From positions 1 to 64,000 of the forward strand of contig JAOASS010000013.1 in NCBI GenBank assembly GCA_030158485.1: a stretch of 64,000 nucleotides of DNA, given 5' to 3'. The stretch's first letter is position 1, and every line of letters starts with the position of its first letter. This document shows, one piece after another, positions 1-64,000 of the stretch. The notes under the pieces were generated by a model that saw nothing but the letters and a program-made list of their open reading frames with translations, was not told the DNA's origin and made no database searches. The translations under genes and the position numbers were made by a program. This stretch comes from Pseudobdellovibrionaceae bacterium (GTDB taxonomy: Bacteria > Bdellovibrionota > Bdellovibrionia > Bdellovibrionales > Bdellovibrionaceae).

Positions 1-779
1 CAATTCAAATACATGTCGACGTGAAATGACGATGGCGCTTGCAAAAGAGGGCCTCGTTTTAATGCGACTTTTAAAAATGTGCCGGCCATCAAGGATGCTG
101 CTCCATAAACTCCCGCAGCAAGCGACGGAACTTTTTGAGTCCGTAAATTCACAACACTTCGATCTGCAATGTAATGTCGATGCTGAAGACTTGGCGCCAA
201 CCCCAATAGAAAACGATAACTTCTTTCAACCGGGTCTTCAGTCAAATGAAGACCAAAATAATCATCGAAGCTCATGGAAGTGTCCGTGAAGACAAGAGCT
301 GCGGCCCCCGCCCCTAACGGAGCCACTGTAATTGCGGGCTTTTTCTTTTCACGAAGCTGACGAAAAAGCGGGATACGCAAATTGGTTTCAAAAAAATCTA
401 AACCATCTAAATAAATATCCAGATCATCACAAAACTGATTCAAAGAATCTAAGTCCATTGCTTTTTTTATTAATTTAACTTCTGCGGCCGGATTAATATC
501 CTTGATTAAATCAGCAATAACTTCGGCTTTATTTTTTCCATAATTTGAAACTTGACACTGATTTTGTCGATTCGTATTTTCAATCGAAAATGTATCCCCA
601 TCACAAAGAGTAAAGTGCTGAACTCCGATTCGAGCTAAAATTTCAGCATACTGCCCGCCCACTCCACCCAAGCCCGCGATTCCCACCCGAACTTGTGAAA
701 TAATTTTTTGGTCCAGCTTTGTGAGCCAACCTAAGTTTCTTGAAAATGCCGCGTGCGTATCAAAGTTTTCAGAATTCAT
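1..779 (-). CDS. ThiF/MoeB/HesA-family adenylyltransferase (partial, runs off left edge)
   Basis: This is the first 259 codons of an E1-like enzyme that would adenylate a protein C-terminus or small substrate using ATP. Translation from the ATG at 779 shows a Rossmann nucleotide-binding motif (AGLGGVGG, about residues 35-42) and the downstream DGDTFSIENTNRQ motif, matching the D-x-D...N-x-x-R-Q signature of ThiF, MoeB and TcdA. A good Shine-Dalgarno (AGGAGA at 791-796) supports the start. No rhodanese domain or CxxC zinc pair is visible in the part present. The partner sulphur carrier or tRNA substrate cannot be told from the window, so only the family is assigned. Confidence 0.85.
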   Translation of the reverse strand, partial: MNSENFDTHAAFSRNLGWLTKLDQKIISQVRVGIAGLGGVGGQYAEILARIGVQHFTLCDGDTFSIENTNRQNQCQVSNYGKNKAEVIADLIKDINPAAEVKLIKKAMDLDSLNQFCDDLDIYLDGLDFFETNLRIPLFRQLREKKKPAITVAPLGAGAAALVFTDTSMSFDDYFGLHLTEDPVERSYRFLLGLAPSLQHRHYIADRSVVNLRTQKVPSLAAGVYGAASLMAGTFLKVALKRGPLLQAPSSFHVDMYLN

Positions 780-861
780 AAAAAAAATGATCTCCTGTCT
801 TCAGGCTCTTATCCTAACTCGAACGGGCACCACGCAATAGTCATAAGTACCCGAAGTCGAG

Positions 862-2109
862 CTAAAAAGAGATTTTAACACCCAATGACCCTTGATTACC
901 TTGGGCCAAATTAAATTCCGTATCTTTCGCACCCATGGGAAGCAGAAGCTCTGCTGAAACCACTGCCCACTCATTCCAATCATGCTCGTAGTTAAGTTGT
1001 AATGCAGATGATTCTTGAACCAAACTATTCAACCAACGTGCACTTAAATGGATTTGCTTTCTTTTCCCCTGATCTGGAAAGCGAACGGAAGTATAAGAAT
1101 AAGCTTTTGAAGGTAGTTCTAAACCACTTCTTGCCAGTCTTTGCAAATTAGTCGCTAACGTTAAAGAAGGCGTTGAAACAGCTGATAAGACTTGGCGCCA
1201 ATCTTTTCTGTCGTAACCCGCTTCATTCCAAATAAATTCTTGTCTGAAATCGTAAGTGCCTTCAGCACGAAATCCAAAGACAGCAAGAGTCTTCCAATCT
1301 TGATCATTTTCACTTCGCTGATTCAAATTAAAGGTTCCAGGTGCTGTTTCTTCCGGTCTAAAATAAGCTCCCGAGTGTTCGACTTTAGAATCTAAATACA
1401 CAGAGTAAGCTTCTTTAAAAGATCTGTTGAAAAAACCACCCAGATACTGAGCGCTGGTTCCCGATCTTCCCATAAGAAAAGCGAGATTATTCGCAGGATT
1501 TGCAAACTGACGTTCAAGCTTTAAAGCCGTTTGCGGATAAAATTTTTCTCCTTCGATCCAGTTCGGAGTGCGATTATCCATCGGTTCTGAAATCATCAAA
1601 ACGCTCCAGACAGAAGACACATCCCAATTGACTCGAACCAAAGATCGGCCTTTTTCTTTATAGAAAAAACTTCTTTGTTCGTTATTGAAATGATAAAAAA
1701 TATTAGACGGCGATAAAATTTCCGCAGGACCCCATTGGTAATTCTGCAAGCCCGCAGTGATAGCCAAAGAGTTCGCAAGTTGAACTGAATAGTAAGCATC
1801 TGTTAAGTCTGAAAAACTTGTTTCAGTTTTGCGATCTTTTTGAACTTCAAAAGGAATATTTTTTTGATCTAAGAAATGGCGACTTCTCAAAATAAAAAGA
1901 GATTTTTCATTTATCTGCCATTGAAAGTCAGGTCTTAATTCAAGCTGATAAGCTAAATTGGCTTGTTCTAAAACCCGATTTTGTGAATTCACAGGGGAAT
2001 CAAAGCGAACTTCTTGATTCACAACCGAGCCGAATAACTCATACCGCGCTATCAATTGAGCTTTTGAAAAACTCGAAAAAAATAAAAAAACCCCAATATA
2101 TTTTATCAT
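862..2109 (-). CDS. Predicted outer-membrane beta-barrel protein
   Basis: A 415-residue protein with an N-terminal signal peptide (MIKYIGVFLFFSSFSKAQ), many alternating hydrophobic/polar beta-strand-like stretches, and a C-terminal ...KISF ending in phenylalanine, the classic Bam-recognised signature of outer-membrane barrels. A phrase around residue 125 (QWGPAEILSPSN) resembles motifs in capsule-associated or porin-like barrels, but I do not recognise a named family. It is a single gene between the ThiF-like gene and the methyltransferase, all on the minus strand, with 82 bp separating it from the ThiF start. Function is unknown; a passive porin or surface assembly role is possible. Confidence 0.7.
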   Translation of the reverse strand: MIKYIGVFLFFSSFSKAQLIARYELFGSVVNQEVRFDSPVNSQNRVLEQANLAYQLELRPDFQWQINEKSLFILRSRHFLDQKNIPFEVQKDRKTETSFSDLTDAYYSVQLANSLAITAGLQNYQWGPAEILSPSNIFYHFNNEQRSFFYKEKGRSLVRVNWDVSSVWSVLMISEPMDNRTPNWIEGEKFYPQTALKLERQFANPANNLAFLMGRSGTSAQYLGGFFNRSFKEAYSVYLDSKVEHSGAYFRPEETAPGTFNLNQRSENDQDWKTLAVFGFRAEGTYDFRQEFIWNEAGYDRKDWRQVLSAVSTPSLTLATNLQRLARSGLELPSKAYSYTSVRFPDQGKRKQIHLSARWLNSLVQESSALQLNYEHDWNEWAVVSAELLLPMGAKDTEFNLAQGNQGSLGVKISF

Positions 2110-2179
2110 ATTTCAAATCCATATTAGTCATGAATGAATGAAAAAGATACTAGATAAAAGCCTTCCAGTTGGAGCCTTT

Positions 2180-2941
2180 TTATTTTTTGTTTTGACGAAC
2201 TGATTTTAATAAAAAATAAGGACTTAAAAAACGACGAACTTCAAATTTAAAAGACTTAAAAGAGGGCTTCGTTGAAAGAACTCCGACCAAATCCCCTGAT
2301 CGGTAACTGCGTTGTACACTTTTAACACCGTCGGCTCTTAAGTCATCAGAGACCCCCATCAGACGAGTTAAAACTCTTGTCAATAAGACAGCAAAAGGAC
2401 GTGGCTCTATATCTACGACAAAAACGGCTTTTTTTGAAATCCGGTGCATTTCCTCAATCGCGCTAATAGCTTGCTCAAAAGGCTGAATATGATGAATCAC
2501 GTGCAGTGAAATAACAAAATCAAATTTTTGATCTGCAAATACTTTCAAGTGAGTTGGCGTGGCCAAATGAATTTCAGGCTTAGGATTAGAAAACCTTTTT
2601 AAGGATTCTTCCAATACATCCATTTGAGCATCATACAAATTCAATTCAACTTCGATCGAATTTTCCAGAGCCCACTGTCGAATTAAAGAAGACAACCCCC
2701 CTGACCCGCTACCCACTTCAAGTAAAGAAAATTTTTTAAGTTCTTGAAAGTTTTGAAAAAACCACGAGTTCCAACTTTTCATAAAAGTTTTATAAACAAG
2801 CTTTTGATTTGTCCCATCGAGTTCAGAAATGAGAGCCCACCGCCTTGAAAAAGGAATTGTTGGATCATCTAAAATTTCCTGGTAAGGATCTTGTCCCAAG
2901 GCCACTGAAACTCTCCTTCGTATGGAAGTTTTATGATTCAC
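2180..2941 (-). CDS. Class I SAM-dependent methyltransferase
   Basis: A 253-residue cytoplasmic methyltransferase. SAM-binding motif I is clear (EVGSGSGG, residues 75-82), followed by an acidic motif II (NLYDAQ) and the motif IV-like stretch FDFVISLHVIHH typical of Methyltransf_11/25 enzymes. The C-terminal third (FAVLLTRVLTRLMG...) is hydrophobic and may form a lid or substrate pocket for a lipid or small molecule. The substrate cannot be read from sequence. It is followed downstream on the same strand by the outer-membrane barrel gene, 70 bp away, so the two may be co-transcribed. Confidence 0.8.
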   Translation of the reverse strand: MNHKTSIRRRVSVALGQDPYQEILDDPTIPFSRRWALISELDGTNQKLVYKTFMKSWNSWFFQNFQELKKFSLLEVGSGSGGLSSLIRQWALENSIEVELNLYDAQMDVLEESLKRFSNPKPEIHLATPTHLKVFADQKFDFVISLHVIHHIQPFEQAISAIEEMHRISKKAVFVVDIEPRPFAVLLTRVLTRLMGVSDDLRADGVKSVQRSYRSGDLVGVLSTKPSFKSFKFEVRRFLSPYFLLKSVRQNKK

Positions 2942-3177
2942 TTAAAAAACTTCTTTCGCATTTGAAACGGATAAGAATTCTTACATTTAAGCCTGCTCTT
3001 GCTTGCGCCCTGAGTAAAGTTTTTTTTCTCACTCTCACACGACGAAAGTACTTAAAAGTCTCAGGCTCTCAATTTGCCACGCGATGGACCAAGCTGAAGA
3101 TCAAGATGCCCCCCTCTTTTTAAAACGATGAATTTATTTTTTATAAAATCGGTCTTGCTTTTGCAGTTTACACATCC

Positions 3178-3594
3178 GTGTTAACTGCAAAATCGGTTTC
3201 TCAAGAAAATCCCATGGGTTGCGCTGTCGCCTGTGTCGCAGCCTGCTGTCAGCTTCAATACAAAGAAGCTTTGCAGCTTTTTACGCACCCAGAAAATGCT
3301 TGGACACGAGGCTACTATTGCCAAGAAGTTGTGCAAGCTCTGGCCAGGGCGGGTTTTCACTACATTTACGAGAAATTTGATTTTGAAAAACATATTCAAA
3401 TTATTCTAAAACCTGGGACAATCGTTTTTATCGAAAGAAATTCCAAATACATAGCGGGTCATTATCTATTAAGATTAGAAAAAGGCTGGATGAATCCTTG
3501 GTCTAATTTCCCGCACATGATGCCTGTCGAATCCGCAATCGAACTCAATTTGCCAGGCCCTATTTCCTATGTAATCTACGAAAAAAAAATTTAA
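3178..3594 (+). CDS. C39-like cysteine peptidase domain protein, standalone
   Basis: A 138-residue protein starting at a GTG. It begins with a Q-x5-C arrangement (SQENPMGCAVACVA) as in C39 bacteriocin-processing peptidases, where Gln forms the oxyanion hole and Cys is the nucleophile, and later has GHYLL (His) followed by WMNPWSN, where C39 enzymes have their Asp. There is no transporter domain, signal peptide or membrane segment, so it is not a bacteriocin ABC exporter. The reading frame is open upstream to 3124, but no better start is seen. It may be a small intracellular papain-like peptidase or a phytochelatin-synthase-like fold. Family assignment is moderate; function is not known. Confidence 0.6.
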   Translation: MLTAKSVSQENPMGCAVACVAACCQLQYKEALQLFTHPENAWTRGYYCQEVVQALARAGFHYIYEKFDFEKHIQIILKPGTIVFIERNSKYIAGHYLLRLEKGWMNPWSNFPHMMPVESAIELNLPGPISYVIYEKKI

Positions 3595-3596
3595 AA

Positions 3597-3630
3597 AAGG
3601 GAAACACATCAAAGCGTTTCCCTTTTTTTT
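3597..3630 (+). terminator. Rho-independent terminator
   Basis: A 9-bp perfect stem (AAGGGAAAC / GTTTCCCTT, 3597-3605 with 3616-3624), a 10-nt loop and a run of eight T. It sits directly after the C39-like gene and between convergent genes, so it may serve both strands. Confidence 0.85.
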
Positions 3631-3653
3631 TAATTTTAATTGTCGTTTTTAAA

Positions 3654-4112
3654 TTACTTGCTATCGCACGTAGGAAAAGTAAAGCGCTTTGTCACGCCAG
3701 GAAAATCATCTGTCAGACCGTTTGAAGTCACAACAGAAGTCTTAATTGTCGCCGGTAAGAAGTCTGCTTTTTTAGCAAATCGCTTACAAACTAAATTAGT
3801 TTTGTCTTCACCGTACTGAGCACAAACAGTGCGTTCAAAAGCTCGTGGATGTGCGACATGCGCGACTTCCCAAGTTTTACAAACGTACTCTGTGATTTCT
3901 TCAAATCCTTCCAAAACTGTGACAGGCATAAGCTCGGTACAATTGCGAGTGGGCTTGATTGTTTGGACTTCATCTTCAGTTAAACAAGCATTCTTGATGG
4001 CAATTCCACGAAGAGCTCCGTCATAATCATGATAAACGGTTTTGTGTGAACGGCTTGCAAAAGCAGCCGAAGTTGAAAGAACAAGCGCGATCAGAACAGA
4101 TGCAAATTTCAT
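3654..4112 (-). CDS. Small secreted cysteine-containing protein, unknown function
   Basis: A 152-residue protein with a clean signal peptide (MKFASVLIALVLSTSAAFA, cleavage after AFA). The mature part has six cysteines (in contexts NACL, RNCT, YVCK, TVCA, LVCK and PTCD), an even number suggesting disulfides in the periplasm or outside. I recognise no family. A plausible Shine-Dalgarno precedes the ATG. It is monocistronic, flanked by the shared terminator downstream and a long AT-rich gap upstream. Confidence 0.75.
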   Translation of the reverse strand: MKFASVLIALVLSTSAAFASRSHKTVYHDYDGALRGIAIKNACLTEDEVQTIKPTRNCTELMPVTVLEGFEEITEYVCKTWEVAHVAHPRAFERTVCAQYGEDKTNLVCKRFAKKADFLPATIKTSVVTSNGLTDDFPGVTKRFTFPTCDSK

Positions 4113-4501
4113 AAAACTCTCCGATTGAGTTAATTTTTGTTAAGTCTTGAAGTGATTTAAAGTGATTTATCAAAACCACTCTTCAAAACATGCGGGAATA
4201 TAAACTTATGGAATCTGAGGTGGCAACCAGTATTTTCACATATTTATTTATTATTTTTCACAAATATCAATTATTTATTCTCAATACTTTGTTTATATTA
4301 TTGAAATAACTAAGTTTTATTATTATTTTGTGAATTTATGTCGCAAAACATAAAACATATAATTCATACAATTTGCCAACTAACAAAATGATTTTTAAGA
4401 CCTCTATCAGTTCTTGCTGACTTGAAGCCAACTTGCGCCTTTGGACCAGAAGATGGACCCTGATTGCGACAACTCAGTCTCTTCAGTTCTATGATTGAGA
4501 A
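4113..4501. other. AT-rich intergenic region between divergent genes
   Basis: About 390 bp with no convincing gene. It must carry the promoters of the small secreted protein (minus) and the M28 peptidase (plus). A 7-bp inverted repeat TTTATGT / ACATAAA (4335-4341 and 4348-4354) is the only clear structure; it is short enough to be chance. Confidence 0.5.
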
Positions 4502-5719
4502 ATGAAAAATATATTTCTGACTGTCTTTTTTATCGTAACAAACTCTTTTGCACACCAGATCGAAAACTTTTCGTCGAAACCTGTTTTAGCCTCTTTACAA
4601 GACCTTCAAGACATCAATGCCCCTATTTGGGCTTCGGACAAAACAACAGGCGTCGCTTTCACTTACCTGACGCCAGAGCTCCAGTTTCAGCTTCAAAGCC
4701 AATCTCACAGAAAAGGAAAATGTGGCGGCTTTGAAGTATTACCTCCGACTGAAGCTTTTGATATGAACTCAATTTTAAAAGAATTTGAAAAACTCAAAAA
4801 AATTCATTTAAAAAATCAAGCTGACTTAAAGGGACCCGTTCAGTTTAAAACAATTCAGCACCAAGCTTTTATCGAAGAAGCTTTATCACGAGTTCAAGCA
4901 ACGCAATTACAAGAAATGATCACATGGCTGTCGTCATTTAAATCAAGAAATGAAATGTCAAAAGAACCAAATGCGCACGTCATTCAAATGAAAAATAAAG
5001 CCGAAGCTTGGCTTCAAACTTGGCCAGGAAAATGGAAATCCGAACTGATTGACCACACTTCAACCAAACAAAAAAGTCTTAAAATTACTCTTTTAGGACA
5101 AACAAAACCTGATGAAATTATTGTTTTAGGCGGCCATCACGATTCCACAAGTTACTGGGGCGGAAATTCGGGAGCCCCCGGAGCCGATGATAATGCTTCA
5201 GGATCTTCTAATTTGTTAGAAATACTTCGCGTTCTAACAGAACAAAAGCCTTCCGAACGAACGATTGAATTTATGTGGTATGCAGCTGAAGAGTCCGGAC
5301 TTTTAGGCTCAGCTGAAATTGCCAAAACTTACCAAAGTCAGAAAAAAGATGTCATTGCCGTTCTTCAGCTGGATATGACTTCTTATCCAGGGTCCGGTGA
5401 AATGACGATTGCGAATATCACAGATTTTACAACCCCGTGGCTGCATGACCTCATGAAACAACTCAATCAGCTTTATGTAGGCCTTAAAATTGTGGATGAC
5501 GAATGTGGTTACGCCTGCAGTGATCACGCTTCGTGGTACCGTCAAGGCTACTCAACAGTTGTTCCTTTTGAATCCACTTCTGAAAAAATGAATCCAGATA
5601 TCCACTCAACTGCGGATGTGGTTTCGCCGCAGCTGAGCTTTCGCCATTCAGCTGCGATTACTCAGTTGTCATTAGCTTTTGCTTTAGAACTGGCGAACTC
5701 TGAACAACGTTCGTTTTAA
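4502..5719 (+). CDS. Secreted M28-family zinc aminopeptidase
   Basis: A 405-residue exported metallopeptidase that removes N-terminal residues from peptides. After a signal peptide (MKNIFLTVFFIVTNSFA) and a propeptide-like region of about 160 residues comes the M28 catalytic domain. The two-zinc ligand set of the Aeromonas aminopeptidase type is all visible: His212 (GGHHDS), bridging Asp229 (GADDNASG), the catalytic/ligand pair Glu263-Glu264 (AAEESG), Asp291 (LQLDMTSY) and His342 (CSDHASW). It faces the HExxH gene convergently with only 6 bp between them. In a predatory or scavenging bacterium it would digest extracellular or prey peptides, which is inference. Confidence 0.9.
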   Translation: MKNIFLTVFFIVTNSFAHQIENFSSKPVLASLQDLQDINAPIWASDKTTGVAFTYLTPELQFQLQSQSHRKGKCGGFEVLPPTEAFDMNSILKEFEKLKKIHLKNQADLKGPVQFKTIQHQAFIEEALSRVQATQLQEMITWLSSFKSRNEMSKEPNAHVIQMKNKAEAWLQTWPGKWKSELIDHTSTKQKSLKITLLGQTKPDEIIVLGGHHDSTSYWGGNSGAPGADDNASGSSNLLEILRVLTEQKPSERTIEFMWYAAEESGLLGSAEIAKTYQSQKKDVIAVLQLDMTSYPGSGEMTIANITDFTTPWLHDLMKQLNQLYVGLKIVDDECGYACSDHASWYRQGYSTVVPFESTSEKMNPDIHSTADVVSPQLSFRHSAAITQLSLAFALELANSEQRSF

Positions 5720-5725
5720 TCTAGA

Positions 5726-6610
5726 TTAAAATTCGCGTACTTGCAAAACTGATACTTTTAAATCTTCTGTCACAAGAAGTTCAACGTAAGCGCGTTTTTT
5801 GCCGTCACCACAAGAATAATGAACCCAGGCTCCGAAACCAAAAGAAGCTGTGCCCGCCTGATCGACTTCGCTCAGGGAAGTAAAATGGCCATTATCGATT
5901 TCATCAATTTTTTCAGCACCGTCGAAATGATGGCAGAAAACAGCTTTCGCCAAATTCTCAGTCAACATCATCGAACCCACTCCTTGCCAACTGACGAAAA
6001 CTTCAGAAGTCATTTCCGGCTGATGCAACTGAATGATCATCACTTCAATTACTTTTTGATCACGTCCCAATTGAACTGCATGAGTTTTCGTGTTTCTCAT
6101 CACGGCCGATTTTAATTTAGATCCAATAATATCTAACTTCGAATGACTTTTTTCACCCGATTGGTGACCCAATTCATGACTTAAAATAGACACAATCGTC
6201 GAATAACCCAGGGCCGGCTGCCCGTCAGCAGTGTAGAGAGCCTCCGTGTTCACATAAATGGGATAGTCTGGAGTTAAACCCGTTTTCGCAACACGATGTT
6301 TTTCAGATCTTGTCGTATCAAAAAAGCCTGGACGCTGCGCCGCTGATATAAAAACCAGGCGATTAGGATTTGATGTGTTTTTTTGAATCGTCTGAGTGAT
6401 TTTTTTTAAAATTTTATTTTCACTTGTCGACATTTCACAATTCATCATCATCAAACACTCTGAAATTGTCATTTTCAATGAAGTATAAGCAAACTGAAAG
6501 TTATTTTCCACAACTCCCGCGCCATTCCCGATGACGCTTCCGCCCCGAGCATGCACAAGACTGATTTTGCAAAACAAAATAAGAGCCAGAGTTTTTATTT
6601 TTATTTTCAT
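5726..6610 (-). CDS. Secreted HExxH putative metallopeptidase
   Basis: A 294-residue protein with a signal peptide (about residues 1-22, ending VHARGG) and a zincin motif HELGH at residues 145-149, followed by a histidine and acidic residues that could supply the third zinc ligand. I do not recognise the family beyond the motif. Its ATG overlaps the stop of the upstream TIGR02147 gene by 4 bp (ATGA), so the pair is translationally coupled. This suggests that the regulator controls, or responds to, this exported protein. Protease activity is inferred from the motif only. Confidence 0.7.
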   Translation of the reverse strand: MKIKIKTLALILFCKISLVHARGGSVIGNGAGVVENNFQFAYTSLKMTISECLMMMNCEMSTSENKILKKITQTIQKNTSNPNRLVFISAAQRPGFFDTTRSEKHRVAKTGLTPDYPIYVNTEALYTADGQPALGYSTIVSILSHELGHQSGEKSHSKLDIIGSKLKSAVMRNTKTHAVQLGRDQKVIEVMIIQLHQPEMTSEVFVSWQGVGSMMLTENLAKAVFCHHFDGAEKIDEIDNGHFTSLSEVDQAGTASFGFGAWVHYSCGDGKKRAYVELLVTEDLKVSVLQVREF

Positions 6611-7437
6611 TTTTCATTCCTTACGTTCGAATGCTCAAAAAGTTGAACATTCAGTTGATAAACTTGATCCGATGAATCCGAACTGAATTCTTCATTAAAT
6701 TTTTTCACAAAATCTAAAATTCTTAACTTGGCTAAGCTTAAAGACTTCACATCAAACTGAAGACTTAAAGAGTTCAAATGTCTTTGCTCGACGCTTTGTT
6801 CATCAACAGCTTCAAGCGCCAACTGAATCATGCCTTTATGGTTTTCCCGGATCGCTTCCGAAGGAATATCGTGGGTGGTTTCGGTGCTTTCAACGATAGG
6901 AAGAATTTTTTGAGTCAAAGGATCACGACCCAGAAGGTTTGAATCCAATAAAAGCTTCAGGGCTTTTTTAGCTTGAGCAGGACTGATTTTTTTTCCTAAA
7001 GCTCGACTGATCCAAACCGGATCATCTTGGAAGGAAGGGGTGCCCGCTAAAATTTTAATCACAAGTACGTACCAGTCTCGGACAAGATTGAACTGCTTTA
7101 AATCAATTTTATGATAAGGCGCTAGCTGATTAAACTTTGATATCAACTGAGAACTTCCCGCCCCTTTGCGCTCCCGTCGCTCTATGGCGACTTTTAAACG
7201 AATTCGTTCGCGCTCTGACTGGGGCACTTTCCAAGCTTCAAATAATGATTCCAAAAGGGCCCTTGAAGGCAACCGCTCACCACTGGCAATCATCGACAAA
7301 CTACTAGCTGAACTATAACCTAAACTCTGAGCAAGCACCTGAAGAGTTGAAATTTTTTGACCTTTTTTATCACGAGATTTTTCCCGCAATTGAAATTCAA
7401 AAAAATCTTTAAATTGATCGAATTCGTAAACTTTCAT
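6607..7437 (-). CDS. TIGR02147-family protein (putative transcriptional regulator)
   Basis: A 276-residue protein with the family's usual architecture: an N-terminal helix-turn-helix-like region (SLGYSSASSLSMIASGERLPSR, given here in outline), a middle all-alpha segment beginning HKIDLKQFNLVRDWYVLVI, and a C-terminal stretch ending in a VYQLNVQLFEHS-type motif. TIGR02147/DUF4423 proteins are expanded in Bdellovibrio and Fibrobacter and are thought to act as DNA-binding regulators. It leads a two-gene operon with the exported HExxH protein (4-bp overlap). Length is normal for the family. Confidence 0.85.
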   Translation of the reverse strand: MKVYEFDQFKDFFEFQLREKSRDKKGQKISTLQVLAQSLGYSSASSLSMIASGERLPSRALLESLFEAWKVPQSERERIRLKVAIERRERKGAGSSQLISKFNQLAPYHKIDLKQFNLVRDWYVLVIKILAGTPSFQDDPVWISRALGKKISPAQAKKALKLLLDSNLLGRDPLTQKILPIVESTETTHDIPSEAIRENHKGMIQLALEAVDEQSVEQRHLNSLSLQFDVKSLSLAKLRILDFVKKFNEEFSSDSSDQVYQLNVQLFEHSNVRNEK

Positions 7438-7590
7438 GAAATTTTTAATATTCCTTTTTTAAAACTGAACTTCGCGTTTTAACAGCATTCATATAAAGCA
7501 CGCGGACAGTCGCTGAAATGGTGTATAACGAAAACTCAAAAAGAAATAGCTTTTTTTCACATAATTTAAATATTTAATTCACAAACGGGT

Positions 7591-8052
7591 TTAGCGGCCC
7601 TGACAACTGGTTTGAAGCCAACTTTGAATTTGCGGTGACGACTTCATTTTCTCAACGGGAAATTCCTCATGAGAAGACTCGACGCTATAAGCGATTATAC
7701 GGCCCAATTCATCGCGGTACGGCGTCCAAGAATCAGGCTTAATTGATTGCGGACAAATAAACCACCGAGCTCTCGAAGGCCCCCCTGTAGAACTTGAAAA
7801 AACGGCCAGATCAAAATGTTTTTCTTCCAGCACATGACTGACTTTCCAACGGCTTCCGTTGGGACAAGTGCAACTGTAAACACAACCAAATCGAGCTTCA
7901 ATCGAAAGTCCTTTTCGCTTTGGAATACCGTATCCAGGACTGTCATAATCTTTCATATCATAACGACAAGTCGCACTTTGTGCATGAGCTACAACCCCAG
8001 CCCCATGCAAAATGACAATGAGTCCGATTAAAAACTGAATTGATTTTTTCAT
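7591..8052 (-). CDS. Small secreted protein of unknown function
   Basis: A 153-residue protein with a signal peptide (MKKSIQFLIGLIVILHGAGVVAHAQ). The mature part contains a cysteine cluster CVYSCTCPNGSRW and two further cysteines (FICPQ, TSCQ), so it is probably disulfide-bonded. No family is recognised. It lies 24 bp downstream of the lipoprotein gene on the same strand and is likely co-transcribed with it. Confidence 0.7.
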   Translation of the reverse strand: MKKSIQFLIGLIVILHGAGVVAHAQSATCRYDMKDYDSPGYGIPKRKGLSIEARFGCVYSCTCPNGSRWKVSHVLEEKHFDLAVFSSSTGGPSRARWFICPQSIKPDSWTPYRDELGRIIAYSVESSHEEFPVEKMKSSPQIQSWLQTSCQGR

Positions 8053-8076
8053 CCGCAGCAGCCCCTCATAAAAAAA

Positions 8077-9057
8077 TTAATTTTTCTTCATTCGAAATGT
8101 CGCTAAATCAATTTGTCGGTCAGACAAAATCATCGTGATCGAACCCGATAATTGACCCAAACTCCAAATCTGACCAAACATCACAATCCGCTTACCAGCC
8201 GCACTGACAAAAACCATTTGAATAGCTGGGTAGCTAGGATTCTTAAGAAACTCTAGACTCAGCTGGTTGTTTTTCAAGTCATAGAAAAAAGTCTCGTTTT
8301 TGTATTGAAACGAAGGGGAATTTGATCCCACAACGGAAAATGTTTCGTTAGCGTGACTTCGAATCGTGATATTTTTAAAGAAGTCCCCGTTAAAATCCGC
8401 TCCCGCTAAAGAATGAACTTGTCCACTCCAAGTCCCAAAATACTGCTTATAAAAAACAAGGCTCATATCAGATTTGTATGAAAGTCCCAACGTTCCTGAT
8501 GTGAATTCAGTCTTCTCCTCCTGATTTACTTTCACTTTTTTTTCTCGATTCCATACAACAGACAATTGCCCCGTCATGACTTGCGTATTTTTCTGAACTT
8601 GTCCTGTCAAACAGTAAGAAACTTGGTATTCCTGATTGTATTTGAACTTCTTTGAGCAAACGTAAAATTTGCTGTTTTCACCAAAATCACTTGATATATT
8701 TTCGCCACCCTCAGGATGACGACTATCGTAACCTTGCCCGATCAAAAATTTATTCGTAAAATGTGCTGAAACCAGATTCGCATCTATTCCTTGTGCTTTC
8801 AAAAAAGAAGTCTCTTTTTCTGTCATAATACTTAATCTTTCAACTTCGACAACAATATCGTGTCTTCCAGATTCGTTACGAATTGAAAAATTCATATCGA
8901 TTTCAGAGCCTTGAGATCGGCTGACTTTATAATCACCCGAAATATCAAATGAATTTTCTTTCCGCTCTTGCTTTTCAGCTTCCGAAGCACAACCTACTAA
9001 AAATAGACAAATAACTACAAAAAAAGATTTCAAAATTGCACGCACCCGATAATTCAT
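8077..9057 (-). CDS. Predicted lipoprotein, unknown function
   Basis: A 326-residue lipoprotein: N-terminal MNYRVRAILKSFFVVICLFL followed by lipobox LVGC and a charged mature start (SEAEKQERKEN). The rest is predicted beta-rich. An in-frame GTG lies 12 bases upstream at 9069, but the AGGAAA Shine-Dalgarno is only a few bases from it and better placed for the ATG at 9057. It heads a probable two-gene unit with the small secreted protein. No family recognised. Confidence 0.7.
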   Translation of the reverse strand: MNYRVRAILKSFFVVICLFLVGCASEAEKQERKENSFDISGDYKVSRSQGSEIDMNFSIRNESGRHDIVVEVERLSIMTEKETSFLKAQGIDANLVSAHFTNKFLIGQGYDSRHPEGGENISSDFGENSKFYVCSKKFKYNQEYQVSYCLTGQVQKNTQVMTGQLSVVWNREKKVKVNQEEKTEFTSGTLGLSYKSDMSLVFYKQYFGTWSGQVHSLAGADFNGDFFKNITIRSHANETFSVVGSNSPSFQYKNETFFYDLKNNQLSLEFLKNPSYPAIQMVFVSAAGKRIVMFGQIWSLGQLSGSITMILSDRQIDLATFRMKKN

Positions 9058-9398
9058 AAAAAAACCCACTTTTCCTAATCCAAAAATTTAAACCTCGCCA
9101 GAAACTTTTTTAACCAGCTCTTAATTTATTAAGTAACACTTTTTAAACTCCAAAATAGGCCCCAGATGAGAAGTCTGTGTTTACAACCAAACACGAAAAT
9201 TTTCAAATTTTCGTGCACAAGAGAAAAGTCTCTAAAATTCGACAAAAAGTTAGACACAAGCCAAGCTCATTCTTGCTTGTTTTAAAAAGTTAACCTCCTG
9301 GAATACTCATGCGAGTGATCCCTTTAATAACCACTGAAATAACCACTGAGACTGAAGAAACATTGCTTTTACGACAAGGCCACTTTAGACTTTAAGCA
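9058..9398. other. Divergent intergenic region with a palindrome
   Basis: About 340 bp separating the divergent lipoprotein and GMC genes. No gene seen. It contains the strong inverted repeat at 9192-9215 and a short repeat of ACAAGC / GCTTGT near 9256-9280. Both promoters should lie here. Confidence 0.5.
9192..9215. repeat. 24-bp inverted repeat, operator-like
   Basis: Arms CACGAAAATTT and AAATTTTCGTG are perfect 11-bp complements with a 2-nt centre (TC). There is no T-run, so it is not a terminator on either strand. Its position between two divergent start codons suggests a dimeric repressor site. Confidence 0.55.
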
Positions 9399-11024
9399 GT
9401 GAATAAAAAGTCTCTTAACTTAGAACAAGCGGCTCGCCAAACTTGGGATGCTGTCGTCATTGGCACCGGCATGGGTGGCGCAAGCGTTGGCTTTAAGCTG
9501 GCCCAAAGTGGCCAAAAAGTTTTGTTTTGCGACACTGGCCTGATCAACCGTAACCAACAAAGCTTGACTGGAAAATACGCTGAAAGTTTTTTTGAAGAAT
9601 TAAAAACTGAAAAACAAGAAGATATTTTAAAACGCGCTAGTCGATTCATTGAAAAAATAAAAGACTCCAAGTTAGCTTCAGGAAAATTCATTCCTTTTTT
9701 AGGTTCCGGTGGCGGAGGCTCAACAGCATTGTATGGAATGGCCATGGAAAGATTTTTTCCCCATGATTTTGAAAGCTGGCCCATTTCTTATAAAGACTTA
9801 GTTCCTTATTATGAAAAAGTAGAAAAACAATTTGAAGTCAAAGGCACTGCTGATCCCTTTATGAATCATGTCGCATCTTCAGCTACGCTTTCACCTTCTC
9901 ACTCATTTTCATTTTCAAAACCGCCCGCTCTTTCAAAATCTAATCAAGAATTATTTCAGCATTTTCAAAATCAAGGTTTGAAACCCTATCAGTTGCCGAT
10001 GGCCTGCGATTATGTCAAAGACTGTTTAGAATGCTCTGGATTTCTTTGTCCCCTTGAAAAAAACTGTAAAAATGATGCTTTTAAAATCTATTTAAAACCA
10101 GCCCTTGAATTAGAAAATGTTTCTTATCTTGAAAACTGTCTGATTGAAAAATTAGAAGCAGATGAAAGGTCTGTGACAGGTGCCTACGCCCGAATGACTG
10201 ATGCCCCTGCTCACACTTTAAATCAACAAGTGTTGTTAAAATCAAAAGTTTTTATTCTGGCGGCCGGAGCCCTCGAAACTCCAAACTTACTTTTTAAATC
10301 GCGATCTTCGAACTGGCCAGAAGGTTTAGCAAATCGATCAGGACTTGTTGGTCAATTTTTAATGCGCCACTTAATTGATCTTTATGTCGTTGATCTTAAG
10401 TCCAAAATAGAACCTTCGGCACTTACGAAGCAAATTGCTTTCAGTGATCTGATGTTTCAGGACGAAAAAAAAAGAATGGGTGTTTTGCAGTCTTTTGGCA
10501 AAATCGCCCCTCCTGAATCTATTTTTGCCGATCTTATCGATTCTACTCCTGGCTGGGTCAAACCTTTTTTCAAATTCAGCCAACCATTTTTTTTATTTAT
10601 TTTCAAAATTTTATTTTCAAATAAAATGATTCTAGCCACTCTTTCTGAAGACAAGCCCCGAATCAAAAACTGCGTTCAGCTGAATCAAAATCAGGAACTT
10701 GAAATTCAGTACCAAGTTGATTCTCAAGACCAAGAAAGACAAATTCAACTTCGGTCGAAAATAAAAAAGATCTTATCCCCTTATTCATTTCGTTTGCTCA
10801 AGCAAGCTGAAAATAATAAACGCATCGCTCATGCCTGTGGAACTTGTCGATTCGGAACCGATCCTGAAAAAAGCGTTTTGAATGCGAAAAATCAAGCTCA
10901 TGGACTGGATAATCTTTATATTGTGGATTCTTCATTTTTTCCCACAGCAGGGACAAAAAATCCATCGCTCACAATAGCGGCCAACGGCTTACGTGTAGCT
11001 GATCTTATTTTAAAGAATTTCTGA
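9399..11024 (+). CDS. GMC-family FAD-dependent oxidoreductase
   Basis: A 541-residue flavoprotein. The N-terminal FAD dinucleotide motif is VVIGTGMGGASVG (about residues 20-32). GMC hallmarks follow: a Gly-rich PFLGSGGGGSTALYG segment, AAGALETPNLL (second GMC signature), and a C-terminal HACGTCRFGTD plus VDSSFFPTAGTKNPSLTIAANGLR in outline, carrying the catalytic His and the Asn. A cysteine-rich stretch (CDYVKDCLECSGFLC) occurs mid-protein, as in some bacterial GMC dehydrogenases. No signal peptide; start is GTG at 9399. It oxidises an alcohol, but the substrate is unknown. Its 3' end overlaps the convergent glycosyltransferase gene by 20 bp. Confidence 0.85.
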   Translation: MNKKSLNLEQAARQTWDAVVIGTGMGGASVGFKLAQSGQKVLFCDTGLINRNQQSLTGKYAESFFEELKTEKQEDILKRASRFIEKIKDSKLASGKFIPFLGSGGGGSTALYGMAMERFFPHDFESWPISYKDLVPYYEKVEKQFEVKGTADPFMNHVASSATLSPSHSFSFSKPPALSKSNQELFQHFQNQGLKPYQLPMACDYVKDCLECSGFLCPLEKNCKNDAFKIYLKPALELENVSYLENCLIEKLEADERSVTGAYARMTDAPAHTLNQQVLLKSKVFILAAGALETPNLLFKSRSSNWPEGLANRSGLVGQFLMRHLIDLYVVDLKSKIEPSALTKQIAFSDLMFQDEKKRMGVLQSFGKIAPPESIFADLIDSTPGWVKPFFKFSQPFFLFIFKILFSNKMILATLSEDKPRIKNCVQLNQNQELEIQYQVDSQDQERQIQLRSKIKKILSPYSFRLLKQAENNKRIAHACGTCRFGTDPEKSVLNAKNQAHGLDNLYIVDSSFFPTAGTKNPSLTIAANGLRVADLILKNF

Positions 11025-12231
11025 TAAGATTTCTTAAGTTTTGTTCAACATCTACTTTTTGAAATTCTTTTTGAATCGCAATAGCTGAAGTTTTGAAAGA
11101 CTCTTCATTTAAAAGTCTCTTGACTGAATTCAAAAGTTTATCTTGTGTCATATTCCAGTATCGTAAGCTTAAACCTGCACCACGCGCTTCAAGATGAACC
11201 ATATTCAAAAGCTGATCATTATTGCAAACAATTCCCAAGCAGGGTACCGCACCATGATTCATCGCTAAATGTGTCAGCGGTGAGCCTCCGTTGCAAATGA
11301 CTAAAGAAACATGCCCGAAGATTGCATCTAGCGGTAAAAAATCAGTTGTGAAAACGTTTTTATAATCAGGAATATCAATTTTTTTACCTGCCAACGCGAC
11401 AATGATATCCACATCCAGTTTTTCAATTGCTTTGAGAATCAAAGGCACTAAGTCAACATGACCTGAAGATCCTAAACTTACGAATATTTTTTTCTTGTTT
11501 TCATTTAATTGCGTCCACCAGGAAGGAAGGGGCGTTGGCATCGTCCACAAAACGGGACCGACGTAAACTTCACGGTTCGATTTTTGACTTAAAGGCACTA
11601 AATCCTGAGTATCACAATAAGCTGTAATATCACCATCTGTAATGACTTGACGATAGTCTGTGACTTGAAGTCCGGCTCTTTGTAATGATTTCCTGACAAT
11701 AAAAGCCATGATAAAAAAATTTATTTTGAGTAGCAAAGGAGTAAAAGGCGCCAGAAAAATTGAAAAAAGTTTTTCGCCTAGAAACCTGACGATCGGCGCT
11801 TCGGGCATTGGATACTTTATTTTGATTTCTGGACTCCAATATGCATTCGTTAAATTAATATATTTTATTTTTTTTAATCTACAGCTCACAGATAGCGAAT
11901 GGCGAAAATCCCCCACCACAACATCTGGCTTTATTTGTTCCATTAGTTTCATGTCTTCATCGACATGAAGTGAAAATGTTTGGTTATCATAAAGAGGCTT
12001 CGCTTGATCGACAATCTGAGCAAATATTTTCTGATTGATACAGTTAATTTCAATAAATTGAATATCAGACCGTGTGATTAATTTTTTAAAATCAGAGTGA
12101 CTTGCAAAATAGATTTCGTATTGATCAGCTTCTAAATACTCGCACCAACGCAGTAACCGAACAAAATGCGCAAGAGTCACGGCGTGGGCGAAAAAAAGTA
12201 TTCTAGGGCGCCGAATAAAAGTCTCCGTCAT
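11005..12231 (-). CDS. GT1-family glycosyltransferase (MGT/UGT-like)
   Basis: A 408-residue GT-B fold enzyme. The N-terminal half starts ILFFAHAVTLAHFVRLLRW, with the His near the acceptor site seen in GT1 enzymes. The C-terminal donor domain has IFVSLGSSG, a region DFLPLDAIFGHVSLVICNGG and SPLTHLAMNHGAVPCLG, equivalent to the HCG...G..P motif, although the usual H-G-G is CNGG-S here. It likely transfers a nucleotide-sugar residue to a lipid or small hydrophobic acceptor. A hydrophobic segment near residues 160-180 may dock it to membrane. It follows the large secreted protein gene by 12 bp on the same strand. Confidence 0.8.
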   Translation of the reverse strand: MTETFIRRPRILFFAHAVTLAHFVRLLRWCEYLEADQYEIYFASHSDFKKLITRSDIQFIEINCINQKIFAQIVDQAKPLYDNQTFSLHVDEDMKLMEQIKPDVVVGDFRHSLSVSCRLKKIKYINLTNAYWSPEIKIKYPMPEAPIVRFLGEKLFSIFLAPFTPLLLKINFFIMAFIVRKSLQRAGLQVTDYRQVITDGDITAYCDTQDLVPLSQKSNREVYVGPVLWTMPTPLPSWWTQLNENKKKIFVSLGSSGHVDLVPLILKAIEKLDVDIIVALAGKKIDIPDYKNVFTTDFLPLDAIFGHVSLVICNGGSPLTHLAMNHGAVPCLGIVCNNDQLLNMVHLEARGAGLSLRYWNMTQDKLLNSVKRLLNEESFKTSAIAIQKEFQKVDVEQNLRNLIRNSLK

Positions 12232-12243
12232 GTGAAAATCAAT

Positions 12244-14598
12244 TTACTTACATTGAGAAGATTTACCGTTGTTGTAATGATAGCAAGTTCCACCGACTGA
12301 ACTCCATTTAGGTCCAGGCGATTGACTGACTCCGCACTGCCAGAGTATTTCATTTTTCCCGCTACAAAACTTTCCAGAAGTAATAGTTTCACCTGGAGCT
12401 GGCGTAGGTCCCGGAGCAGGAGTTGGAGCCGGTACAGGAACAGGTGCGGGTGGCGTCAAGTTTTGACAAGTGAGTTCACCGGGATGACTCATGTTTTTTA
12501 ATAATTTAAGATCTGAAAGTTGCACTGCCATCGCAATTGCACCCCTTGGCGGATTGGTTGAAAGCCCTAATTTATCTTGAGTCTCAATACCCACGTAATA
12601 ACTGTTGATATTCCAGTTTTTTAAAACCTGAGTCTCCGTTGGAAAAGTATGAGTCCACTTTTTATCTCCATCAGTACATTCCATTGGCTTAGAAATCATA
12701 TCACATAAATATTTATTGACATTGTATTCAACCGATTGCAGCGGCCCATTTGCAGAAGCTTCATGAAAATACGCATCTGAAAGATTTGCTCCGTAAACTA
12801 ACTGAATCGCCGAGCCATTGTAATAACAACCTCTGTACTTCGTTGTTGCCAAACTTGAATTTGATCCACCATGATAAATTTGTAAAAACAAACTGGTGAT
12901 CGCAGCAGTTTTAGGGTCTTTATAATGAATTGTAAATCCTGAAAAGAACTGCGACAAAACGGAACCATCCGTCTTCGCTTCGTTTGAATGATACTGGGTC
13001 ACTCGGTTTGCAATCTTGGCCTTCATCTGTAAAGTAACGGGTTTTTCCAAAGTAGAAAGTTTCGTATCTTTTGCATCAACTTGCAAAAACACATTGCTTC
13101 CACCTAAGTAATCAAGCCAGCCATGTTCTCCATAAAGTTCGTAAACCATTTTTTTCGTTTGCGGATCTTGAAAAACATAAATATGTGATTCGTTGTTCGA
13201 TGTCGGGAAAGCATAAAGTGGTGTCTTGAAAACAGGGTCTGACACACTGGCCGGTGACCTAAACATCAGGTCTGGTCGTAACAATTGTGTTTTCTTCCAC
13301 TGAACCGCGTACCACGGCGAAGGTGGATAGGGACTGATATCAGGTAAAGTTGGGAAAAAATCAATTTGATGATTTGTTGATTGTCCATTTCCAAATTTAA
13401 ATCGAGGATTATCAAAACCCCCTTCTGGCCAAATAGAATAATATTGGGGGCTTGGAGTCGGTGCAGGAGCTGGCACAGGCGCCGGAACAGGGGCTGGTGC
13501 TGCAGCGCTATTTTTTGTATAAAAATAAATATCGCGCACGCTGTAAGCTAAGTTACCATTGTCTTCTGCAGAATTGGGCCTTGCAACTTCTGCATCAACT
13601 AAAAAACTACCGATTTTATATTTTGATAAGTCACGAGAAAAATCTCGATTGGGACAGTTTTTTTCGATATCGGCTGGGCTTGGATAAACTCCCAGTTTTT
13701 GTTGTAAAACTTGAATACAATTCTTCTGTTGATTTTTTTTATACTGATTGACGTCATCAATTGCTAAAAGAATTTGTGCAGGACTTACGGAATAAGAATA
13801 AGTGCGCCATCCGGACCAAGGCTTAGCAGTTGAAACACTTGTGCCAGGTTCGATCGTGACATATTTTGTTCCGCTACCGTAGTGGGACCCCACAATGGCT
13901 GCTCTTGTGGCGATATCCCAACTGATACCTTCACCAGGCCATGTTCCCGGTCCTAAATTAAAAGCAAATGGAGCAAACCAAAAATACTGACCTGTACTTG
14001 TATCATCAAATGTAAATGATGGACTAATATGCGCTCTCGTCGCCCCAACAACATAAGACTGAGGCACTTGCATTTTCATTGAAAGATGAAGCGTGTTATT
14101 TAAATTTGCAAAAGGATACAAGTTAGGAGTTGAATCACTGTAATCGTATTCTAAAATTCCAGCCGAGATATTATAATCTCCTTTAATCCACTCTTTGCCG
14201 AATGTGTTAATCATGGTGCCAAAAACGGGACCATCAGCATCATTGTGCATTGAAACAGCTGATCCACCGTAACCTACGTTAACAGAACCTCGTTGGTATT
14301 GGCCTAATGGCTCAGGAACTTTAGCGCCTGTGAAATCACCTAAATTCCAGTTCGATAATTTGGTGTTGATTGCACTTCGACCCTGCCCCCAAAACATCCA
14401 GTTCACTTGATCTTTTTTAGGCTCACCGTTAACAGGATCTGCATACAGTCGACCTTCAATACTGTTGATCATGCTTGGCTTATAATAATAATGAATGTTC
14501 GAAGAAGAGGCTTGAGCCCCGGCTCGAGTTGCAAAAAATAAGAAGATAATAGCTTTAAGGTACGACTTAAAATTGAAGGCTTTGTTATTTTTAATCAC
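12244..14598 (-). CDS. Large secreted protein with Pro/Ala-rich hinges and C-terminal cystine module
   Basis: A 784-residue exported protein. I chose the GTG at 14598 because the AAAGGG Shine-Dalgarno ends 6 nt before it; the ATG at 14604 abuts the AAAGGG with no spacing, and another in-frame start lies at 14685. The signal peptide ends ATRAGA-QA. Region 1 (about residues 30-370) and region 2 (about 395-710) are beta-rich globular parts separated by a PAPVPAPVPAPAPTPSP linker; a second linker (PAPVPVPAPTPAPGPTPAPG) leads to a final 45-residue module with four cysteines (FCSG, WQCG, GTCY, SQCK), looking like a small carbohydrate-binding-type domain. This layout resembles modular secreted hydrolases, but no catalytic motif is recognised. 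It follows a TIGR02147 gene. Confidence 0.7.
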   Translation of the reverse strand: MIKNNKAFNFKSYLKAIIFLFFATRAGAQASSSNIHYYYKPSMINSIEGRLYADPVNGEPKKDQVNWMFWGQGRSAINTKLSNWNLGDFTGAKVPEPLGQYQRGSVNVGYGGSAVSMHNDADGPVFGTMINTFGKEWIKGDYNISAGILEYDYSDSTPNLYPFANLNNTLHLSMKMQVPQSYVVGATRAHISPSFTFDDTSTGQYFWFAPFAFNLGPGTWPGEGISWDIATRAAIVGSHYGSGTKYVTIEPGTSVSTAKPWSGWRTYSYSVSPAQILLAIDDVNQYKKNQQKNCIQVLQQKLGVYPSPADIEKNCPNRDFSRDLSKYKIGSFLVDAEVARPNSAEDNGNLAYSVRDIYFYTKNSAAAPAPVPAPVPAPAPTPSPQYYSIWPEGGFDNPRFKFGNGQSTNHQIDFFPTLPDISPYPPSPWYAVQWKKTQLLRPDLMFRSPASVSDPVFKTPLYAFPTSNNESHIYVFQDPQTKKMVYELYGEHGWLDYLGGSNVFLQVDAKDTKLSTLEKPVTLQMKAKIANRVTQYHSNEAKTDGSVLSQFFSGFTIHYKDPKTAAITSLFLQIYHGGSNSSLATTKYRGCYYNGSAIQLVYGANLSDAYFHEASANGPLQSVEYNVNKYLCDMISKPMECTDGDKKWTHTFPTETQVLKNWNINSYYVGIETQDKLGLSTNPPRGAIAMAVQLSDLKLLKNMSHPGELTCQNLTPPAPVPVPAPTPAPGPTPAPGETITSGKFCSGKNEILWQCGVSQSPGPKWSSVGGTCYHYNNGKSSQCK

Positions 14599-14685
14599 GA
14601 GCATCCCTTTCACTTGAACAATGTTGCAAGTGTCTTGTCGGATACTTGAATGACAATTTTGACTGAATCCCGAAACTGAGACCAA

Positions 14686-14711
14686 AAACTAGACACAAGT
14701 CAGTCTAGTTT
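14686..14711 (-). repeat. 9-bp inverted repeat between regulator and secreted protein gene
   Basis: AAACTAGAC (14686-14694) and GTCTAGTTT (14703-14711) are perfect complements around an 8-nt loop. Read on the minus strand, the second arm runs into TTTTT, so it could be a weak intrinsic terminator or attenuator between the regulator and the downstream secreted protein gene; it could equally be an operator. Confidence 0.5.
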
Positions 14712-14716
14712 AGATC

Positions 14717-15451
14717 CTATTCGAAATCAAAGGGCGCAAGCGAGATACAGAGATTGTAAACTCGGGTCTTTTTCAAATTTGCTTTTCTTTCGAAAAAAGA
14801 AACTAAATGATTTCTAAACTCTGCGATCATCTGTCGGGCTTGAGGCAAATCAGCAAGATCAACCGGAATCGTTCCATCGGCAAAACAACGATTCGGAAAA
14901 TTCTCCCGTGATATAACTTCGGCGTGCTGAGAAAGAATTTTATTTTGAGTTTTGATCACAACTTCACGATTTATTTGAAGAGGAGAAAAATGAAAATTAA
15001 TCTTTTTAATAACAAGCTTACCATTTTTTTGAAGAGTCACAATTTTTTGTTCTATCAGTTGTTGAATCAAACTTTCCACTTCACGAACACTGATTTTAAG
15101 TTTTCTTGAAATCCAATCAGGGTTATTTTTAAAACCGTCTGTTTTAATCAAAGTCATAAGCATGATCATATTTAAATTGGTGTAAAGAGCTAATTGATCT
15201 GCAGTTCCTTCTGTGTAATTCAAAGGATGCGGAAATGTTTTCAGAGTGCCTTGGCTCAAAACATCTAATTTCTTGTAACAGTTTTTAACTAATTTAGCTC
15301 CGGCAGGTCGACGACCAGTTAAAGTTTCTGACAAACTTGACTTACTCACTTCCAAAAAATCTGCAAAACTTTTTAAAGAGTACTGGGGATTTTTTTTTTG
15401 ACGTTTTTGAAGTTCTTCGATTAAGAGAAGCCGCAAATCAAAATCTTTCAT
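14717..15451 (-). CDS. TIGR02147-family protein (putative transcriptional regulator)
   Basis: A 244-residue relative of the regulator at 6607-7437, recognised by its N-terminal helix-turn-helix (FADFLEVSKSSLSETLTGRRPAG), the middle segment (LALYTNLNMIMLMTLIKTDGF...DWISRKLKISVREVESLI) and the conserved RCFADGTIPVDLADLPQARQ / VYNLCISLAPFDF ending. It is transcribed toward the large secreted protein gene 118 bp away, repeating the regulator-then-exported-protein arrangement seen at 5.7-7.4 kb. Confidence 0.8.
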   Translation of the reverse strand: MKDFDLRLLLIEELQKRQKKNPQYSLKSFADFLEVSKSSLSETLTGRRPAGAKLVKNCYKKLDVLSQGTLKTFPHPLNYTEGTADQLALYTNLNMIMLMTLIKTDGFKNNPDWISRKLKISVREVESLIQQLIEQKIVTLQKNGKLVIKKINFHFSPLQINREVVIKTQNKILSQHAEVISRENFPNRCFADGTIPVDLADLPQARQMIAEFRNHLVSFFERKANLKKTRVYNLCISLAPFDFE

Positions 15452-15575
15452 TCACTCAGTCCTTCGAAATTTAAGTGTTCGGATATTTTTCGAACAGTTT
15501 TTTAATCAGAATCAAGATTAGGGTTTGCATCTTCAACCGAGGATTGTAAAAGTCAAGACCGGAGGTAAAAAAAGA

Positions 15576-16487
15576 ATGTCTTGGTTAAGTGATTTGATTC
15601 TCTTTACAAAACTCAGTGTTCTGGACCTTTTAAATAGGCAAAAGTTGAAACGTATCCCAGAACCCGATTCAATCACAACGGATCCGGCAGCAGTTGAAGA
15701 TTACAACCAAGTCCACAATTCATCACTTGTATTACCTTATGCGCTGAGTCTTCAAATCTTACAAATCCTACTTAAAAACAAACAAAATATTCGATTACTC
15801 GATTTGGCTTGCGGACCGGGGTTATTTTCAAAATGGATGGCACAAAATTTATCGATCCAATCCCTTATTGGAATGGATCTATCGAATCCTATGTTAGATC
15901 GTGCACGTGAACGTTTTGTAAAAAATGAATCTCACTTGACGTCAATCAAGTTTATTCAAAACGATGTAACGGATCTCAGCTCAATACCCTCCGCAAGCCT
16001 TGATTTAGTCACATTTATGAATGCGGCTCATCACATCCCAAATCTTGAGCTTGTCAAAAAAACTTTATCCGAAGCCTCCAGAGTTTGTAAAAATGATGGT
16101 TTTATTTTTTTAGCTGACCACACTCGACCCAGAACAGAAAAAATACTTAAAATTTACTATCATTGGATATCTAAAAAGAATAAAAAATTAGGTCTTTCAG
16201 CCCACAATCTCGATTTTTATCACTCACTTTATGCGGGCTGGGATACTCAAGAATTTTCTCTTATCATTCCAGCTGGCACAAACCACAAATGGATTGAAAT
16301 TTATCCTTTGGGTTTTCAGTATATTCGATTTATTATCGGAGTGCCTCTTGATTTTGGTAAAATTTCATTTGCAGATCTTAAAGTTGAAAAATCACTTGAT
16401 TTCATCCCTGTTGAATTTCATCCCCTATGGAAACTTTTACTGATTCAATTTAAATTAGGGGCCAGAACTAAAAGTCATTCGGTATAA
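15576..16487 (+). CDS. Class I SAM-dependent methyltransferase
   Basis: A 303-residue methyltransferase. Motif I is LLDLACGPGLFSKWM, followed by IGMDLSNPMLDRARERF (motif II, acidic ribose-binding Asp) and LDLVTFMNAAHHIPN (motif IV). The ATG at 15576 has a strong GGAGG at 15561-15565; an in-frame TTG upstream at 15525 has none. The C-terminal 100 residues, with WIEIYPLGFQYIRFIIGVPL, are family-atypical and possibly substrate-specific. The substrate is not deducible. It precedes the glucoamylase gene by about 125 bp on the same strand, but functional linkage is not evident. Confidence 0.8.
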   Translation: MSWLSDLILFTKLSVLDLLNRQKLKRIPEPDSITTDPAAVEDYNQVHNSSLVLPYALSLQILQILLKNKQNIRLLDLACGPGLFSKWMAQNLSIQSLIGMDLSNPMLDRARERFVKNESHLTSIKFIQNDVTDLSSIPSASLDLVTFMNAAHHIPNLELVKKTLSEASRVCKNDGFIFLADHTRPRTEKILKIYYHWISKKNKKLGLSAHNLDFYHSLYAGWDTQEFSLIIPAGTNHKWIEIYPLGFQYIRFIIGVPLDFGKISFADLKVEKSLDFIPVEFHPLWKLLLIQFKLGARTKSHSV

Positions 16488-16613
16488 CGCACCTACCAGT
16501 AGTCACTTTTACAATCAGAGCTTTTTAAACAACAGAATCAAGCGGCAGAGCTTGTGAAAGCTTTGATTTTTCGCTATATCCTTGTGTTGTCTAAAACAAA
16601 TGGATTTATTTAT

Positions 16614-17891
16614 ATGAAAAAACAAATCATCTTCATCATGGCCACTTTATTTTTAATGTCGGCTTGGGCTGATTCAGGGCTTGAAGCTCGATTGAACCAA
16701 CAGTACCAAGTGTCTTTCGAATGGATGCTCAAAAATCTACCCCAAGACCCCGATCGTTTAGGATCTGTTGCGGCTTCTCCCACCAAAGAGTATCAATATC
16801 ACTGGTCCCGGGATGCCGCTTTAACACACCAGGCTTTATTTGAAGTTTTTCAAAAAACTCATCAAATTCAAATTAAAAATAAAATTCTCAAAGTTTTCCA
16901 AAAATGGGTCCTTTTTGAAAAGAAAGCTGTCCGAAATGCTATTGAAAGTGGCCTGGGGCCTGGCGAACCTAAATTTCAATTAGATGGGCAAATTTTTAAA
17001 GGTGAATGGGGAAGACCCCAAAACGACGGCCCCGCTGTCAGATCACTTGTCATGAGTTTATGGGCACTAGAACTGATCAAACTCGGACAGAAAGACTGGG
17101 TCTTACGCCATCTTTACCGCCCTGAACTGCCTAGCAACACTTCTTTGATTAAATTAGATTTAGATTTTACAGCTCAAAACTGGGAAGCTCCGTCTTTTGA
17201 TTTGTGGGAAGAAATTAAAGGACTTAATTTTTACACTCTCGCTTTACAAAGAAAATCGCTTTTAATCGGAGCTCAACTTGCAAAAGAACTTGATGACCCT
17301 TTTGCTGCAAAATTTTATTTAGAAAAAGCTCAATTAATTTTGAATAAAATGAACTTATTTTACAGCTCACAAGCTGGCTATATTGTAGCGATTCAAAATC
17401 AAGTGGATGGCTGGACTCATAAAAAATCCAATCTAGATGTTTCTGTGATTTTGGGAACTATTCAAGGATTTCTTGATCTTGGTTTTTTAAATTCCCAAGG
17501 CCCACAAGTTTTACAAACAGCTCAAAAAATTGAAAATACTTTTTCATCTCTTTATCCGATTAATCAAAATAAAAAAGTTCCAGTGATTGGAAGATATTCA
17601 GAAGATGTTTATGATGGCTTTGGTTTTACGGGCGGAAATCCTTGGTTTATCGCGACCCATGCTCATGCTGAATTAAATTGTAAGTGGGCCCGATTCAATC
17701 CTCGAACAGCTTCGGCTTTTCAAAAAAAGGGACTTCTTTTTCTGGCCAGGTCCCTTGAGCACGTCAATCAACAAACAGGTGAAATGAGCGAACAAATCAG
17801 CCGCGTGAATGGCTATTTAACCGGCGTCAGTCACTTGACCTGGAGCTACGCCAGTTTTATCACAGCTTACCACGCTTGTTTGGGAATTTAA
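16614..17891 (+). CDS. GH15 glucoamylase-like exported glucan glucosidase
   Basis: A 425-residue enzyme expected to release glucose from the non-reducing ends of alpha-glucans. The start at 16614 gives a signal peptide (MKKQIIFIMATLFLMSAWA); an in-frame GTG at 16554 would add a non-signal extension. GH15 motifs are present in order: YQYHWSRDAALT (substrate-binding Arg-Asp), FDLWEEIKG (general acid Glu), GFTGGNPWFIATHAHAE, and GEMSEQISRVNGYLTGVSHLTWSYA (outline), which holds the general base Glu. The stop is 3 bp before the PTS gene, so enzyme and transporter form one operon: glucan hydrolysis outside the inner membrane followed by glucose uptake. Confidence 0.88.
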   Translation: MKKQIIFIMATLFLMSAWADSGLEARLNQQYQVSFEWMLKNLPQDPDRLGSVAASPTKEYQYHWSRDAALTHQALFEVFQKTHQIQIKNKILKVFQKWVLFEKKAVRNAIESGLGPGEPKFQLDGQIFKGEWGRPQNDGPAVRSLVMSLWALELIKLGQKDWVLRHLYRPELPSNTSLIKLDLDFTAQNWEAPSFDLWEEIKGLNFYTLALQRKSLLIGAQLAKELDDPFAAKFYLEKAQLILNKMNLFYSSQAGYIVAIQNQVDGWTHKKSNLDVSVILGTIQGFLDLGFLNSQGPQVLQTAQKIENTFSSLYPINQNKKVPVIGRYSEDVYDGFGFTGGNPWFIATHAHAELNCKWARFNPRTASAFQKKGLLFLARSLEHVNQQTGEMSEQISRVNGYLTGVSHLTWSYASFITAYHACLGI

Positions 17892-17894
17892 TTG

Positions 17895-19793
17895 ATGAAA
17901 TCCTCTGTGTTTTCAATTCTACAACGGGTCGGGCAATCTTTAATGGTTCCCGTATCAGTCCTTCCTGCGGCCGGACTTTTAATTGCTTTTGGCAGAATTT
18001 TTCCAGAATCAAGCTTGATCAATCTTTTATTTGTAAAAGGGGGACTTTCTGTTTTCGAACAACTTCCCCTTTTATTTGCGATTGGTGTTGCCATCGGTTT
18101 TACGGGGGGCGCAGGTATCGCAGGTCTTGCTTCCGCAGTGGGCTACTTTTTACTCAAAACAATTTTAAAAGTTTTGGGTGATTATTTTAAATTAAGTGAA
18201 GCTATCGACACCGGAGTTTTTGGTGGAATTCTTGTAGGTCTCGCAACTGCGTGGGTTTTTTTTCGCTTTTCTGAAGTTAAACTTCCTGCCTATTTAGGTT
18301 TCTTTTCTGGCAAACGTCTTGTTCCCATTATGACAGCTGCAGTCAGCCTTTTTCTAGCCGTCATTCTTTCTCTTATCTGGCCACCGGTTCAAGATGCCAT
18401 TAGACTTTTTGGTCACTGGGTCAGCGAATCCCAATTCGGGCCTGCTTTTTATGCGGCCGGAAAAAGACTGCTTATTCCCGTTGGACTTCATCATGTTTAC
18501 TACCCGTCATTTTTATATGAATTTGGTGAATTTATCAGTCCAGCAGGTGACATCATCCGCGGCGATTCGGCTCGATACTACGCAGGCGACCCTCTTGCCG
18601 GAAGATTTATGGCTTCAGAATTTCCGATTATGCTTTTTGGCCTACCCGCTGCGGCTTTAGCGATCACTCTCAGAGCTTGGCAGGAAAATCGAAAAATCAT
18701 TTCCGGAGTCATGCTTTCTGCTGCTTTAACATCAATTTTAACTGGGATCACAGAGCCCATTGAATTTTCATTTATTTTCGTTGCTCCCGTTTTATTTGCT
18801 GTACACGTCACTTTTGCTTTTCTTTCAGGGTTCTTAACAGAATATTTTAATATCCAATTAGGATATACTTTTTCGGCTTCTCTGATTGATTTTGTGACTG
18901 GATATTTCAATCAAAAGAATTCCATTTACTTATGGCTTTTGGTAGGCCCAGTTATCGGACTTTTATACTTCACTTCCTTTTACTACCTTATTGAAAAGTT
19001 TAATTTTCTGACACCCGGTCGTGAAAAATCAAATCCCCTCAAAACAGAAACTACAGCCCCAGCTGAAAATCCGTTAAAATCTAAACCAAAAGCTGATCTG
19101 GCACAGAAGATCTTGCATGCCATTGGTGGTCCCTCAAATATTCTTTTGCTTGATGCTTGTATCACCAGAATCAGACTTCAATTAAAAGACACAAGCTTAG
19201 TACAGGAATCTGAATTAAAATCTCTCGGGGCTAGTGGTTTTTTTAAAATGGGTTCAAACTTACAAATTATTTTTGGAACACAGTCAGATCAAATAAAAGA
19301 AGAAATGAAAAAACTTTTAACGGAAACGGAAAATCAAAACTTTTTGAATCCTATTTCTGGAAAAATAATTTCTTTAACACAAGTTCCTGATAAAATATTT
19401 TCACAGAAAATTTTAGGGGATGGTTTTGCGATTATCCCCTCACAAGGGCTTGTTGTCAGTCCTTTTGATGCCACAGTGGTCAGTCTGATTGGCACTCATC
19501 ATGCCGTTGGCTTACTTAGTGATGACGGCATTGAAGTTTTGATACATATTGGAATCGACACTGTGAAAATGAAAGGTCAGGGTTTTAAAGCCCTAGTTCA
19601 AATGGATCAAAAAGTGAAAGCCGGTGAAAGTTTAATTGAGTTTGATTTAGAATTAGTCAAAAAATTAAGCCCTTCAATCATCACTCCCATTATTTTCACA
19701 AACCATCATGATTTGAATCTGTCTTTTGATGATCTGATCAATCAAGACGTCAAAAGCACGGCACCCCTACTTAAAATTACTCGAAAAGGATAA
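17895..19793 (+). CDS. PTS glucose/N-acetylglucosamine-type transporter, EIICBA fusion
   Basis: A 632-residue phosphotransferase permease. EIIC (about residues 1-370) has many membrane segments starting RVGQSLMVPVSVLPAAGLLIAFG and the substrate-site stretch ITGITEPIEFSF. EIIB (about 395-475) has its phosphocysteine in LLDACITRIRLQL. EIIA (about 480-632) has THHAVGL and the phosphohistidine motif LIHIGIDTVKM. Domain order C-B-A matches NagE/PtsG fusions. Start is the ATG at 17895. Glucose is the likelier sugar given the glucoamylase directly upstream; GlcNAc cannot be excluded. HPr and EI follow immediately. Confidence 0.92.
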   Translation: MKSSVFSILQRVGQSLMVPVSVLPAAGLLIAFGRIFPESSLINLLFVKGGLSVFEQLPLLFAIGVAIGFTGGAGIAGLASAVGYFLLKTILKVLGDYFKLSEAIDTGVFGGILVGLATAWVFFRFSEVKLPAYLGFFSGKRLVPIMTAAVSLFLAVILSLIWPPVQDAIRLFGHWVSESQFGPAFYAAGKRLLIPVGLHHVYYPSFLYEFGEFISPAGDIIRGDSARYYAGDPLAGRFMASEFPIMLFGLPAAALAITLRAWQENRKIISGVMLSAALTSILTGITEPIEFSFIFVAPVLFAVHVTFAFLSGFLTEYFNIQLGYTFSASLIDFVTGYFNQKNSIYLWLLVGPVIGLLYFTSFYYLIEKFNFLTPGREKSNPLKTETTAPAENPLKSKPKADLAQKILHAIGGPSNILLLDACITRIRLQLKDTSLVQESELKSLGASGFFKMGSNLQIIFGTQSDQIKEEMKKLLTETENQNFLNPISGKIISLTQVPDKIFSQKILGDGFAIIPSQGLVVSPFDATVVSLIGTHHAVGLLSDDGIEVLIHIGIDTVKMKGQGFKALVQMDQKVKAGESLIEFDLELVKKLSPSIITPIIFTNHHDLNLSFDDLINQDVKSTAPLLKITRKG

Positions 19794-19801
19794 TGTTGAG
19801 A

Positions 19802-20080
19802 ATGACAAATTTTAAATTTGAAACCACAGTTCAAGTTTTGACAGAATCAGGACTTCACGCTAGACCGGCTGGAATTTTAGTCAAAGTAGCCAGCCAATTT
19901 AAATCTAAAGTTGAACTTGAGAAAAATGGTGTCAAAAAAAATGCCAAATCAATCATGAGCCTTCTTTCTCTGGGAGCTCTCCACGGAGACCATCTCAATT
20001 TAATTATTGAAGGTGAAGACGCTGAAGCGGCTGAAATGGAAATTAAAAAACTTTTTCAGAATATTTTCGAAATTTCATAA
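19802..20080 (+). CDS. ptsH: Phosphocarrier protein HPr
   Basis: A 92-residue HPr. The phosphorylated histidine lies in SGLHARPAG (His19 from this start) and the regulatory-serine region is KSIMSLLSLG (Ser50). I start at the ATG 19802, 11 nt after the AAAAGGA Shine-Dalgarno; the other ATG (19793) overlaps the upstream stop as TAATG but is only 2 nt from the Shine-Dalgarno. It relays phosphate from EI to the EIIA domain of the permease encoded upstream. Presence of the serine motif is typical of HPr, but no HPr kinase is seen in this window. Confidence 0.93.
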   Translation: MTNFKFETTVQVLTESGLHARPAGILVKVASQFKSKVELEKNGVKKNAKSIMSLLSLGALHGDHLNLIIEGEDAEAAEMEIKKLFQNIFEIS

Positions 20081-20083
20081 GCT

Positions 20084-21832
20084 ATGAATGAATGCTCCGC
20101 TAAGTCTTCAGTTTATTTTGGTAAAACATGCAGTTCAGGCATTGCCATGGGGCCGGCTTTTATTTTCACTCATCAGCAGATTAAAGTATTAAAAGAAAAG
20201 TCTGAAAATTTTCAATTCGAAATAGAAAAATTAGATCAAGCCTATTTCAAAACTGAAAATGATTTAAATAAGTTAATTGAATCACAAAAATTAAATGGGT
20301 CAAATACTTCTATTGAAATTTTAGAAGCCCACAAGATGATGCTCCAAGATCCTGAATGGAAAGACCAAACTTTAGACTTGATCAAACAAGGCTTTACCGC
20401 GTCTTTTAGCTTACAAGAATCCAGTCGATTTTTTAAATCGATGCTTGAAAACTTGAATGATGAGTATTTAAAAGCACGTGCTGATGATATCGTGGATTTA
20501 ACGCAAAGAGTTTTAGGTTATTTAATAGCGGGAACAAAGACTCAAAATAAACTACTAGAACCTTCTATCTTAATAGCCCAGGATCTTCTTCCCACTGAAT
20601 TTTTATCTATAGATCGAAATATGATTTTAGGGATCATTCTTGAAAACTCGAGCAACAGTTCACACACGGCCATTTTAGCAAAGACTTTTGAAATACCCTG
20701 CATTGTTGGAGCTAAAGAAGTAACTCAATCAGTGCGGAATCAAGATTTTATTCTGATGGACGCATTAAAAGCCCAGATTCAAGTCAACCCTGATGACACA
20801 AAAAAGTTGCAAGCTCTGAAGGATCTCGAATTACAAAAAATTGAAAATAAAAATTTAGAAATTTACATTCAAAAACCATCGATCAGCTTAGATCAAATTG
20901 AATTTGAAGTAGCCAGTAACCTCAGTTGTCTTGATGACCTCAAAATAGCCCAGGCTAAAGGAACAGAAGGCTGTGGACTTTTTAGATCCGAATTTTTACT
21001 TTTAGATCGTCAATCGATGCCATTAGAACATGAACAGCATGAGATTTATAAAACTTTACTCCAAAATTTAAAACCTCATAAAGTTATAATCCGTTTATTT
21101 GACATTGGCGGCGACAAACAACTCCCTTTTTTAAATTTACCCAAAGAAGAAAACCCTTTTCTGGGACTTCGAGGCCTGAGACTTTGCTTAAAGAATTTGG
21201 ACTTGATGAAGCCTCAGTTGCGGGCTTTACTCAGGGCCTCCCAATTTGGCTCGCTTGGGATTATGGCTCCGATGGTGACCACTCGTGAAGAAGTGATTCA
21301 ATTTCGGGAACTTCTCAAAATTTGTGAAGAAGAACTTTTAAATGAAAAATTAATTTCTACCCGACCAATTTACGAAGTAGGCATCATGGTCGAAGTTCCT
21401 GCCATTGCTTTTATTTTAAAAGATTTAATTCCTTTGCTAGATTTTATCAGTGTTGGAACAAATGATTTAATTCAGTACTTGTGTGCCACGGACCGAATGA
21501 ATTCAGAAGTCGCTCATTTGCACGATGCTTACCACCCTGCGGTCTTAAGATTTTTAAAGCTGATTGCTCATGAAACGGCCAATTCGAAGGTCTGGATGGG
21601 TCTTTGTGGCGAATTAGCGGGGCAATCAGATTATGTTCCGCTTTTGATGGCACTGGGGTTTAAAGAACTCAGCGTTTCACCGGGGTCTTTATTAAAAACA
21701 AGAGCCCGAATCTGCCAAACTTCTGTCAAAGCATCCAGAGCGTTGCTTGAGCAAGCTTTAAAAGCTCAAAGTTCTATTGAATTAAAAGATTTGCTCGGTC
21801 ACATTCCAAAAGTTGGAGCTTTACAGTCATAG
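20084..21832 (+). CDS. ptsI: PTS enzyme I (phosphoenolpyruvate-protein phosphotransferase)
   Basis: A 582-residue cytoplasmic enzyme that takes phosphate from PEP and passes it to HPr. The phosphohistidine is His194 in NSSHTAILAK; the PEP-binding barrel shows GLFRSEFLLLDR, RLFDIGGDK, FLGLRGLRLCL, the VEVPAIA segment and the catalytic-Cys motif LCGELAG. Length matches the family. It starts 3 bp after HPr, completing a glucoamylase-EIICBA-HPr-EI operon, so all general and specific PTS parts are encoded together. Its 3' end overlaps a small opposing gene by 34 bp. Confidence 0.95.
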   Translation: MNECSAKSSVYFGKTCSSGIAMGPAFIFTHQQIKVLKEKSENFQFEIEKLDQAYFKTENDLNKLIESQKLNGSNTSIEILEAHKMMLQDPEWKDQTLDLIKQGFTASFSLQESSRFFKSMLENLNDEYLKARADDIVDLTQRVLGYLIAGTKTQNKLLEPSILIAQDLLPTEFLSIDRNMILGIILENSSNSSHTAILAKTFEIPCIVGAKEVTQSVRNQDFILMDALKAQIQVNPDDTKKLQALKDLELQKIENKNLEIYIQKPSISLDQIEFEVASNLSCLDDLKIAQAKGTEGCGLFRSEFLLLDRQSMPLEHEQHEIYKTLLQNLKPHKVIIRLFDIGGDKQLPFLNLPKEENPFLGLRGLRLCLKNLDLMKPQLRALLRASQFGSLGIMAPMVTTREEVIQFRELLKICEEELLNEKLISTRPIYEVGIMVEVPAIAFILKDLIPLLDFISVGTNDLIQYLCATDRMNSEVAHLHDAYHPAVLRFLKLIAHETANSKVWMGLCGELAGQSDYVPLLMALGFKELSVSPGSLLKTRARICQTSVKASRALLEQALKAQSSIELKDLLGHIPKVGALQS

Positions 21833-22047
21833 CCAATCAAAGAAACCGAATTGTCTTGTTGTTTTTGTAGAATTTGAACAACAAATCCAAAATACTCACA
21901 CGCTTTTTCGGCCTGCCTTAAAGTTTCATACTGCGCAGAACATGGAGCATTTTTTCGACAAATAAAAATATCACCGGTGAAGTTAGCATAAGCAATAGAT
22001 CCTGCTAAAATTGTGGCCACTGAAAAGACAGGTAATAAAGTTTTCAT
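21799..22047 (-). CDS. Small secreted protein, unknown
   Basis: An 82-residue protein with a signal peptide (MKTLLPVFSVATILAGSIAYA) and four cysteines (FICRK, APCSA, KACEY, YDCKA) in the mature part. A TCTCCTGG on the plus strand just upstream gives an AGGAGA Shine-Dalgarno. The 34-bp tail-to-tail overlap with ptsI is unusual, but the signal peptide argues for a real gene. No family recognised. Confidence 0.6.
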   Translation of the reverse strand: MKTLLPVFSVATILAGSIAYANFTGDIFICRKNAPCSAQYETLRQAEKACEYFGFVVQILQKQQDNSVSLIGYDCKAPTFGM

Positions 22048-22208
22048 TGATTCTCCTGGTTAATTATTTTAAAAAAAACATGTCCCATATCAGGTTAACA
22101 TATCAAAATAAATTAAACATTTCACCTGTCGTGTTTTAGTCGAAGTGACGTTTAGTGGCTTTTGAAAAACCCTGTCCGTAGGCTTATAATCGTCATGTGT
22201 CTTAATTT

Positions 22209-22238
22209 TTGACAGAAAAAATTTACAGGCTCTACTTT
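22209..22238 (+). promoter_or_regulatory. Sigma-70-like promoter
   Basis: A perfect -35 TTGACA (22209-22214), 18-nt spacer and TACTTT (22233-22238) as -10. It lies about 70 bp upstream of the secreted-protein pair at 22310, which also has a strong AAAGGAG Shine-Dalgarno. Confidence 0.5.
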
Positions 22239-22309
22239 AAGCTCAGGTAAATGCGATCTATTTTTTGCAATGACTTTTTTCGAATCTTTAATTTAACAAA
22301 GGAGTCAAA

Positions 22310-22759
22310 ATGAAAAAAGTCTTAATATTAGCAATCGCAATGGTGTTTTCCGCACAAGTATTTGCAGAATCTCAGGTGAGTCGGGTTTACCGTCTTTCAA
22401 CTGAGCTTTCTACTGTAACTACGCAGTTGGAGTTAGCGAAAAGTGAGCGTTCAAGCCAAATTACAAAAATTGTGATTTCGACTACAGCAGCAGTTGCTTT
22501 AGGAATTTTATCTAAAAAACTTTTACAAGCTAAAGGTGGCGATATTTCAGGTCCTTTAAGCGTAGCACTTGGACTCGGAAGCTCGATAGTCACGGCTGGT
22601 GTTATTGGATATGACGGTTACCAAGTTTATCAGCTTACAGTAAGCAACAAAGCGATCCCAGCTTTGCAAAAATCAATTAACGATAAACAAACTGAATTAG
22701 AATTAATTCTGAAGGCGGAAGAAGAGTCGCAAAAAGCAATCAACGAAATTAACAACTAA
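22310..22759 (+). CDS. Exported protein with coiled-coil ends and glycine-rich hydrophobic middle
   Basis: A 149-residue protein: signal peptide (MKKVLILAIAMVFSAQVFA), a charged helical stretch (residues 25-50), two hydrophobic segments (IVISTTAAVALGILSKKLL and LSVALGLGSSIVTAGVIGYDGY), then a helical, Glu-rich tail. This topology suggests an inner- or outer-membrane-associated helical hairpin. The next gene begins immediately after its stop (TAAATG), and both share hydrophobic segments, so they probably work together. Function unknown. Confidence 0.7.
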   Translation: MKKVLILAIAMVFSAQVFAESQVSRVYRLSTELSTVTTQLELAKSERSSQITKIVISTTAAVALGILSKKLLQAKGGDISGPLSVALGLGSSIVTAGVIGYDGYQVYQLTVSNKAIPALQKSINDKQTELELILKAEEESQKAINEINN

Positions 22760-23560
22760 ATGGTTCCACGCGGGCTTGTTTTCTTATTTACTTTTTTAGG
22801 TGCCATGCTGGTAGTGGCAAGCCCGCCGACGTCTTTGGAGCAACTGAATCAAGTTGATCAGAAAATTTATGAATCAACTTTTGCAAAATGCCGTCCTGGC
22901 ACAGTCGCATCTGCTTTAAAATTAGGTTTCGATAAAGACGCGTTCATAAGTGGCGTTAATAACTGGTTACAAATTTCATCATTCAACCTCAACGCATCTG
23001 AAGCTCGTGCCAAAGCAAGGGGTCTGAACCCGCAGATCAGTGAGCTTAGAAATTCTCAAGGGTTTTGGCTGGCGATGACAGATTGTTACGGTTATAAATA
23101 TGGTGAAGTAAATTATGGTAACCTAATGAAGCAAATCATTGATGCAAGTCACCTCACAATAGAAGTGGGATCCACATCAGTTGGAATCGTGGCTTTAATC
23201 GGTGGCGCAAAAACGATATCGGAATTATCTAAAGCCTACCCGATCGCAACTCGATTCGTCATGAGCTCACTTGTTGCGATACAAATTTCAATAGCAATTC
23301 AGCAAATTCAAAACTTAACATCGACCGAACTATCTTTAGATGAACAAAAACAATTAGCAGAAACCCAAAGCCGACTTTTCGCCGAACCTAATGAAGCGAT
23401 TCAAGAAGCCATCATGAAAAGCCAATTGGTTATAGAGCGAATTAACGAAAAACTTAAAGATCCTCATTTATCTAAAGAAAAACGTGCTCGTTTAATCCTC
23501 AATCGAGAAAAAATCTTAGCAACACTAAAAAAACTTCCCCAGCACAAGGCCGGTGTTTAA
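22760..23560 (+). CDS. Exported membrane-associated protein, partner of the preceding gene
   Basis: A 266-residue protein with an N-terminal signal sequence (VFLFTFLGAMLVVAS), a globular part with two cysteines (KCRPG, DCYGY), two hydrophobic stretches around residues 135-180 (GIVALIGGAK..., FVMSSLVAIQISIAI) and a long charged coiled-coil-like C-terminus (residues 190-262). The ATG directly abuts the stop of the preceding gene. No family recognised; the pair looks like a small operon encoding an envelope complex. Confidence 0.7.
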   Translation: MVPRGLVFLFTFLGAMLVVASPPTSLEQLNQVDQKIYESTFAKCRPGTVASALKLGFDKDAFISGVNNWLQISSFNLNASEARAKARGLNPQISELRNSQGFWLAMTDCYGYKYGEVNYGNLMKQIIDASHLTIEVGSTSVGIVALIGGAKTISELSKAYPIATRFVMSSLVAIQISIAIQQIQNLTSTELSLDEQKQLAETQSRLFAEPNEAIQEAIMKSQLVIERINEKLKDPHLSKEKRARLILNREKILATLKKLPQHKAGV

Positions 23561-23615
23561 ATTGATTTAGCCGATATTTTACGGCCAAGCGACTTTTAGA
23601 TCCGCTCTGTCTATA

Positions 23616-23642
23616 AAGCGTCAAAACTCTGTTCTGACGCTT
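23616..23642. terminator. Hairpin between convergent genes, possible terminator
   Basis: AAGCGTCA (23616-23623) pairs perfectly with TGACGCTT (23635-23642) across an 11-nt loop. There is no T-run, so factor-independent termination would be weak. Confidence 0.35.
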
Positions 23643-23672
23643 AAGCTATTTAGCACCTGAATTGTCTATGAT

Positions 23673-24035
23673 CTAAGAATGGACAATGGCTTTAAATTCC
23701 CCTGTGGTGAAGCGTTTCATATCAAAGGGCATTTTGCCTTTGTAATTCTCGGGCTGCATAAGCGGATCTTTATGAACTTTGGCGTTCACTTGATTGCGAT
23801 GAGCTTTAGATTTATAAACAATAAAAGCGAAAATAACTGTTTCATCCAATTTCAGCTTACAAAGCTTCTTAAACGGTACGCCCCACTCATTATCAAGTTG
23901 AGACCCTACACACTCATAATAATCAAGCGCCCCGTACTTCATCCAAACTTTACGGCCGATCGTGGCCATTTTTTTATAATCCTTTAATTTATTCTTTTTT
24001 ATGGGAATAATGAAGCCATCAACATATTTACTCAT
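23673..24035 (-). CDS. DUF1428 family protein (YbaA-like)
   Basis: A 120-residue cytoplasmic protein of the DUF1428 (YbaA) family, a dimeric alpha-beta barrel (ferredoxin-like) fold. Recognised from YVDGFIIPIKKNKLKDYKKMA at the start (outline), YGALDYYECVG, ETVIFAFIVYKSKAHRNQVN and the KMPFDMKRFTTGEF ending, each of which matches the family's conserved blocks. Length is normal. Biochemical function of the family is not established. Confidence 0.88.
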   Translation of the reverse strand: MSKYVDGFIIPIKKNKLKDYKKMATIGRKVWMKYGALDYYECVGSQLDNEWGVPFKKLCKLKLDETVIFAFIVYKSKAHRNQVNAKVHKDPLMQPENYKGKMPFDMKRFTTGEFKAIVHS

Positions 24036-24122
24036 AAGAATCCTTTCATGAGAGTGCTTAAAAAAAGCTAACCTGGTTCAAATTATTTGACTATCAAATT
24101 CCAAACAGTTTTTTCATTTAGA

Positions 24123-24644
24123 TTATTTAATTCTGCGAGTTTCAAACTCATCATTAGAATATCCCTTCTCGCTCGATGCATAGCCTATTTGAGTTTTTAC
24201 AATGGAATTGCTAACTAAATGGAAAGTGTTCTCAAACATTTTGCAGTTAGAATATGTAAAAACATGTTTAAGCCCGCACTCTTTTTGAGATCCATCGTAC
24301 TGTTTAATAGAAAGCTTATCCCCTACGAATTCAACCTTATGAAAAGAGTACGTATCCAAATTAGCCGGCCCGCTTGTTTGCCAGTCAGTTCCAAATTTTT
24401 TATCTGTGTGACGAATAGCCTGGCCTTCATAAAGTTGACCATCAATTTTATAAGTATAAGTAAAATCAGATTTATACACAGGAGAGGTGTATCTAACTTC
24501 AATTGACTCGCACCCATTTTGTTTTAAGTGGACTCGTCCATTATATTGTGGATGAAGTAAAAACTCATATTCACCAGATAGATTTGGACAAGCTAAAGCG
24601 GCACTACATAAGAATGTGAAAAGCATCATTGATACAGTTTTCAT
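24123..24644 (-). CDS. Secreted protein with ACPNLSG N-terminus, unknown
   Basis: A 173-residue exported protein. The start at 24644 follows an AAGGAG Shine-Dalgarno; an upstream in-frame ATG at 24701 would hide the signal peptide (MKTVSMMLFTFLCSAALA). The mature protein begins CPNLSGEYEF, is beta-rich, and has further cysteines near NGCESI, KECGL and SNCKM. The same opening (ACPNLTGTY) occurs in the protein at 46638-47078, so these are members of one exported family. It may be a lipocalin-like or small beta-barrel fold, which is inference. Confidence 0.7.
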   Translation of the reverse strand: MKTVSMMLFTFLCSAALACPNLSGEYEFLLHPQYNGRVHLKQNGCESIEVRYTSPVYKSDFTYTYKIDGQLYEGQAIRHTDKKFGTDWQTSGPANLDTYSFHKVEFVGDKLSIKQYDGSQKECGLKHVFTYSNCKMFENTFHLVSNSIVKTQIGYASSEKGYSNDEFETRRIK

Positions 24645-24791
24645 AAATAAAACTCCTTTAGTTGAGACGAAGAACTCATCATAGTGTTTTGGAGTGGTCA
24701 AATACGAAGAAACTATAAATCACGGAGTCCTCCGCATTCAGCGGAGAGAACCAGATTTTGTTTTGTAAGTGATTTCGCGCTGTTAAGCATT

Positions 24792-24851
24792 TGGTGCCTC
24801 GGGCCGGACTTGAACCGGCACGCCCCTGTAAAGAAAGCTCAGGATTTTAAG
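24792..24851 (-). repeat. Partial tRNA-Leu copy (distal attachment site of an island)
   Basis: Sixty bases match the 3' part of the tRNA-Leu gene at 29327-29386 with a single mismatch (24834 A versus 29369 G), covering CCA, acceptor strand, T arm, variable arm and the anticodon loop, then stopping abruptly. Such displaced 3' tRNA fragments mark the far end of elements integrated by a tRNA-targeting tyrosine recombinase. Confidence 0.85.
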
Positions 24852-25037
24852 ATCTTAAGGCCACGTTTTATAAGTCACTGAAAATAAAGAAGTTTTTTAA
24901 TAATAACAAGAAGTTAGCTTGCATTTCTGATCACCGCAGATTCCCCTCTTTGACCGCTGGTTTCCTTGCTGTTGTCACCATTTTGTCACTACGAAATCAT
25001 GGTGACAGCAGTTATCCTGGGACTTAAAAAAAGTCAC
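24852..25037. other. Island left end, no intact gene
   Basis: No gene found. It holds a 13-bp inverted repeat with one mismatch, CTGTTGTCACCAT (24969-24981) and ATGGTGACAGCAG (24999-25011), with a third TGTCAC copy between them. The minus strand here reads a short C-terminus-like peptide (SDKMVTTARKP...) that stops at about 24920, possibly the remains of an integrase gene next to the attachment site. Confidence 0.35.
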
Positions 25038-25069
25038 TTGATTACTATACGCTATTAGCGTATAGTAAT
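25038..25069 (+). promoter_or_regulatory. Promoter covered by a 29-bp palindromic operator
   Basis: Arms ATTACTATACGCTA (25041-25054) and TAGCGTATAGTAAT (25056-25069) are perfect complements around one T. A promoter TTGATT (25038-25043), 17-nt spacer, TATAGT (25061-25066) lies inside it. This is the expected layout for autorepression by the HTH antitoxin of the downstream pair. Predicted transcription start is at about 25073, one base before the ATG. Confidence 0.8.
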
Positions 25070-25073
25070 TTTA

Positions 25074-25424
25074 ATGGAATTGTTTGAAGCGCCGGCCTTT
25101 ACGAAAGCCCTACCCGATTATCTCAACGATGATGACTACCGTGCGCTGCAAAAACTTTTAATTGCAAATCCAGAGGCCGGAGAAGTTATGCCTGGCACTG
25201 GAGGATTCAGAAAAATCCGCTGGCAAGATTCACGTCGAAACAAGGGTAAGCGCGGCGGCCTACGCGTTATTTATTACCATTTTTCTGAAGACCAGCAGAT
25301 TTGGTTTTTGACTATTTACGATAAAGACGAGGCTTCTGATTTAACAGCGGCACAAAAGAAAATGCTTAAAATGGCTATAGATTTAGAAAAACAAAATCGA
25401 TCTAAGGCACGGAGGAAGTTATGA
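25074..25424 (+). CDS. RelE/HigB-like toxin of a type II toxin-antitoxin pair
   Basis: A 116-residue basic protein of the RelE/ParE superfamily, predicted to be a ribosome-dependent mRNA interferase. Family features: GTGGFRKIRWQ, GKRGGLRVIYYHF, and IWFLTIYDKDEASDLTAAQ, the last being the strongly conserved C-terminal block of HigB-2/RelE toxins. The order toxin-then-antitoxin and the 4-bp ATGA overlap with the HTH gene are typical of higBA-type loci. No Shine-Dalgarno is present before the ATG, and the promoter places the transcript start almost on it. Confidence 0.85.
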   Translation: MELFEAPAFTKALPDYLNDDDYRALQKLLIANPEAGEVMPGTGGFRKIRWQDSRRNKGKRGGLRVIYYHFSEDQQIWFLTIYDKDEASDLTAAQKKMLKMAIDLEKQNRSKARRKL

Positions 25425-25744
25425 AAAAGAAACGTGATATTTTTAGTGAAATTATGTCCGGTGTTGAAAGCATGCAACGACAGCGCGAAGGAAAAATCAC
25501 CTTAAAAAACTATAAACTTCCCGAATCAGATCTTCCTGAAATCAGCGCTGATTTCATTCGTAAAACACGCGAAAAACTAAACATGTCACAAGGCTTGTTT
25601 GCCCGCCTTCTACATGTCAATCAACGAACGCTTGCAAATTGGGAGCAAGGCCGCAGCCGGCCCAATGATCAAGCCGTCGCCCTTATTCTTTTAGTTAAAG
25701 AATTCCCGGATACTATAGAAAAATTAAGAAGCATCGCTGCTTAA
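25421..25744 (+). CDS. HTH (XRE/NadS-like) antitoxin
   Basis: A 107-residue DNA-binding antitoxin. The helix-turn-helix is at about residues 45-90 (RKTREKLNMSQGLFARLLHV then RTLANWEQGRSRPNDQA), close to NadS/HigA-2 proteins. The N-terminal part (EIMSGVESMQRQREGKITLK) would be the toxin-binding region. It overlaps the toxin gene by 4 bp and is the likely ligand of the palindrome at 25041-25069. Confidence 0.87.
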   Translation: MKKKRDIFSEIMSGVESMQRQREGKITLKNYKLPESDLPEISADFIRKTREKLNMSQGLFARLLHVNQRTLANWEQGRSRPNDQAVALILLVKEFPDTIEKLRSIAA

Positions 25745-26010
25745 TTTATAAAGTTTGTTTTAACAGCGAAGGCTCAGATTTTTAGAATGAACCTTCCTGA
25801 TCGATCATTTGATTTTTAGGTAGTTTTTTAGAAGCCTATTCGGAGAATTCACCGCAGTCCACTTCCTGGAAGCGGCCCTGAAATTTCGTAATGCAAAGGC
25901 TATCTAGTTATAAATTTGCTGCTGAAAACGGAATAAAGGTCGCCTGTAAAGATTCGACGTACGTATTTAATTGGAGCCTCTGAATCGTTTGTTCGGCAGA
26001 ATCATAAAAC
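25745..26010. other. Gap between two toxin-antitoxin loci
   Basis: No intact gene. Around 25830-25911 the plus strand reads a short peptide ending GEFTAVHFLEAALKF and a stop at 25909-25911, which looks like the tail of a lost coding sequence; I cannot identify it. Confidence 0.3.
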
Positions 26011-26041
26011 TTGACAAAGGGTACTCTTAAGAGTACCCTTT
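26011..26041 (+). promoter_or_regulatory. Promoter with 26-bp palindromic operator
   Basis: AAAGGGTACTCTT (26016-26028) is followed directly by its perfect complement AAGAGTACCCTTT (26029-26041). A consensus -35 TTGACA (26011-26016) touches its left edge and a weak -10 (TACCCT, 26034-26039) lies in the right arm. It suits autorepression by the Phd/YefM-like antitoxin beginning at 26057, which has a GAGGTG Shine-Dalgarno. Confidence 0.75.
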
Positions 26042-26056
26042 AGATTGAGGTGACTT

Positions 26057-26314
26057 ATGAAAAGTGCTAATGCCAAAAAATTCCGTTCTGAGCTTAAAGA
26101 TTATATGGACGCTGCTGTTGGGGAACCTGTTCGCATCAGCCGCCGTGATGGACAAAGCTTTGTTCTGATGTCTGAACAAGTCTACGAGGGTTTTCGTAAT
26201 GAAATTCAATCACTGCAACGACGACTTTTAGGGATGAGCGAAATCCTTGATGGTAAAACCTACCCTCTCAGTAAGAGCGAAGACCGCACGGCCCGCTTCA
26301 AGAAAAGTAAGTAA
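26057..26314 (+). CDS. Phd/YefM-family antitoxin
   Basis: An 85-residue antitoxin. The N-terminal Phd/YefM DNA-binding fold is seen in SANAKKFRSELKDYMDAAVG, then EPVRISRRDGQSFVLMSEQVYEGF, the family's core beta hairpin and helix. The C-terminal tail (YPLSKSEDRTARFKKSK) would wrap the toxin. Stop and toxin start share one base (TAATG), so the pair is coupled. Confidence 0.87.
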   Translation: MKSANAKKFRSELKDYMDAAVGEPVRISRRDGQSFVLMSEQVYEGFRNEIQSLQRRLLGMSEILDGKTYPLSKSEDRTARFKKSK

Positions 26315-26685
26315 TGGCCGTTTATTTTTTTCAGTCTTCACAGTTTGAGGAAATTCGCTCTCAAATCGAACAGCACCTTTACGATTCCGTTTTGGAAATA
26401 GAGCAAGATTCAAAACTTGCTCTTCGTTCCGTGCAACAATTCAATGATACCATCGACCGGCTGATGGAAACCCTTGAGCAAATGTATAAAACTCAAAATC
26501 CTAAAGATACTGAGGGTGAAAAATCGTTCCCTATCCGTGAGGGGCGATACCGGGTGTTTTTCAAGGTTGTGTCCCGCGGATCACAGGACTTCGACATTAC
26601 CTTTTTGGATATTGATGATAATAAGCAGTCCAATTTGGATAGATTCCCTGCCCATCGCTTCATTACTTTTGAAAGTGACGAGTAA
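26314..26685 (+). CDS. RelE/ParE-like toxin partner of the Phd/YefM antitoxin
   Basis: A 123-residue protein coupled to the antitoxin. The helical N-terminal half (FEEIRSQIEQHLYDSVLEIE, LALRSVQQFNDTIDRLMETL) followed by a beta sheet with FPIREGRYRVFFKVVSRG and FDITFLDIDDNK fits the RelE/ParE fold, although it is longer and more acidic than usual. Assignment rests on fold-like pattern and on the antitoxin; target (ribosome or gyrase) is unknown. Confidence 0.7.
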   Translation: MAVYFFQSSQFEEIRSQIEQHLYDSVLEIEQDSKLALRSVQQFNDTIDRLMETLEQMYKTQNPKDTEGEKSFPIREGRYRVFFKVVSRGSQDFDITFLDIDDNKQSNLDRFPAHRFITFESDE

Positions 26686-26824
26686 ACTACCCTAGGTCTA
26701 AGGCTTTGCCTTCTTCGACATGTCTACTATATCATTTCCTTTGATTCAATTCGCGTAATTCTATTTGGCCCAAGATTTGTAATCATAGAGCTGTGCGACT
26801 TTAAAATCATATTAGGAGATTCTT

Positions 26825-27493
26825 ATGCCAAAAAAAATTGCTTTAATTTGCGTGTTGTCAATACTTTCAACACTATCTGCATTTGCTGCTGAAAAAACCT
26901 TCGAAAGTGCAATGTCAAACCTCGTTTACTCGTTGAAAGATTACAAGAATTTTCGTGTAGGCGCTAATGAGAATCATTTTATTGGCTTAGCATCGATAAA
27001 AAAGAGTTCTGAATTTTCGAAATGTAAAGACACGAATAATCTCAACTCATGTACTAGAACCATTTCAAGATTAGTGCTTGAAACATTAGAAGGATACGAT
27101 CAAGACGCGGCTTACTTTTTTGAAGATTTTGAGAAAATGGATTTAGATAGTACTCAAAGTGAAGCGGTTCAAAGAATAAAAACAGCCACTACAATGATAA
27201 CTGGCAAACGAACTGCTTCCGAATTTCAATACCCAGAAAGCGGTAAATGCTCAAAACGTGAATTGGAGAGCTCATACGAAAAGGTTACACCAGCGACTCC
27301 TTTAACGAAGTCGGCATCTTTTAACCGGGTTTTTGTCAGTGATCTGATTTGTCAAGGCCTTCTGAAGATCGACGATATTAATCAAGTCGACAAAAACGTC
27401 ATGATGAATTTGTATAATACAATCTTAGTAGATATAAAAAGCGATAAAGAAAACTTTTCTAAAGTTGATGAGTTATTTCCTGAACTTAAGTAA
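26825..27493 (+). CDS. Secreted protein, unknown function
   Basis: A 222-residue protein with a signal peptide (MPKKIALICVLSILSTLSAFA). The mature region is mostly helical with four cysteines (FSKCKD, NSCTR, GKCSK, LICQG). An AGGAG Shine-Dalgarno precedes the ATG. It lies inside the tRNA-Leu island, downstream of the toxin-antitoxin genes but with its own leader. No family recognised. Confidence 0.7.
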   Translation: MPKKIALICVLSILSTLSAFAAEKTFESAMSNLVYSLKDYKNFRVGANENHFIGLASIKKSSEFSKCKDTNNLNSCTRTISRLVLETLEGYDQDAAYFFEDFEKMDLDSTQSEAVQRIKTATTMITGKRTASEFQYPESGKCSKRELESSYEKVTPATPLTKSASFNRVFVSDLICQGLLKIDDINQVDKNVMMNLYNTILVDIKSDKENFSKVDELFPELK

Positions 27494-27593
27494 GGCAAGT
27501 GCCTCCATAAGCTCTATGAAAGTTGGTACCGAGTTGCTGAAGTGGTCGGTGGCAGTGAATCTTTTGTAAGGCAGAATGGCACGAGAGACCGCA

Positions 27594-27827
27594 CTACTTC
27601 TTAGGAGATTCCTTTTCGACGGCAATCTCAACGGCTTCGCCTTTTTTCAAAGAAACGAAGTCCTTGCCAAGTTTTTCGCGATTAAATTTATAGTTTTCAC
27701 CAGCAATTTCAATGGTCACAGTTTTTAAATCAAAACTAACAATTTTTCCTTTGATATTAAGCGATTCCACCGAGGCATGTGAAGTGATTGCCACGAAGAG
27801 ACTGAAACATAAAATGATTGTTTTCAT
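27594..27827 (-). CDS. Small periplasmic beta-barrel-like protein
   Basis: A 77-residue protein with a signal peptide (MKTIILCFSLFVAITSHA) and a mature part of about 58 residues (IKGKIVSFDLKTVTIEIAG then YKFNREKLG, FVSLKKGEAVEIAV) that reads as five short beta strands, like OB/SH3-type DUF5666-like modules. It overlaps the upstream gene by 4 bp, so both are one operon. Function unknown. Confidence 0.65.
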   Translation of the reverse strand: MKTIILCFSLFVAITSHASVESLNIKGKIVSFDLKTVTIEIAGENYKFNREKLGKDFVSLKKGEAVEIAVEKESPKK

Positions 27828-28312
27828 CTAACAGCTCCTTTTGGCTCTGCATTGAATCCGCCCTTGGGAACGCCGTCGCCTGCACCACGGAAAGCTCCCT
27901 TGGTTGAGGAGTTGACTCCGGCATCACGAGCGCAAGAATCAAAGGTGCCGCAGTCATGTAAGCCGCCTTTGCAGGCTCCTGCTACTTTCATATCAAAGTT
28001 TTTACCCCGGTAGTTGCAGTCTAAATTGGTTTCATATTTGCAGATTCGATTTGCAACGACCCCAGGTCCACACAAGGAGCCGAAAAGTTCAGTTACCTCT
28101 GTGTCACGGCCTGGCTGACAATTTCGCAGAATTTCATCAAGCCCCATTCTCATGATGTCGTCTCTCAAACGTGTAGCTTCTTCTGGTGAAACAGCTGCGT
28201 TCGCCGCCATCGGCAACGTTAAGCACCTTGTTACTCCTGGCGTGCACCTAGCATGCGAAAATTCCGCAAACAGCAGCGTTCCCATAATTATCGTGAAAGC
28301 AAATGTCTTCAA
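27824..28312 (-). CDS. Cysteine-rich secreted protein
   Basis: A 162-residue protein with a signal peptide (MKTFAFTIIMGTLLFAEFSHA) and ten cysteines in the mature part (for example RCTPG, TRCL, NCQPG, LCGPG, ICKYE, DCNYRG, ACKGG, DCGTFDSCA). The C-terminus is Gly/Lys-rich and low in complexity. The next gene's ATG overlaps its stop. No family recognised; location in the island marks it as accessory. Confidence 0.65.
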   Translation of the reverse strand: MKTFAFTIIMGTLLFAEFSHARCTPGVTRCLTLPMAANAAVSPEEATRLRDDIMRMGLDEILRNCQPGRDTEVTELFGSLCGPGVVANRICKYETNLDCNYRGKNFDMKVAGACKGGLHDCGTFDSCARDAGVNSSTKGAFRGAGDGVPKGGFNAEPKGAVR

Positions 28313-28687
28313 GCAAACCTCCTGCCTAATCCGATAATTCTACTGGAATACTTCTAGAATAATAAGACCATATTCGTTGCCACTGGACCTTGATGTAGTG
28401 CCAACAGGAAACACCGTCATGCACACTTGAAGAATCGTACCCCGACAAAAAGTGAATGCCGCTTTATGTGGCGGATTTCAGCCACCATTAAGTTTCAATC
28501 AAATCCTTCAAAGCGTTGCTACCGTTTTGAAATTACAATGAAAATTCAAAAATATTGTTGATTTGAACGTAGGCGCCTACATCCCTGACGCCGTGGCTCA
28601 TACTGTACGCCCTAAGCAACGACCCTTATTTTACCCAAAAACTTCGACGTTTTTGACATTCCCTTTTGATTACGAGATGACTAGTTT
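28313..28687. other. Gap upstream of the MNT gene
   Basis: About 375 bp without a supportable gene. It contains a 12-bp perfect palindrome GTAGGCGCCTAC at 28569-28580 and a short repeat GTGGC / GCCAC near 28469-28487. It must carry the promoters of the cysteine-rich protein (minus) and of the nucleotidyltransferase (plus). Confidence 0.4.
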
Positions 28688-29014
28688 ATGGCCGCAAAAC
28701 GAGATCCAAAACTTAAAAAAATAGTGGAAACCTTAAAGGAAGAGTTCAACCCTTCCCGCCTATTTTTATTTGGATCAAGGGCCAATGGGAATTCCCGCGC
28801 TGATAGCGATTGTGATTTTGTTTTGGTTGTCCCAAAAAATAAAAAATCTAGAATTACTAACATGTCTAAGGCCAGTGACTTACTGTGGGATAAATTTAAA
28901 ATTTCGGCTGATGTTTTCGTGTACTCGCAAAAAGAATTTGATGAATGGAAAGATGAGTTTAGCTCTATCCCCGAAACTGCCTTAAATACGGGCCGGGAGA
29001 TTAAGCTTGGCTGA
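28688..29014 (+). CDS. MNT-type minimal nucleotidyltransferase (MntA-like antitoxin)
   Basis: A 108-residue protein with the pol-beta-type nucleotidyltransferase core: LFLFGSRANGNSRADSDCDFVLVV gives the GS...DxD metal site (outline), and ADVFVYSQKEFDEW supplies the later acidic strand. In characterised MntA/HepT systems the MNT protein AMPylates the HEPN RNase and so neutralises it. The HEPN gene follows at once in another frame. Length is normal for MNT domain proteins. Confidence 0.85.
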   Translation: MAAKRDPKLKKIVETLKEEFNPSRLFLFGSRANGNSRADSDCDFVLVVPKNKKSRITNMSKASDLLWDKFKISADVFVYSQKEFDEWKDEFSSIPETALNTGREIKLG

Positions 29015-29385
29015 ATCGAAAATGGTTCAAGTATGCAGCCCGCGATCTAAAAGTCGCAAAGCAGACTTATGCTGCAAGCTCTGAGTTTAAAAATATTGCA
29101 GCTTTTCATGCTCAGCAATGTGCGGAAAAAGCTATCAAAGGATTTTTAGCATTTCATAAAATCAGGTTTTTCAAAATTCATAAGTTAGATGAATTGGCTA
29201 TAGACGTTGAAAAAGTCGATAAGGAATTGGCGAAACTTATTTTAAAGTCTAAAGAATTTGGAGAACTTGAGGCTATCTGCAGTAGATTGAGAAGAGTCAG
29301 TCATCATTCAATCTCTGAAAAGAGAATGGTGCCTCGGGCCGGACTTGAACCGGCACGCCCCTGTAAAGGAAGCTCAGGATTTTAA
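29011..29385 (+). pseudogene. HEPN-domain protein (HepT-like toxin), truncated at the tRNA
   Basis: The frame open from 29005 reads WFKYAARDLKVAKQ, FHAQQCAEKAIKGFL and FKIHKLDEL, unmistakable HEPN blocks, then LEAICSR where family members continue into the R-Y-P-D segment. After that the homology stops and the frame runs antisense through the tRNA-Leu 3' half (...PRAGLEPARP...) to a stop at 29385. No ATG, GTG or TTG start lies before the domain; CTG at 29011, overlapping the MNT stop, is the only near-cognate candidate. The RNase motif therefore seems lost, and I call it a truncated gene. Confidence 0.7.
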
Positions 29386-29418
29386 GTCCTGTGCGTCTAC
29401 CAATTTCGCCACCGAGGC
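29327..29418 (-). tRNA. tRNA-Leu (anticodon UAA)
   Basis: Minus-strand gene with GCCTCGG acceptor paired to CCGAGGC, discriminator A and encoded CCA. The anticodon stem CAGGA/TCCTG encloses loop CTTAAAA, giving anticodon UAA for UUA codons. A long variable arm and the T arm (GGTTCAAGTCC) are present. The gene forms the right boundary of the island. Confidence 0.96.
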
Positions 29419-29531
29419 ATCGGTGATTACGATCTATTTAAACATCGTATCGATTTAAAAAACGCGAAAACTGAAACTAAAGGATTTATCTCGAGAGCTC
29501 AAGTGCTTGACATGCTGCATTTGGAAGGTTT

Positions 29532-30239
29532 GTGGTTGGACTCTCGAAGTTCTTGCCACTAGTGTTGGTCAACGTGCAGACAGTCACGGTTCTCCTTAAA
29601 AAAATTCCTTTTTCAACTTGGGCCCTAGGCTTTTTGGCTTTGCTTATTTATCAAGCACTCGATACGGGTCTGAATAATTTTTTAGAAATTCTTTTTAGAT
29701 CCCCCAACGGGACTCCAAACTGGGTTTGGTTTGTGGCCGCAATTTCAGTTTTAATCAATGTTCTTTTTCCAGTCGCAATCAGTTTTTGGCTTTTGTCATC
29801 TTTGAAAACCCACCGCAACTGGTCCGAAGACTTTCAGCAACTTTTCATTGAAACCCTAAGGGTTTGGGGTCAGATCTTACTTTTTACTTTAGCTTTTCTA
29901 ATTCCGGGTCTTTGGAAATGGATTTCTTCGATTTTTGTCCCCTACGTCGTTTTATTTTCAAAAAAATATCAAACTGGCCATGCTGATGCGCTTCGAGCTT
30001 CTCGGGAAATTTTTAAAAAAGTTTGGTTTCAATCCGCTTCTGTTCTGATTATTTTTTCTCTAGTTATTCCTTACTTTATCACCACGTCCCTTGATCAATA
30101 CCGAGAAATTTGGGTCCATCCTGTGGGCGCCTTGATTATCGGTTTGGTTGATTACATCAGTTTACTGATAAGCCTTTTCTTTTTAATGCATCTTTTTATC
30201 AAAACTTCACGCGAGGTCAAAAATGAACTTATTTTTTAA
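29532..30239 (+). CDS. Integral membrane protein, unknown
   Basis: A 235-residue protein with about five or six hydrophobic segments (near residues 28-45, 65-90, 112-135, 165-185, 200-225). It starts at a GTG and its 3' end overlaps the following guaC-like gene by 17 bp, so they are co-transcribed. The pattern is reminiscent of YihY/DUF-type stress membrane proteins, but I cannot name it. Confidence 0.65.
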   Translation: MVGLSKFLPLVLVNVQTVTVLLKKIPFSTWALGFLALLIYQALDTGLNNFLEILFRSPNGTPNWVWFVAAISVLINVLFPVAISFWLLSSLKTHRNWSEDFQQLFIETLRVWGQILLFTLAFLIPGLWKWISSIFVPYVVLFSKKYQTGHADALRASREIFKKVWFQSASVLIIFSLVIPYFITTSLDQYREIWVHPVGALIIGLVDYISLLISLFFLMHLFIKTSREVKNELIF

Positions 30240-31272
30240 TTGGCAAGAAATCAAAAATCGTAGTCGTGGCCTGACTTTTGATGATGTCCTTTTAGTTCCT
30301 GCTAAATCTGAAATTAGATCTCGAAAAGATCCCCTTCTTGAAACACGCTTGACTCGAACGAAAAAAATTAAAATTCCAATCGTATCCGCTAACATGGATA
30401 CAATCACGGAAGCTTCAATGGCAATTGCCATGCACGAATTGGGCGGCGTCGGGATTTTGCATCGTTTTATGAACACCGAATCCCAAGCCGATGAAGTTGC
30501 AAAAGTAAAACATGCTGGTTGTGATATTGTCGCAGCCAGTGTCGGCGTTGGAGAAGAATCTAAAGACAGAGCCCGAGCTCTGGTCAAAGCGGGCGCCAAT
30601 TTACTCACGATTGACATTGCTCACGGTCACAGCGTGCAAATGATCGAAATGATGAAATGGCTGAAAGACTCTTTTCCTGGTGTCGAGCTCATCGCTGGAA
30701 ATCTTGCTATGCCAGATGCTGCTTACGATTTAATTCAAGCTGGTGCCGATTCTATTAAAGTGGGAATTGGCCCAGGGTCCATGTGCACAACACGAGTCAT
30801 CACCGGTTGCGGTGTTCCGCAACTAACGGCCGTCGCCCTTTGCGTTGAAATTGCTCGTGAGCACAATATTCCAGTTATTGCAGATGGGGGTCTTCGCGCA
30901 TCAGGTGATATTTTTAAAGCTTTAGCTGCGGGTGCAGAAACTGTGATGGTGGGTAGCATGCTCAGTGGAACTTTGGAAACTCCCGGCGATATTATTCATG
31001 GTCGAAAAAATTATCGTGGAATGGCTTCCAGAAAAGCTCAAGACTCATGGCGGGGAGGAATACCTGAAGGAATGGCACCGGAAGGTGAAAGCACCACGGT
31101 TGCAATCAAAGGTCATGTTAAAGATGTGATCTTAGAACTTTGTGGTGGCATTCGAAGTGGTATGAGCTACATCAATGCGCAAACGATGATTGAAGTTCCA
31201 GAAAAAGCTCGTTTCATTGAAATGTCTGCTAACGGAATTAGAGAATCAAGAGCTCACGGTCTTCCAACGTGA
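30223..31272 (+). CDS. guaC: GMP reductase / CBS-less IMP dehydrogenase family enzyme
   Basis: A 349-residue TIM-barrel purine nucleotide oxidoreductase. It has [10 protein letters not shown], the phosphate loop [11 protein letters not shown] with catalytic Cys188, IADGGLR and VGSMLSG. There are no CBS domains, and the flap segment ([16 protein letters not shown]) lacks the Arg-Tyr pair of true IMP dehydrogenases, so GMP reductase (GMP to IMP with NADPH) is the better call. The GMP reductase-type Glu is present in EGES. It overlaps murI by 4 bp. IMPDH function cannot be fully excluded. Confidence 0.75.
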
Positions 31273-32051
31273 TTGGAGTTTTTGATTCCGGGCTTGGAGG
31301 TCTGACTGTTTTAAAAGCCCTTCTGCAACAGATGCCACACGAAAGATTTGTCTACTTGGGCGACACCGCAAGACTTCCTTACGGAACAAAGTCCCCACAG
31401 ACAATACGCCACTACACAGAACAAAATTTAAAGTTTCTAAAAAATCAAAATGTTAAAGCTTTAGTGATTGCATGCAATTCCGCATCAGCCCATTGGCAAG
31501 ATCCCGATTTTGAAAATCTTCCTGTTTTTACAGTGATTGAACCCACAAGTGCAGTGGCTGCTCGCAAAACCCAAAATAAAAAAATAGGGCTTTTAGCGAC
31601 TCGTGCCACTGTTCTATCTGGTGCATTTGATCGACACTTAAGAGCTCTTGATCCTGAAATAAAACTTTATTCTCAAGCCGCGCCCTTATTAGTGCCTTTT
31701 GCGGAAGAAGGCCTTCGCGAAGACCCCTTAACAAACTTAATTGTGTACCGCTATGTTCAGCCACTTTTAACAGAAGGGATCGACACTTTAATTTTGGGTT
31801 GCACTCACTACCCGATTTTAAAAGAAAATATCCAAAGAGCCACTGGTCTTGATATTAAACTTATTGATTCTGGTCCGGCCGTTGCTGAGAAGTTAAAATT
31901 ACACTTTAAAAATGAATCCCCTTCGACTGGCCAGGTAAAAATTTTTACCACTGATGCTTTAGGTCACTTTAAAAAATGGGCGACCGAAATTTTAAATCCA
32001 TTCGAAGCCCATGCGTGGGAACTCACCGACTTAAGCACGCAAAGATTCTAA
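31269..32051 (+). CDS. murI: Glutamate racemase
   Basis: A 260-residue enzyme that makes D-glutamate for peptidoglycan. Both catalytic cysteines are present: Cys69 in IACNSASA and Cys178 in LGCTHYP; the N-terminus [13 protein letters not shown] is the family signature. It starts at a GTG whose GTGA overlaps the guaC-like stop, so translation is coupled. Its 3' end overlaps lysA tail-to-tail by 21 bp. Confidence 0.95.
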   Translation: MIGVFDSGLGGLTVLKALLQQMPHERFVYLGDTARLPYGTKSPQTIRHYTEQNLKFLKNQNVKALVIACNSASAHWQDPDFENLPVFTVIEPTSAVAARKTQNKKIGLLATRATVLSGAFDRHLRALDPEIKLYSQAAPLLVPFAEEGLREDPLTNLIVYRYVQPLLTEGIDTLILGCTHYPILKENIQRATGLDIKLIDSGPAVAEKLKLHFKNESPSTGQVKIFTTDALGHFKKWATEILNPFEAHAWELTDLSTQRF

Positions 32052-33233
32052 GTCTTCAATAAAAATTTCTAAAGCCCGTGGTCTTAAATTATAGTCTGAT
32101 GCCATAGAAGAACCATAAGCCCCACAATCCGCCACCCAAAGTTTATCACCCACTTGAAGTGCAGACATCGATCGATCTAATGCAATAAAGTCAGAGGACT
32201 CACACAAAGGGCCGACAAGGTCCACGATTTCACTTTCGCCTTTTCGCTGGATCAGAGGCAAAACCTGATGGTGAGCTTGGTAAAGAACGGGCCTCATCAA
32301 ATTATTCATTCCCGCATCGAGCACCACAATTTTTTTATTCTTTGTTTTTTTAACAACTTGAACTTCTGTTAAGATTCCACCGGATCGAGCAACTAAAAAT
32401 CTTCCGGGTTCAAACAATATTTGAAATGGAATTTTTCCAAAATGCCGCTCGACTATTTTTTTATAATCTTGCAGTCTTTGTGTATCCGCATCGACGTCAC
32501 TGTTTTGATAATTCAAACCCAGTCCTCCGCCGATATCTAAAGTTTTTAAATCCATTTCTGGATATTTTTTCTGAAGACTTAACACCATTTCTAAATAAGA
32601 TGAAAAAGCCAAATCAAAATCACTTAGATCAAGAATTTGCGAACCTAAGTGCAGTGAAAACCCTTGTAAGTGTAAATGAGGATCTTTTAAAATTTCAGGA
32701 ATTAATTGATCAATTTCCTCAAAAGAAAGACCGAATTTTGTATCTGTATGACTGGTTTTAATAAATGGATGGGTCTTCACATCCAAACCCGGAGTCCAGC
32801 GGAGTCCGATTCGGGCCCGCATTCCTGTTTTTTTTATTTTTTGAATTTCATCGGCACTTTCAACATTGATCTGAAAAAGTCCCCACTCAAGAGCTTTGTT
32901 AATTTCACTTTGAGTTTTCCCCGGGCCTGAAAACAAAATCTGATCCGGCCTAAATCCACACTGAATCGCTTTTTCTGCTTCACCAATTGACACCACGTCT
33001 AAATGACTTCCCAACTGATGTAAATGCTTTAATAAAGCTTCATTGTGATTAGACTTCATCGCAAAGTGAAGTCGACCTTTCGGAAAAGCATCTTGAAAAG
33101 CTTGAAAACGCTGAGTTAACAAATCTCGGGAGTAAACGTAAGCGGGAGTGTTCAATTTCTGCAATTGATCCGATAACGCCACGTCATTCCAAAAAAGCTT
33201 CAAATTTCGATATTGTAAGAGTTCGTGAGCCAT
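32031..33233 (-). CDS. lysA: Diaminopimelate decarboxylase
   Basis: A 400-residue PLP enzyme of fold type III converting meso-diaminopimelate to lysine. The Schiff-base lysine is Lys60 in HFAMKSNHN; the Gly-rich phosphate loop is DIGGGLGL; the partner-subunit Cys-Glu motif is GPLCESSD; and the ending has DCGAYGSSMASDYN (outline). Start ATG 33233 lies only 14 bp from the divergent start of the amidase gene, so promoters must lie within coding DNA. Confidence 0.93.
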   Translation of the reverse strand: MAHELLQYRNLKLFWNDVALSDQLQKLNTPAYVYSRDLLTQRFQAFQDAFPKGRLHFAMKSNHNEALLKHLHQLGSHLDVVSIGEAEKAIQCGFRPDQILFSGPGKTQSEINKALEWGLFQINVESADEIQKIKKTGMRARIGLRWTPGLDVKTHPFIKTSHTDTKFGLSFEEIDQLIPEILKDPHLHLQGFSLHLGSQILDLSDFDLAFSSYLEMVLSLQKKYPEMDLKTLDIGGGLGLNYQNSDVDADTQRLQDYKKIVERHFGKIPFQILFEPGRFLVARSGGILTEVQVVKKTKNKKIVVLDAGMNNLMRPVLYQAHHQVLPLIQRKGESEIVDLVGPLCESSDFIALDRSMSALQVGDKLWVADCGAYGSSMASDYNLRPRALEIFIEDLESLRA

Positions 33234-33247
33234 ACTAAAACAAGATC

Positions 33248-33910
33248 ATGCAAACCCGTATATTGTCACGAACGACTTTAGGACTTCCGTTGATCGCTTA
33301 TGATTTTGGCCTCTCTTATCAGAAACCTCGAGTCCTCATCTTGGGCGGAGTCCACGGTGATGAAATCGAAGGGGTCGCTTGTGCCCGAGGACTTCTGGAT
33401 GTGTTTTTACAAAACTACTCTTATCAAATGCAATTAACATTAATTCCAGAAATGAATCCCGAAGGCGTTCTTCTTAAAACTCGGGGTAACGCAAACGGAG
33501 TGGATCTGAATCGAAATCTTCCCACAAAAGACTGGTCCTCAATCGCAGCAACTCCCCGTTATCATCCAGGCCCCAGCCCTTTAAGTGAAAATGAAAACAA
33601 AGCTCTTTTAGAAGAATTAAAAAATCTTCCTCAATTAATTGTCAGTCTTCATTCTTGGAATCCTGTTTTAAATATCAATGGCGATTGTTTACCAGAAGCT
33701 GAAGTTTTAGCTCGACATACAAGCTATCCAATTGAAGCCGATATTGGTTATCCCACGCCCGGTTCACTTGGCACCTATTCAGGAATCGAAAGACAAATTC
33801 CGACTCTGACTTATGAAATTCAACGCGGCCAACTTTTAAGTGACGTTTTGAAAATTCATGTGCCCGCGATTTGCGACATGTTGAAAACCACAGAAAAGAG
33901 ATTTTCATGA
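33248..33910 (+). CDS. M14-family zinc amidase, MpaA-like
   Basis: A 220-residue carboxypeptidase-fold protein. Zinc ligands are in GGVHGDEIEG (His and Glu) and SLHSW (His); VDLNRNLP is the substrate-binding Arg motif; the catalytic Glu is in LTYEIQRG. These match murein peptide amidase A, which cuts the D-Glu-mDAP bond in muropeptides, and related M14/aspartoacylase enzymes. It has no signal peptide, as for MpaA. Overlap with dapD (4 bp) and the nearby murI and lysA support a role in peptidoglycan peptide recycling; the exact substrate is inferred. Confidence 0.78.
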   Translation: MQTRILSRTTLGLPLIAYDFGLSYQKPRVLILGGVHGDEIEGVACARGLLDVFLQNYSYQMQLTLIPEMNPEGVLLKTRGNANGVDLNRNLPTKDWSSIAATPRYHPGPSPLSENENKALLEELKNLPQLIVSLHSWNPVLNINGDCLPEAEVLARHTSYPIEADIGYPTPGSLGTYSGIERQIPTLTYEIQRGQLLSDVLKIHVPAICDMLKTTEKRFS

Positions 33911-34722
33911 CGGATCCTCAAATTATTTCTGCCCTTTTTGAAAAAGAAACTTCTCAAATACAACCAGATGAAAAAAATCTGATCAAAGATGTTATTGCCC
34001 GATTGGATCAAGGAAAAATCCGAGTCTGTGAAAAAACTGACACCGGTTGGATCACTCGTGAATGGATTAAAAAAGCGATTCTTCTTTATTTTAGAATTCA
34101 AAAAATGGAAGTGATTGAACTATCTCCAGAGCTCAACTTTGTTGATAAAATTCCTGTTAAGAAATGGACCGGCCAAGAAGGCGTTCGAGCTGTACCCATG
34201 GCGATTGCACGTTACGGAAGTTTTATTGAAAGTGGTGCGATCCTGATGCCTTCTTATACAAATATAGGGGCTTACGTAGGTTCTGGCACAATGATCGATA
34301 CGTGGGCCACTGTGGGATCCTGTGCCCAAATAGGACAACATGTCCACTTATCAGGCGGAGTTGGAATTGGTGGAGTTCTAGAACCCGTACAAGCTCAACC
34401 TGTGATTATCGAAGATCATGCATTTATTGGCTCACGATGTATTATTGTTGAAGGTGTGAAAATTGAAAAAGGTGCTGTTCTAGGGGCTGGAGTCACAATC
34501 ACGGCTAGCACTAAAATCATCGATGTCTCTGGATCGACAACAAAAGAATATAAAAGTGTTGTCCCTGCAAACTCTGTGGTTATCCCAGGTTCGATTCAGA
34601 AAAAATTTCCAGCTGGCGAATTTGGCGTTAACTGCGCCCTCATTATTGGGCAAAGAAAAGAAAGTACGGATTTAAAAACTTCGCTGACTCAAGCCTTAAG
34701 AGATTTTCAAGTCAGCGTTTAA
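33907..34722 (+). CDS. dapD: Tetrahydrodipicolinate N-succinyltransferase
   Basis: A 271-residue left-handed beta-helix acyltransferase of the succinylase branch of diaminopimelate synthesis. Hexapeptide repeats run through residues about 100-200 (GSFIESGAILMPSYTNIGAYVG then GTMIDTWATVGSCAQIG), with the DapD hallmark MIDTWATVGSCAQIG and VHLSGGVGIGGVLEP. I start at ATG 33907, which overlaps the preceding stop as ATGA; an in-frame ATG 36 bases upstream lies inside the amidase gene. Confidence 0.95.
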   Translation: MTDPQIISALFEKETSQIQPDEKNLIKDVIARLDQGKIRVCEKTDTGWITREWIKKAILLYFRIQKMEVIELSPELNFVDKIPVKKWTGQEGVRAVPMAIARYGSFIESGAILMPSYTNIGAYVGSGTMIDTWATVGSCAQIGQHVHLSGGVGIGGVLEPVQAQPVIIEDHAFIGSRCIIVEGVKIEKGAVLGAGVTITASTKIIDVSGSTTKEYKSVVPANSVVIPGSIQKKFPAGEFGVNCALIIGQRKESTDLKTSLTQALRDFQVSV

Positions 34723-34743
34723 AAATTTTTTAAAAACTTTAAA

Positions 34744-35994
34744 TTATCGGTACTTCAATAAGTCTGCAATTTGATCTTCGCTTAAAGTCATCGCCGTTCT
34801 TCGGCAAGTCCAATAACAAATGACGGCCGCTACACACAAGACTGTCGCAACAAAAGTAAAATCGACTTTACTGGGAATTTGCGAATCATAGTAAATACTC
34901 GGCAAAATTGACAGTGGATAAAATTGTATAATTAAAGCCATTGCAAGACCCGACAGAGTGCCAATCATCACGCCAACCCCTGATAACCAAAGTCCTAAAC
35001 GTGTCAAAAGCCGAATAAGATCCTGATGGGAAAATCCTAAAGTCCTCATCAGGGCCCACTCTTTTTTCTTTTGCGTAATCAACAAAGTCAAAGCCATAAC
35101 CACAGAAAAACTCGAGATCAATCCCGCCAAAAAAAGAATAAAACCAATCGCTAATTTTTCAATTCTCAGAGCTGCGAATAAAGCTCCATTTCGATCTTTC
35201 CATGTTGAAACTAATACATTTTCAAAACCTTCCAAAGATTTCTTCATTTCATCCGCCGATTCATGATCCGGCAAAAAAACTTCAACTCGGTTGTGACGAC
35301 TGGGTGAGTTTTTGAAACGCCCTAGAGTCAGTTCTTTTTGATACCAAAAATACTGGGCATCTAAATCTTGCAAACTTGTTGAAATAATTCTTTTGACTCT
35401 GACTTTTTCAAGCTGAGGTAACTGTCCTTGCGGTAAAAGCAAAGCTTCTGGTGGAATAACCGTGACCCAGTCACCTTCAAAAATATTCAGCGTTCGAGCC
35501 ACATCAAATCCGATCACAATTTCATCTTCCAGTGGCATTTCGTCAGGATTCCACATTTGAATTTCTTCAGGACGATGTGATTTTTGTTTTTGATCCATAT
35601 TTTGAATGGCCCGACTGAATCTTTCTAAAGAAGCTTGTGAAAGACCTTTTGCCACAAGTCCCCGATAAAGACCGTCCATGGTTCTAACAATGACGTCTGA
35701 TTGTTCAAAAATATCAATCACAGCATCAGGATTTTCTCGAATTCTCATCACCACCGGTTGAAAATCTAAGGCCACCGAACTGGACGCGCCTGGAAACTCT
35801 AAAACTAAATCTGGTTCTAATGATGTGACTCGATCTGAAATGCTAAGGTTCATTCCATTCATCACACTTAAAACTAAAACAAATGCAAAAAGACTTAAAG
35901 CAATTTGAATAATTGAAATCCAAGCCAGCTTTTTAATTAAAGCCCCTGAACGTTTTGATAGAATAAATCTTTTAAAAATCTTAAGCGAAATCAC
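34744..35994 (-). CDS. LolC/E-like (FtsX-family) ABC transporter permease
   Basis: A 416-residue inner-membrane protein. The first transmembrane segment ends VLVLSVMNGMN, the LolC/E signature; a periplasmic MacB-like domain (about residues 45-265) follows, and three further membrane helices make up the FtsX domain at the C-terminus. Start is GTG. No LolD ATPase gene is adjacent; it follows mlaD by 53 bp on the same strand, so it may share the Mla transcript. The partner ATPase is unknown. Confidence 0.8.
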   Translation of the reverse strand: MISLKIFKRFILSKRSGALIKKLAWISIIQIALSLFAFVLVLSVMNGMNLSISDRVTSLEPDLVLEFPGASSSVALDFQPVVMRIRENPDAVIDIFEQSDVIVRTMDGLYRGLVAKGLSQASLERFSRAIQNMDQKQKSHRPEEIQMWNPDEMPLEDEIVIGFDVARTLNIFEGDWVTVIPPEALLLPQGQLPQLEKVRVKRIISTSLQDLDAQYFWYQKELTLGRFKNSPSRHNRVEVFLPDHESADEMKKSLEGFENVLVSTWKDRNGALFAALRIEKLAIGFILFLAGLISSFSVVMALTLLITQKKKEWALMRTLGFSHQDLIRLLTRLGLWLSGVGVMIGTLSGLAMALIIQFYPLSILPSIYYDSQIPSKVDFTFVATVLCVAAVICYWTCRRTAMTLSEDQIADLLKYR

Positions 35995-36047
35995 GTATCA
36001 TGAAACTAGCACGCTCTCCAGAGAGTGGCTAATCAAGACGCAAAGCC

Positions 36048-36923
36048 CTATTTACCTGCCGGTCGTCTGAGTTTTTCTTCGGCTTTAACTTCTTGAACAT
36101 TAGACCTGAGCAGAAGACTTTTTTGCATGGCTTTAATTAAAATTGTGGCTTCATCTAAAGCTTCCACCGCACGTCTGGCTGTTTTCGGAACATCCGGGCC
36201 GATTTCTTTTATCGCTTCAGTTAACTGCGGTAAAGTTTTATTGAGTTCGGCTGTCAAAGCCGCCACGTTTTTCATAACAGATTGCATATTATTTTTTTCT
36301 GTAGCTTGCTTTGAAAGTTTCGTTACCTCAAGGGACATCGTATTCATATTTTCGATTAAAGGACTGAGCTTATCAAAAATTTTCACCATATTTTCAGTTC
36401 GACCTTTACTTAAAAAGGCTTCCATTACGTTTTTTAAGTTCTCAAGCATCTGAGCCGTCTGAGACATGTAAACACCTAATTTTTTTCCACTCAAAAGACT
36501 CATGACATCAGTGGCTTCTTGCGAAGGCAATGTGGTATGTTCTGCCATCACTTTCCTGTCAGCAGAACCCACTGACACGTCAAGCATTCGGTCGCCAATA
36601 AGAAAGGGCCTGATCAGTTGCGCACTTGAATCTTCTTTAATTTTATCTCGGTACTTTCCCAAAACATAAAAAATAACTTTGATTTTATTATCCGCTTCTA
36701 ATTGGACTTCGCTAACACTTCCCGCTCTGAGGCCCGCCATTTGAACAACAGTTCCTTCATGCAGACCATCTGCATTTTCAAAATATGTTTGGAAATAAGC
36801 TTTGTCTTCGAACCAACCTTGTTTGACGGCAACGCTCACGGCCGTCACAACACAACCTAAAATTGCGCATAAAACAAAAATTCCAGCAATTCTTTCGTAA
36901 TGAGTCAGCTTAATTTTCATCAT
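36048..36923 (-). CDS. mlaD: MlaD-like MCE-domain lipid transport protein
   Basis: A 291-residue protein with one N-terminal membrane anchor (IAGIFVLCAILGCVVTAVSVAV) and an MCE domain at about residues 40-125 (FENADGLHEGTVVQMAGLRAG, RPFLIGDRMLDVSVGS). A long helical C-terminal region follows, as in MlaD/TtgC2 homologues, likely forming the hexameric tunnel. The ATG overlaps the mlaF stop by 4 bp. It would bind phospholipids in the periplasm next to the MlaFE complex. Confidence 0.9.
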   Translation of the reverse strand: MMKIKLTHYERIAGIFVLCAILGCVVTAVSVAVKQGWFEDKAYFQTYFENADGLHEGTVVQMAGLRAGSVSEVQLEADNKIKVIFYVLGKYRDKIKEDSSAQLIRPFLIGDRMLDVSVGSADRKVMAEHTTLPSQEATDVMSLLSGKKLGVYMSQTAQMLENLKNVMEAFLSKGRTENMVKIFDKLSPLIENMNTMSLEVTKLSKQATEKNNMQSVMKNVAALTAELNKTLPQLTEAIKEIGPDVPKTARRAVEALDEATILIKAMQKSLLLRSNVQEVKAEEKLRRPAGK

Positions 36924-37630
36924 AAATTAACCACGCTTTTTGTGCCATCAACGACAGAAGTATAAAGTTGTCCTTGGTCTAAATGCAGAATTCGGGGTTT
37001 TAAATTTCTCATAAACTTTTCATCGTAACTGACAATCATGACATGACTTAAAGAGCCTTGCAGTCGCATGTCTTGAATCAGCTGAGTAAAAATTTCGGCC
37101 GTTTCAGCCCCTAAACCAACTGAAGGATCGTCCATCAATAAAAGATCAGGATGATGAACCAAAGCTCTGACTAAACAAGTGAGTTTTCGAAGTCGACCAG
37201 GAACATGGGCCGGTCGTTCTTTTGCATTTTTTGAAAATTCAAATCTTTCAATCAATGCATCGACACGTTTTGCACTTTCTTGAGGCTCAAGAAGTTTATG
37301 ATATCTAAGAGGAAGTAAAAGGTTATCTCGCAAACTCAAGTTGCTTAAAAGTCCACCGTAATCAAAAGAATATCCAATTTTCAATCGATAAGGTAAAAAT
37401 TCTTCGAAAGTCATATCACGAATATTAGCATCGTTTATCAGATACTGACCGATTTGGGGCATTTGCAAACCTGCCAAAACTTGCAAAAGAGTTGATTTTC
37501 CCTGTCCCTCTTCGGATTGAATCCAACACACTTCTTTTTCTGGAAAATCAAAATCGACATTTTTCAGAACAGGGTCCGAACCTTCGTGGGCAAAACAAAT
37601 ATTTTCAAATCTGATTTTTTCAATTTTCAT
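36920..37630 (-). CDS. mlaF: MlaF-like ABC ATP-binding protein with degenerate motifs
   Basis: A 236-residue nucleotide-binding domain located where mlaF is expected. Start ATG 37630 overlaps the mlaE stop (ATGA). The P-loop keeps Lys45 and Ser46 but its first Gly is Ser (SEEGQGKS). The Q-loop Gln is Asp (SFDYGG), the LSGGQ signature is replaced by VPGRLRK (residues 143-149), the Walker B Glu is Asp (LLLMDDP, Asp168), and the H-loop His is Tyr (VSYDE, Tyr202). By analogy with other ABC proteins, such an NBD would hydrolyse ATP poorly or not at all. It may need another ATPase or act structurally. Confidence 0.85.
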   Translation of the reverse strand: MKIEKIRFENICFAHEGSDPVLKNVDFDFPEKEVCWIQSEEGQGKSTLLQVLAGLQMPQIGQYLINDANIRDMTFEEFLPYRLKIGYSFDYGGLLSNLSLRDNLLLPLRYHKLLEPQESAKRVDALIERFEFSKNAKERPAHVPGRLRKLTCLVRALVHHPDLLLMDDPSVGLGAETAEIFTQLIQDMRLQGSLSHVMIVSYDEKFMRNLKPRILHLDQGQLYTSVVDGTKSVVNL

Positions 37631-38451
37631 ATGACTCCCAGTTCTTTTAAACGTCCCATATAGAAAAAAGCCGTTACGAGCATGTTGAAAACAGTGACAT
37701 AAATAATCGACTTCACAACAGCATCGGTTGTGACTTGCGGGACTTCGTGAGGACTTTTCTTGACGCTCAGACCTTGATAGCAGCAAATAACAAAAATAAT
37801 CATTCCACCAAAACTATTTTTTAAGAAAAAAATCACCACATCTTCTTGAGCAAAAGCCCGAAGCAAACTATCTGCAAAAAAGCCAAAGGGCATTTTATGA
37901 ATCATTTGAGTCATAAAAAACCCACCAATCAAAGCTACAAAATTAAAATAAAAGGCAAGACACAAAACGCTGACAATCCCACCAACAACTCGTGGAAAAA
38001 CAATAAAGCTCAAAGGATTAATTCCCATGCTTTCTAAAGCTTCAATTTCTCGGTTAGCACGCATGTTGCCTATCTCAGAAGCAACGGCCGTTCCACTTCG
38101 TGCGATCACAACCAAAGCCGTCAAAAGGGGTGCAGCTTCCCTGACTAAAACTAACACCATAAAATTTCCAATAATTTCTGTGCCGCCAAGTAATGTCAGA
38201 TTTCCCATACCCTGAAGAAATAAAATTCCACCCGTACCTAAAGCCAAAACAGATATCAAAGGCAATGCTTGAAAACCTGTAAAATAGATTTGCGCAGACA
38301 GAACAACAATAATTGTTCGAAAACCTTGTGCTTGATCTAAAATGGTAGCGCGAAGGCTTAAATACACCATCGCAAGAACGCGAAATGTATAGCCCATTTG
38401 ATTGACAACAAAGCGACCTAAACGGTCAACTGCAAAAACCCGATTCGTCAT
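37627..38451 (-). CDS. mlaE: MlaE-like phospholipid ABC transporter permease
   Basis: A 274-residue permease of the MlaE family. Family blocks are visible: FTGFQALPLISVLALGTGG, MVLVLVREAAPLLTALVVIARSGTAVASEIG (outline), and REIEALESMGINPLSFIVFPRVVGG, which is the coupling helix region contacting MlaF. Five membrane helices are expected. The ATG at 38451 is chosen over an in-frame TTG two codons upstream. It forms an overlapping operon with mlaF and mlaD. Confidence 0.92.
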   Translation of the reverse strand: MTNRVFAVDRLGRFVVNQMGYTFRVLAMVYLSLRATILDQAQGFRTIIVVLSAQIYFTGFQALPLISVLALGTGGILFLQGMGNLTLLGGTEIIGNFMVLVLVREAAPLLTALVVIARSGTAVASEIGNMRANREIEALESMGINPLSFIVFPRVVGGIVSVLCLAFYFNFVALIGGFFMTQMIHKMPFGFFADSLLRAFAQEDVVIFFLKNSFGGMIIFVICCYQGLSVKKSPHEVPQVTTDAVVKSIIYVTVFNMLVTAFFYMGRLKELGVI

Positions 38452-38505
38452 GATCAACTAATCGGCATTTCAATGGTTTTTTCTAAAGTGTTAATTCATC
38501 TATTT

Positions 38506-39120
38506 TCAGTGGGCATAAGCCCAAGGTCTGTAGAATAAAGATTTTGTAACTTCAATCAATTCATCCACAAATGAAAACTGTCCATGAGGCGATAAAACTC
38601 CGTGTTTGTAAATGACAATACTGTCTGGATAGACTGGGCGAAAGACTTGATAGGATCGGTACATATGAAGCTCTGAAGTGATCAACACAATATCTCGGCA
38701 CTGAAGAGCTTGAACTAAAGGAAGACTTTGAACAGCATTCCCATAAGTTGTTTCAGATCGCTTTTCCAAAAAAACAGTGTCTTCTTGAACGGCGGGGTAA
38801 TAGGGCCAAAGAGGCAAAAGATCTTTTAATGTTGTTTGCGAGTGCACGCCAGAGATAATTAATTTTTTAATCTGCTTTTGTTCGAGCAGATCAAAGCCCT
38901 CTCGAATTCTTCCCGCACTTCCCGTCAAAACAACTCCACAATCAACTTTTATTTTTGTTTGGGGAAATAGGGAAAATTCAGAACGTATCAGTTGGCGTTC
39001 TCGCCAATAACGAAATCCAATTCCAATTGACAAAATAACGGCTGCTACTAAAAACCAGTCTCTTTTTTTGAGCTGGCCCTGAGTGTCAGGATTTAAGGGC
39101 CACAACTTCGACTTCCACAT
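38506..39120 (-). CDS. DUF218 (YdcF/SanA/ElyC-like) membrane-anchored protein
   Basis: A 204-residue protein with a single N-terminal membrane helix (DWFLVAAVILSIGIGF) followed by a DUF218 Rossmann-like domain: CGVVLTGSAGRIREGFDLL, KLIISGV, RSETTYGNAV and DIVLITSELHMYRS. Family members act in envelope (enterobacterial common antigen or peptidoglycan precursor) homeostasis in E. coli. Its first 35 bases overlap the ridA-like gene, so the true start may be a little downstream. Adjacent to the mla genes. Confidence 0.83.
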   Translation of the reverse strand: MWKSKLWPLNPDTQGQLKKRDWFLVAAVILSIGIGFRYWRERQLIRSEFSLFPQTKIKVDCGVVLTGSAGRIREGFDLLEQKQIKKLIISGVHSQTTLKDLLPLWPYYPAVQEDTVFLEKRSETTYGNAVQSLPLVQALQCRDIVLITSELHMYRSYQVFRPVYPDSIVIYKHGVLSPHGQFSFVDELIEVTKSLFYRPWAYAH

Positions 39121-39469
39121 TCACGCCTTTTGGTAAGGCCAAAACAGCCACCGTGGACCGTGCCGGATAAGGAGCTTGCAAATAAGAAGAATAAACTTCA
39201 TTCACAACCGCAAAGTCATTCATATCCGTCACAAAAATCGTTGTCTTGATGATATTTCCAAAACTCAATCCTGCTTGCTTTAAAACAGCTTCAATATTTT
39301 TCATCACACGATGAGTTTGATCTTTGACCCCCGATTTGAGAACTTCATTACTGGCAGGATCAATTGCAATTTGCCCTGAACAAAAAAGGAAATCTCCGGC
39401 CATAACCGCTTGAGAATAAGGCCCGACAGCTTTGGGGGCATGATCAGTGTGTATGATTTGTTTGTTCAT
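39086..39469 (-). CDS. ridA: RidA-family reactive intermediate deaminase
   Basis: A 127-residue RidA/YjgF protein that hydrolyses reactive enamine/imine intermediates released by PLP enzymes. Signature blocks: APKAVGPYSQAV, FLFCSGQIAIDPAS, KTTIFVTDMNDFAVVNEVY and the catalytic-Arg motif PARSTVAVLALPKGVNVEVEVVA (outline). Normal family length; a TATAAGCAGAGGAC-type Shine-Dalgarno precedes it. Confidence 0.93.
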   Translation of the reverse strand: MNKQIIHTDHAPKAVGPYSQAVMAGDFLFCSGQIAIDPASNEVLKSGVKDQTHRVMKNIEAVLKQAGLSFGNIIKTTIFVTDMNDFAVVNEVYSSYLQAPYPARSTVAVLALPKGVNVEVEVVALKS

Positions 39470-39492
39470 GGAAGTCCTCTGCTTATAAAAAA

Positions 39493-39984
39493 TTAAAAGT
39501 AAAAAATAAGTCCCGCTTTTAAAGGATGATCTCCGACAGTCCGAAACCGAGTCTCATCTAGAGAAGAAATGGCGACTCCGCCTTCAAAGCTAAAGCCTAA
39601 AGAATCTAATCCCGCAAAGAAAAATTCGGCACCAAAGACAACATTGGCATCAAAGCCGGATTCTTTATTACCTGATTCTTCATAATTTAAGAGACCCATT
39701 TGACCACCGTAATAAAAATTCAAATGATCTTCACGAAATAAAATCTTACGAATACCCACGTTCGCTGCGAATTTAGAATTATCTTCTTGCGTGTCAACTC
39801 CGATACTTCCAGTAACACCAATATCAGCGCTGGGGTAATAAACGGCTGCCAATGCCGGAAGATCAATTGAATTATTATTTTTAATTCCGATTCCTAAACG
39901 ATTGGATAGATCCTTGGCTTGAACTAATGTCGACGGCACCACAGCGATTAAAACAAGCACTAAAATCCGAATGAAAATTCCCAT
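39493..39984 (-). CDS. Small outer-membrane beta-barrel protein
   Basis: A 163-residue protein with a signal peptide (IFIRILVLVLIAVVPSTLVQA) and eight or so amphipathic beta strands ending ...KAGLIFYF, the terminal-Phe outer-membrane signature. Size fits an OmpX/OmpW-like eight-stranded barrel. It lies 23 bp upstream of the ridA gene on the same strand. Function unknown. Confidence 0.75.
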   Translation of the reverse strand: MGIFIRILVLVLIAVVPSTLVQAKDLSNRLGIGIKNNNSIDLPALAAVYYPSADIGVTGSIGVDTQEDNSKFAANVGIRKILFREDHLNFYYGGQMGLLNYEESGNKESGFDANVVFGAEFFFAGLDSLGFSFEGGVAISSLDETRFRTVGDHPLKAGLIFYF

Positions 39985-40129
39985 TCAATATCCCCCAAAA
40001 CAAAAAAGATGTGAAGTGCCTATCAAACTCGATAGTGCCCACTTGCCTCAAGAAAAAAATCAGAATATAAACAGAGAAAGAACTTTTTAGCGCCTTGTGT
40101 TAGTGCTCAAAAGCAATATTAGTAGATGT

Positions 40130-40205
40130 GGGCCTGTAGCGCAGCTGGGAGCGCGCTTGCATGGCATGCAAGAGGTCGTCGGTTCGATCCCGATCAGGTC
40201 CACCA
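40130..40205 (+). tRNA. tRNA-Ala (anticodon GGC)
   Basis: Seventy-six bases with acceptor GGGCCTG paired to CAGGTCC, encoded ACCA, D arm AGCGCAGCTGGGAGCGC, anticodon stem CTTGC/GCAAG around loop ATGGCAT (GGC), and T arm GTCGGTTCGATCCCGAT. The downstream flank starts GTTTTTT, and a 13-bp copy of its 3' end occurs at 43226-43238. Confidence 0.96.
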
Positions 40206-40383
40206 GTTTTTTCTTCTGTTTTTTCAATAATTTAGCTTTCCTCACCTAAAACTTACAATCGAACTTGGGTTTTGCTTTAAGTGATTTCAACGTGTTGTAA
40301 GCCCCAGCAGAATCGAAATTTTGTAAATAGTTTCTTTTTACAATGAATTCCCACCCAAATGGTATCGAACAGATTTTTTAGAT

Positions 40384-40668
40384 TTAGCTACGAAGTAATC
40401 GATCAACTTTGCTCATCTGTTTGAGCAATTCATTTTTTCGAACTCTTGCAAGTTGCTGAAGTCTTGCCCGTAAAACTCGGATCAAGGGACTTTTCTTTCT
40501 CTTTTCACTTTGTGCAATATGCCAGCGGAGAAAGTCTAAAAGCTCCTCGATGTCTTGATCATTCAAACCAAGAGCATACAGTTTTCGCTCTGGATAAAAA
40601 ATGGAATGATCAATTGAGTTTAGAAATTTCAAATCATCCGTTGGATCATAGGGTTCCATATTACTCAT
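40384..40668 (-). CDS. Small basic cytoplasmic protein, unknown
   Basis: A 94-residue protein, acidic at the N-terminus (MSNMEPYDPTDDLKFLN) and strongly basic and helical at the C-terminus (KRKKSPLIRVLRARLQQLARVRKNELLK, in outline), which could bind nucleic acid. A second ATG three codons in is an alternative start. No family is recognised. Just inside the putative tRNA-Ala element. Confidence 0.5.
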   Translation of the reverse strand: MSNMEPYDPTDDLKFLNSIDHSIFYPERKLYALGLNDQDIEELLDFLRWHIAQSEKRKKSPLIRVLRARLQQLARVRKNELLKQMSKVDRLLRS

Positions 40669-40805
40669 TATCTGGACGATAAATAGTTTATAAATTCAAG
40701 CAAGTTCATTTCTATTTGGACTCGGCGATGCAAAATAGAAAATATTTTTTAAAGCTCATCAAAATACTTATTTATTTTGCATATCATCCATGCTGAAATC
40801 CTTCT

Positions 40806-41369
40806 ATGGCCAAAAAAGCACGTAAAAAAGTGACATCAGTCCGTGAACATCCTCTGCGGGTTCCTGTCAGCAAAAAGAACCCCACAGGAATCACCATTCG
40901 GGATCAACATCCAAGACATCTTAAAGGAACTTACCTTGACCGTGAAGAGATTGAATCTATCTTCAAAAATTATGACCGGAAAAATATTACTTACCCTAGC
41001 AAGTTTGAAATCAAAGAATACGATAAATACGACGATCTTATCGCGGTATGGACTGATTATTTTAACAAGAAATTTAAAGTCGAACCGCCTCTTGATCCCG
41101 ATATGATCAAAGCTTTGATTCAGAGCGAATCCGATTTCATCGAAAATCCGAAAAATCCCCTTGCCGCAGGAATAATTCAAATCACGCCAGACACTTTTCA
41201 AATCTTGCAGAACCCGAAGGGGGAAGTGAAGGAATTTATTTTTAGAAATATCAGGAAAAAGGATTTAAAAGATCCGACGATTAATATTCCCATGGGGAAA
41301 AGTAAGTCGGACTACAAAAAATCCGCATTAAAAAAATATAGAAAAGCTTATGCGAAACTTAAAAAATAA
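40806..41369 (+). CDS. Lytic transglycosylase-like protein, probably internally shortened
   Basis: A 187-residue protein. Residues about 95-150 match SLT domains: DPDMIKALIQSESDF (catalytic Glu context), PLAAGIIQITPDTF (the G-x-x-Q-I-x-P motif) and KKDLKDPTINIPMG. The usual remainder of the SLT domain after PMG is missing; the protein instead ends with SALKKYRKAYAKLKK, which looks like the normal C-terminal tail. No signal peptide is seen, but a basic N-terminus is. It would cleave peptidoglycan glycan strands if active; the deletion makes that doubtful. Confidence 0.6.
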   Translation: MAKKARKKVTSVREHPLRVPVSKKNPTGITIRDQHPRHLKGTYLDREEIESIFKNYDRKNITYPSKFEIKEYDKYDDLIAVWTDYFNKKFKVEPPLDPDMIKALIQSESDFIENPKNPLAAGIIQITPDTFQILQNPKGEVKEFIFRNIRKKDLKDPTINIPMGKSKSDYKKSALKKYRKAYAKLKK

Positions 41370-41886
41370 ATTGTTCTTCATTATTTTACCATTTCTCTTG
41401 ATGGCCTGCCAGTCAACACCTGTGTTTGATATCAAAACATTCCCTGCACCTCCAAAAACTAAATTAGATGATCACCATCTCATTCGAATTAAATCAAACC
41501 GTATCAAACAGGAATGTTTATTCCTCAATGCCGAAGCTGAAAACAAATGGCGTCATCAGTACTTCATTTATCTTTTGACAGATAAAAACGAAGTGCTGCC
41601 TATCATGCATGCCATTAATCAAGAAGGCAGTGTCTGTAAAGAACAGCTCAAAAAAATCCAGAAAATTCTAAACCAAGAATCGGAAGTCAAAATATGCGCT
41701 CAGAGTGAGCTTACAAAAGAAATCAAAGAAGATGAGCGCTTTGATCGCCCTATCGAGTTTGGGCCGCTAGGCAGTCATCAAGTCGTTTATGATGCTCTTT
41801 TTCTTGATTCGATCTGCAATTCAAAGAATTGCTTTATCTATGACGAAGCGTCAGCTTGTTTAAGTAATATTCGGAAGTCTGATTAA
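41350..41886 (+). CDS. Predicted lipoprotein, unknown
   Basis: A 178-residue protein with a lipoprotein signal (MRNLKNKLFFIILPFLLMAC, lipobox LMAC) and several cysteines. It overlaps the end of the transglycosylase-like gene by 20 bp, so the two are translated from one message; it may be a cognate accessory or inhibitor, which is a guess. No family recognised. Confidence 0.65.
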   Translation: MRNLKNKLFFIILPFLLMACQSTPVFDIKTFPAPPKTKLDDHHLIRIKSNRIKQECLFLNAEAENKWRHQYFIYLLTDKNEVLPIMHAINQEGSVCKEQLKKIQKILNQESEVKICAQSELTKEIKEDERFDRPIEFGPLGSHQVVYDALFLDSICNSKNCFIYDEASACLSNIRKSD

Positions 41887-41948
41887 ACGAGATAATTAAA
41901 AACAAATGCTACTCCCGGAAATAACCGCCTTTCACCAAAAGTATTAAT

Positions 41949-42377
41949 TCAATCCCCCAAATCAAAGAAATCAAAGTTCATCGCATAAATAACTTCTTCT
42001 GGAGACTGGCTAACGACTTTATTAATTACATTTAAGTTTTGTAAAATAAGTTCTTTTACTTTCAAAACATCTTTTTGCGACAAAGTTACAGCTGCAGAAT
42101 AGTGCAGATTATTTTTAACGTCTTGATCAATTGACCTCATTGAACGCAGTCTCCAATTATTATGATGATTTTGGATCTGCGGAGAATCAGCACTTAGGTG
42201 AATGTGACGAGGACCCACTTCAAGTTTGTTAGAATTGGCGTATTGAGCCAACCCTTTTTGCAATAAAAATTCAATAATCGCTTTAACCTGTGGAAGTGCG
42301 ATCTTAAGAAGCCTCGCAATTTCTTCGGCAGAATTTAACTTAATTATTGAAAGTGCTACGTGAACAGCAAAGACCCT
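41949..42377 (-). pseudogene. TIGR02147-family remnant lacking its N-terminal HTH
   Basis: The open frame from 42377 reads VFAVHVALSIIKLNSAEEIARLLKI (outline) and ends with HIHLSADSPQIQNHH, LHYSAAVTLSQKDVLKVKELI and EEVIYAMNFDFFDLGD, which are the middle and C-terminal blocks of TIGR02147 proteins. About 100 N-terminal residues, including the DNA-binding region, are missing, and an in-frame stop (42378-42380) bars extension. The first candidate start is the TTG at 42263. It is best read as a decayed third copy of the regulator family seen at 6.6 and 14.7 kb. Confidence 0.65.
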
Positions 42378-42499
42378 TTATAAAAGACACACGCCCCACT
42401 ATCACATATGTCTCAGGTAGTGTTCCTATTAAATAAGAGGAGTTGATCTTAGAGTTTATAGCTGAGATCTAATTCCGACTCTCTGAGCAAAACCAAATC

Positions 42500-42781
42500 T
42501 TAAGCCACTTTTTTCGCCACAATCCTATATTCATACCCGAGCTCTCTCAAAAGAGAGAGCAAAACCTCAAGAGTCACTTTAGCTGTCCCCATACGAGATT
42601 CAATTTGAGCAATACGACCTTGAGTAACGCCTATTTTTTTCGCCAATTGAACTTGGGACATCTTTTTTTCTTTACGAGCTTTTTTAATAAGCTCAATGAG
42701 ACGGTGTTTTTCACGGACTTCATGAACATCAACGCCTAAAGATTTAGCCAATTCATCAACAGTCATTTCTTTCCAAGCCAT
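42500..42781 (-). CDS. XRE-family HTH antitoxin (HigA-like)
   Basis: A 93-residue protein with an XRE helix-turn-helix at about residues 33-85 (LIKKARKEKKMSQVQLAKKI, GVTQGRIAQIESRMGTAKVT). It sits 1 bp downstream of the broken toxin frame on the same strand, in the toxin-first order of higBA loci. The frame is intact, so the antitoxin may persist as a regulator or anti-addiction factor after toxin loss. Confidence 0.82.
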   Translation of the reverse strand: MAWKEMTVDELAKSLGVDVHEVREKHRLIELIKKARKEKKMSQVQLAKKIGVTQGRIAQIESRMGTAKVTLEVLLSLLRELGYEYRIVAKKVA

Positions 42782-42782
42782 A

Positions 42783-42991
42783 TCACACCTCTTTTAATCG
42801 TTTTAAAACCACATCAATTTCTTTCTGCGGAAGCTCCTGAGTCTTTTTCTTGAAGGCATTGAAAGACTTTGGCCCTCTTCCAGCAAAATAATCGCATCCA
42901 AGTAGTCAGTCTTAAGTTCCTGAGATAAGTCGGCTAGCAACTCTTCTACCGGGGATCTTCCAGACATTGTGAGATAGTATTTTACTTTCAT
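42783..42991 (-). pseudogene. HigB/RelE-like toxin gene with internal deletion and frameshift
   Basis: The first frame (start 42991) encodes the toxin N-terminus: KVKYYLTMSGRSPVEELLADL then ILLEEGQSLSMP. In a different frame the end of the interval encodes the family's C-terminus: AFKKKTQELPQKEIDVVLKRLK, stopping at 42783. The central beta sheet that carries the catalytic residues (normally about 40 residues, including LYELRI and the FFF-type strands) is absent at the junction. The toxin is therefore inactive. Confidence 0.75.
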
Positions 42992-43021
42992 AGGACCTCA
43001 GCCTTTATTACATTATCATAA

Positions 43022-43035
43022 ACTAATATATTAGT
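43022..43035. promoter_or_regulatory. 14-bp palindrome upstream of the toxin-antitoxin remnant
   Basis: ACTAATATATTAGT is perfectly palindromic and lies 31 bp before the toxin start on the minus strand, where an HTH antitoxin operator would be expected. A further TACTAATAA follows at 43039-43047. Confidence 0.5.
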
Positions 43036-43079
43036 AAATACTAATAATCTTATTCTTATCATTTTGGAGCCAAAGGTCA

Positions 43080-43143
43080 GAGAACGCTTAGCTACACGTT
43101 CTCCGCTTGGAGAACACCTACTTGTTCTCACAAAAGTGTTCTC
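43080..43143. repeat. Array of five GTTCTC/GAGAAC hexamers
   Basis: GAGAAC at 43080 and 43110, and GTTCTC at 43098, 43124 and 43138, all within 64 bp. Two of them form the perfect inverted repeat GTTCTCC-gctt-GGAGAAC (43098-43115). No open reading frame I trust covers it. It lies 80-145 bp before the putative right attachment site. Confidence 0.6.
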
Positions 43144-43225
43144 CAGAAACCAGTTTGGCCCTAGTCTTTTCAACTACTTAACTGGTAAAATTCTTGATGA
43201 ACGGCAGTTCGATAATCCACCAATA

Positions 43226-43238
43226 AGGTCCACCAGTT
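43226..43238 (+). repeat. Copy of the tRNA-Ala 3' end (putative attachment site)
   Basis: AGGTCCACCAGTT is identical to 40196-40208, which is the acceptor 3' strand, ACCA and three flanking bases of tRNA-Ala. The preceding bases do not match except for GTTCGAT a few nucleotides away. Confidence 0.55.
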
Positions 43239-43278
43239 GTCGTCTCGAACTCTCAATCTCGGAAACAAATTTAGAATC

Positions 43279-43308
43279 CTCTGGCGGTAATCCTCCAGAG
43301 TTTTTTTT
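43279..43308 (+). terminator. Rho-independent terminator
   Basis: CTCTGG (43279-43284) pairs with CCAGAG (43295-43300), extended by GG/CC across one mismatch with a TAAT loop, followed by eight T. No gene on the plus strand ends here; it may be the former terminator of tRNA-Ala. This stretch (42992-43463) otherwise holds only the operator, hexamer array and repeat listed separately. Confidence 0.8.
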
Positions 43309-43463
43309 CGTTTTAAAAGCACTCAGACTCGAATCCCCAGCTAAAGACACAAAAAAAGAGGGAGATGCTTTGGTCAGATAAGCTAGCAAATCTAGTCGGA
43401 ATACAAAGGTGCGCTACTATTTGCGAACCTTTGTGAAGTTAAAATGGCTTTTAGACAAGTGGT

Positions 43464-43763
43464 TTAGAGACAGCCAATTTGCCACGGCTGGGTTGGTTGT
43501 AAAATTAAATCTCCCTTAGTACATCCAAAGTACTGTCCGATTTGATCCGAAGGAAGGCATTGTCGGGCACCACCAAGATGTTGAGGAGATTCAACACACC
43601 ATTGGTTAGACCCTGTGCACTCGATATCTTCGATTATACAAGTTGAAAGGCTACTCAAATCTTTTTTAAGATAAATTACGCCTTTTTGGCTATTTGAACT
43701 AAGGTCAGCCTTTGGCGCACAATTTATTAAACTAAAAAAGAACGTTAAAAAAAGAAAACGCAT
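43464..43763 (-). CDS. Small cysteine-rich lipoprotein
   Basis: A 99-residue protein with lipobox SLINC after MRFLFLTFFF; the ATG at 43763 is preferred to an in-frame TTG at 43784. The mature part has six further cysteines (STCIIEDIEC, QWCVES, QCLPS, GCTKG, IGCL), so a disulfide-rich outer-membrane lipoprotein is likely. No family recognised. Confidence 0.65.
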   Translation of the reverse strand: MRFLFLTFFFSLINCAPKADLSSNSQKGVIYLKKDLSSLSTCIIEDIECTGSNQWCVESPQHLGGARQCLPSDQIGQYFGCTKGDLILQPTQPWQIGCL

Positions 43764-43784
43764 GCTTAAAATGTACAGTTGCAA

Positions 43785-44137
43785 TTTACGAATTACAACT
43801 TGCGACCAAAACCAAATCTTAAGTGGCTTAATTTTGAATTGAGAATAAGAGACTTTTATTCAGACTTGATGGGTTGACTATATTATAATGCTATTGTGAC
43901 CCCCAGGGGGCTATGGCCAACCAAATATCCTACAAACGATAAATGTACTTGAACAAAAAGATCTTTAAGGCCGACCTTAAAGCACCAATGAACCATTGGT
44001 TTAATTCGTGATCATAAGTGGGAATTGAGGATAGTATAGACATCCTATTGCCAAAAATTGACACATTCGAAGTTTAATCAACCTTAAGGTTCGCAAAAGC
44101 AGATTCATTGGGCCTTGTACTTGCAATCGATCAGATC
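43785..44137. other. Intergenic region with two tandem hairpins
   Basis: No gene seen in about 350 bp. Two perfect inverted repeats lie almost side by side: CTTTAAGG-ccga-CCTTAAAG (43963-43982) and ACCAATG-aac-CATTGGT (43984-44000). They are about 140 bp upstream of the GEHH-protein pair and could be a leader structure or paired operator. A CCCCC-A-GGGGG repeat also occurs near 43900-43911. Confidence 0.5.
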
Positions 44138-44884
44138 ATGTTTCGGATCAATTTTATAATTATAAGTTTTCTATTTTCCTTAATATCTGTACATAGTGCG
44201 CCAGTTTGCACTACGAAGCAGCGATTTTTGAAACAAAGTTTAAGACCCGCAAGTCATTTAGACTTTTACGAACAATTGTCTAAGGTACTGCCTGCAACCC
44301 AAATTATAATACTGGGAGAACATCACATTTATTCTAATCGTCTCATCTATGATTCAATTTTGCGAAAAATAAAGCAGACCGATGTAAAGTACGATTGCCT
44401 CTTTCTAGAAGGAGATCGGGGGACGATCGACGGTTATTCAGAAAACATTATACATGGTATGGTTAGTACGATTGCCTTAGCCAAAGAAGCAAATATGCGG
44501 ATTATAGAACTTGAACCGCAACTCCTCAGAGAGTCGAGTGAACGTGAATCTCTAATGGCATCGGTTATTCAAGATAATTTAGCTAATAATAAATGTTCAA
44601 AAGCTGTGGCGATAATTGGTGCTAGTCACCTTGGAGGCATCGGGAAACTTTTGGCAAAATTGTCAATTTCTACAACTTCATTTTCGCTAATTCCAGATCA
44701 GAGTTATTCAATCTATATTAGAGATAATGTTAAATATCCTATGTTTATATATACCGCGGACATCTACAATAAAGCTTTTTGTGTGAACGAAGCTCCTTAC
44801 CTAACTTCACCAATTGCATTTCGAGCACAGTCACATGATCCGTTTGATTACTATATGCTGTATCCAGTTACCAAGGAGTACTGA
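44138..44884 (+). CDS. Secreted GEHH-motif protein (EreA/ChaN/TIKI-like fold), first of tandem pair
   Basis: A 248-residue exported protein: signal peptide (FIIISFLFSLISVHSA), then IIILGEHHIYSNRLIYDSIL, CLFLEGDRG, and AVAIIGASHLGG. The spaced G-E-H and G-x-x-H motifs after hydrophobic strands resemble the EreA/ChaN/TraB-TIKI superfamily, in which these residues form the active or metal-binding site. The C-terminal third has KAFCVNEAPYLTSPIAFRAQ and DPFDYYMLYP, shared with the next gene. An in-frame TTG lies at 44108; I start at ATG 44138 to expose the signal peptide. Activity (hydrolase or haem binding) is not established. Confidence 0.65.
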   Translation: MFRINFIIISFLFSLISVHSAPVCTTKQRFLKQSLRPASHLDFYEQLSKVLPATQIIILGEHHIYSNRLIYDSILRKIKQTDVKYDCLFLEGDRGTIDGYSENIIHGMVSTIALAKEANMRIIELEPQLLRESSERESLMASVIQDNLANNKCSKAVAIIGASHLGGIGKLLAKLSISTTSFSLIPDQSYSIYIRDNVKYPMFIYTADIYNKAFCVNEAPYLTSPIAFRAQSHDPFDYYMLYPVTKEY

Positions 44885-44886
44885 CT

Positions 44887-45666
44887 ATGTTTTGGATTAG
44901 TTTTATTATTGCTATGACTTCTTTTTCATTTGCGTCGGCGAATAGTGCAAAGATTTGTTCAGCGAAAAAACAGTTTCTCCAGCAAAGTTTAAAACCCTCA
45001 GGTCATATTGATTTTTTCGATCTACTTTCCGAGATGGTTCCAAAAACCCAGATTTTATTGGTTGGTGAACATCATATTTACTCTCATCGTCTTATTTATT
45101 CTTCAGTATTTCGTCAGATCAAGAAGGCTGATCCGAGGTATGACTGTCTTTTTTTAGAGGGCAACCAAAACATAGCTCATGCTCATGAAATGTCCCGAAT
45201 TCATGGGATGGTTGATGCGCTGGCTGTTGCCAAAGAATTAAATATGCAAGTCATCGTACTTGAGCCTGAAGTTCTGGGCAGTTGGAACGCGCGTAACGAT
45301 ATGATGTCATTAATTATTCAAGAGAATTTAACGATCAGGAAATGCACGAAAGGCATTGCAATTATTGGGGCTGACCACCTGATCAACATAAGTAAGAGAC
45401 TTGTAAAGGCAGAGATACCTTCTAAATCGATCCACTTTTTTCCAGATAAGAGCTATTCCATTCAGACCAGAGATAATGGTATTTTCCCGATCGACCTTTA
45501 CGGTGAAATAGCTGAAATGTATGGGAAAGCTTTTTGTACGAACGAAGCCCCAAAACTACAAACGGCAATCGCATTCCGTGCGCGACCTGAAGATCCATTT
45601 GATTATTTTGCACTGTATCCAATGGGAGATGATCCAATCCTTATAAAACAATCTATTTCTTTTTAA
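44887..45666 (+). CDS. Secreted GEHH-motif protein, tandem paralogue
   Basis: A 259-residue paralogue of the preceding gene, 2 bp downstream. Matching blocks: ILLVGEHHIYSHRLIYSSVF, YDCLFLEG, IHGMVDALAVAKELNM, IAIIGADHLINI and AFCTNEAPKLQTAIAFRARP followed by DPFDYFALYP. It also has a signal peptide (FWISFIIAMTSFSFASA). Half or more of the positions look conserved between the two, so the pair arose by a duplication that is not recent. Probably co-transcribed and secreted together. Confidence 0.68.
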   Translation: MFWISFIIAMTSFSFASANSAKICSAKKQFLQQSLKPSGHIDFFDLLSEMVPKTQILLVGEHHIYSHRLIYSSVFRQIKKADPRYDCLFLEGNQNIAHAHEMSRIHGMVDALAVAKELNMQVIVLEPEVLGSWNARNDMMSLIIQENLTIRKCTKGIAIIGADHLINISKRLVKAEIPSKSIHFFPDKSYSIQTRDNGIFPIDLYGEIAEMYGKAFCTNEAPKLQTAIAFRARPEDPFDYFALYPMGDDPILIKQSISF

Positions 45667-45684
45667 CGAGAGCGTTTTTCTACA

Positions 45685-45795
45685 GTGCTGGAAGCTGCAG
45701 GATACAGAAATTATAAATCAATAGCTGCAGCGGTATTGCAGTTGGTTCTGGCACGCAATCATCAGATCCAATGTAGACAGCAAATTAGGGCTTGA
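45685..45795 (+). pseudogene. Short coding-like remnant, unidentified
   Basis: The plus-strand frame reads a coherent 36-residue peptide (LEAAGYRNYKSIAAAVLQLV in its first part) to a TGA at 45793-45795, with no start or upstream domain. It resembles the tail of a lost gene. I cannot name the family. The rest of 45667-45929 shows nothing. Confidence 0.25.
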
Positions 45796-45929
45796 AACTT
45801 GACCTTCCTCCAAACTTCTGAAAAATCGGGAAAGAGGCCCTTCTATACGAGGACTGCTATCTTTCGCCTAAGGCTGAATTTAGAGCCCAGAATGAATAGC
45901 TTCAGCCTGCCGCAGCCGCCAAGGTTTGA

Positions 45930-46331
45930 TTACTTTTTAAAACACATATTGATAAGGAGTACTCGAGCAGCGTCTCTTCTAGCCAAATGTCGGCCTGCGA
46001 TTTCAGCATACTTAAGTCCTATTTTATCTTCTATACCATTTGTAATTTCTAATCGTTTTGTAGCCGCTTGAGCAAGCCGAGTTCCTTCTGATTCACTTGA
46101 TAATAAGACATCTAATATATGAGTGCAGTTGCCGGACTGCCGAAGTTCTTCAATAAAATTATCAAGGCCTTCTTTACTTTGAGTTGTAGCAGATTTATGA
46201 GCTATTGAGCCATCTACACCCATCAGCCAAATTTCATCGCTATTAGGAAACTCTGAGTTATTGTTTGAAGCCATCGTTTGTGTAACAAGAAAAATACCTA
46301 AAATTGTCACCCAAATGTTAATTTGTTTCAC
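45930..46331 (-). CDS. Small secreted protein, unknown
   Basis: A 133-residue exported protein (signal peptide KQINIWVTILGIFLVTQTMA). The GTG at 46331 follows AAAAGG by about eight bases and is preferred to the TTG at 46337. The mature part is mostly helical (GLDNFIEELRQSG, RLAQAATKRLE, YAEIAGRHLARRDAARVLL), with two cysteines. No family recognised. Confidence 0.6.
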   Translation of the reverse strand: MKQINIWVTILGIFLVTQTMASNNNSEFPNSDEIWLMGVDGSIAHKSATTQSKEGLDNFIEELRQSGNCTHILDVLLSSESEGTRLAQAATKRLEITNGIEDKIGLKYAEIAGRHLARRDAARVLLINMCFKK

Positions 46332-46424
46332 AGTCAAATCCTTTTAAATCAATTTAAAATCACCCTTAATTGTTATTGCAAGAAGATGACCAAAACACTT
46401 CTTAAAAAGAAGAGCTCTGATCCG

Positions 46425-46448
46425 AAACGCTCATTCAGTTGAGCGTTT
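46425..46448 (+). terminator. Terminator-like hairpin in a gene-free stretch
   Basis: AAACGCTCA (46425-46433) pairs perfectly with TGAGCGTTT (46440-46448) around a 6-nt loop, followed by a short T-rich tail on the plus strand. The gap 46332-46637 contains nothing else I can support. Confidence 0.45.
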
Positions 46449-46637
46449 TCACTTTTAGAAATCGGTATTCGCTCGAACAGTTTTAGCAATATCATCACAT
46501 CAGGGGTCAGCGTCGTTTTTATTGCAACTTTTCGCCCTTCTTTTCTAATATGACTTGCCTGACAAGTGAGTATCCCATTAGAATTTTCGTGAGTGGAATC
46601 TGGTTCACAAAATTTTGTTTTAACAAAGGAGCACCCC

Positions 46638-47078
46638 GTGAAATTTTATTTTCTTGTGAGTTTCTTTTTAAGTTCGCTTGCAAACGCTTGCCCTAACCTG
46701 ACTGGCACCTATCTTTGCCAAAAAAGTGATTTACGGGGCGAATCTTTGTACACTTACAGTCAAGTCCCAGTTGGTGATCATTGGCAATTCACAATGACAG
46801 CCAAGCTTGTCGGAATGGATATTGCCACTTCTTATCAGTTTGTAACTGACGGCGTCGAAAGAGAACTCACTGATGGAATTACCGGAACAAAAATTTTAGC
46901 AACTGCCACTTGTGACAGCAGCGCTTTGACAATTGTGGGAACTGCCAACCTTGATAAACCCAACAAAATCAAGTTTTCTGAAATTTTAAGCTTATCCCCA
47001 GAAGGTGATCTAGAAGACTACAGCGATGCCCCATCGGGAGTAACTCTGTATGAACTTTGCAAAAGACAATCAAACTAA
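46638..47078 (+). CDS. Secreted protein with ACPNLTG N-terminus, unknown
   Basis: A 146-residue exported protein. The GTG at 46638 follows AAAGGAG by seven bases and exposes the signal peptide (KFYFLVSFFLSSLANA); an in-frame start at 46593 is less likely. The mature protein opens CPNLTGTYLC and is beta-rich with four cysteines. It is a relative of the protein at 24123-24644, sharing the opening motif and a Y-x-x-x-D-G stretch. Likely a small periplasmic or secreted beta-barrel. Confidence 0.7.
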   Translation: MKFYFLVSFFLSSLANACPNLTGTYLCQKSDLRGESLYTYSQVPVGDHWQFTMTAKLVGMDIATSYQFVTDGVERELTDGITGTKILATATCDSSALTIVGTANLDKPNKIKFSEILSLSPEGDLEDYSDAPSGVTLYELCKRQSN

Positions 47079-47166
47079 AATTTTTTGAAATTAAATTAAT
47101 TTTACAACAAGGAATTTAAAAATCGAAAAACTTAAAACAACTCGTGCTGAAAAGTCAGCTTGGTCG

Positions 47167-47907
47167 ATGAATGATATGTTAGTACCTGCCTACATGGTGA
47201 CACTTGTAGGTGAAGTCGATGCTTCAGCCCTTGATCGTTTGCGAAATCAAGCGAAGTCCCAAGACCAATCCGCTTCCTACACCGCCATCATCATGAAAAT
47301 AACGGGCCTTCTTATGAAACAAAATCCGACTGCTAATCGTGCCGTGCTGGGGTGGCCTTTCTTCAAACAGCTTTTTCAATTTAAAACGACCGATATCAGT
47401 GTCGCCGTGGAAAAAAGTCTCCCTTTTCTTCCCGGCCTCGCCTTTGCTCCCACTGTTAAGAATGCTGAAAGTAAAAAAATTTCTGAAATTGCAGCTGAAC
47501 TCCAGCAGCTCGCAAAATGCGATGAGTCCAACAACGCTACTTTTGCGACCTATATGAAAATACTTAAAAGAATTCCCAGGCCCTTTGCCGTTTGGATCAT
47601 TAATCTTCCTTATTTATTTCCGTCTCTTTGGCCTCGTTACCGTGGTTGCGCCGCTTGGGTGAATGCTCCTTCAAAAGCAGGGGCTGATCTGGTCATGACA
47701 ACTTGGCCGTGGCCTCTGACTTTTTCTTTTGGGATTGTGAAACAACGACCTTTTATAATCCATAATCAAGTGCAACCCTGTTTAACAATTCCTGTTGTGA
47801 TGGTATTTGACCGAAGAGTCATGGGCGGCGGCCCTGCGGGAAGACTTTTTTCTGAATTTCAAAAAATGATTGAAACAGCTGATACTCTTTTAGCCAAAGA
47901 GATTTAA
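47167..47907 (+). CDS. Solitary E2/CAT-like acyltransferase-fold protein without catalytic His
   Basis: A 246-residue protein matching the catalytic domain of 2-oxoacid dehydrogenase E2 acyltransferases: YMVTLVGEVDASALDRLR, SYTAIIMKITGLLMKQNPTA, ISVAVEKSLPFLPGL and VMVFDRRVMGGGPAGRLF. In E2 and CAT enzymes the last block is D-H-R-x-x-D-G; here the His is Arg and the Asp is Gly, so normal acyl transfer is unlikely. There is no lipoyl or E3-binding domain. The frame is open upstream with coding-like sequence (IEKLKTTRAEKSAWS), and AAGGA lies before an ATC codon at 47122, so translation may begin there instead of at ATG 47167. Confidence 0.72.
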   Translation: MNDMLVPAYMVTLVGEVDASALDRLRNQAKSQDQSASYTAIIMKITGLLMKQNPTANRAVLGWPFFKQLFQFKTTDISVAVEKSLPFLPGLAFAPTVKNAESKKISEIAAELQQLAKCDESNNATFATYMKILKRIPRPFAVWIINLPYLFPSLWPRYRGCAAWVNAPSKAGADLVMTTWPWPLTFSFGIVKQRPFIIHNQVQPCLTIPVVMVFDRRVMGGGPAGRLFSEFQKMIETADTLLAKEI

Positions 47908-48012
47908 CAAATTCCGGGGCTGCCGAATCTTTCAACATTAATTGTCAATTAAGTCCTTTGTTGACATCAAAACTCTGACGTGGGGTGATTCTTCTCACTC
48001 TAAGGAGAATTC

Positions 48013-49383
48013 ATGAAATCGACAAGTTCAGTACTTTTGATGTGGGCTCTAACTCTGAATGGAAACTTATCTTGGGCCAAACCAAAATTAGATCCGACAG
48101 TCAGTGCTTTTTTGAATTCGCCCAGTTCATTATCTGAAAACTCTTTACCCGTTATTCTCACTTACAAAATAAAAAAAACACTTCCTTTGCGCCCTCATCA
48201 CCCAAAACATCATGCTGACATTCAAAAAGCTCTGATGAAAAACACTTTGTCAGAAGAAGCTTCTCTTTTTGGTTTATCCATTTTAAATCAAGCCAGGCCT
48301 TCTCAAACTTTATGGATTATAAACAGCACTTTAACATCCTTAAATTACAATCAGCTGAAAGCTTTATCGCAAAGCCCGAAACTTTCAGCAATTCAGTTTA
48401 GTCAAAAAAGAATTCGAATGGTGAAGTCACCGGTTTCTCGAATGACAGACTTCAATATCAGATACACTTACGGTCTTGAAAAATTTAATGTTCCCACACT
48501 TCGCACTCGCTATCCAAAGCTTCAGGGGACCAACGTTCGAGTCGGAATTCTGGATACTGGTATCGATGCGCAACACCCCGACCTGAAAGGAAAAGTAAAA
48601 GTTTACAAAAATTTTTCACCAGCCCCCAACCCTACGCCTTCTGATGAATTTGGTCATGGAACCCATGTCGCCGGCACAATCGCAGGAGGCTCAGCTTCTG
48701 GTCTTGCAATTGGCGTTGCCCCACAAGCTGACTTAATTGTCGGAAGAATCTTTGATGCCAATGGAAATTCCACTCGAGAAAATATTTTGCTTGCGATGCA
48801 ATGGATGGCCGACCCCGATGGCAATCCAGATACAAATGATTTCGCGCAAGTCGTTAACAGCTCTTGGAGCGACGATGAACCCTACAGCGACCGCGAATCC
48901 CATGACGAACCATTTTGTCAAATTATCGACTCTTGGGTTCAGCTGGGTATGATTCCTGTCTTTTCTGCTGGTAATACAGGCCCCAGTGCTGGAACAATTA
49001 ATATTCCAGCTGGCTGCCCCCGCTCTTTTGCCGTGGGCGCCACTGAAATCGGTGACAGATCGCCTCACTTCAGTTCGACGGGTCCTGTTAAATGGAAATC
49101 CACTAGTTTTATAAAACCTGATGTTGCAGCCCCGGGATTTAAAATTTTGTCGGCCACACCGGGCCGTGGCTACGAAGAAATGTCTGGCACTTCAATGGCG
49201 GCACCGCACGTATCGGGCGCATTGGCTGTCGTTCTTCAAGCCAGACCGGATTTCACAGTTGAACAAGCCACGCAAGCCATTCTGGCCGGCATTCAGGATT
49301 TAGGAAACCCAGGGCAAGATAACGTTTTTGGCTGGGGCCGCCCCAACCTTCTGAAGTCAATCGAGCTGATCACTTCACCCTAG
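48013..49383 (+). CDS. Secreted subtilisin-like serine protease (S8)
   Basis: A 456-residue exported protease. Signal peptide (SSVLLMWALTLNGNLSWA), an inhibitor-I9-like propeptide to about residue 150, then the S8 catalytic domain: Asp181 (GILDTGID), His215 (FGHGTHVAGT), oxyanion Asn321 (FSAGNTGPSAG) and Ser394 (SGTSMAAPHVSG). A strong AAGGAG Shine-Dalgarno precedes the ATG. Expected to be autoprocessed and to degrade extracellular or prey protein. Confidence 0.94.
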   Translation: MKSTSSVLLMWALTLNGNLSWAKPKLDPTVSAFLNSPSSLSENSLPVILTYKIKKTLPLRPHHPKHHADIQKALMKNTLSEEASLFGLSILNQARPSQTLWIINSTLTSLNYNQLKALSQSPKLSAIQFSQKRIRMVKSPVSRMTDFNIRYTYGLEKFNVPTLRTRYPKLQGTNVRVGILDTGIDAQHPDLKGKVKVYKNFSPAPNPTPSDEFGHGTHVAGTIAGGSASGLAIGVAPQADLIVGRIFDANGNSTRENILLAMQWMADPDGNPDTNDFAQVVNSSWSDDEPYSDRESHDEPFCQIIDSWVQLGMIPVFSAGNTGPSAGTINIPAGCPRSFAVGATEIGDRSPHFSSTGPVKWKSTSFIKPDVAAPGFKILSATPGRGYEEMSGTSMAAPHVSGALAVVLQARPDFTVEQATQAILAGIQDLGNPGQDNVFGWGRPNLLKSIELITSP

Positions 49384-49460
49384 ACTGGACCCCTCACGTG
49401 TATTTTTTAAATCATTTTCAATACTTGCGCCCCACTTCGATCTTTCTTATGCTTTAAGTC

Positions 49461-50060
49461 ATGGGGAATTTAACGGGGCTCTTGTTGCTGTTCTTAAGTC
49501 TTTGCGCAGAAGCTAACAAAGTGACTTGCTTCGAAGACAAAAAAGAAATGCTCATTCCTAACACAAAATACACTCTTACACATCGTGGAGAACTTTTGAA
49601 TGGCACTCAAAAGTTTGCCAATTTACCACTTCCAAAAGGATTTTTAGCAGAATGCCTGCTGAGCTCTTCCATTAAAACTGATGCTCTTGTGATCTTATCT
49701 ATGAGCGCAAAAGACTATGATAAAAAAAGTACTTTTGTTTTTAGAATTTCACAAAAAGATTCGAAAGTCTTATGGAGCCAACTGCTGAGCAACCCAGCCC
49801 AACCGAGCCCCGCTTTTATAAATGATAAAATAGTCGCTGTGCCAACTTTAGGACAAGTGGTGGGGCTTAACCCAGAAACCGGAAATATACGCTGGAAGTT
49901 CGGCAATGCAGAAACAGAAGCTTTTGATTTTCATAAAATATCGATCCAAGGGACTTCCACTTTAGTTGCAGAAGGCACCATGACAGGTGCCGGTGTTCGA
50001 ACAAATAGTCAGTACGAAATTAATCTTTTTGACGGCAAACTCTTGCCGCCAAAAAAGTAA
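49461..50060 (+). CDS. Secreted protein with PQQ-like beta-propeller segment
   Basis: A 199-residue protein with a signal peptide (TGLLLLFLSLCAEA). Around residues 125-150 it reads VVGLNPETGNIRWKFGN, one blade of a PQQ/YVTN-like propeller, preceded by DSKVLWSQLL, another blade tryptophan. Too short for a full propeller. No enzymatic motif seen; function unknown. Confidence 0.6.
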   Translation: MGNLTGLLLLFLSLCAEANKVTCFEDKKEMLIPNTKYTLTHRGELLNGTQKFANLPLPKGFLAECLLSSSIKTDALVILSMSAKDYDKKSTFVFRISQKDSKVLWSQLLSNPAQPSPAFINDKIVAVPTLGQVVGLNPETGNIRWKFGNAETEAFDFHKISIQGTSTLVAEGTMTGAGVRTNSQYEINLFDGKLLPPKK

Positions 50061-50079
50061 TCTTTATTATTAAGTCGAA

Positions 50080-51747
50080 CTAAAATGTCCACTCTTCTAC
50101 ATTCAGAGTTTCATAGTATAAATGTCCCGACAAACGAAAATTCTTTAAGCCCGCGGGAATAACTGCATTGTTGGCTCGATAATATAAGGGCAATACTGGA
50201 AGATCTTTTGCGTAAAGATTTAAAAGTTTCTTTCCTAAATCTGCACGTTTTTTACTATCTAATTCAGTTTCCAAACGATCAATTAAGCTATCGACTTCTT
50301 TGTTCTTGTAGCCCGTATAATTTTGGCCTGCTTTTGAATTGGCCACTGTTGGAATGCTTGTCGAATGAAGTACCGATCTGGGACTGTTATCGGGAATCGA
50401 AACCCAACTATAAAGAGCCAAATCAAAATTACGATCTCGAACAGTGTCCCCAAAGAAAACTCGTGCTGGTTCATTTTTGATATTGAGCTGAACACCAATG
50501 TTTCTCCACTGGTCTTGAATGTAAGTTTCGATATTATCATTCAGCTTCACTCCGGCAACTGCCATGATCGTCAAGCTCAGTTTTTTTCCATTTTTAACGC
50601 GGATACCATCAGCTCCTTTTTTCCAGCCAGCTTCGTCTAAAATTTTATTCGCCGTTCGAGGGCTGTATTCATACTTTTTCACTTGATCTGTGTACCAAGG
50701 GTCTTTTTCAGTTACAAAGTGAGCCGCAATTCGACCTTTGCCTTCCAAAAGAGAATCGATCATTTCTTTTTTATTCAAACCGTAAGCAAGGGCTTGCCTG
50801 ACTTGAATGTCAGATAAAATGGAATTGTCTAAATTAAAATCGATATGAGCATAAATCACACCATCTTCAAATACGACTTGATAGGGAATATTTTCTGATT
50901 TCACTTTTTTATCAAACACCACTGCTTGATCTAAGCTGAATCCACCTGCAGATGAAACCATATTGATACTTTGAGACCTTAAATTGGCTTCGAGTGTTCC
51001 TGTATTCGGAATTAATTTAATCACAATTTTTTTAAACTGAGGTCGCTGACCTTTAAATTGTGGGTTCACAGAAAAAATCACATGACTTCCCAACTTCACT
51101 TCAGAAATCACATAAGGCCCATTGTAAAGCCCCGGGTTTGTCGGATTTTTTGTGTACAAAGAATTTTGATCGTAGCCTTCAGCTTTTGAGGAATACTTTG
51201 CAAAGATTGGACCTTCTAAGTGTTCAGGCAAAGGGTCCGGAATATTGGCAAAATAATCAAATTTTGCTTTTACAAAAGTGATTGTGCACTTTTGAGGATT
51301 ATTTTTATCAGCCAAAACGCTTGTGATGTTTTCATATTTTTCACGATCTGGTATCGAAACATTTTTTCCCTTGCCCACTTTAACTGAAAATTCAATATCA
51401 CGGCAAGTGACAGGAACACCGTCACCCCACTGCATTTCAGGCCGTATTTCGATTACCATTTCAAGGCCTGGGCCTTTGGGTTTTAAAAGTTTATTTTTAA
51501 GAGTTGGAATTTCCTTAATCATTTGCGGCTTCCACTGCAAATCAGGAGTTAAAATAATCAACGGACGGTGGGCTAAATAGAGCATGTAACGAGTTGCCGC
51601 TTGTGAAGAAATCAGCGGATTTAAGTTTTCGAATTCAGCACCAATTCCGATATTCAAAGTATCCGTTCCCTTGTTTGATGCAGCTGTCGAAACACTTGCC
51701 AAGATGAGAACTAACGTCAGAGCCAATTTTTTGATGATATAAGCCAT
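50080..51747 (-). CDS. Peptide ABC transporter substrate-binding protein (SBP_bac_5)
   Basis: A 555-residue periplasmic binding protein of the DppA/OppA family. The ATG at 51747 follows a GGAGG Shine-Dalgarno and gives a signal peptide (IIKKLALTLVLILASVSTAA). Family blocks include FENLNPLISSQAATRYMLYL, WGDGVPVTCRDIEFSV, NGPYVISEVKLGSHVIF, VRQALAYGLNKKEMI and NILDEAGWKKGADGI. No permease or ATPase genes adjoin it, so it is an orphan binding protein. It delivers di- or oligopeptides, consistent with peptide feeding. Confidence 0.88.
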   Translation of the reverse strand: MAYIIKKLALTLVLILASVSTAASNKGTDTLNIGIGAEFENLNPLISSQAATRYMLYLAHRPLIILTPDLQWKPQMIKEIPTLKNKLLKPKGPGLEMVIEIRPEMQWGDGVPVTCRDIEFSVKVGKGKNVSIPDREKYENITSVLADKNNPQKCTITFVKAKFDYFANIPDPLPEHLEGPIFAKYSSKAEGYDQNSLYTKNPTNPGLYNGPYVISEVKLGSHVIFSVNPQFKGQRPQFKKIVIKLIPNTGTLEANLRSQSINMVSSAGGFSLDQAVVFDKKVKSENIPYQVVFEDGVIYAHIDFNLDNSILSDIQVRQALAYGLNKKEMIDSLLEGKGRIAAHFVTEKDPWYTDQVKKYEYSPRTANKILDEAGWKKGADGIRVKNGKKLSLTIMAVAGVKLNDNIETYIQDQWRNIGVQLNIKNEPARVFFGDTVRDRNFDLALYSWVSIPDNSPRSVLHSTSIPTVANSKAGQNYTGYKNKEVDSLIDRLETELDSKKRADLGKKLLNLYAKDLPVLPLYYRANNAVIPAGLKNFRLSGHLYYETLNVEEWTF

Positions 51748-51863
51748 GAAGCCTCCAGGGAAAGGATCAGACACTGAAGACTTTCTGTTGCCAAGCACTT
51801 TACTTGTTGCTGCACCGTAACTATTGCCTATACAAAAACTTGAAGCTCGAATAAAACTGGCGC

Positions 51864-53396
51864 ATGACGCAGACCAAATCTCAGATTCGCAACGACTCAG
51901 CACCATGGGGCCTCCACTGGTTCAGACGCGACCTCCGAATTGCTGGTAACGAAGCCCTTCGCACTAACTGGAAAAAAAGTAACGGCCGCACACTTGGTTT
52001 TTTTTGTTTTGATTCAACTTTTCTTTCCCGATCAGACTTCTCCCACAACCGATTTGCTTTCTTTTTAGACAGCTTAGTTTCGCTTAAAAAAGAGCTCCAA
52101 GCTCAAGGCGGGGATCTTCTTGTTGTGGACTGCTCCCCACTAGAAGCTTTCGCAAAATTAATTCAATTTTGCGAAAAAGACGGCCAACAGAAACCCCACT
52201 TCGTCTCCTGGAACAGAGACTACGAACCTTTCGCTCGAAATCGGGATGAACAAGTCAAAAACTATTTAGACAGTCAAAATATCGACATTTCGACCCATCG
52301 TGATCATTTACTTTTTGAACCTTACGAAATTTTGAAAAGTGAAAAAATAACCGACTTTTACCAAATCTACTCGCCTTACGCCAGAAAATGGTTTTCACAA
52401 CTTACTCAAACTCTGGGCCAAGACCGAATCAAACAGCAAAAAAAAGCGAATGAGTACTACCATAACCTTGAAAATAAAAAATTAGACCAAAATTTTAAAC
52501 TGACATGGAAATCTTTTTTAGAAAATACTTTTTTCCCATTTCCAGATGCTCTTGAAAAATTTAGGTCTGCAAATAACAAAAATGTCACGATTGAAATTCC
52601 CCCAGCCGGATCCCTTGTGGCTTTTCGACAAATGCAAGATTTCAAAAATAAAATCGAAAATTATCAAGACAAACGTGATTTTCCAGCCAGCCCAGGCACT
52701 TCAAGACTTTCAATTTATTTAAAAAACGGCAGTCTTGTGTCGACGCAAATTCTTTCTGAACTTAAGCTTGATCAAATGACTTGGGAACCCAAAGGAAGTG
52801 CTAATCAATTCGTAAAAGAAATTGCCTGGCGGGAATTTTATTATTCAATACTTTTCCATCGACCTGATGTTGAAAAAACAAGTTTTAATCTCCAGTACGC
52901 TCAGCTTAAGTGGCAAAATGACGAAAATCTTTTTAAACGATGGCAAGAAGGAACAACGGGATTTCCTATTGTTGACGCTGGTATGCGGGAACTCTTGCAA
53001 ACAGGATGGATGCATAACCGCGTGCGAATGATTGTCGCTTCTTTTCTAACAAAAGATCTTTTGATCGATTGGAAGTGGGGTGAAAATCATTTCATGAAAC
53101 ACTTACTTGATGGTGACTTGGCTCCGAATAACGGTGGCTGGCAGTGGGCTGCGTCTACTGGATGCGATCCTCAACCTTACTTCAGAATTTTTAATCCTTG
53201 GCTTCAAAGTGAAAAATTTGACCCTGACGGACAGTATATTAAAAAATATATTCCTGAATTAAAACATGTCCCAGCCAAAGCTCTTCATGATCCTGAAGGC
53301 AGTCGTTCCGCATTCAAGTACCCGCTACCTATTGTTGATCATAAAGCACAAAAAGAAAAAGCTTTGGCTCTTTATAAAACCTCAAGGACAAGTTAA
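51864..53396 (+). CDS. phrB: Deoxyribodipyrimidine photolyase / cryptochrome
   Basis: A 510-residue flavoprotein that repairs cyclobutane pyrimidine dimers with blue light. The N-terminal antenna domain opens LHWFRRDLRIAGNEAL; the FAD-binding helical domain shows RLSIYLKNGSL, EIAWREFYYSILFHRP, GFPIVDAGMRELLQTGWMHNR and WQWAASTGCDPQPYFRIFNP (outline), all class I photolyase signatures. Length is typical (470-510). It is divergent from the peptide-binding protein and followed by a small membrane protein 3 bp away. Confidence 0.93.
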   Translation: MTQTKSQIRNDSAPWGLHWFRRDLRIAGNEALRTNWKKSNGRTLGFFCFDSTFLSRSDFSHNRFAFFLDSLVSLKKELQAQGGDLLVVDCSPLEAFAKLIQFCEKDGQQKPHFVSWNRDYEPFARNRDEQVKNYLDSQNIDISTHRDHLLFEPYEILKSEKITDFYQIYSPYARKWFSQLTQTLGQDRIKQQKKANEYYHNLENKKLDQNFKLTWKSFLENTFFPFPDALEKFRSANNKNVTIEIPPAGSLVAFRQMQDFKNKIENYQDKRDFPASPGTSRLSIYLKNGSLVSTQILSELKLDQMTWEPKGSANQFVKEIAWREFYYSILFHRPDVEKTSFNLQYAQLKWQNDENLFKRWQEGTTGFPIVDAGMRELLQTGWMHNRVRMIVASFLTKDLLIDWKWGENHFMKHLLDGDLAPNNGGWQWAASTGCDPQPYFRIFNPWLQSEKFDPDGQYIKKYIPELKHVPAKALHDPEGSRSAFKYPLPIVDHKAQKEKALALYKTSRTS

Positions 53397-53399
53397 TCG

Positions 53400-53840
53400 A
53401 TGATTCATGAACTGATTGTCATTCAAAGCTTTTCTTGTTTTTTTATGACGGGTTTGATCTGGTTGATTCAAATTGTTCACTATCCCAGTTTTTTATTCGT
53501 TGAACCAGCCCGCTTTATTGAATTTGAAACTTTTCACTCAAAAAAAATCAGCTTGATTGTGATTCCGATCATGCTAACTGAACTGGCCACAGCCTTACTT
53601 CTGATACTTCACAAGCAAGAATTTGTTTTCATCATAAACTTGATTCTTCTTGCTTGCATTTGGCTTTCAACATTTTTCTTAAGTGTTCCGTTGCATAATA
53701 AACTGATGAGTTCTTCTAACGGAACACTTGATGTGGGTTCCATTCAAAAATTAATTCTCACAAATTGGCCCCGTACAATTTTATGGACAATAAGATCTTT
53801 TCTTTGGCTGGGGCTGCTTCTGCTTCCTACTTTCGTCTAG
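53400..53840 (+). CDS. Small four-helix membrane protein, photolyase-linked
   Basis: A 146-residue protein with four membrane segments (about residues 8-28, 52-72, 78-98, 122-143). Conserved-looking polar positions in membrane or loop context include IQIVHYPSF, FETFHSKK and SVPLHNKL, a set of histidines that could bind metal or haem. It starts 3 bp after phrB, so it is probably co-transcribed with it. Function unknown. Confidence 0.7.
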   Translation: MIHELIVIQSFSCFFMTGLIWLIQIVHYPSFLFVEPARFIEFETFHSKKISLIVIPIMLTELATALLLILHKQEFVFIINLILLACIWLSTFFLSVPLHNKLMSSSNGTLDVGSIQKLILTNWPRTILWTIRSFLWLGLLLLPTFV

Positions 53841-53958
53841 AAGCGAAATAATTTAAACCAATTTCACAACTTTAAATAACCCGCTAAGGCTTTCTGGCAT
53901 TAAGTTCTAAGCCTATTCGTCCGAACCGTTTCCTAACTCATCCGAGAAAGGAATTCCG

Positions 53959-54798
53959 GTGTTTAAATCAGCTCCATTCAATTCTTTTTTATCATTTTTA
54001 CCCACACTTGTTATTCCATTCTTTTTGATGGCTTGCAGTCCTGGTCAAATCAACAAATTACCAGATGACCCTGATCATGAACCCCTGATTCAACCAGTTC
54101 CAGGACGCGATGAAGGCTCCGTGGATCTTCCTTCAAAAGAAGAGAATTTAATTCCACCAGACTTTGAAACAACAATGCCCTTAACTGAAAAACAAAAAAT
54201 ATTAGCTCAATATGATGACATCGATCCAGATCGCATCGTCCCGACAAAAGCTCTTGAGAAAGCTTTACTGTATTTTCATGAAAATAAATTTAATTTGAAA
54301 AATACTGATGTTATTTCAATTATTGATTTTAAACAAAGTTCACAAAATAAACGATGGTATTTTATCAATATGTTAACAGGACAAGTTTGGAACATACATG
54401 TGGCCCATGGAAAAGGTTCGGATACGAATCACGACGGTTTAGCAGAAAAAATGAGTAATATCTCGGGCTCAAATGCCAGCTCGATTGGATTTTATAAGAC
54501 AGCAGAAACTTACCAAGGAAAGCATGGCTATTCACTCAGACTTGATGGTTTATCTGAAACAAATTCGAAAGCCAGAGCTCGAGCTATTGTGGTCCACGGG
54601 GCTGATTACGTTCAAGATCGAGAAGTCATTCAAGGTCGAAGTTGGGGCTGTCCAGCCGTTTCTCAAAAAAATTATAAAAAAGTGATTGATCTGATTAAAG
54701 GGGGCAGTCTGATTTTAGCAGTCGGCCAAGACCTAAATAAATCTTTGAATGACAATCAAAAAAGTCATTTAAGTTACAACGCCGTCGGTGGATTTTGA
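53959..54798 (+). CDS. L,D-transpeptidase-like (YkuD_2) catalytic-domain lipoprotein
   Basis: A 279-residue protein starting at a GTG. A lipoprotein signal (FLSFLPTLVIPFFLMAC) is followed by an acidic Pro-rich linker, then the YkuD_2 domain: YFINMLTGQVWNIHVAHGKGSD, IVVHGADYV (catalytic His) and GRSWGCPAVSQ (catalytic Cys). Such enzymes form or cut L,D-cross-links in peptidoglycan or attach lipoproteins. Bdellovibrio encodes many L,D-transpeptidases used in remodelling prey wall, so a similar role is possible (inference). Convergent with the next gene, 25-bp overlap. Confidence 0.87.
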   Translation: MFKSAPFNSFLSFLPTLVIPFFLMACSPGQINKLPDDPDHEPLIQPVPGRDEGSVDLPSKEENLIPPDFETTMPLTEKQKILAQYDDIDPDRIVPTKALEKALLYFHENKFNLKNTDVISIIDFKQSSQNKRWYFINMLTGQVWNIHVAHGKGSDTNHDGLAEKMSNISGSNASSIGFYKTAETYQGKHGYSLRLDGLSETNSKARARAIVVHGADYVQDREVIQGRSWGCPAVSQKNYKKVIDLIKGGSLILAVGQDLNKSLNDNQKSHLSYNAVGGF

Positions 54799-55484
54799 GA
54801 ATAACGAATCACAACCTGCTGCTTTTCGTCTTTTGCAGTGCTTAAATTTGAAAGTCCACGGAATTCCAGAAGTCCGCGGTTTTTCCTATCATACTGAACA
54901 TATATAGGATCGGCAAAAGCTTTTAAAAAGACAGAAGCAATTTGAATTTTAAATTCAACAGTTGCGCTATTTTCTTCAGGTGCCTTTTTTCGAGCCGCTT
55001 GAAATTTAAAGAAATCTAAAAGGGGAATCACAACAAAAGAAACTTTTTTATTTTGACCCGATGCTAAATCATCGAAGTACTTCAAAATAAAATTATTAAA
55101 CCCCTGCCCTGCTACAAAGCTGGAATCAGTTCCTACAACTTTTTCTTCTTTTTTATTTCCTTCAATAAAAATAGCGATGCGCGCTTGATCCCCTTGCAAA
55201 ATAAGAGTTTCTTTTCGTTTTAACCGATTGTCATTGAGTTCACTGTCGGGAACAAATAAATTTGATTTAAATTCTGATTTCATGTTTGCAAATTCTTTTA
55301 AATTTAAATCGAGATATTTTGTTTCGACTAATTGATTGTAGCCATTGACATCTAAAGTCACCTGGTGAATTTCGTGATAAAGAAGATTTTTTCCAGTTTG
55401 ATCATAAGCTTGACCGTAAAGCTTATTCACTTGGGCCCGTGAATTCATTGAAAATATTAAAACAAGTAAAAATGTGAGTTTCAT
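54774..55484 (-). CDS. Secreted protein, unknown function
   Basis: A 236-residue exported protein (signal peptide KLTFLLVLIFSMNSRA). The mature part, beginning QVNKLYGQAYDQTGKNLLYH, is predicted beta-rich and has no cysteine pattern. Sequence such as LLYHEIHQVTLD and RGLLEFRGLSN suggests it reads like hypothetical proteins next to DUF2878 genes that process lipid- or carotenoid-type substrates, but this is weak. It overlaps the DUF2878 gene by 4 bp, so they form an operon. Confidence 0.65.
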   Translation of the reverse strand: MKLTFLLVLIFSMNSRAQVNKLYGQAYDQTGKNLLYHEIHQVTLDVNGYNQLVETKYLDLNLKEFANMKSEFKSNLFVPDSELNDNRLKRKETLILQGDQARIAIFIEGNKKEEKVVGTDSSFVAGQGFNNFILKYFDDLASGQNKKVSFVVIPLLDFFKFQAARKKAPEENSATVEFKIQIASVFLKAFADPIYVQYDRKNRGLLEFRGLSNLSTAKDEKQQVVIRYSQNPPTAL

Positions 55485-55990
55485 ATTTTATTCCTTTTAT
55501 CAAGACCGTACAAAATGAAGAACAACAAAGCCCAAAATAAACCGTGAAGAGAATAATAAAATAACAAAGGCTCTGAATATTTCAAAACTCCGATTTTTTC
55601 GCCGGCCCAATAAGACAGAGGACCGAATAATGCGGCTAATGGCAATCCCAAAAAGGGCTTCTTGATTATTTTTTCTAATGAATAGGGCACACAGCTCACA
55701 AAACCCCACCACATACCAAATAGCCAAAAAGTTTCAGTCAAAGTCTTATGTTTCAGAGTAAATAAAATATTTTCAAAAATATAAAAATCAATTAGATATC
55801 CGCTGATTGCAAAAGACAGCATCATTTTAAAATCTCGCCCTTTATTTTCACTTACAAAGTAAAAATGCAAAACCGAATACAAAATAAAATTAGCGACGAC
55901 TCCTAAAATGTTTTCAGAGTGAGCGCAGATAAAATAAATCCACCAACTGATATGAAATAAAATAATATTTAAAAACTGTTTATTTTTCAT
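55481..55990 (-). CDS. DUF2878 family membrane protein
   Basis: A 169-residue protein with about five membrane helices. The DUF2878 hallmarks are the N-terminal FHISWWIYFICA and the segment LAALFGPLSYWAGEKIGVL. The ATG at 55990 is preferred to an in-frame TTG 9 bases upstream. It is coupled to the downstream exported protein gene (4-bp overlap). Biochemical role of the family is not known. Confidence 0.8.
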   Translation of the reverse strand: MKNKQFLNIILFHISWWIYFICAHSENILGVVANFILYSVLHFYFVSENKGRDFKMMLSFAISGYLIDFYIFENILFTLKHKTLTETFWLFGMWWGFVSCVPYSLEKIIKKPFLGLPLAALFGPLSYWAGEKIGVLKYSEPLLFYYSLHGLFWALLFFILYGLDKRNKI

Positions 55991-56223
55991 TGAACTCAAA
56001 GCCTGTGTTTTTTATTAATTTTTCTTATCATTCCAGATTAAAAGCCTAAACTGTAAAATGACATCATTCAACGCCACAAGCCAACGCAGACAGTTATATT
56101 TAAGCTCGCGGTCTTCGCCTCAGCTTTAACTGAAGTGACGTCCCAAAAAAATTGAAAAAATATACTTTGGTCAAGCTTGCTTATTGAGGCTGACGATTCA
56201 TTCTCTTAGTAGGAGGTACAGTT

Positions 56224-56619
56224 ATGGAAATAAGTGAAATGACAATGTCCTATCAAGGTTTTCAGCCATCCGATTTTACAAGAAGCTACTTAGAACAGAC
56301 AATGGCTGAACTCTACAACGAGTCTCCCAATGGTTCATTCTTTCAAGCTGCTTTCAGCCGCCAGAACCATATTTTCAAAGCGCGAATCAGAATTAATTCT
56401 GCAAACGGCCATTTTTTTGCAGTTGCTTCAGGCAAAAAGCTGAAGGATGTGACTCATAAAGTTGCTTTTCAAATTAGAAAGCAATTAGGCAAGTGGAAAT
56501 CATTACGTTTTAATAAACGTCTGGCAAAACAATCTTTTACAGAACTGATAAATGAACTTAAAAAAGAAAGTCAGAGCCTTCAAGAATCGAATAATCAATT
56601 TTCCGCGAACGCTTCCTGA
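56224..56619 (+). CDS. HPF/RaiA-like ribosome-associated protein
   Basis: A 131-residue protein preceded by a very strong TAGGAGGT Shine-Dalgarno. It matches short hibernation-promoting-factor-like proteins of this lineage: MSYQGFQPSDFTRSYLEQTM, FKARIRINSANGHFFAVASG and DVTHKVAFQIRKQLGKWKS, fitting the beta-alpha-beta-beta-beta-alpha fold that binds the decoding centre of idle ribosomes. Basic C-terminal region. Family call is by pattern; confirmation would need a profile search. Confidence 0.65.
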   Translation: MEISEMTMSYQGFQPSDFTRSYLEQTMAELYNESPNGSFFQAAFSRQNHIFKARIRINSANGHFFAVASGKKLKDVTHKVAFQIRKQLGKWKSLRFNKRLAKQSFTELINELKKESQSLQESNNQFSANAS

Positions 56620-56640
56620 ATAGAAGCGGCACTGGATTTA

Positions 56641-57732
56641 TTAATTTTCAACTGGTTTTGGGTAAACTCGAATAACGGCTCGAACCGGTCGATGATCTGA
56701 AGGAAGTCTTTCCCGATCTTTAAATGTTTGAGGATCGGGAATGATTTCTCCGTTGGCTTTTGTATACTGGACAACTTCAGCCTCTATCACAGAAAGATTG
56801 CCTGCAACTCGGATGTCATCCATTTGTCGTGCCGACTTCCCGTTGGGTCCGAAGTAAAAATGCGTGACACGATTATTCTCGTCGAAAATTTTTCCAGGTA
56901 TGGAATCAAAAACACTCTTTAAAACTTCTCTAATTGAATCCATTTCGGCAGCTCTGATAACATCTGTATTAAAGTCACCACCTAAAATAATGGGAATATC
57001 TTGTCCATATTTCTCTCGAAGTTCTTCAATAATTTTTTTGACACCTATTTCGTACTGGGCTGTTCGGTACCGAGTACTTTCTTTGTCTCCGGGATTATCA
57101 CGTTTTGATTTGGCATGATTACCTATTACCAGTAAAATTGGTTTTTCATCACCAGGCCGAGTCAAACTCAGAACAGGCAAATCCCTTGAAAAAAGGGGGT
57201 ACTCGGTTTTTGTTTTTGGATCAACCCAAATACGATCTTTATAAGAAGTCAGTTTAAATTTGAACCCTAAATCTTTCTTCACACCAATTGTAATGTTGAT
57301 TCCACGATTACTATTTCCTTCTTTTAAAAACATATAGTAATCATTTTGAAGTCCATTTGTTGCCAGATTCATTAAATCCCGAGCATCTTCATCTTTATGA
57401 ATTTCAGATCCTATAAAAATATCGGGATCATTTTCTTTAATTATTTCCCTTTGCCAATCCAATTGAGCTGTGGCTTTGAATCTAAACTTTTTATCTTTTG
57501 TCAGAATCTTTGCGTCGCCTCGACGATCTGCGGATTCCTTAATAAAATCATCTTTTAAATTAAAAATAAGGACTTTAAGATCAAGAGGATTTTGGGTGAA
57601 AGCTCGTCCCACACCTAATTGAACACGGCACGACTGAGCCGCACTTGCCGACTGACTAATAACTAGACAGATCGACAGTATTTGCAGGCAAAGTACCAAC
57701 TGAGCAGTTTTAAAAACGTGTTTACGCAACAT
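56641..57732 (-). CDS. Exported endonuclease/exonuclease/phosphatase (EEP) family protein
   Basis: A 363-residue metal-dependent phosphoesterase. The ATG at 57732 after a GAGG gives a signal peptide (LVLCLQILSICLVISQSASAA); longer frames upstream overlap the methyltransferase gene. Motifs: FNLKDD, IFIGSEIHKDED (metal Glu), GNHAKS (His), ILGGDFNTDV (Asp and Asn) and PSDHRPVRAV (catalytic Asp-His). It may be a secreted nuclease or sphingomyelinase-type phosphodiesterase; the ILGGDFNTDVIR context suggests a DNase I-like fold without telling the substrate. Confidence 0.85.
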   Translation of the reverse strand: MLRKHVFKTAQLVLCLQILSICLVISQSASAAQSCRVQLGVGRAFTQNPLDLKVLIFNLKDDFIKESADRRGDAKILTKDKKFRFKATAQLDWQREIIKENDPDIFIGSEIHKDEDARDLMNLATNGLQNDYYMFLKEGNSNRGINITIGVKKDLGFKFKLTSYKDRIWVDPKTKTEYPLFSRDLPVLSLTRPGDEKPILLVIGNHAKSKRDNPGDKESTRYRTAQYEIGVKKIIEELREKYGQDIPIILGGDFNTDVIRAAEMDSIREVLKSVFDSIPGKIFDENNRVTHFYFGPNGKSARQMDDIRVAGNLSVIEAEVVQYTKANGEIIPDPQTFKDRERLPSDHRPVRAVIRVYPKPVEN

Positions 57733-57814
57733 AGGGGACCTCAACTTGTAATAAACGTACTTCTCATAAGATAATCTGCAAATAGACTGCCCGAAAATAG
57801 GCGTCGAATGTGTA

Positions 57815-58453
57815 TCAGGCTTTGAATACAATATATTTTTCAAAAACTTCCAGATGAGAAAACTCAAATTTGGTTTTGATATAACGAAGACTTTTGATGT
57901 TATAGAAGCTGACATGGGAGGGGTCCCGTTGATAATACCATTGGGTAAAATCTTGAACCTGATCCGTCAGTGACGTCTTGATATAAAGTTGCCCCTCTGG
58001 CTTCAACAGCAAACGTAATTTTTTAAACTCTTGATCAGGATTAAAAAAGTGCTCCACTACTTCTGTGCAAGTCACATAATCATATTGATTCAAGAGTAAG
58101 TGCTCTAAAGGAAAGAAAAAGGGGTCATAATCCACAATTTGATAAGATTGTTTTTTTAAGAGGTGTGAAATCACAGATGAAGGGCCGCAACCGAAATCCA
58201 TTCCCTGCTGTTCTGGCGTATGATTTTTTAAAATAGCTTCTACAATGGGCCTCAAGAAGTTTTGGTAGTCTAAGTCGGTCACGTTATTTTGATGAAGCTC
58301 ATAGCGAGCTCTTTCGGCTTGTAAGGAAAGACGATTTTCAGGACTTCTAAAAAATAAACCGCAGCCATTGCAGCGACAAAAAATGTGTGAATTTTCATTT
58401 TGATAAAAATCTTGGACTGTTATCGTCTGAAGACAAAGCAAACACTGGCGCAT
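57815..58453 (-). CDS. Class I SAM methyltransferase with N-terminal Cys-rich segment
   Basis: A 212-residue protein. The N-terminus has two CxxC pairs (QCLLC and CRCNGC) like a zinc ribbon, followed by a Methyltransf_23 domain: MDFGCGPSSVISHLLKK (motif I), YDYVTCTEVVEHF (motif IV) and LKPEGQLYIKTSL, ending with DPSHVSFYN, a conserved loop of this subgroup. Substrate unknown; related proteins methylate hydroxybenzoate-like or protein substrates. Confidence 0.83.
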   Translation of the reverse strand: MRQCLLCLQTITVQDFYQNENSHIFCRCNGCGLFFRSPENRLSLQAERARYELHQNNVTDLDYQNFLRPIVEAILKNHTPEQQGMDFGCGPSSVISHLLKKQSYQIVDYDPFFFPLEHLLLNQYDYVTCTEVVEHFFNPDQEFKKLRLLLKPEGQLYIKTSLTDQVQDFTQWYYQRDPSHVSFYNIKSLRYIKTKFEFSHLEVFEKYIVFKA

Positions 58454-58680
58454 GGGGTCAGCCGATTCCTAGTTAAGATTGTTAAGAAGCTTTTACAATT
58501 CCTAACATTCTAACACTTGCATTTCTAGGGGTTTTTTCCGTAATGTAAGTTGATTTATGAAAATTTCCAAGAGTGATCCCTGATCTATTCTTGAAGAGAT
58601 TTTCTAGAAGCTTTCAAACAATAAATAAAATTTCCCTGAGTCTCTGATTCAGTTCGAGATTTTAACGAAAGGATTTTTTA

Positions 58681-60918
58681 ATGAACACACAGAACCCCTC
58701 TGTGTCTGAGCGTTTTAGCGCCTTCAGATCAGCCGTGAATCCACCACCGACAAAGAAAATCGAAAAAATCAAAAACGCTTCTGGCAAAGAAGCTGCGATC
58801 TCAGAATATTTCGGTTGCATGACTTTTGGCTTAGCCCAGATGCGCGAAAAACTTCCTAAAGATGCTTACAATTCTCTTTTACAGACACTCGAAAAAGGAA
58901 AAAAGTTACCCAAAGAAAGTGCTGACGCAATAGCCAGTGCCATCAAAGAATGGTCTGTTGCTAAAAATGTGACTCACTTCTGTCATTGGTTTCAACCAAT
59001 GACAGGTTTAACCGCTGAAAAACATGACGCTTTTATTTCGATTCAACATTCTTACCACTCGGAACTTCGAGTTATTGAACGCTTCACAGGTTCACAACTG
59101 ATTCAAGGTGAACCTGATGCTTCAAGTTTTCCAAGTGGCGGCATGCGTACAACTTTTGAAGCTCGTGGTTACACAGCCTGGGACCCGTCTTCCCCTCTTT
59201 TTATTATTGAAGAAGAAAGTGGAAATACACTTTGCATTCCAACTGTTTTTTTCGGTTACCATGGCCAAGCGTTGGATAATAAAACTCCGCTTTTAAGATC
59301 AATCGAAGTTCTTTCACGCGAAGGCTGCGAATTTCTGAAACTTGTTGGTGACGTCGATGTTAAAAGACTTCAAGTCACTTTAGGCTCTGAACAAGAATAC
59401 TTTCTAATTGATAAAAATTTAGCTTCTCTTCGACCTGATTTAATTATGACGGGGCGTACACTTCTTGGTACTTCTTCGACTCGTGGACAGCAGTTGGAAG
59501 ATCATTATTTTGGTTCAATCCCTAGCCGAGTCAATAAGTTCATGCAAGAAGTAGAATTCGAACTTTATAAATTAGGTGTTCCCGTTAAAACCCGACACAA
59601 TGAAGTGGCACCCAGCCAATTTGAGTTAGCTCCGATTTTTGAAGACGTGAATATTGCAGCCGATCACAATCTTTTAACGATGGAAGTTTTAAAAAGAATT
59701 GCTTTGAAGCATGGAATGGTTTGCTTGCTTCATGAAAAACCTTTTGCTGGCGTCAATGGCAGCGGTAAACACAACAATTGGAGCATCGCAAACGACAAAG
59801 GTGAAAACTTACTTGAACCGGGAACAACTCCTCACCAAAATTTAAGATTTTTAGCTGTCTTAGCTGTCACTCTCAAAGCAGTTTACAAGCACGCTGATGT
59901 CTTGAGAACATCGATTGCCAGCCCTGGAAATGATCACCGCTTAGGGGCCAACGAAGCACCCCCTGCGATTATTTCTGTTTTTTTAGGCAGCATGCTTGAA
60001 CAAATTTTAAATAATATCGAAGCCGGCAAAGCCAATAAAGCAACTGATCAGCAGATTATTGATTTAGGCGCCAGCCAAATCCCGACTATTTCCAGAGACT
60101 ATACAGATCGTAACCGAACCAGCCCCTTTGCCTTTACAGGAAATAAATTTGAATTCAGAGCCGTTGGATCAAGTGCAAATGTCGCAGTTCCGATGTCCAT
60201 CTTAAATTCAGCAGTGGCCGCCACTTTTAAAGAATGCACGGAAAGATTGAAAGAAATCTTGAAGAAAAAAACAAACCGTGACGAAGCCATCATGGAACTT
60301 GTTCGTGAAATCAGCAAAGAAACCAAAGCGATTCGTTTTGAAGGCAACGGCTATTCTCAAGAATGGCGGACTGAAGCTAAAAAGCGTGGCCTCCCAATCT
60401 TAAGCACAACACCGGAAGCTTTAAAAGTTTTCAATAATAAAAAAGCCACCCAGTTTCTAGTAGATACAAAAGTTTTATCTCAAGAAGAAATTGCCAGTCG
60501 TTTTCACATCAACGTTGAACGTTATGTGAAAACTCTTGATATCGAATTCATGACTCTTCATGAACTTGTAAAAGGATTTGTGATTCCAGCTGTTGAAAAA
60601 CAACTTATTCAAGTTGGTAATGCTCAAAGTGTGATGAAATCACTTTCAATTAAAAAAGTTCACAAAGGACGTCTTGAAGAACTTGAAAATAATTTTGTGG
60701 ATATTTTAAAGTGCCTTGAAGCGTTTGAAAAAGTCGTCACAAAATCTCAAGGACTTCATGACGAAATTGCACGAATGGATTTAATTGTGACCCAAGTTGT
60801 TCCGGCTGCCGAAAAACTTCGCACAGCCTGCGATTTAGCTGAAACTCTTGTTTCTGATGAATTCTGGACTTTGCCCAAGTATCGCGAAATGCTTTTTTCA
60901 AACACTCTGACTTCTTAA
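58681..60918 (+). CDS. glnN: Glutamine synthetase type III (GlnN)
   Basis: A 745-residue enzyme that makes glutamine from glutamate and ammonia, far longer than GSI (about 470), as is typical for GSIII. Signatures: EYFGCMTFGLAQMREKLP, HWFQPMTGLTAEKHDAFIS, GSEQEYFLIDK, PVKTRHNEVAPSQFELAPIFEDVN (outline), GSGKHNNWS and GNDHRLGANEAPPAIISVFLG. Dodecameric cytosolic enzyme. ATG at 58681 with AAAGGA Shine-Dalgarno. Followed by a strong terminator, so monocistronic. Confidence 0.95.
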   Translation: MNTQNPSVSERFSAFRSAVNPPPTKKIEKIKNASGKEAAISEYFGCMTFGLAQMREKLPKDAYNSLLQTLEKGKKLPKESADAIASAIKEWSVAKNVTHFCHWFQPMTGLTAEKHDAFISIQHSYHSELRVIERFTGSQLIQGEPDASSFPSGGMRTTFEARGYTAWDPSSPLFIIEEESGNTLCIPTVFFGYHGQALDNKTPLLRSIEVLSREGCEFLKLVGDVDVKRLQVTLGSEQEYFLIDKNLASLRPDLIMTGRTLLGTSSTRGQQLEDHYFGSIPSRVNKFMQEVEFELYKLGVPVKTRHNEVAPSQFELAPIFEDVNIAADHNLLTMEVLKRIALKHGMVCLLHEKPFAGVNGSGKHNNWSIANDKGENLLEPGTTPHQNLRFLAVLAVTLKAVYKHADVLRTSIASPGNDHRLGANEAPPAIISVFLGSMLEQILNNIEAGKANKATDQQIIDLGASQIPTISRDYTDRNRTSPFAFTGNKFEFRAVGSSANVAVPMSILNSAVAATFKECTERLKEILKKKTNRDEAIMELVREISKETKAIRFEGNGYSQEWRTEAKKRGLPILSTTPEALKVFNNKKATQFLVDTKVLSQEEIASRFHINVERYVKTLDIEFMTLHELVKGFVIPAVEKQLIQVGNAQSVMKSLSIKKVHKGRLEELENNFVDILKCLEAFEKVVTKSQGLHDEIARMDLIVTQVVPAAEKLRTACDLAETLVSDEFWTLPKYREMLFSNTLTS

Positions 60919-60931
60919 ATCCATGAAACCC

Positions 60932-60975
60932 AGAGCTCTTACGATTTTATAAAATCGTAAGAGCTCTTTTTTTTT
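60932..60975 (+). terminator. Strong Rho-independent terminator after glnN
   Basis: A 36-bp perfect palindrome: arm AGAGCTCTTACGATTTTA (60932-60949) and its exact complement (60950-60967), followed by at least eight more T. The stem is unusually long and has no separate loop. Confidence 0.92.
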
Positions 60976-61012
60976 CGACTTATCAAGGAACTCCAGATAT
61001 CCTTAATTTAAA

Positions 61013-61420
61013 ATGAAATACCCGCCACCTTTTCATGAATTTAATTTTGAAACAACACGCTCTTCTGGCGCTGGCGGACAGCATGTCAATAAAACGGAAT
61101 CTGCCGTTATCCTTCGTTGGAACCCAAAAACCAGTTCAATTTTTTCAGAACTGGATCAGCACCGAATCATTCAATTTTTTTCAAAATCCCTGACCCGAGA
61201 AGGCGAACTTCTGATTCGAAGCTCTGAATCCAGATCGCAAAAACAAAATAAAGAAACTTGCGTAAAAAAGTGGATCGCATTAATCACAAAAGCGCTTCAG
61301 CCACGAATCAAAAGAATTGCAACACGTCCTACGCGCTCTTCTCGACTCAAGCGAGTAAATGAAAAAAAGCGACATTCTGAAGTTAAAAAAATGCGCTCAA
61401 AAATTTTAAGGAATGATTAA
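61013..61420 (+). CDS. arfB: ArfB-like peptidyl-tRNA hydrolase (release-factor-like)
   Basis: A 135-residue ribosome-rescue hydrolase. The catalytic loop is SSGAGGQHVNKTESAV, with the invariant Gly-Gly-Gln at residues 21-23, followed by the RF domain strands and a Lys/Arg-rich C-terminal tail (SSRLKRVNEKKRHSEVKK) that inserts into the empty mRNA channel. Frees peptidyl-tRNA on stalled ribosomes without a stop codon. Length (135) matches ArfB/YaeJ. Confidence 0.9.
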   Translation: MKYPPPFHEFNFETTRSSGAGGQHVNKTESAVILRWNPKTSSIFSELDQHRIIQFFSKSLTREGELLIRSSESRSQKQNKETCVKKWIALITKALQPRIKRIATRPTRSSRLKRVNEKKRHSEVKKMRSKILRND

Positions 61421-61429
61421 TCAAATTTA

Positions 61430-61918
61430 CTAGTGCGCTTTCTTTTTTTCTAATTCTAGAATCCGCTGATTCAAGCGAAAAACTTCGGCTTTGAGTTCAT
61501 AGAATTGATTTTTCCACTCTTGCGAAATTTCAGCTTTTGACGGCGGCGCTTCTACGACTACGGGCTGATTTGAGTGATCATTTTCAAAAGCTTGAGGCCC
61601 ACGCTCAAAGTTTTCGATACGATTTTCATTTCCCGTTGATGTTGCTTGAACTTTTCGAGTCGCTTCAAATTGGCTGACTTGCCGATGTTGGCTTTTTTCA
61701 AGATCGGCAACGAGCTCTTCTGCTGTTAAGTGCCCACTTTGGTGACCGATTTGTGTTTTTAATTGAATTAATTTTTTGTATTCAGTGTAAACTTTTTTAA
61801 ATTTTGAAACTGTCGGCGGAAATTCTCCAACAAAAAGTGATACTCCAATCAGTGCAAAGATGGCTGAAATCATCAAACTTGCTAAAACACTTTTAATTAA
61901 TTCACGGAAAAAACTCAC
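61430..61918 (-). CDS. Membrane-anchored coiled-coil protein, unknown
   Basis: A 162-residue protein with one N-terminal membrane segment (VLASLMISAIFALIGVSLFVG) and a hydrophilic remainder, first helical (SKFKKVYTEYKKLIQLKT), then disordered, ending in a coiled coil (NQFYELKAEVFRLNQRILEL). No signal for export and no family recognised. Convergent with arfB (gap 9 bp) and 46 bp downstream of the thiolase on the same strand. Confidence 0.65.
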   Translation of the reverse strand: MSFFRELIKSVLASLMISAIFALIGVSLFVGEFPPTVSKFKKVYTEYKKLIQLKTQIGHQSGHLTAEELVADLEKSQHRQVSQFEATRKVQATSTGNENRIENFERGPQAFENDHSNQPVVVEAPPSKAEISQEWKNQFYELKAEVFRLNQRILELEKKKAH

Positions 61919-61964
61919 TCTAGGACCCCCATAAAATCTTTATCGGAAATCCCGAGCTCTTGCT

Positions 61965-63233
61965 TTATGGGGCTTCTAAAATAGCTGCGACTCCCATTCC
62001 ACCGGCTGTGCAAATTGAAATTAAACCTCGACCTTTGCCGTGGTTTTTTAAAAGCTTGGCGAGTGTCGCGACAATTCGTCCCCCAGTTGCTGCAAAAGGA
62101 TGTCCCATTGCAAGACTTCCACCTTTAACGTTTAATCGATCTCGGGGAATATCTCCTAATATCTGATTTCTACCTAAATAATTTTTGCAGTAAACAGGGT
62201 CATTCCAGGCTTTGAAAGTACAAAGAACTTGGCCCGCAAAAGCTTCATGGACTTCGTAAAAATCAAAATCTTGAAGCTTCATATTATTTCGCTCTAATAG
62301 TTTTGAAACCGCTAAAGTTGGTGCCATCAAAAGGCCATCGCCTTTAACAAAATCCAATGCCGCTACTTCAAAATCGACAAATTTTGCTAAAATAGGAAGA
62401 CCTTGCTTCTGCGCTTTTTCACGGCTCGCTAACAGAACACAACTGGCACCGTCAGTCAGTGCCGTTGAGTTTCCGGCCGTTAAAGTTCGATCACCTGGAA
62501 AATCAAACGCAGGCTTAAGCTTTGCTAATTTCTCAACAGTTGTATCACCTCTTAAAAGAGTGTCTTTTTTGACCCCTTTAAATTCAAAAATCAAATCATC
62601 AAAAAAATTCTCAGAAACTGCTTGAGCACCTTTTTGGTGACTTTCAAAAGCCAGTCGATCCTGGTCGGCCCTGGAGATTTGCCATTCCTGAACCATTTTT
62701 TCGCAATGTTGTCCCATTGAAAGACCTGTTCTGGCTTCAAGTACCGCCGGAAATATGGGCTTCAAATCAGACAATCTTAACTTTAATAGACTTTGAAATT
62801 TTTGTGAAAAAGTTCGAGCACTATTTAATGCGATCATTTTTTCTGAAAAAGATCGCGGATAAAGAATAGGCAAATCCGTGTTTGTATCAGAACCTCCGCC
62901 AATCCCCCACTCAATTTGCTCAAGCTTAATTTTAGAAGCTATTTGGCTGATCGCTTCTAAACCGGTACCACAAGCTCTTTGTATATAATGAGCAGGAGTC
63001 CAAGGATGTAAACCCGAACTTAAAACACACTCACGAGGCATGGCCCATTCATTTGATGCATTGATAACGGAACCCAGCGCAACGTCACCTAGAATTTGAT
63101 TCTGTAAATTAAATTTTTGGGTTAACGACATCAAAGCCGCTGTCATGAGCTCTTGGTTTGTCGTTTTTTGATAAAAAGACATGGATTTAACAAATGGAGT
63201 TCTTTGTCCCCCACAGATAACAGCTTCTTTCAT
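61965..63233 (-). CDS. Acetyl-CoA C-acyltransferase (thiolase)
   Basis: A 422-residue thiolase of fatty-acid beta-oxidation or acetoacetyl-CoA metabolism. The nucleophilic cysteine is in IQRACGTGLEAI, the His in NVKGGSLAMGHPFAATGGR and the second Cys in ISICTAGGMGVAAILE. The start at 63233 has AGGAG eight bases upstream; an in-frame start at 63275 lies within the preceding gene. FadI/FadA-type is likely but specificity is not certain. It follows the right-edge gene with one base between stop and start. Confidence 0.93.
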   Translation of the reverse strand: MKEAVICGGQRTPFVKSMSFYQKTTNQELMTAALMSLTQKFNLQNQILGDVALGSVINASNEWAMPRECVLSSGLHPWTPAHYIQRACGTGLEAISQIASKIKLEQIEWGIGGGSDTNTDLPILYPRSFSEKMIALNSARTFSQKFQSLLKLRLSDLKPIFPAVLEARTGLSMGQHCEKMVQEWQISRADQDRLAFESHQKGAQAVSENFFDDLIFEFKGVKKDTLLRGDTTVEKLAKLKPAFDFPGDRTLTAGNSTALTDGASCVLLASREKAQKQGLPILAKFVDFEVAALDFVKGDGLLMAPTLAVSKLLERNNMKLQDFDFYEVHEAFAGQVLCTFKAWNDPVYCKNYLGRNQILGDIPRDRLNVKGGSLAMGHPFAATGGRIVATLAKLLKNHGKGRGLISICTAGGMGVAAILEAP

Positions 63234-63234
63234 T

Positions 63235-64000
63235 TTATTCTCCTGTTTTTTTAAAAAACTGACGAAGTTCTTCAATCCAAGCTTCTTGTAAAATTCCGTC
63301 TGCTTTACATTTTACCAACACACTATCAGTTAGATCTTCTTTTTTATAATTTTCAGATGTAAATTTTTGCATGATCGCAACTGTCACTTCTGCAACATAG
63401 CTATGAACAAGTCGTGCATCCTTAATATCTGAATTCGTACGTGTTAAAAATTGATTTTGGTAATTTTTGAGATCTTCTAAAGTCTCAGCTGGGAAGTCAG
63501 GCGACAACTGATAGTTTTGAATAAACTCTGGATAAACATTCCAAGTTTTTTTTTCTTCTTCATTTAAATCTTGTCCTAGATGCCAACTTTTAAAAAGCAA
63601 AGAATTAACACTCAATCGGCACAAAGTCAGCAGCAGCCTTAGATCAGTCAGCTTTTCCGCTTCGTCTTCCCCGATATGACGAGAAAGATAACTGCTGACA
63701 ATGAGTTCAATTAAAGATCGATCGTGATCAAAACATGGCATTCGACTTAATTCAAAAATAAGTTCAAATGGATCTTGTGAATTCACAAAATAATCAAGCA
63801 ATTCCCCCAACCACAAGTTGAAGTCTGGCCTGACTGTTAAAAAAGATTCAACTTCTTTTACATTTAGCAAATAGGAATAACTTAATTCTCTCCACTCATT
63901 TAAAAGCTGATACGTTCGGGACTTGGATCTTTTTTTAAGGCCCACGCTGAATTGATCAAAATATTTTTTAATATATTCAGCGTAAGCAGAACTATCACTT
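63235..64000 (-). CDS. Helical cytoplasmic protein, unknown (partial, runs off right edge)
   Basis: An open frame of at least 254 codons ending at 63235. A GTG at 63945 could start it, but the frame stays open to the window edge with coding-like sequence (SSAYAEYIKKYFDQFSV), so the gene probably begins beyond 64000. The visible part is all-helical, acidic and without a known motif (LLDYFVNSQDPFELIFELSR, LTDLRLLLTLCRLSVN). Its last bases supply the Shine-Dalgarno of the thiolase, so they are co-transcribed. Confidence 0.65.
   Translation of the reverse strand, partial: SDSSAYAEYIKKYFDQFSVGLKKRSKSRTYQLLNEWRELSYSYLLNVKEVESFLTVRPDFNLWLGELLDYFVNSQDPFELIFELSRMPCFDHDRSLIELIVSSYLSRHIGEDEAEKLTDLRLLLTLCRLSVNSLLFKSWHLGQDLNEEEKKTWNVYPEFIQNYQLSPDFPAETLEDLKNYQNQFLTRTNSDIKDARLVHSYVAEVTVAIMQKFTSENYKKEDLTDSVLVKCKADGILQEAWIEELRQFFKKTGE

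Follow-up and report, generated by a model that had tools for sequence, protein, structure and literature searches.

Chromosomal segments that are flanked by attachment sites and carry neither integration nor transfer genes are known as cis-mobilizable elements (CIMEs) (PMC5704250). The 3' end of tRNA-Leu genes also serves integrative elements with genes of their own, and ICEs and IMEs such as NBU1 and MTnPi4 have been described at this position (PMC5704250). Integration of ICEKp1 displaces the terminator of a tRNA gene, and the first gene of the element (int) is consequently co-transcribed with the tRNA (PMC13023037). Among the toxin-antitoxin (TA) systems, the class II HEPN/MNT pairs (PF05168/PF01909) are devoid of the RX4HXY motif, and their validation as TA systems is still pending (PMC7641770). 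Here we compare with these systems a 4.5-kb block found in a stretch of 64,000 nucleotides from a Pseudobdellovibrionaceae bacterium (the window). This block entered a tRNA-Leu gene at its end long ago, and the enzyme responsible is no longer encoded in it; the block thus belongs to a known kind of object, the ordinary decayed tRNA island. The part worth following is a tRNA-coupled pattern of MNT/HEPN pairs, which gives a testable rule.

The island (Table 1) is bounded by a direct repeat of 60 nt with 59 identical positions, the two copies of which lie in the same orientation at a spacing of 4535 bp. One copy belongs to the intact tRNA-Leu(UAA) gene, while the other, a copy of tRNA positions 33-92, lies on the 3' side of this gene and has CCA as its exact end, which is the geometry expected from 3'-end integration. 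The repeat search thus bears out the preliminary description, in which a 59/60 copy of the tRNA-Leu 3' half about 4.5 kb from the intact gene had been taken as the trace of such an event. No other long direct repeat was detected within positions 20000-35000, and across the 2.48-Mb genome strong matches to tRNA-Leu(UAA) were limited to the gene and the fragment at 24792 (E 1e-23). Smith-Waterman comparison of the 3' flanks of about 50 relatives gave scores of 58 for the window, 60 for G046 and 36 for G047, against shuffle controls of mostly 12-16 and at most 19. The repeat is the result of site-specific integration and not of chance. A tRNA remnant in the flank of G044, convincing by eye, failed the shuffling. 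The base composition of the island is not distinct from that of its surroundings.

Table 1. Features of the tRNA-Leu(UAA) island, in coordinates of the window.
Position	Strand	Feature	Evidence or remark
24792-24851	-	tRNA-Leu(UAA) 3' fragment, positions 33-92	putative displaced attB half / distal att site
25041-25069		Perfect palindrome before higB, 14-bp arms	operator-like
25074-25424	+	Putative HigB2-like toxin (RelE superfamily), 116 aa	PDB 5JA9/5JA8 HigB-2, E 2e-24
25421-25744	+	Putative HTH (HigA/MqsA-type) antitoxin, 107 aa	PF01381 5.8e-9
26016-26041		Perfect palindrome before phd, 13-bp arms	operator-like
26057-26314	+	Phd/YefM-type antitoxin, 85 aa	PF02604 6.6e-8
26314-26685	+	ParE/RelE-like putative toxin, 123 aa	PF05016 0.0026 (below cut-off); adjoins Phd
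26825-27493	+	Exported protein, 222 aa, no family	signal peptide by eye
27594-27827	-	Small exported protein, 77 aa	signal peptide by eye; ExtJ match weak and below cut-off
27824-28312	-	Cys-rich exported protein, 162 aa, no family	signal peptide by eye
28688-29014	+	MNT nucleotidyltransferase (MntA-like), 108 aa, intact	PF18765 1.1e-10
29007-29385	+	Broken HEPN (PF05168, class II)	start and domain in different frames; lacks last helix and C-terminal motif
29327-29386		Proximal repeat copy	inside the intact tRNA-Leu(UAA)
29327-29418	-	Intact tRNA-Leu(UAA), attachment gene	ARAGORN; Rfam tRNA 62.4 bits

The same tRNA gene has received other elements. The tRNA-Leu query was matched in 65 of 66 family genomes, and 3' fragments of the gene were found, besides the window, in five of them: 42.5 kb (G016), 6.2 kb (G046) and 0.89 kb (G047) from the gene, those of G052 and G062 being located on other contigs; G058 gave a weaker fragment match. 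The fragments of G016, G046, G052, G062 and G000 start at tRNA positions 29-33 and the decayed one of G047 at about 25-29, and all end at CCA. These recurring limits indicate one crossover zone, which is the anticodon arm. A tyrosine integrase directly adjoins the fragment in the 42.5-kb element of G016 and in G062. In the congener G001, a tyrosine integrase is located 157 bp from the intact tRNA-Leu 3' end, with TraG/VirB4-type, TrbI and FtsK proteins nearby, and a related integrase (50%) takes the same place beside the intact tRNA 3' end in G029. Moreover, in five other genomes the same tRNA-Leu is approached to within 1-3 bp by the end of a large serine recombinase, and G046 harbors a comparable 6.2-kb island with a resolvase fragment as its only recombinase trace. 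Among about 55 contexts, genes of the 3' side were common to 0-8 others and those of the guaB (5') side to up to 30; within the genus, tRNA-Asp and a second tRNA-Leu show the same one-sided variability. Recurring fragments, adjoining integrases and one-sided variability identify tRNA-Leu(UAA) as a family-wide docking site, and mark it as a common target in the Bdellovibrio family of elements with tyrosine and serine recombinases.

The left flank of the island is common to neither congener (G001, G002), and no close relative yielded an empty site, which weighs against the integration history favoured below. The candidates for such a site were rejected: the site in G001 is occupied by the ICE-like element, and the left neighbour in G002 is unrelated. 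The DUF1428 gene beside tRNA-Leu in G036 was dismissed as the ancestral left flank, since this gene is scattered among genomes; the best relative of the left-flank DUF1428 (88% identical) belongs to another genus, and the G036 copy is only 59% identical. At tRNA-Asp and the second tRNA-Leu (G000, G001, G002) the 5' sides are syntenic and the 3' sides all unrelated, so a precise insert cannot be read off, and at tRNA-His synteny was seen on neither side. For the small tRNA-Cys unit of G049 described below, the downstream gene adjoins no tRNA in congeners.

The interval contains no intact integrase, as had been reported before. PF00589 had no match in the island, all matches in the genome lying elsewhere, and tblastn with nine recombinases of relatives (four tyrosine, five serine) detected no remnant within 24.8-29.4 kb. 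The integrase lineages of the tRNA-Leu site were not found in the window genome, where the best local matches reached 20-32%, with the single exception of a 41-residue stretch at 49%. Without a recombinase of its own, the island falls outside the autonomous ICEs, IMEs and prophages. It has instead two attributes of a CIME: attL and attR of one site flank it in the form of the 59/60 repeat, and it encodes neither an integrase nor transfer genes. The ICE-like element at the same tRNA in G001 has no genes in common with it. The minimal or satellite-like mobile unit proposed in the preliminary description is the less likely reading; an att-flanked segment without integrase is a textbook CIME, a decayed element. 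We consider it probable (about 0.72) that the island is a decayed, CIME-like, att-flanked remnant of a larger element.

Such a remnant might have arisen as follows. An element of the tyrosine-recombinase type, as suggested by the integrases of other genomes only, would have inserted itself within the anticodon arm of tRNA-Leu(UAA); the tRNA 3' half that it brought along would have restored the gene, and the original 3' half of the host would have been displaced to 24792. The integrase and any transfer genes would have been deleted later, leaving the 4.5-kb att-flanked remnant. The two type II TA pairs plausibly counteract loss of the island via addiction, and an incoming adjacent integrase of the same specificity, which the G001 element might supply, could still move it.

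Three other histories were weighed. The island might have grown by accretion, through two or more successive integrations with loss of the inner att sites and with the MNT/HEPN pair as a separate arrival. This is compatible with a remnant, and related MNT/HEPN pairs are indeed found alone behind other tRNAs, for instance with the 79% identical MNT at tRNA-Asp of G001; however, the repeat search revealed no further copy of this tRNA end in the island interior (24792-29386), and we regard accretion as rather unlikely. A genuine minimal non-autonomous unit, excised as a 4.5-kb circle and moved in trans by the integrases of ICEs or prophages at the same tRNA, would agree with the well kept att-like repeats (59/60), the open TA genes, the several integrase lineages that use this site in the family and the other att-flanked units without recombinase (G047, 0.89 kb; G049, 0.78 kb; L286, 1.35 kb; L186, 2.2 kb). 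The cargo of the island, however, occurs at no other tRNA-Leu locus examined, the window genome has no integrase of these lineages apart from the low local matches given above, and the HEPN gene is decayed, which makes this origin distinctly unlikely. In sequence, a non-autonomous mobile unit and a remnant have the same appearance. It is highly improbable that the fragment is left over from a tandem tRNA duplication or local rearrangement with ordinary chromosomal genes in between: conservation is lacking among the left-flank genes as well, which shows this locus to be actively rearranging, but five other genomes have fragments with almost the same limits, an integrase adjoining the fragment in two of these, and the intervening genes are common to no other tRNA-Leu locus examined.

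The TA pairs and exported proteins that had been announced for the interval are present, as a HigB2/HigA-type pair, a Phd/ParE-like pair and three exported proteins. The first pair qualifies as HigBA of the HigB2 type, with a toxin of the HigB2 family and an adjacent HTH antitoxin; the matches of the toxin to PF06296 and of the antitoxin to TIGR03830 were below cut-off. No PDB relative of the ParE-like protein was found by sequence. Operator palindromes are expected in autoregulated TA operons, and the perfect palindrome before each of the two operons fits such a regulation. Both TA pairs have an intact appearance. A decaying island would not have to preserve them, and this weighs against a remnant. 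PADLOC returned domain-level matches of the MNT (candidate models, best E 3e-9) and no specific hit among the other proteins of the island, thus no match to a curated anti-phage system. The label of a defence cassette appears weak, given these domain-level matches and a HEPN gene with an early frameshift and a missing C-terminus.

The MNT/HEPN cargo noted earlier is therefore present in part, with an intact MNT and a broken HEPN. The MNT protein shows a motif of the GS-X10-DXD type (GSRANGNSRADSDCD in the alignment; PF18765/PF01909). The TTG at 29007 corresponds to the HEPN start in G001, yet a short 5' gap relative to G001 places it in another frame than the domain, and the open reading frame of the domain offers CTG as its sole start. 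At the other end, the frame contains neither the last helix nor the A-x-x-Y-R-Y-P region, which is otherwise conserved, and reads into the antisense strand of the tRNA as VPRAGLEPARPCKGSSGF; intact HEPN relatives have 122-135 aa. The window MNT is 79% identical to the MNT behind tRNA-Asp in G001. This exceeds most of the common genes tested between the two genomes (guaB 86%, ptsI 67%, murI 60%, lysA 53%), and the sequence comparison suggests that the gene moved from one tRNA site to another and was not inherited at a fixed locus.

MNT/HEPN pairs are repeatedly linked to tRNA genes in the Bdellovibrionota. Among HEPN relatives in the phylum, 11 of 20 lie within 2.5 kb of a tRNA, and in all 11 the tRNA points towards the pair with its 3' end; for PF18765 (MNT) loci in the family, the numbers are 11 of 40 and 10 of 11. 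In both sets combined, the 3' end faces the pair in 21/22 cases (binomial 5e-6). At 17 loci the pair begins 16-203 nt behind CCA on the same strand, often after a gap of 16-40 nt, and the tRNAs ahead are those for Leu, Asp, Pro, Gly, Glu, His, Gln, Cys and Met. The spacers often contain a ribosome site only, as in ACCA-CTTTCAGTTCAAGGGAGTTCT-ATG of G012. Uniform absence of promoters was rejected, since a possible TTGACA was seen by eye before the MNT gene behind tRNA-Asp of G001. Class I behaves likewise: a tRNA is found 46-300 bp upstream at 8 of 30 PF08780 loci phylum-wide, on the same strand in all eight. In a ParE control, a tRNA was present within 1.5 kb at 3/30 loci, one of which, counted generously, stood behind the tRNA on the same strand. 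The Fisher tests against this control (9/40 vs 1/30, p 0.036; for PF08780, 8/30 vs 1/30, p 0.026) involve a small control and locus sets with a few members in common (G047, G033), so that the pattern draws its strength chiefly from the bias in orientation and from the lengths of the spacers.

For some of these pairs, a duplicate of the tRNA 3' end closes off a small unit. The unit at tRNA-Cys of G049 (0.78 kb, 19-bp copy) consists of MNT and HEPN only, and that at tRNA-Leu of G047 (0.89 kb, decayed 64-bp copy) of the pair only. Larger ones occur at tRNA-Asn of G222 (L286; 1.35 kb, 27-bp copy), at tRNA-Met of G031 (2.2 kb, 59-bp copy, pair opposed to the tRNA) and at tRNA-Met of G037 (3.2 kb, 31-bp copy, MNT without HEPN). 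Most of the remaining tRNA-linked pairs have no closing copy. The placing of MNT/HEPN pairs directly behind tRNA genes is apparently a wider habit of the phylum that has not been described; several of the main HEPN/MNT papers and a wider literature search, conducted mostly outside subscription texts, contained no mention of it. We tentatively propose, at somewhat less than even odds, that MNT/HEPN pairs of both classes constitute a recurrent tRNA-coupled cassette in the usual place of the integrase, on the same strand as the tRNA, which would be expressed by read-through from the tRNA promoter. Some copies, as recombinase-less units of 0.8-3.2 kb, would spread between tRNA genes through integrases acting in trans, and the pair of the window would be a decayed and inverted instance. 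If the genes are co-transcribed with the tRNA, an RNA-targeting toxin would be coupled directly to the transcription of a tRNA, and the att-flanked units of 0.78-0.89 kb would rank among the smallest integrase-dependent hitchhikers.

With regard to the known systems, the first TA pair of the island resembles HigB2/HigA2 (PDB 5JA8/5JA9) in the toxin-first order and over about 100 aligned HigB residues (E 2e-24), whereas its HTH partner is matched by HTH models only. Like the class II HEPN/MNT pairs of type VII TA systems (PMC7641770), the window contains MNT and a HEPN partner in one operon, but the intact HEPN toxin of such systems is broken here. The related MNT/HEPN loci recall ICEKp1 in that they are the first to follow the tRNA and share its strand, in many cases with no room for a promoter; they differ in that a TA pair replaces the integrase, and the window pair is opposed to the tRNA. 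With the ICEs and IMEs of tRNA-Leu genes (NBU1, MTnPi4) the island has in common the 3'-end site and the duplicated tRNA end, whereas it is without integrase, relaxase and transfer genes. In its attL/attR-like repeats and in the absence of integration and transfer genes it resembles the CIMEs, and its 3'-tRNA site serves the ICE-like elements of relatives, by which it might be mobilised.

Across Bdellovibrionota, diverse tRNA genes carry an MNT/HEPN (nucleotidyltransferase plus HEPN) or MNT/HI0074-like pair 16-300 bp directly 3' and on the same strand. In genome G049, an intact MNT-HEPN operon is the sole content of a 0.78-kb unit, which is bounded on one side by tRNA-Cys and on the other by a 19-bp copy of the tRNA-Cys 3' end. 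In the window's own genome (G000), a class I MNT pair was also observed behind another tRNA-Leu (L203), and a second HigB/HTH-like pair was located by eye within 2 kb behind the tRNA-Asp of contig C14 (L248).

Loci and coordinates of the features discussed
Feature	Genome	Locus
MNT pair behind tRNA	G047	L053:8992-9974
MNT pairs behind tRNA	G021, G012	L069/L090
MNT pairs behind tRNA		L167, L169, L171-L173, L193, L202, L203
MNT pairs behind tRNA		L211, L212, L214, L222-L224
MNT pairs behind tRNA		L269, L271, L277, L284, L286
tRNA-Cys unit	G049	L212:3193-4047
DUF1428 gene	G000	window:23676-24035
tRNA-Leu antisense reading	G000	window:29320-29385
Interrupted tRNA-Leu(UAA)	G032	L062:8445-8743

Left of the island, the DUF1428 gene shows 88% identity to a gene of another genus (G057) and is absent in both congeners (G001, G002), and was therefore probably acquired by recent transfer.

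The antisense strand of the tRNA-Leu encodes the peptide VPRAGLEPARP, and an ORF of G062 (L051) ends in the similar tail PRAGIEPARPC; antisense reading of this kind introduces spurious C-termini into annotations. Two contigs titled Streptomyces griseus (CALQIT020000044.1 and CALQIT020000015.1; L258, L264) match contigs of G031 in length and position; they appear to be part of a Bdellovibrionota bin, the title probably being a mislabelled record.

In G032, the tRNA-Leu(UAA) is interrupted in the anticodon loop by approximately 205 nt matching the Rfam group I intron (RF00028) with 48.3 bits, just below the gathering threshold of 50. On the 3' flank of the tRNA-Leu, large serine recombinase frames stop 1-3 bp from its 3' end in G063, G028, G032, G064, and G031, and some of them probably read into the tRNA. 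The same tRNA-Leu is chosen by more than one lineage.
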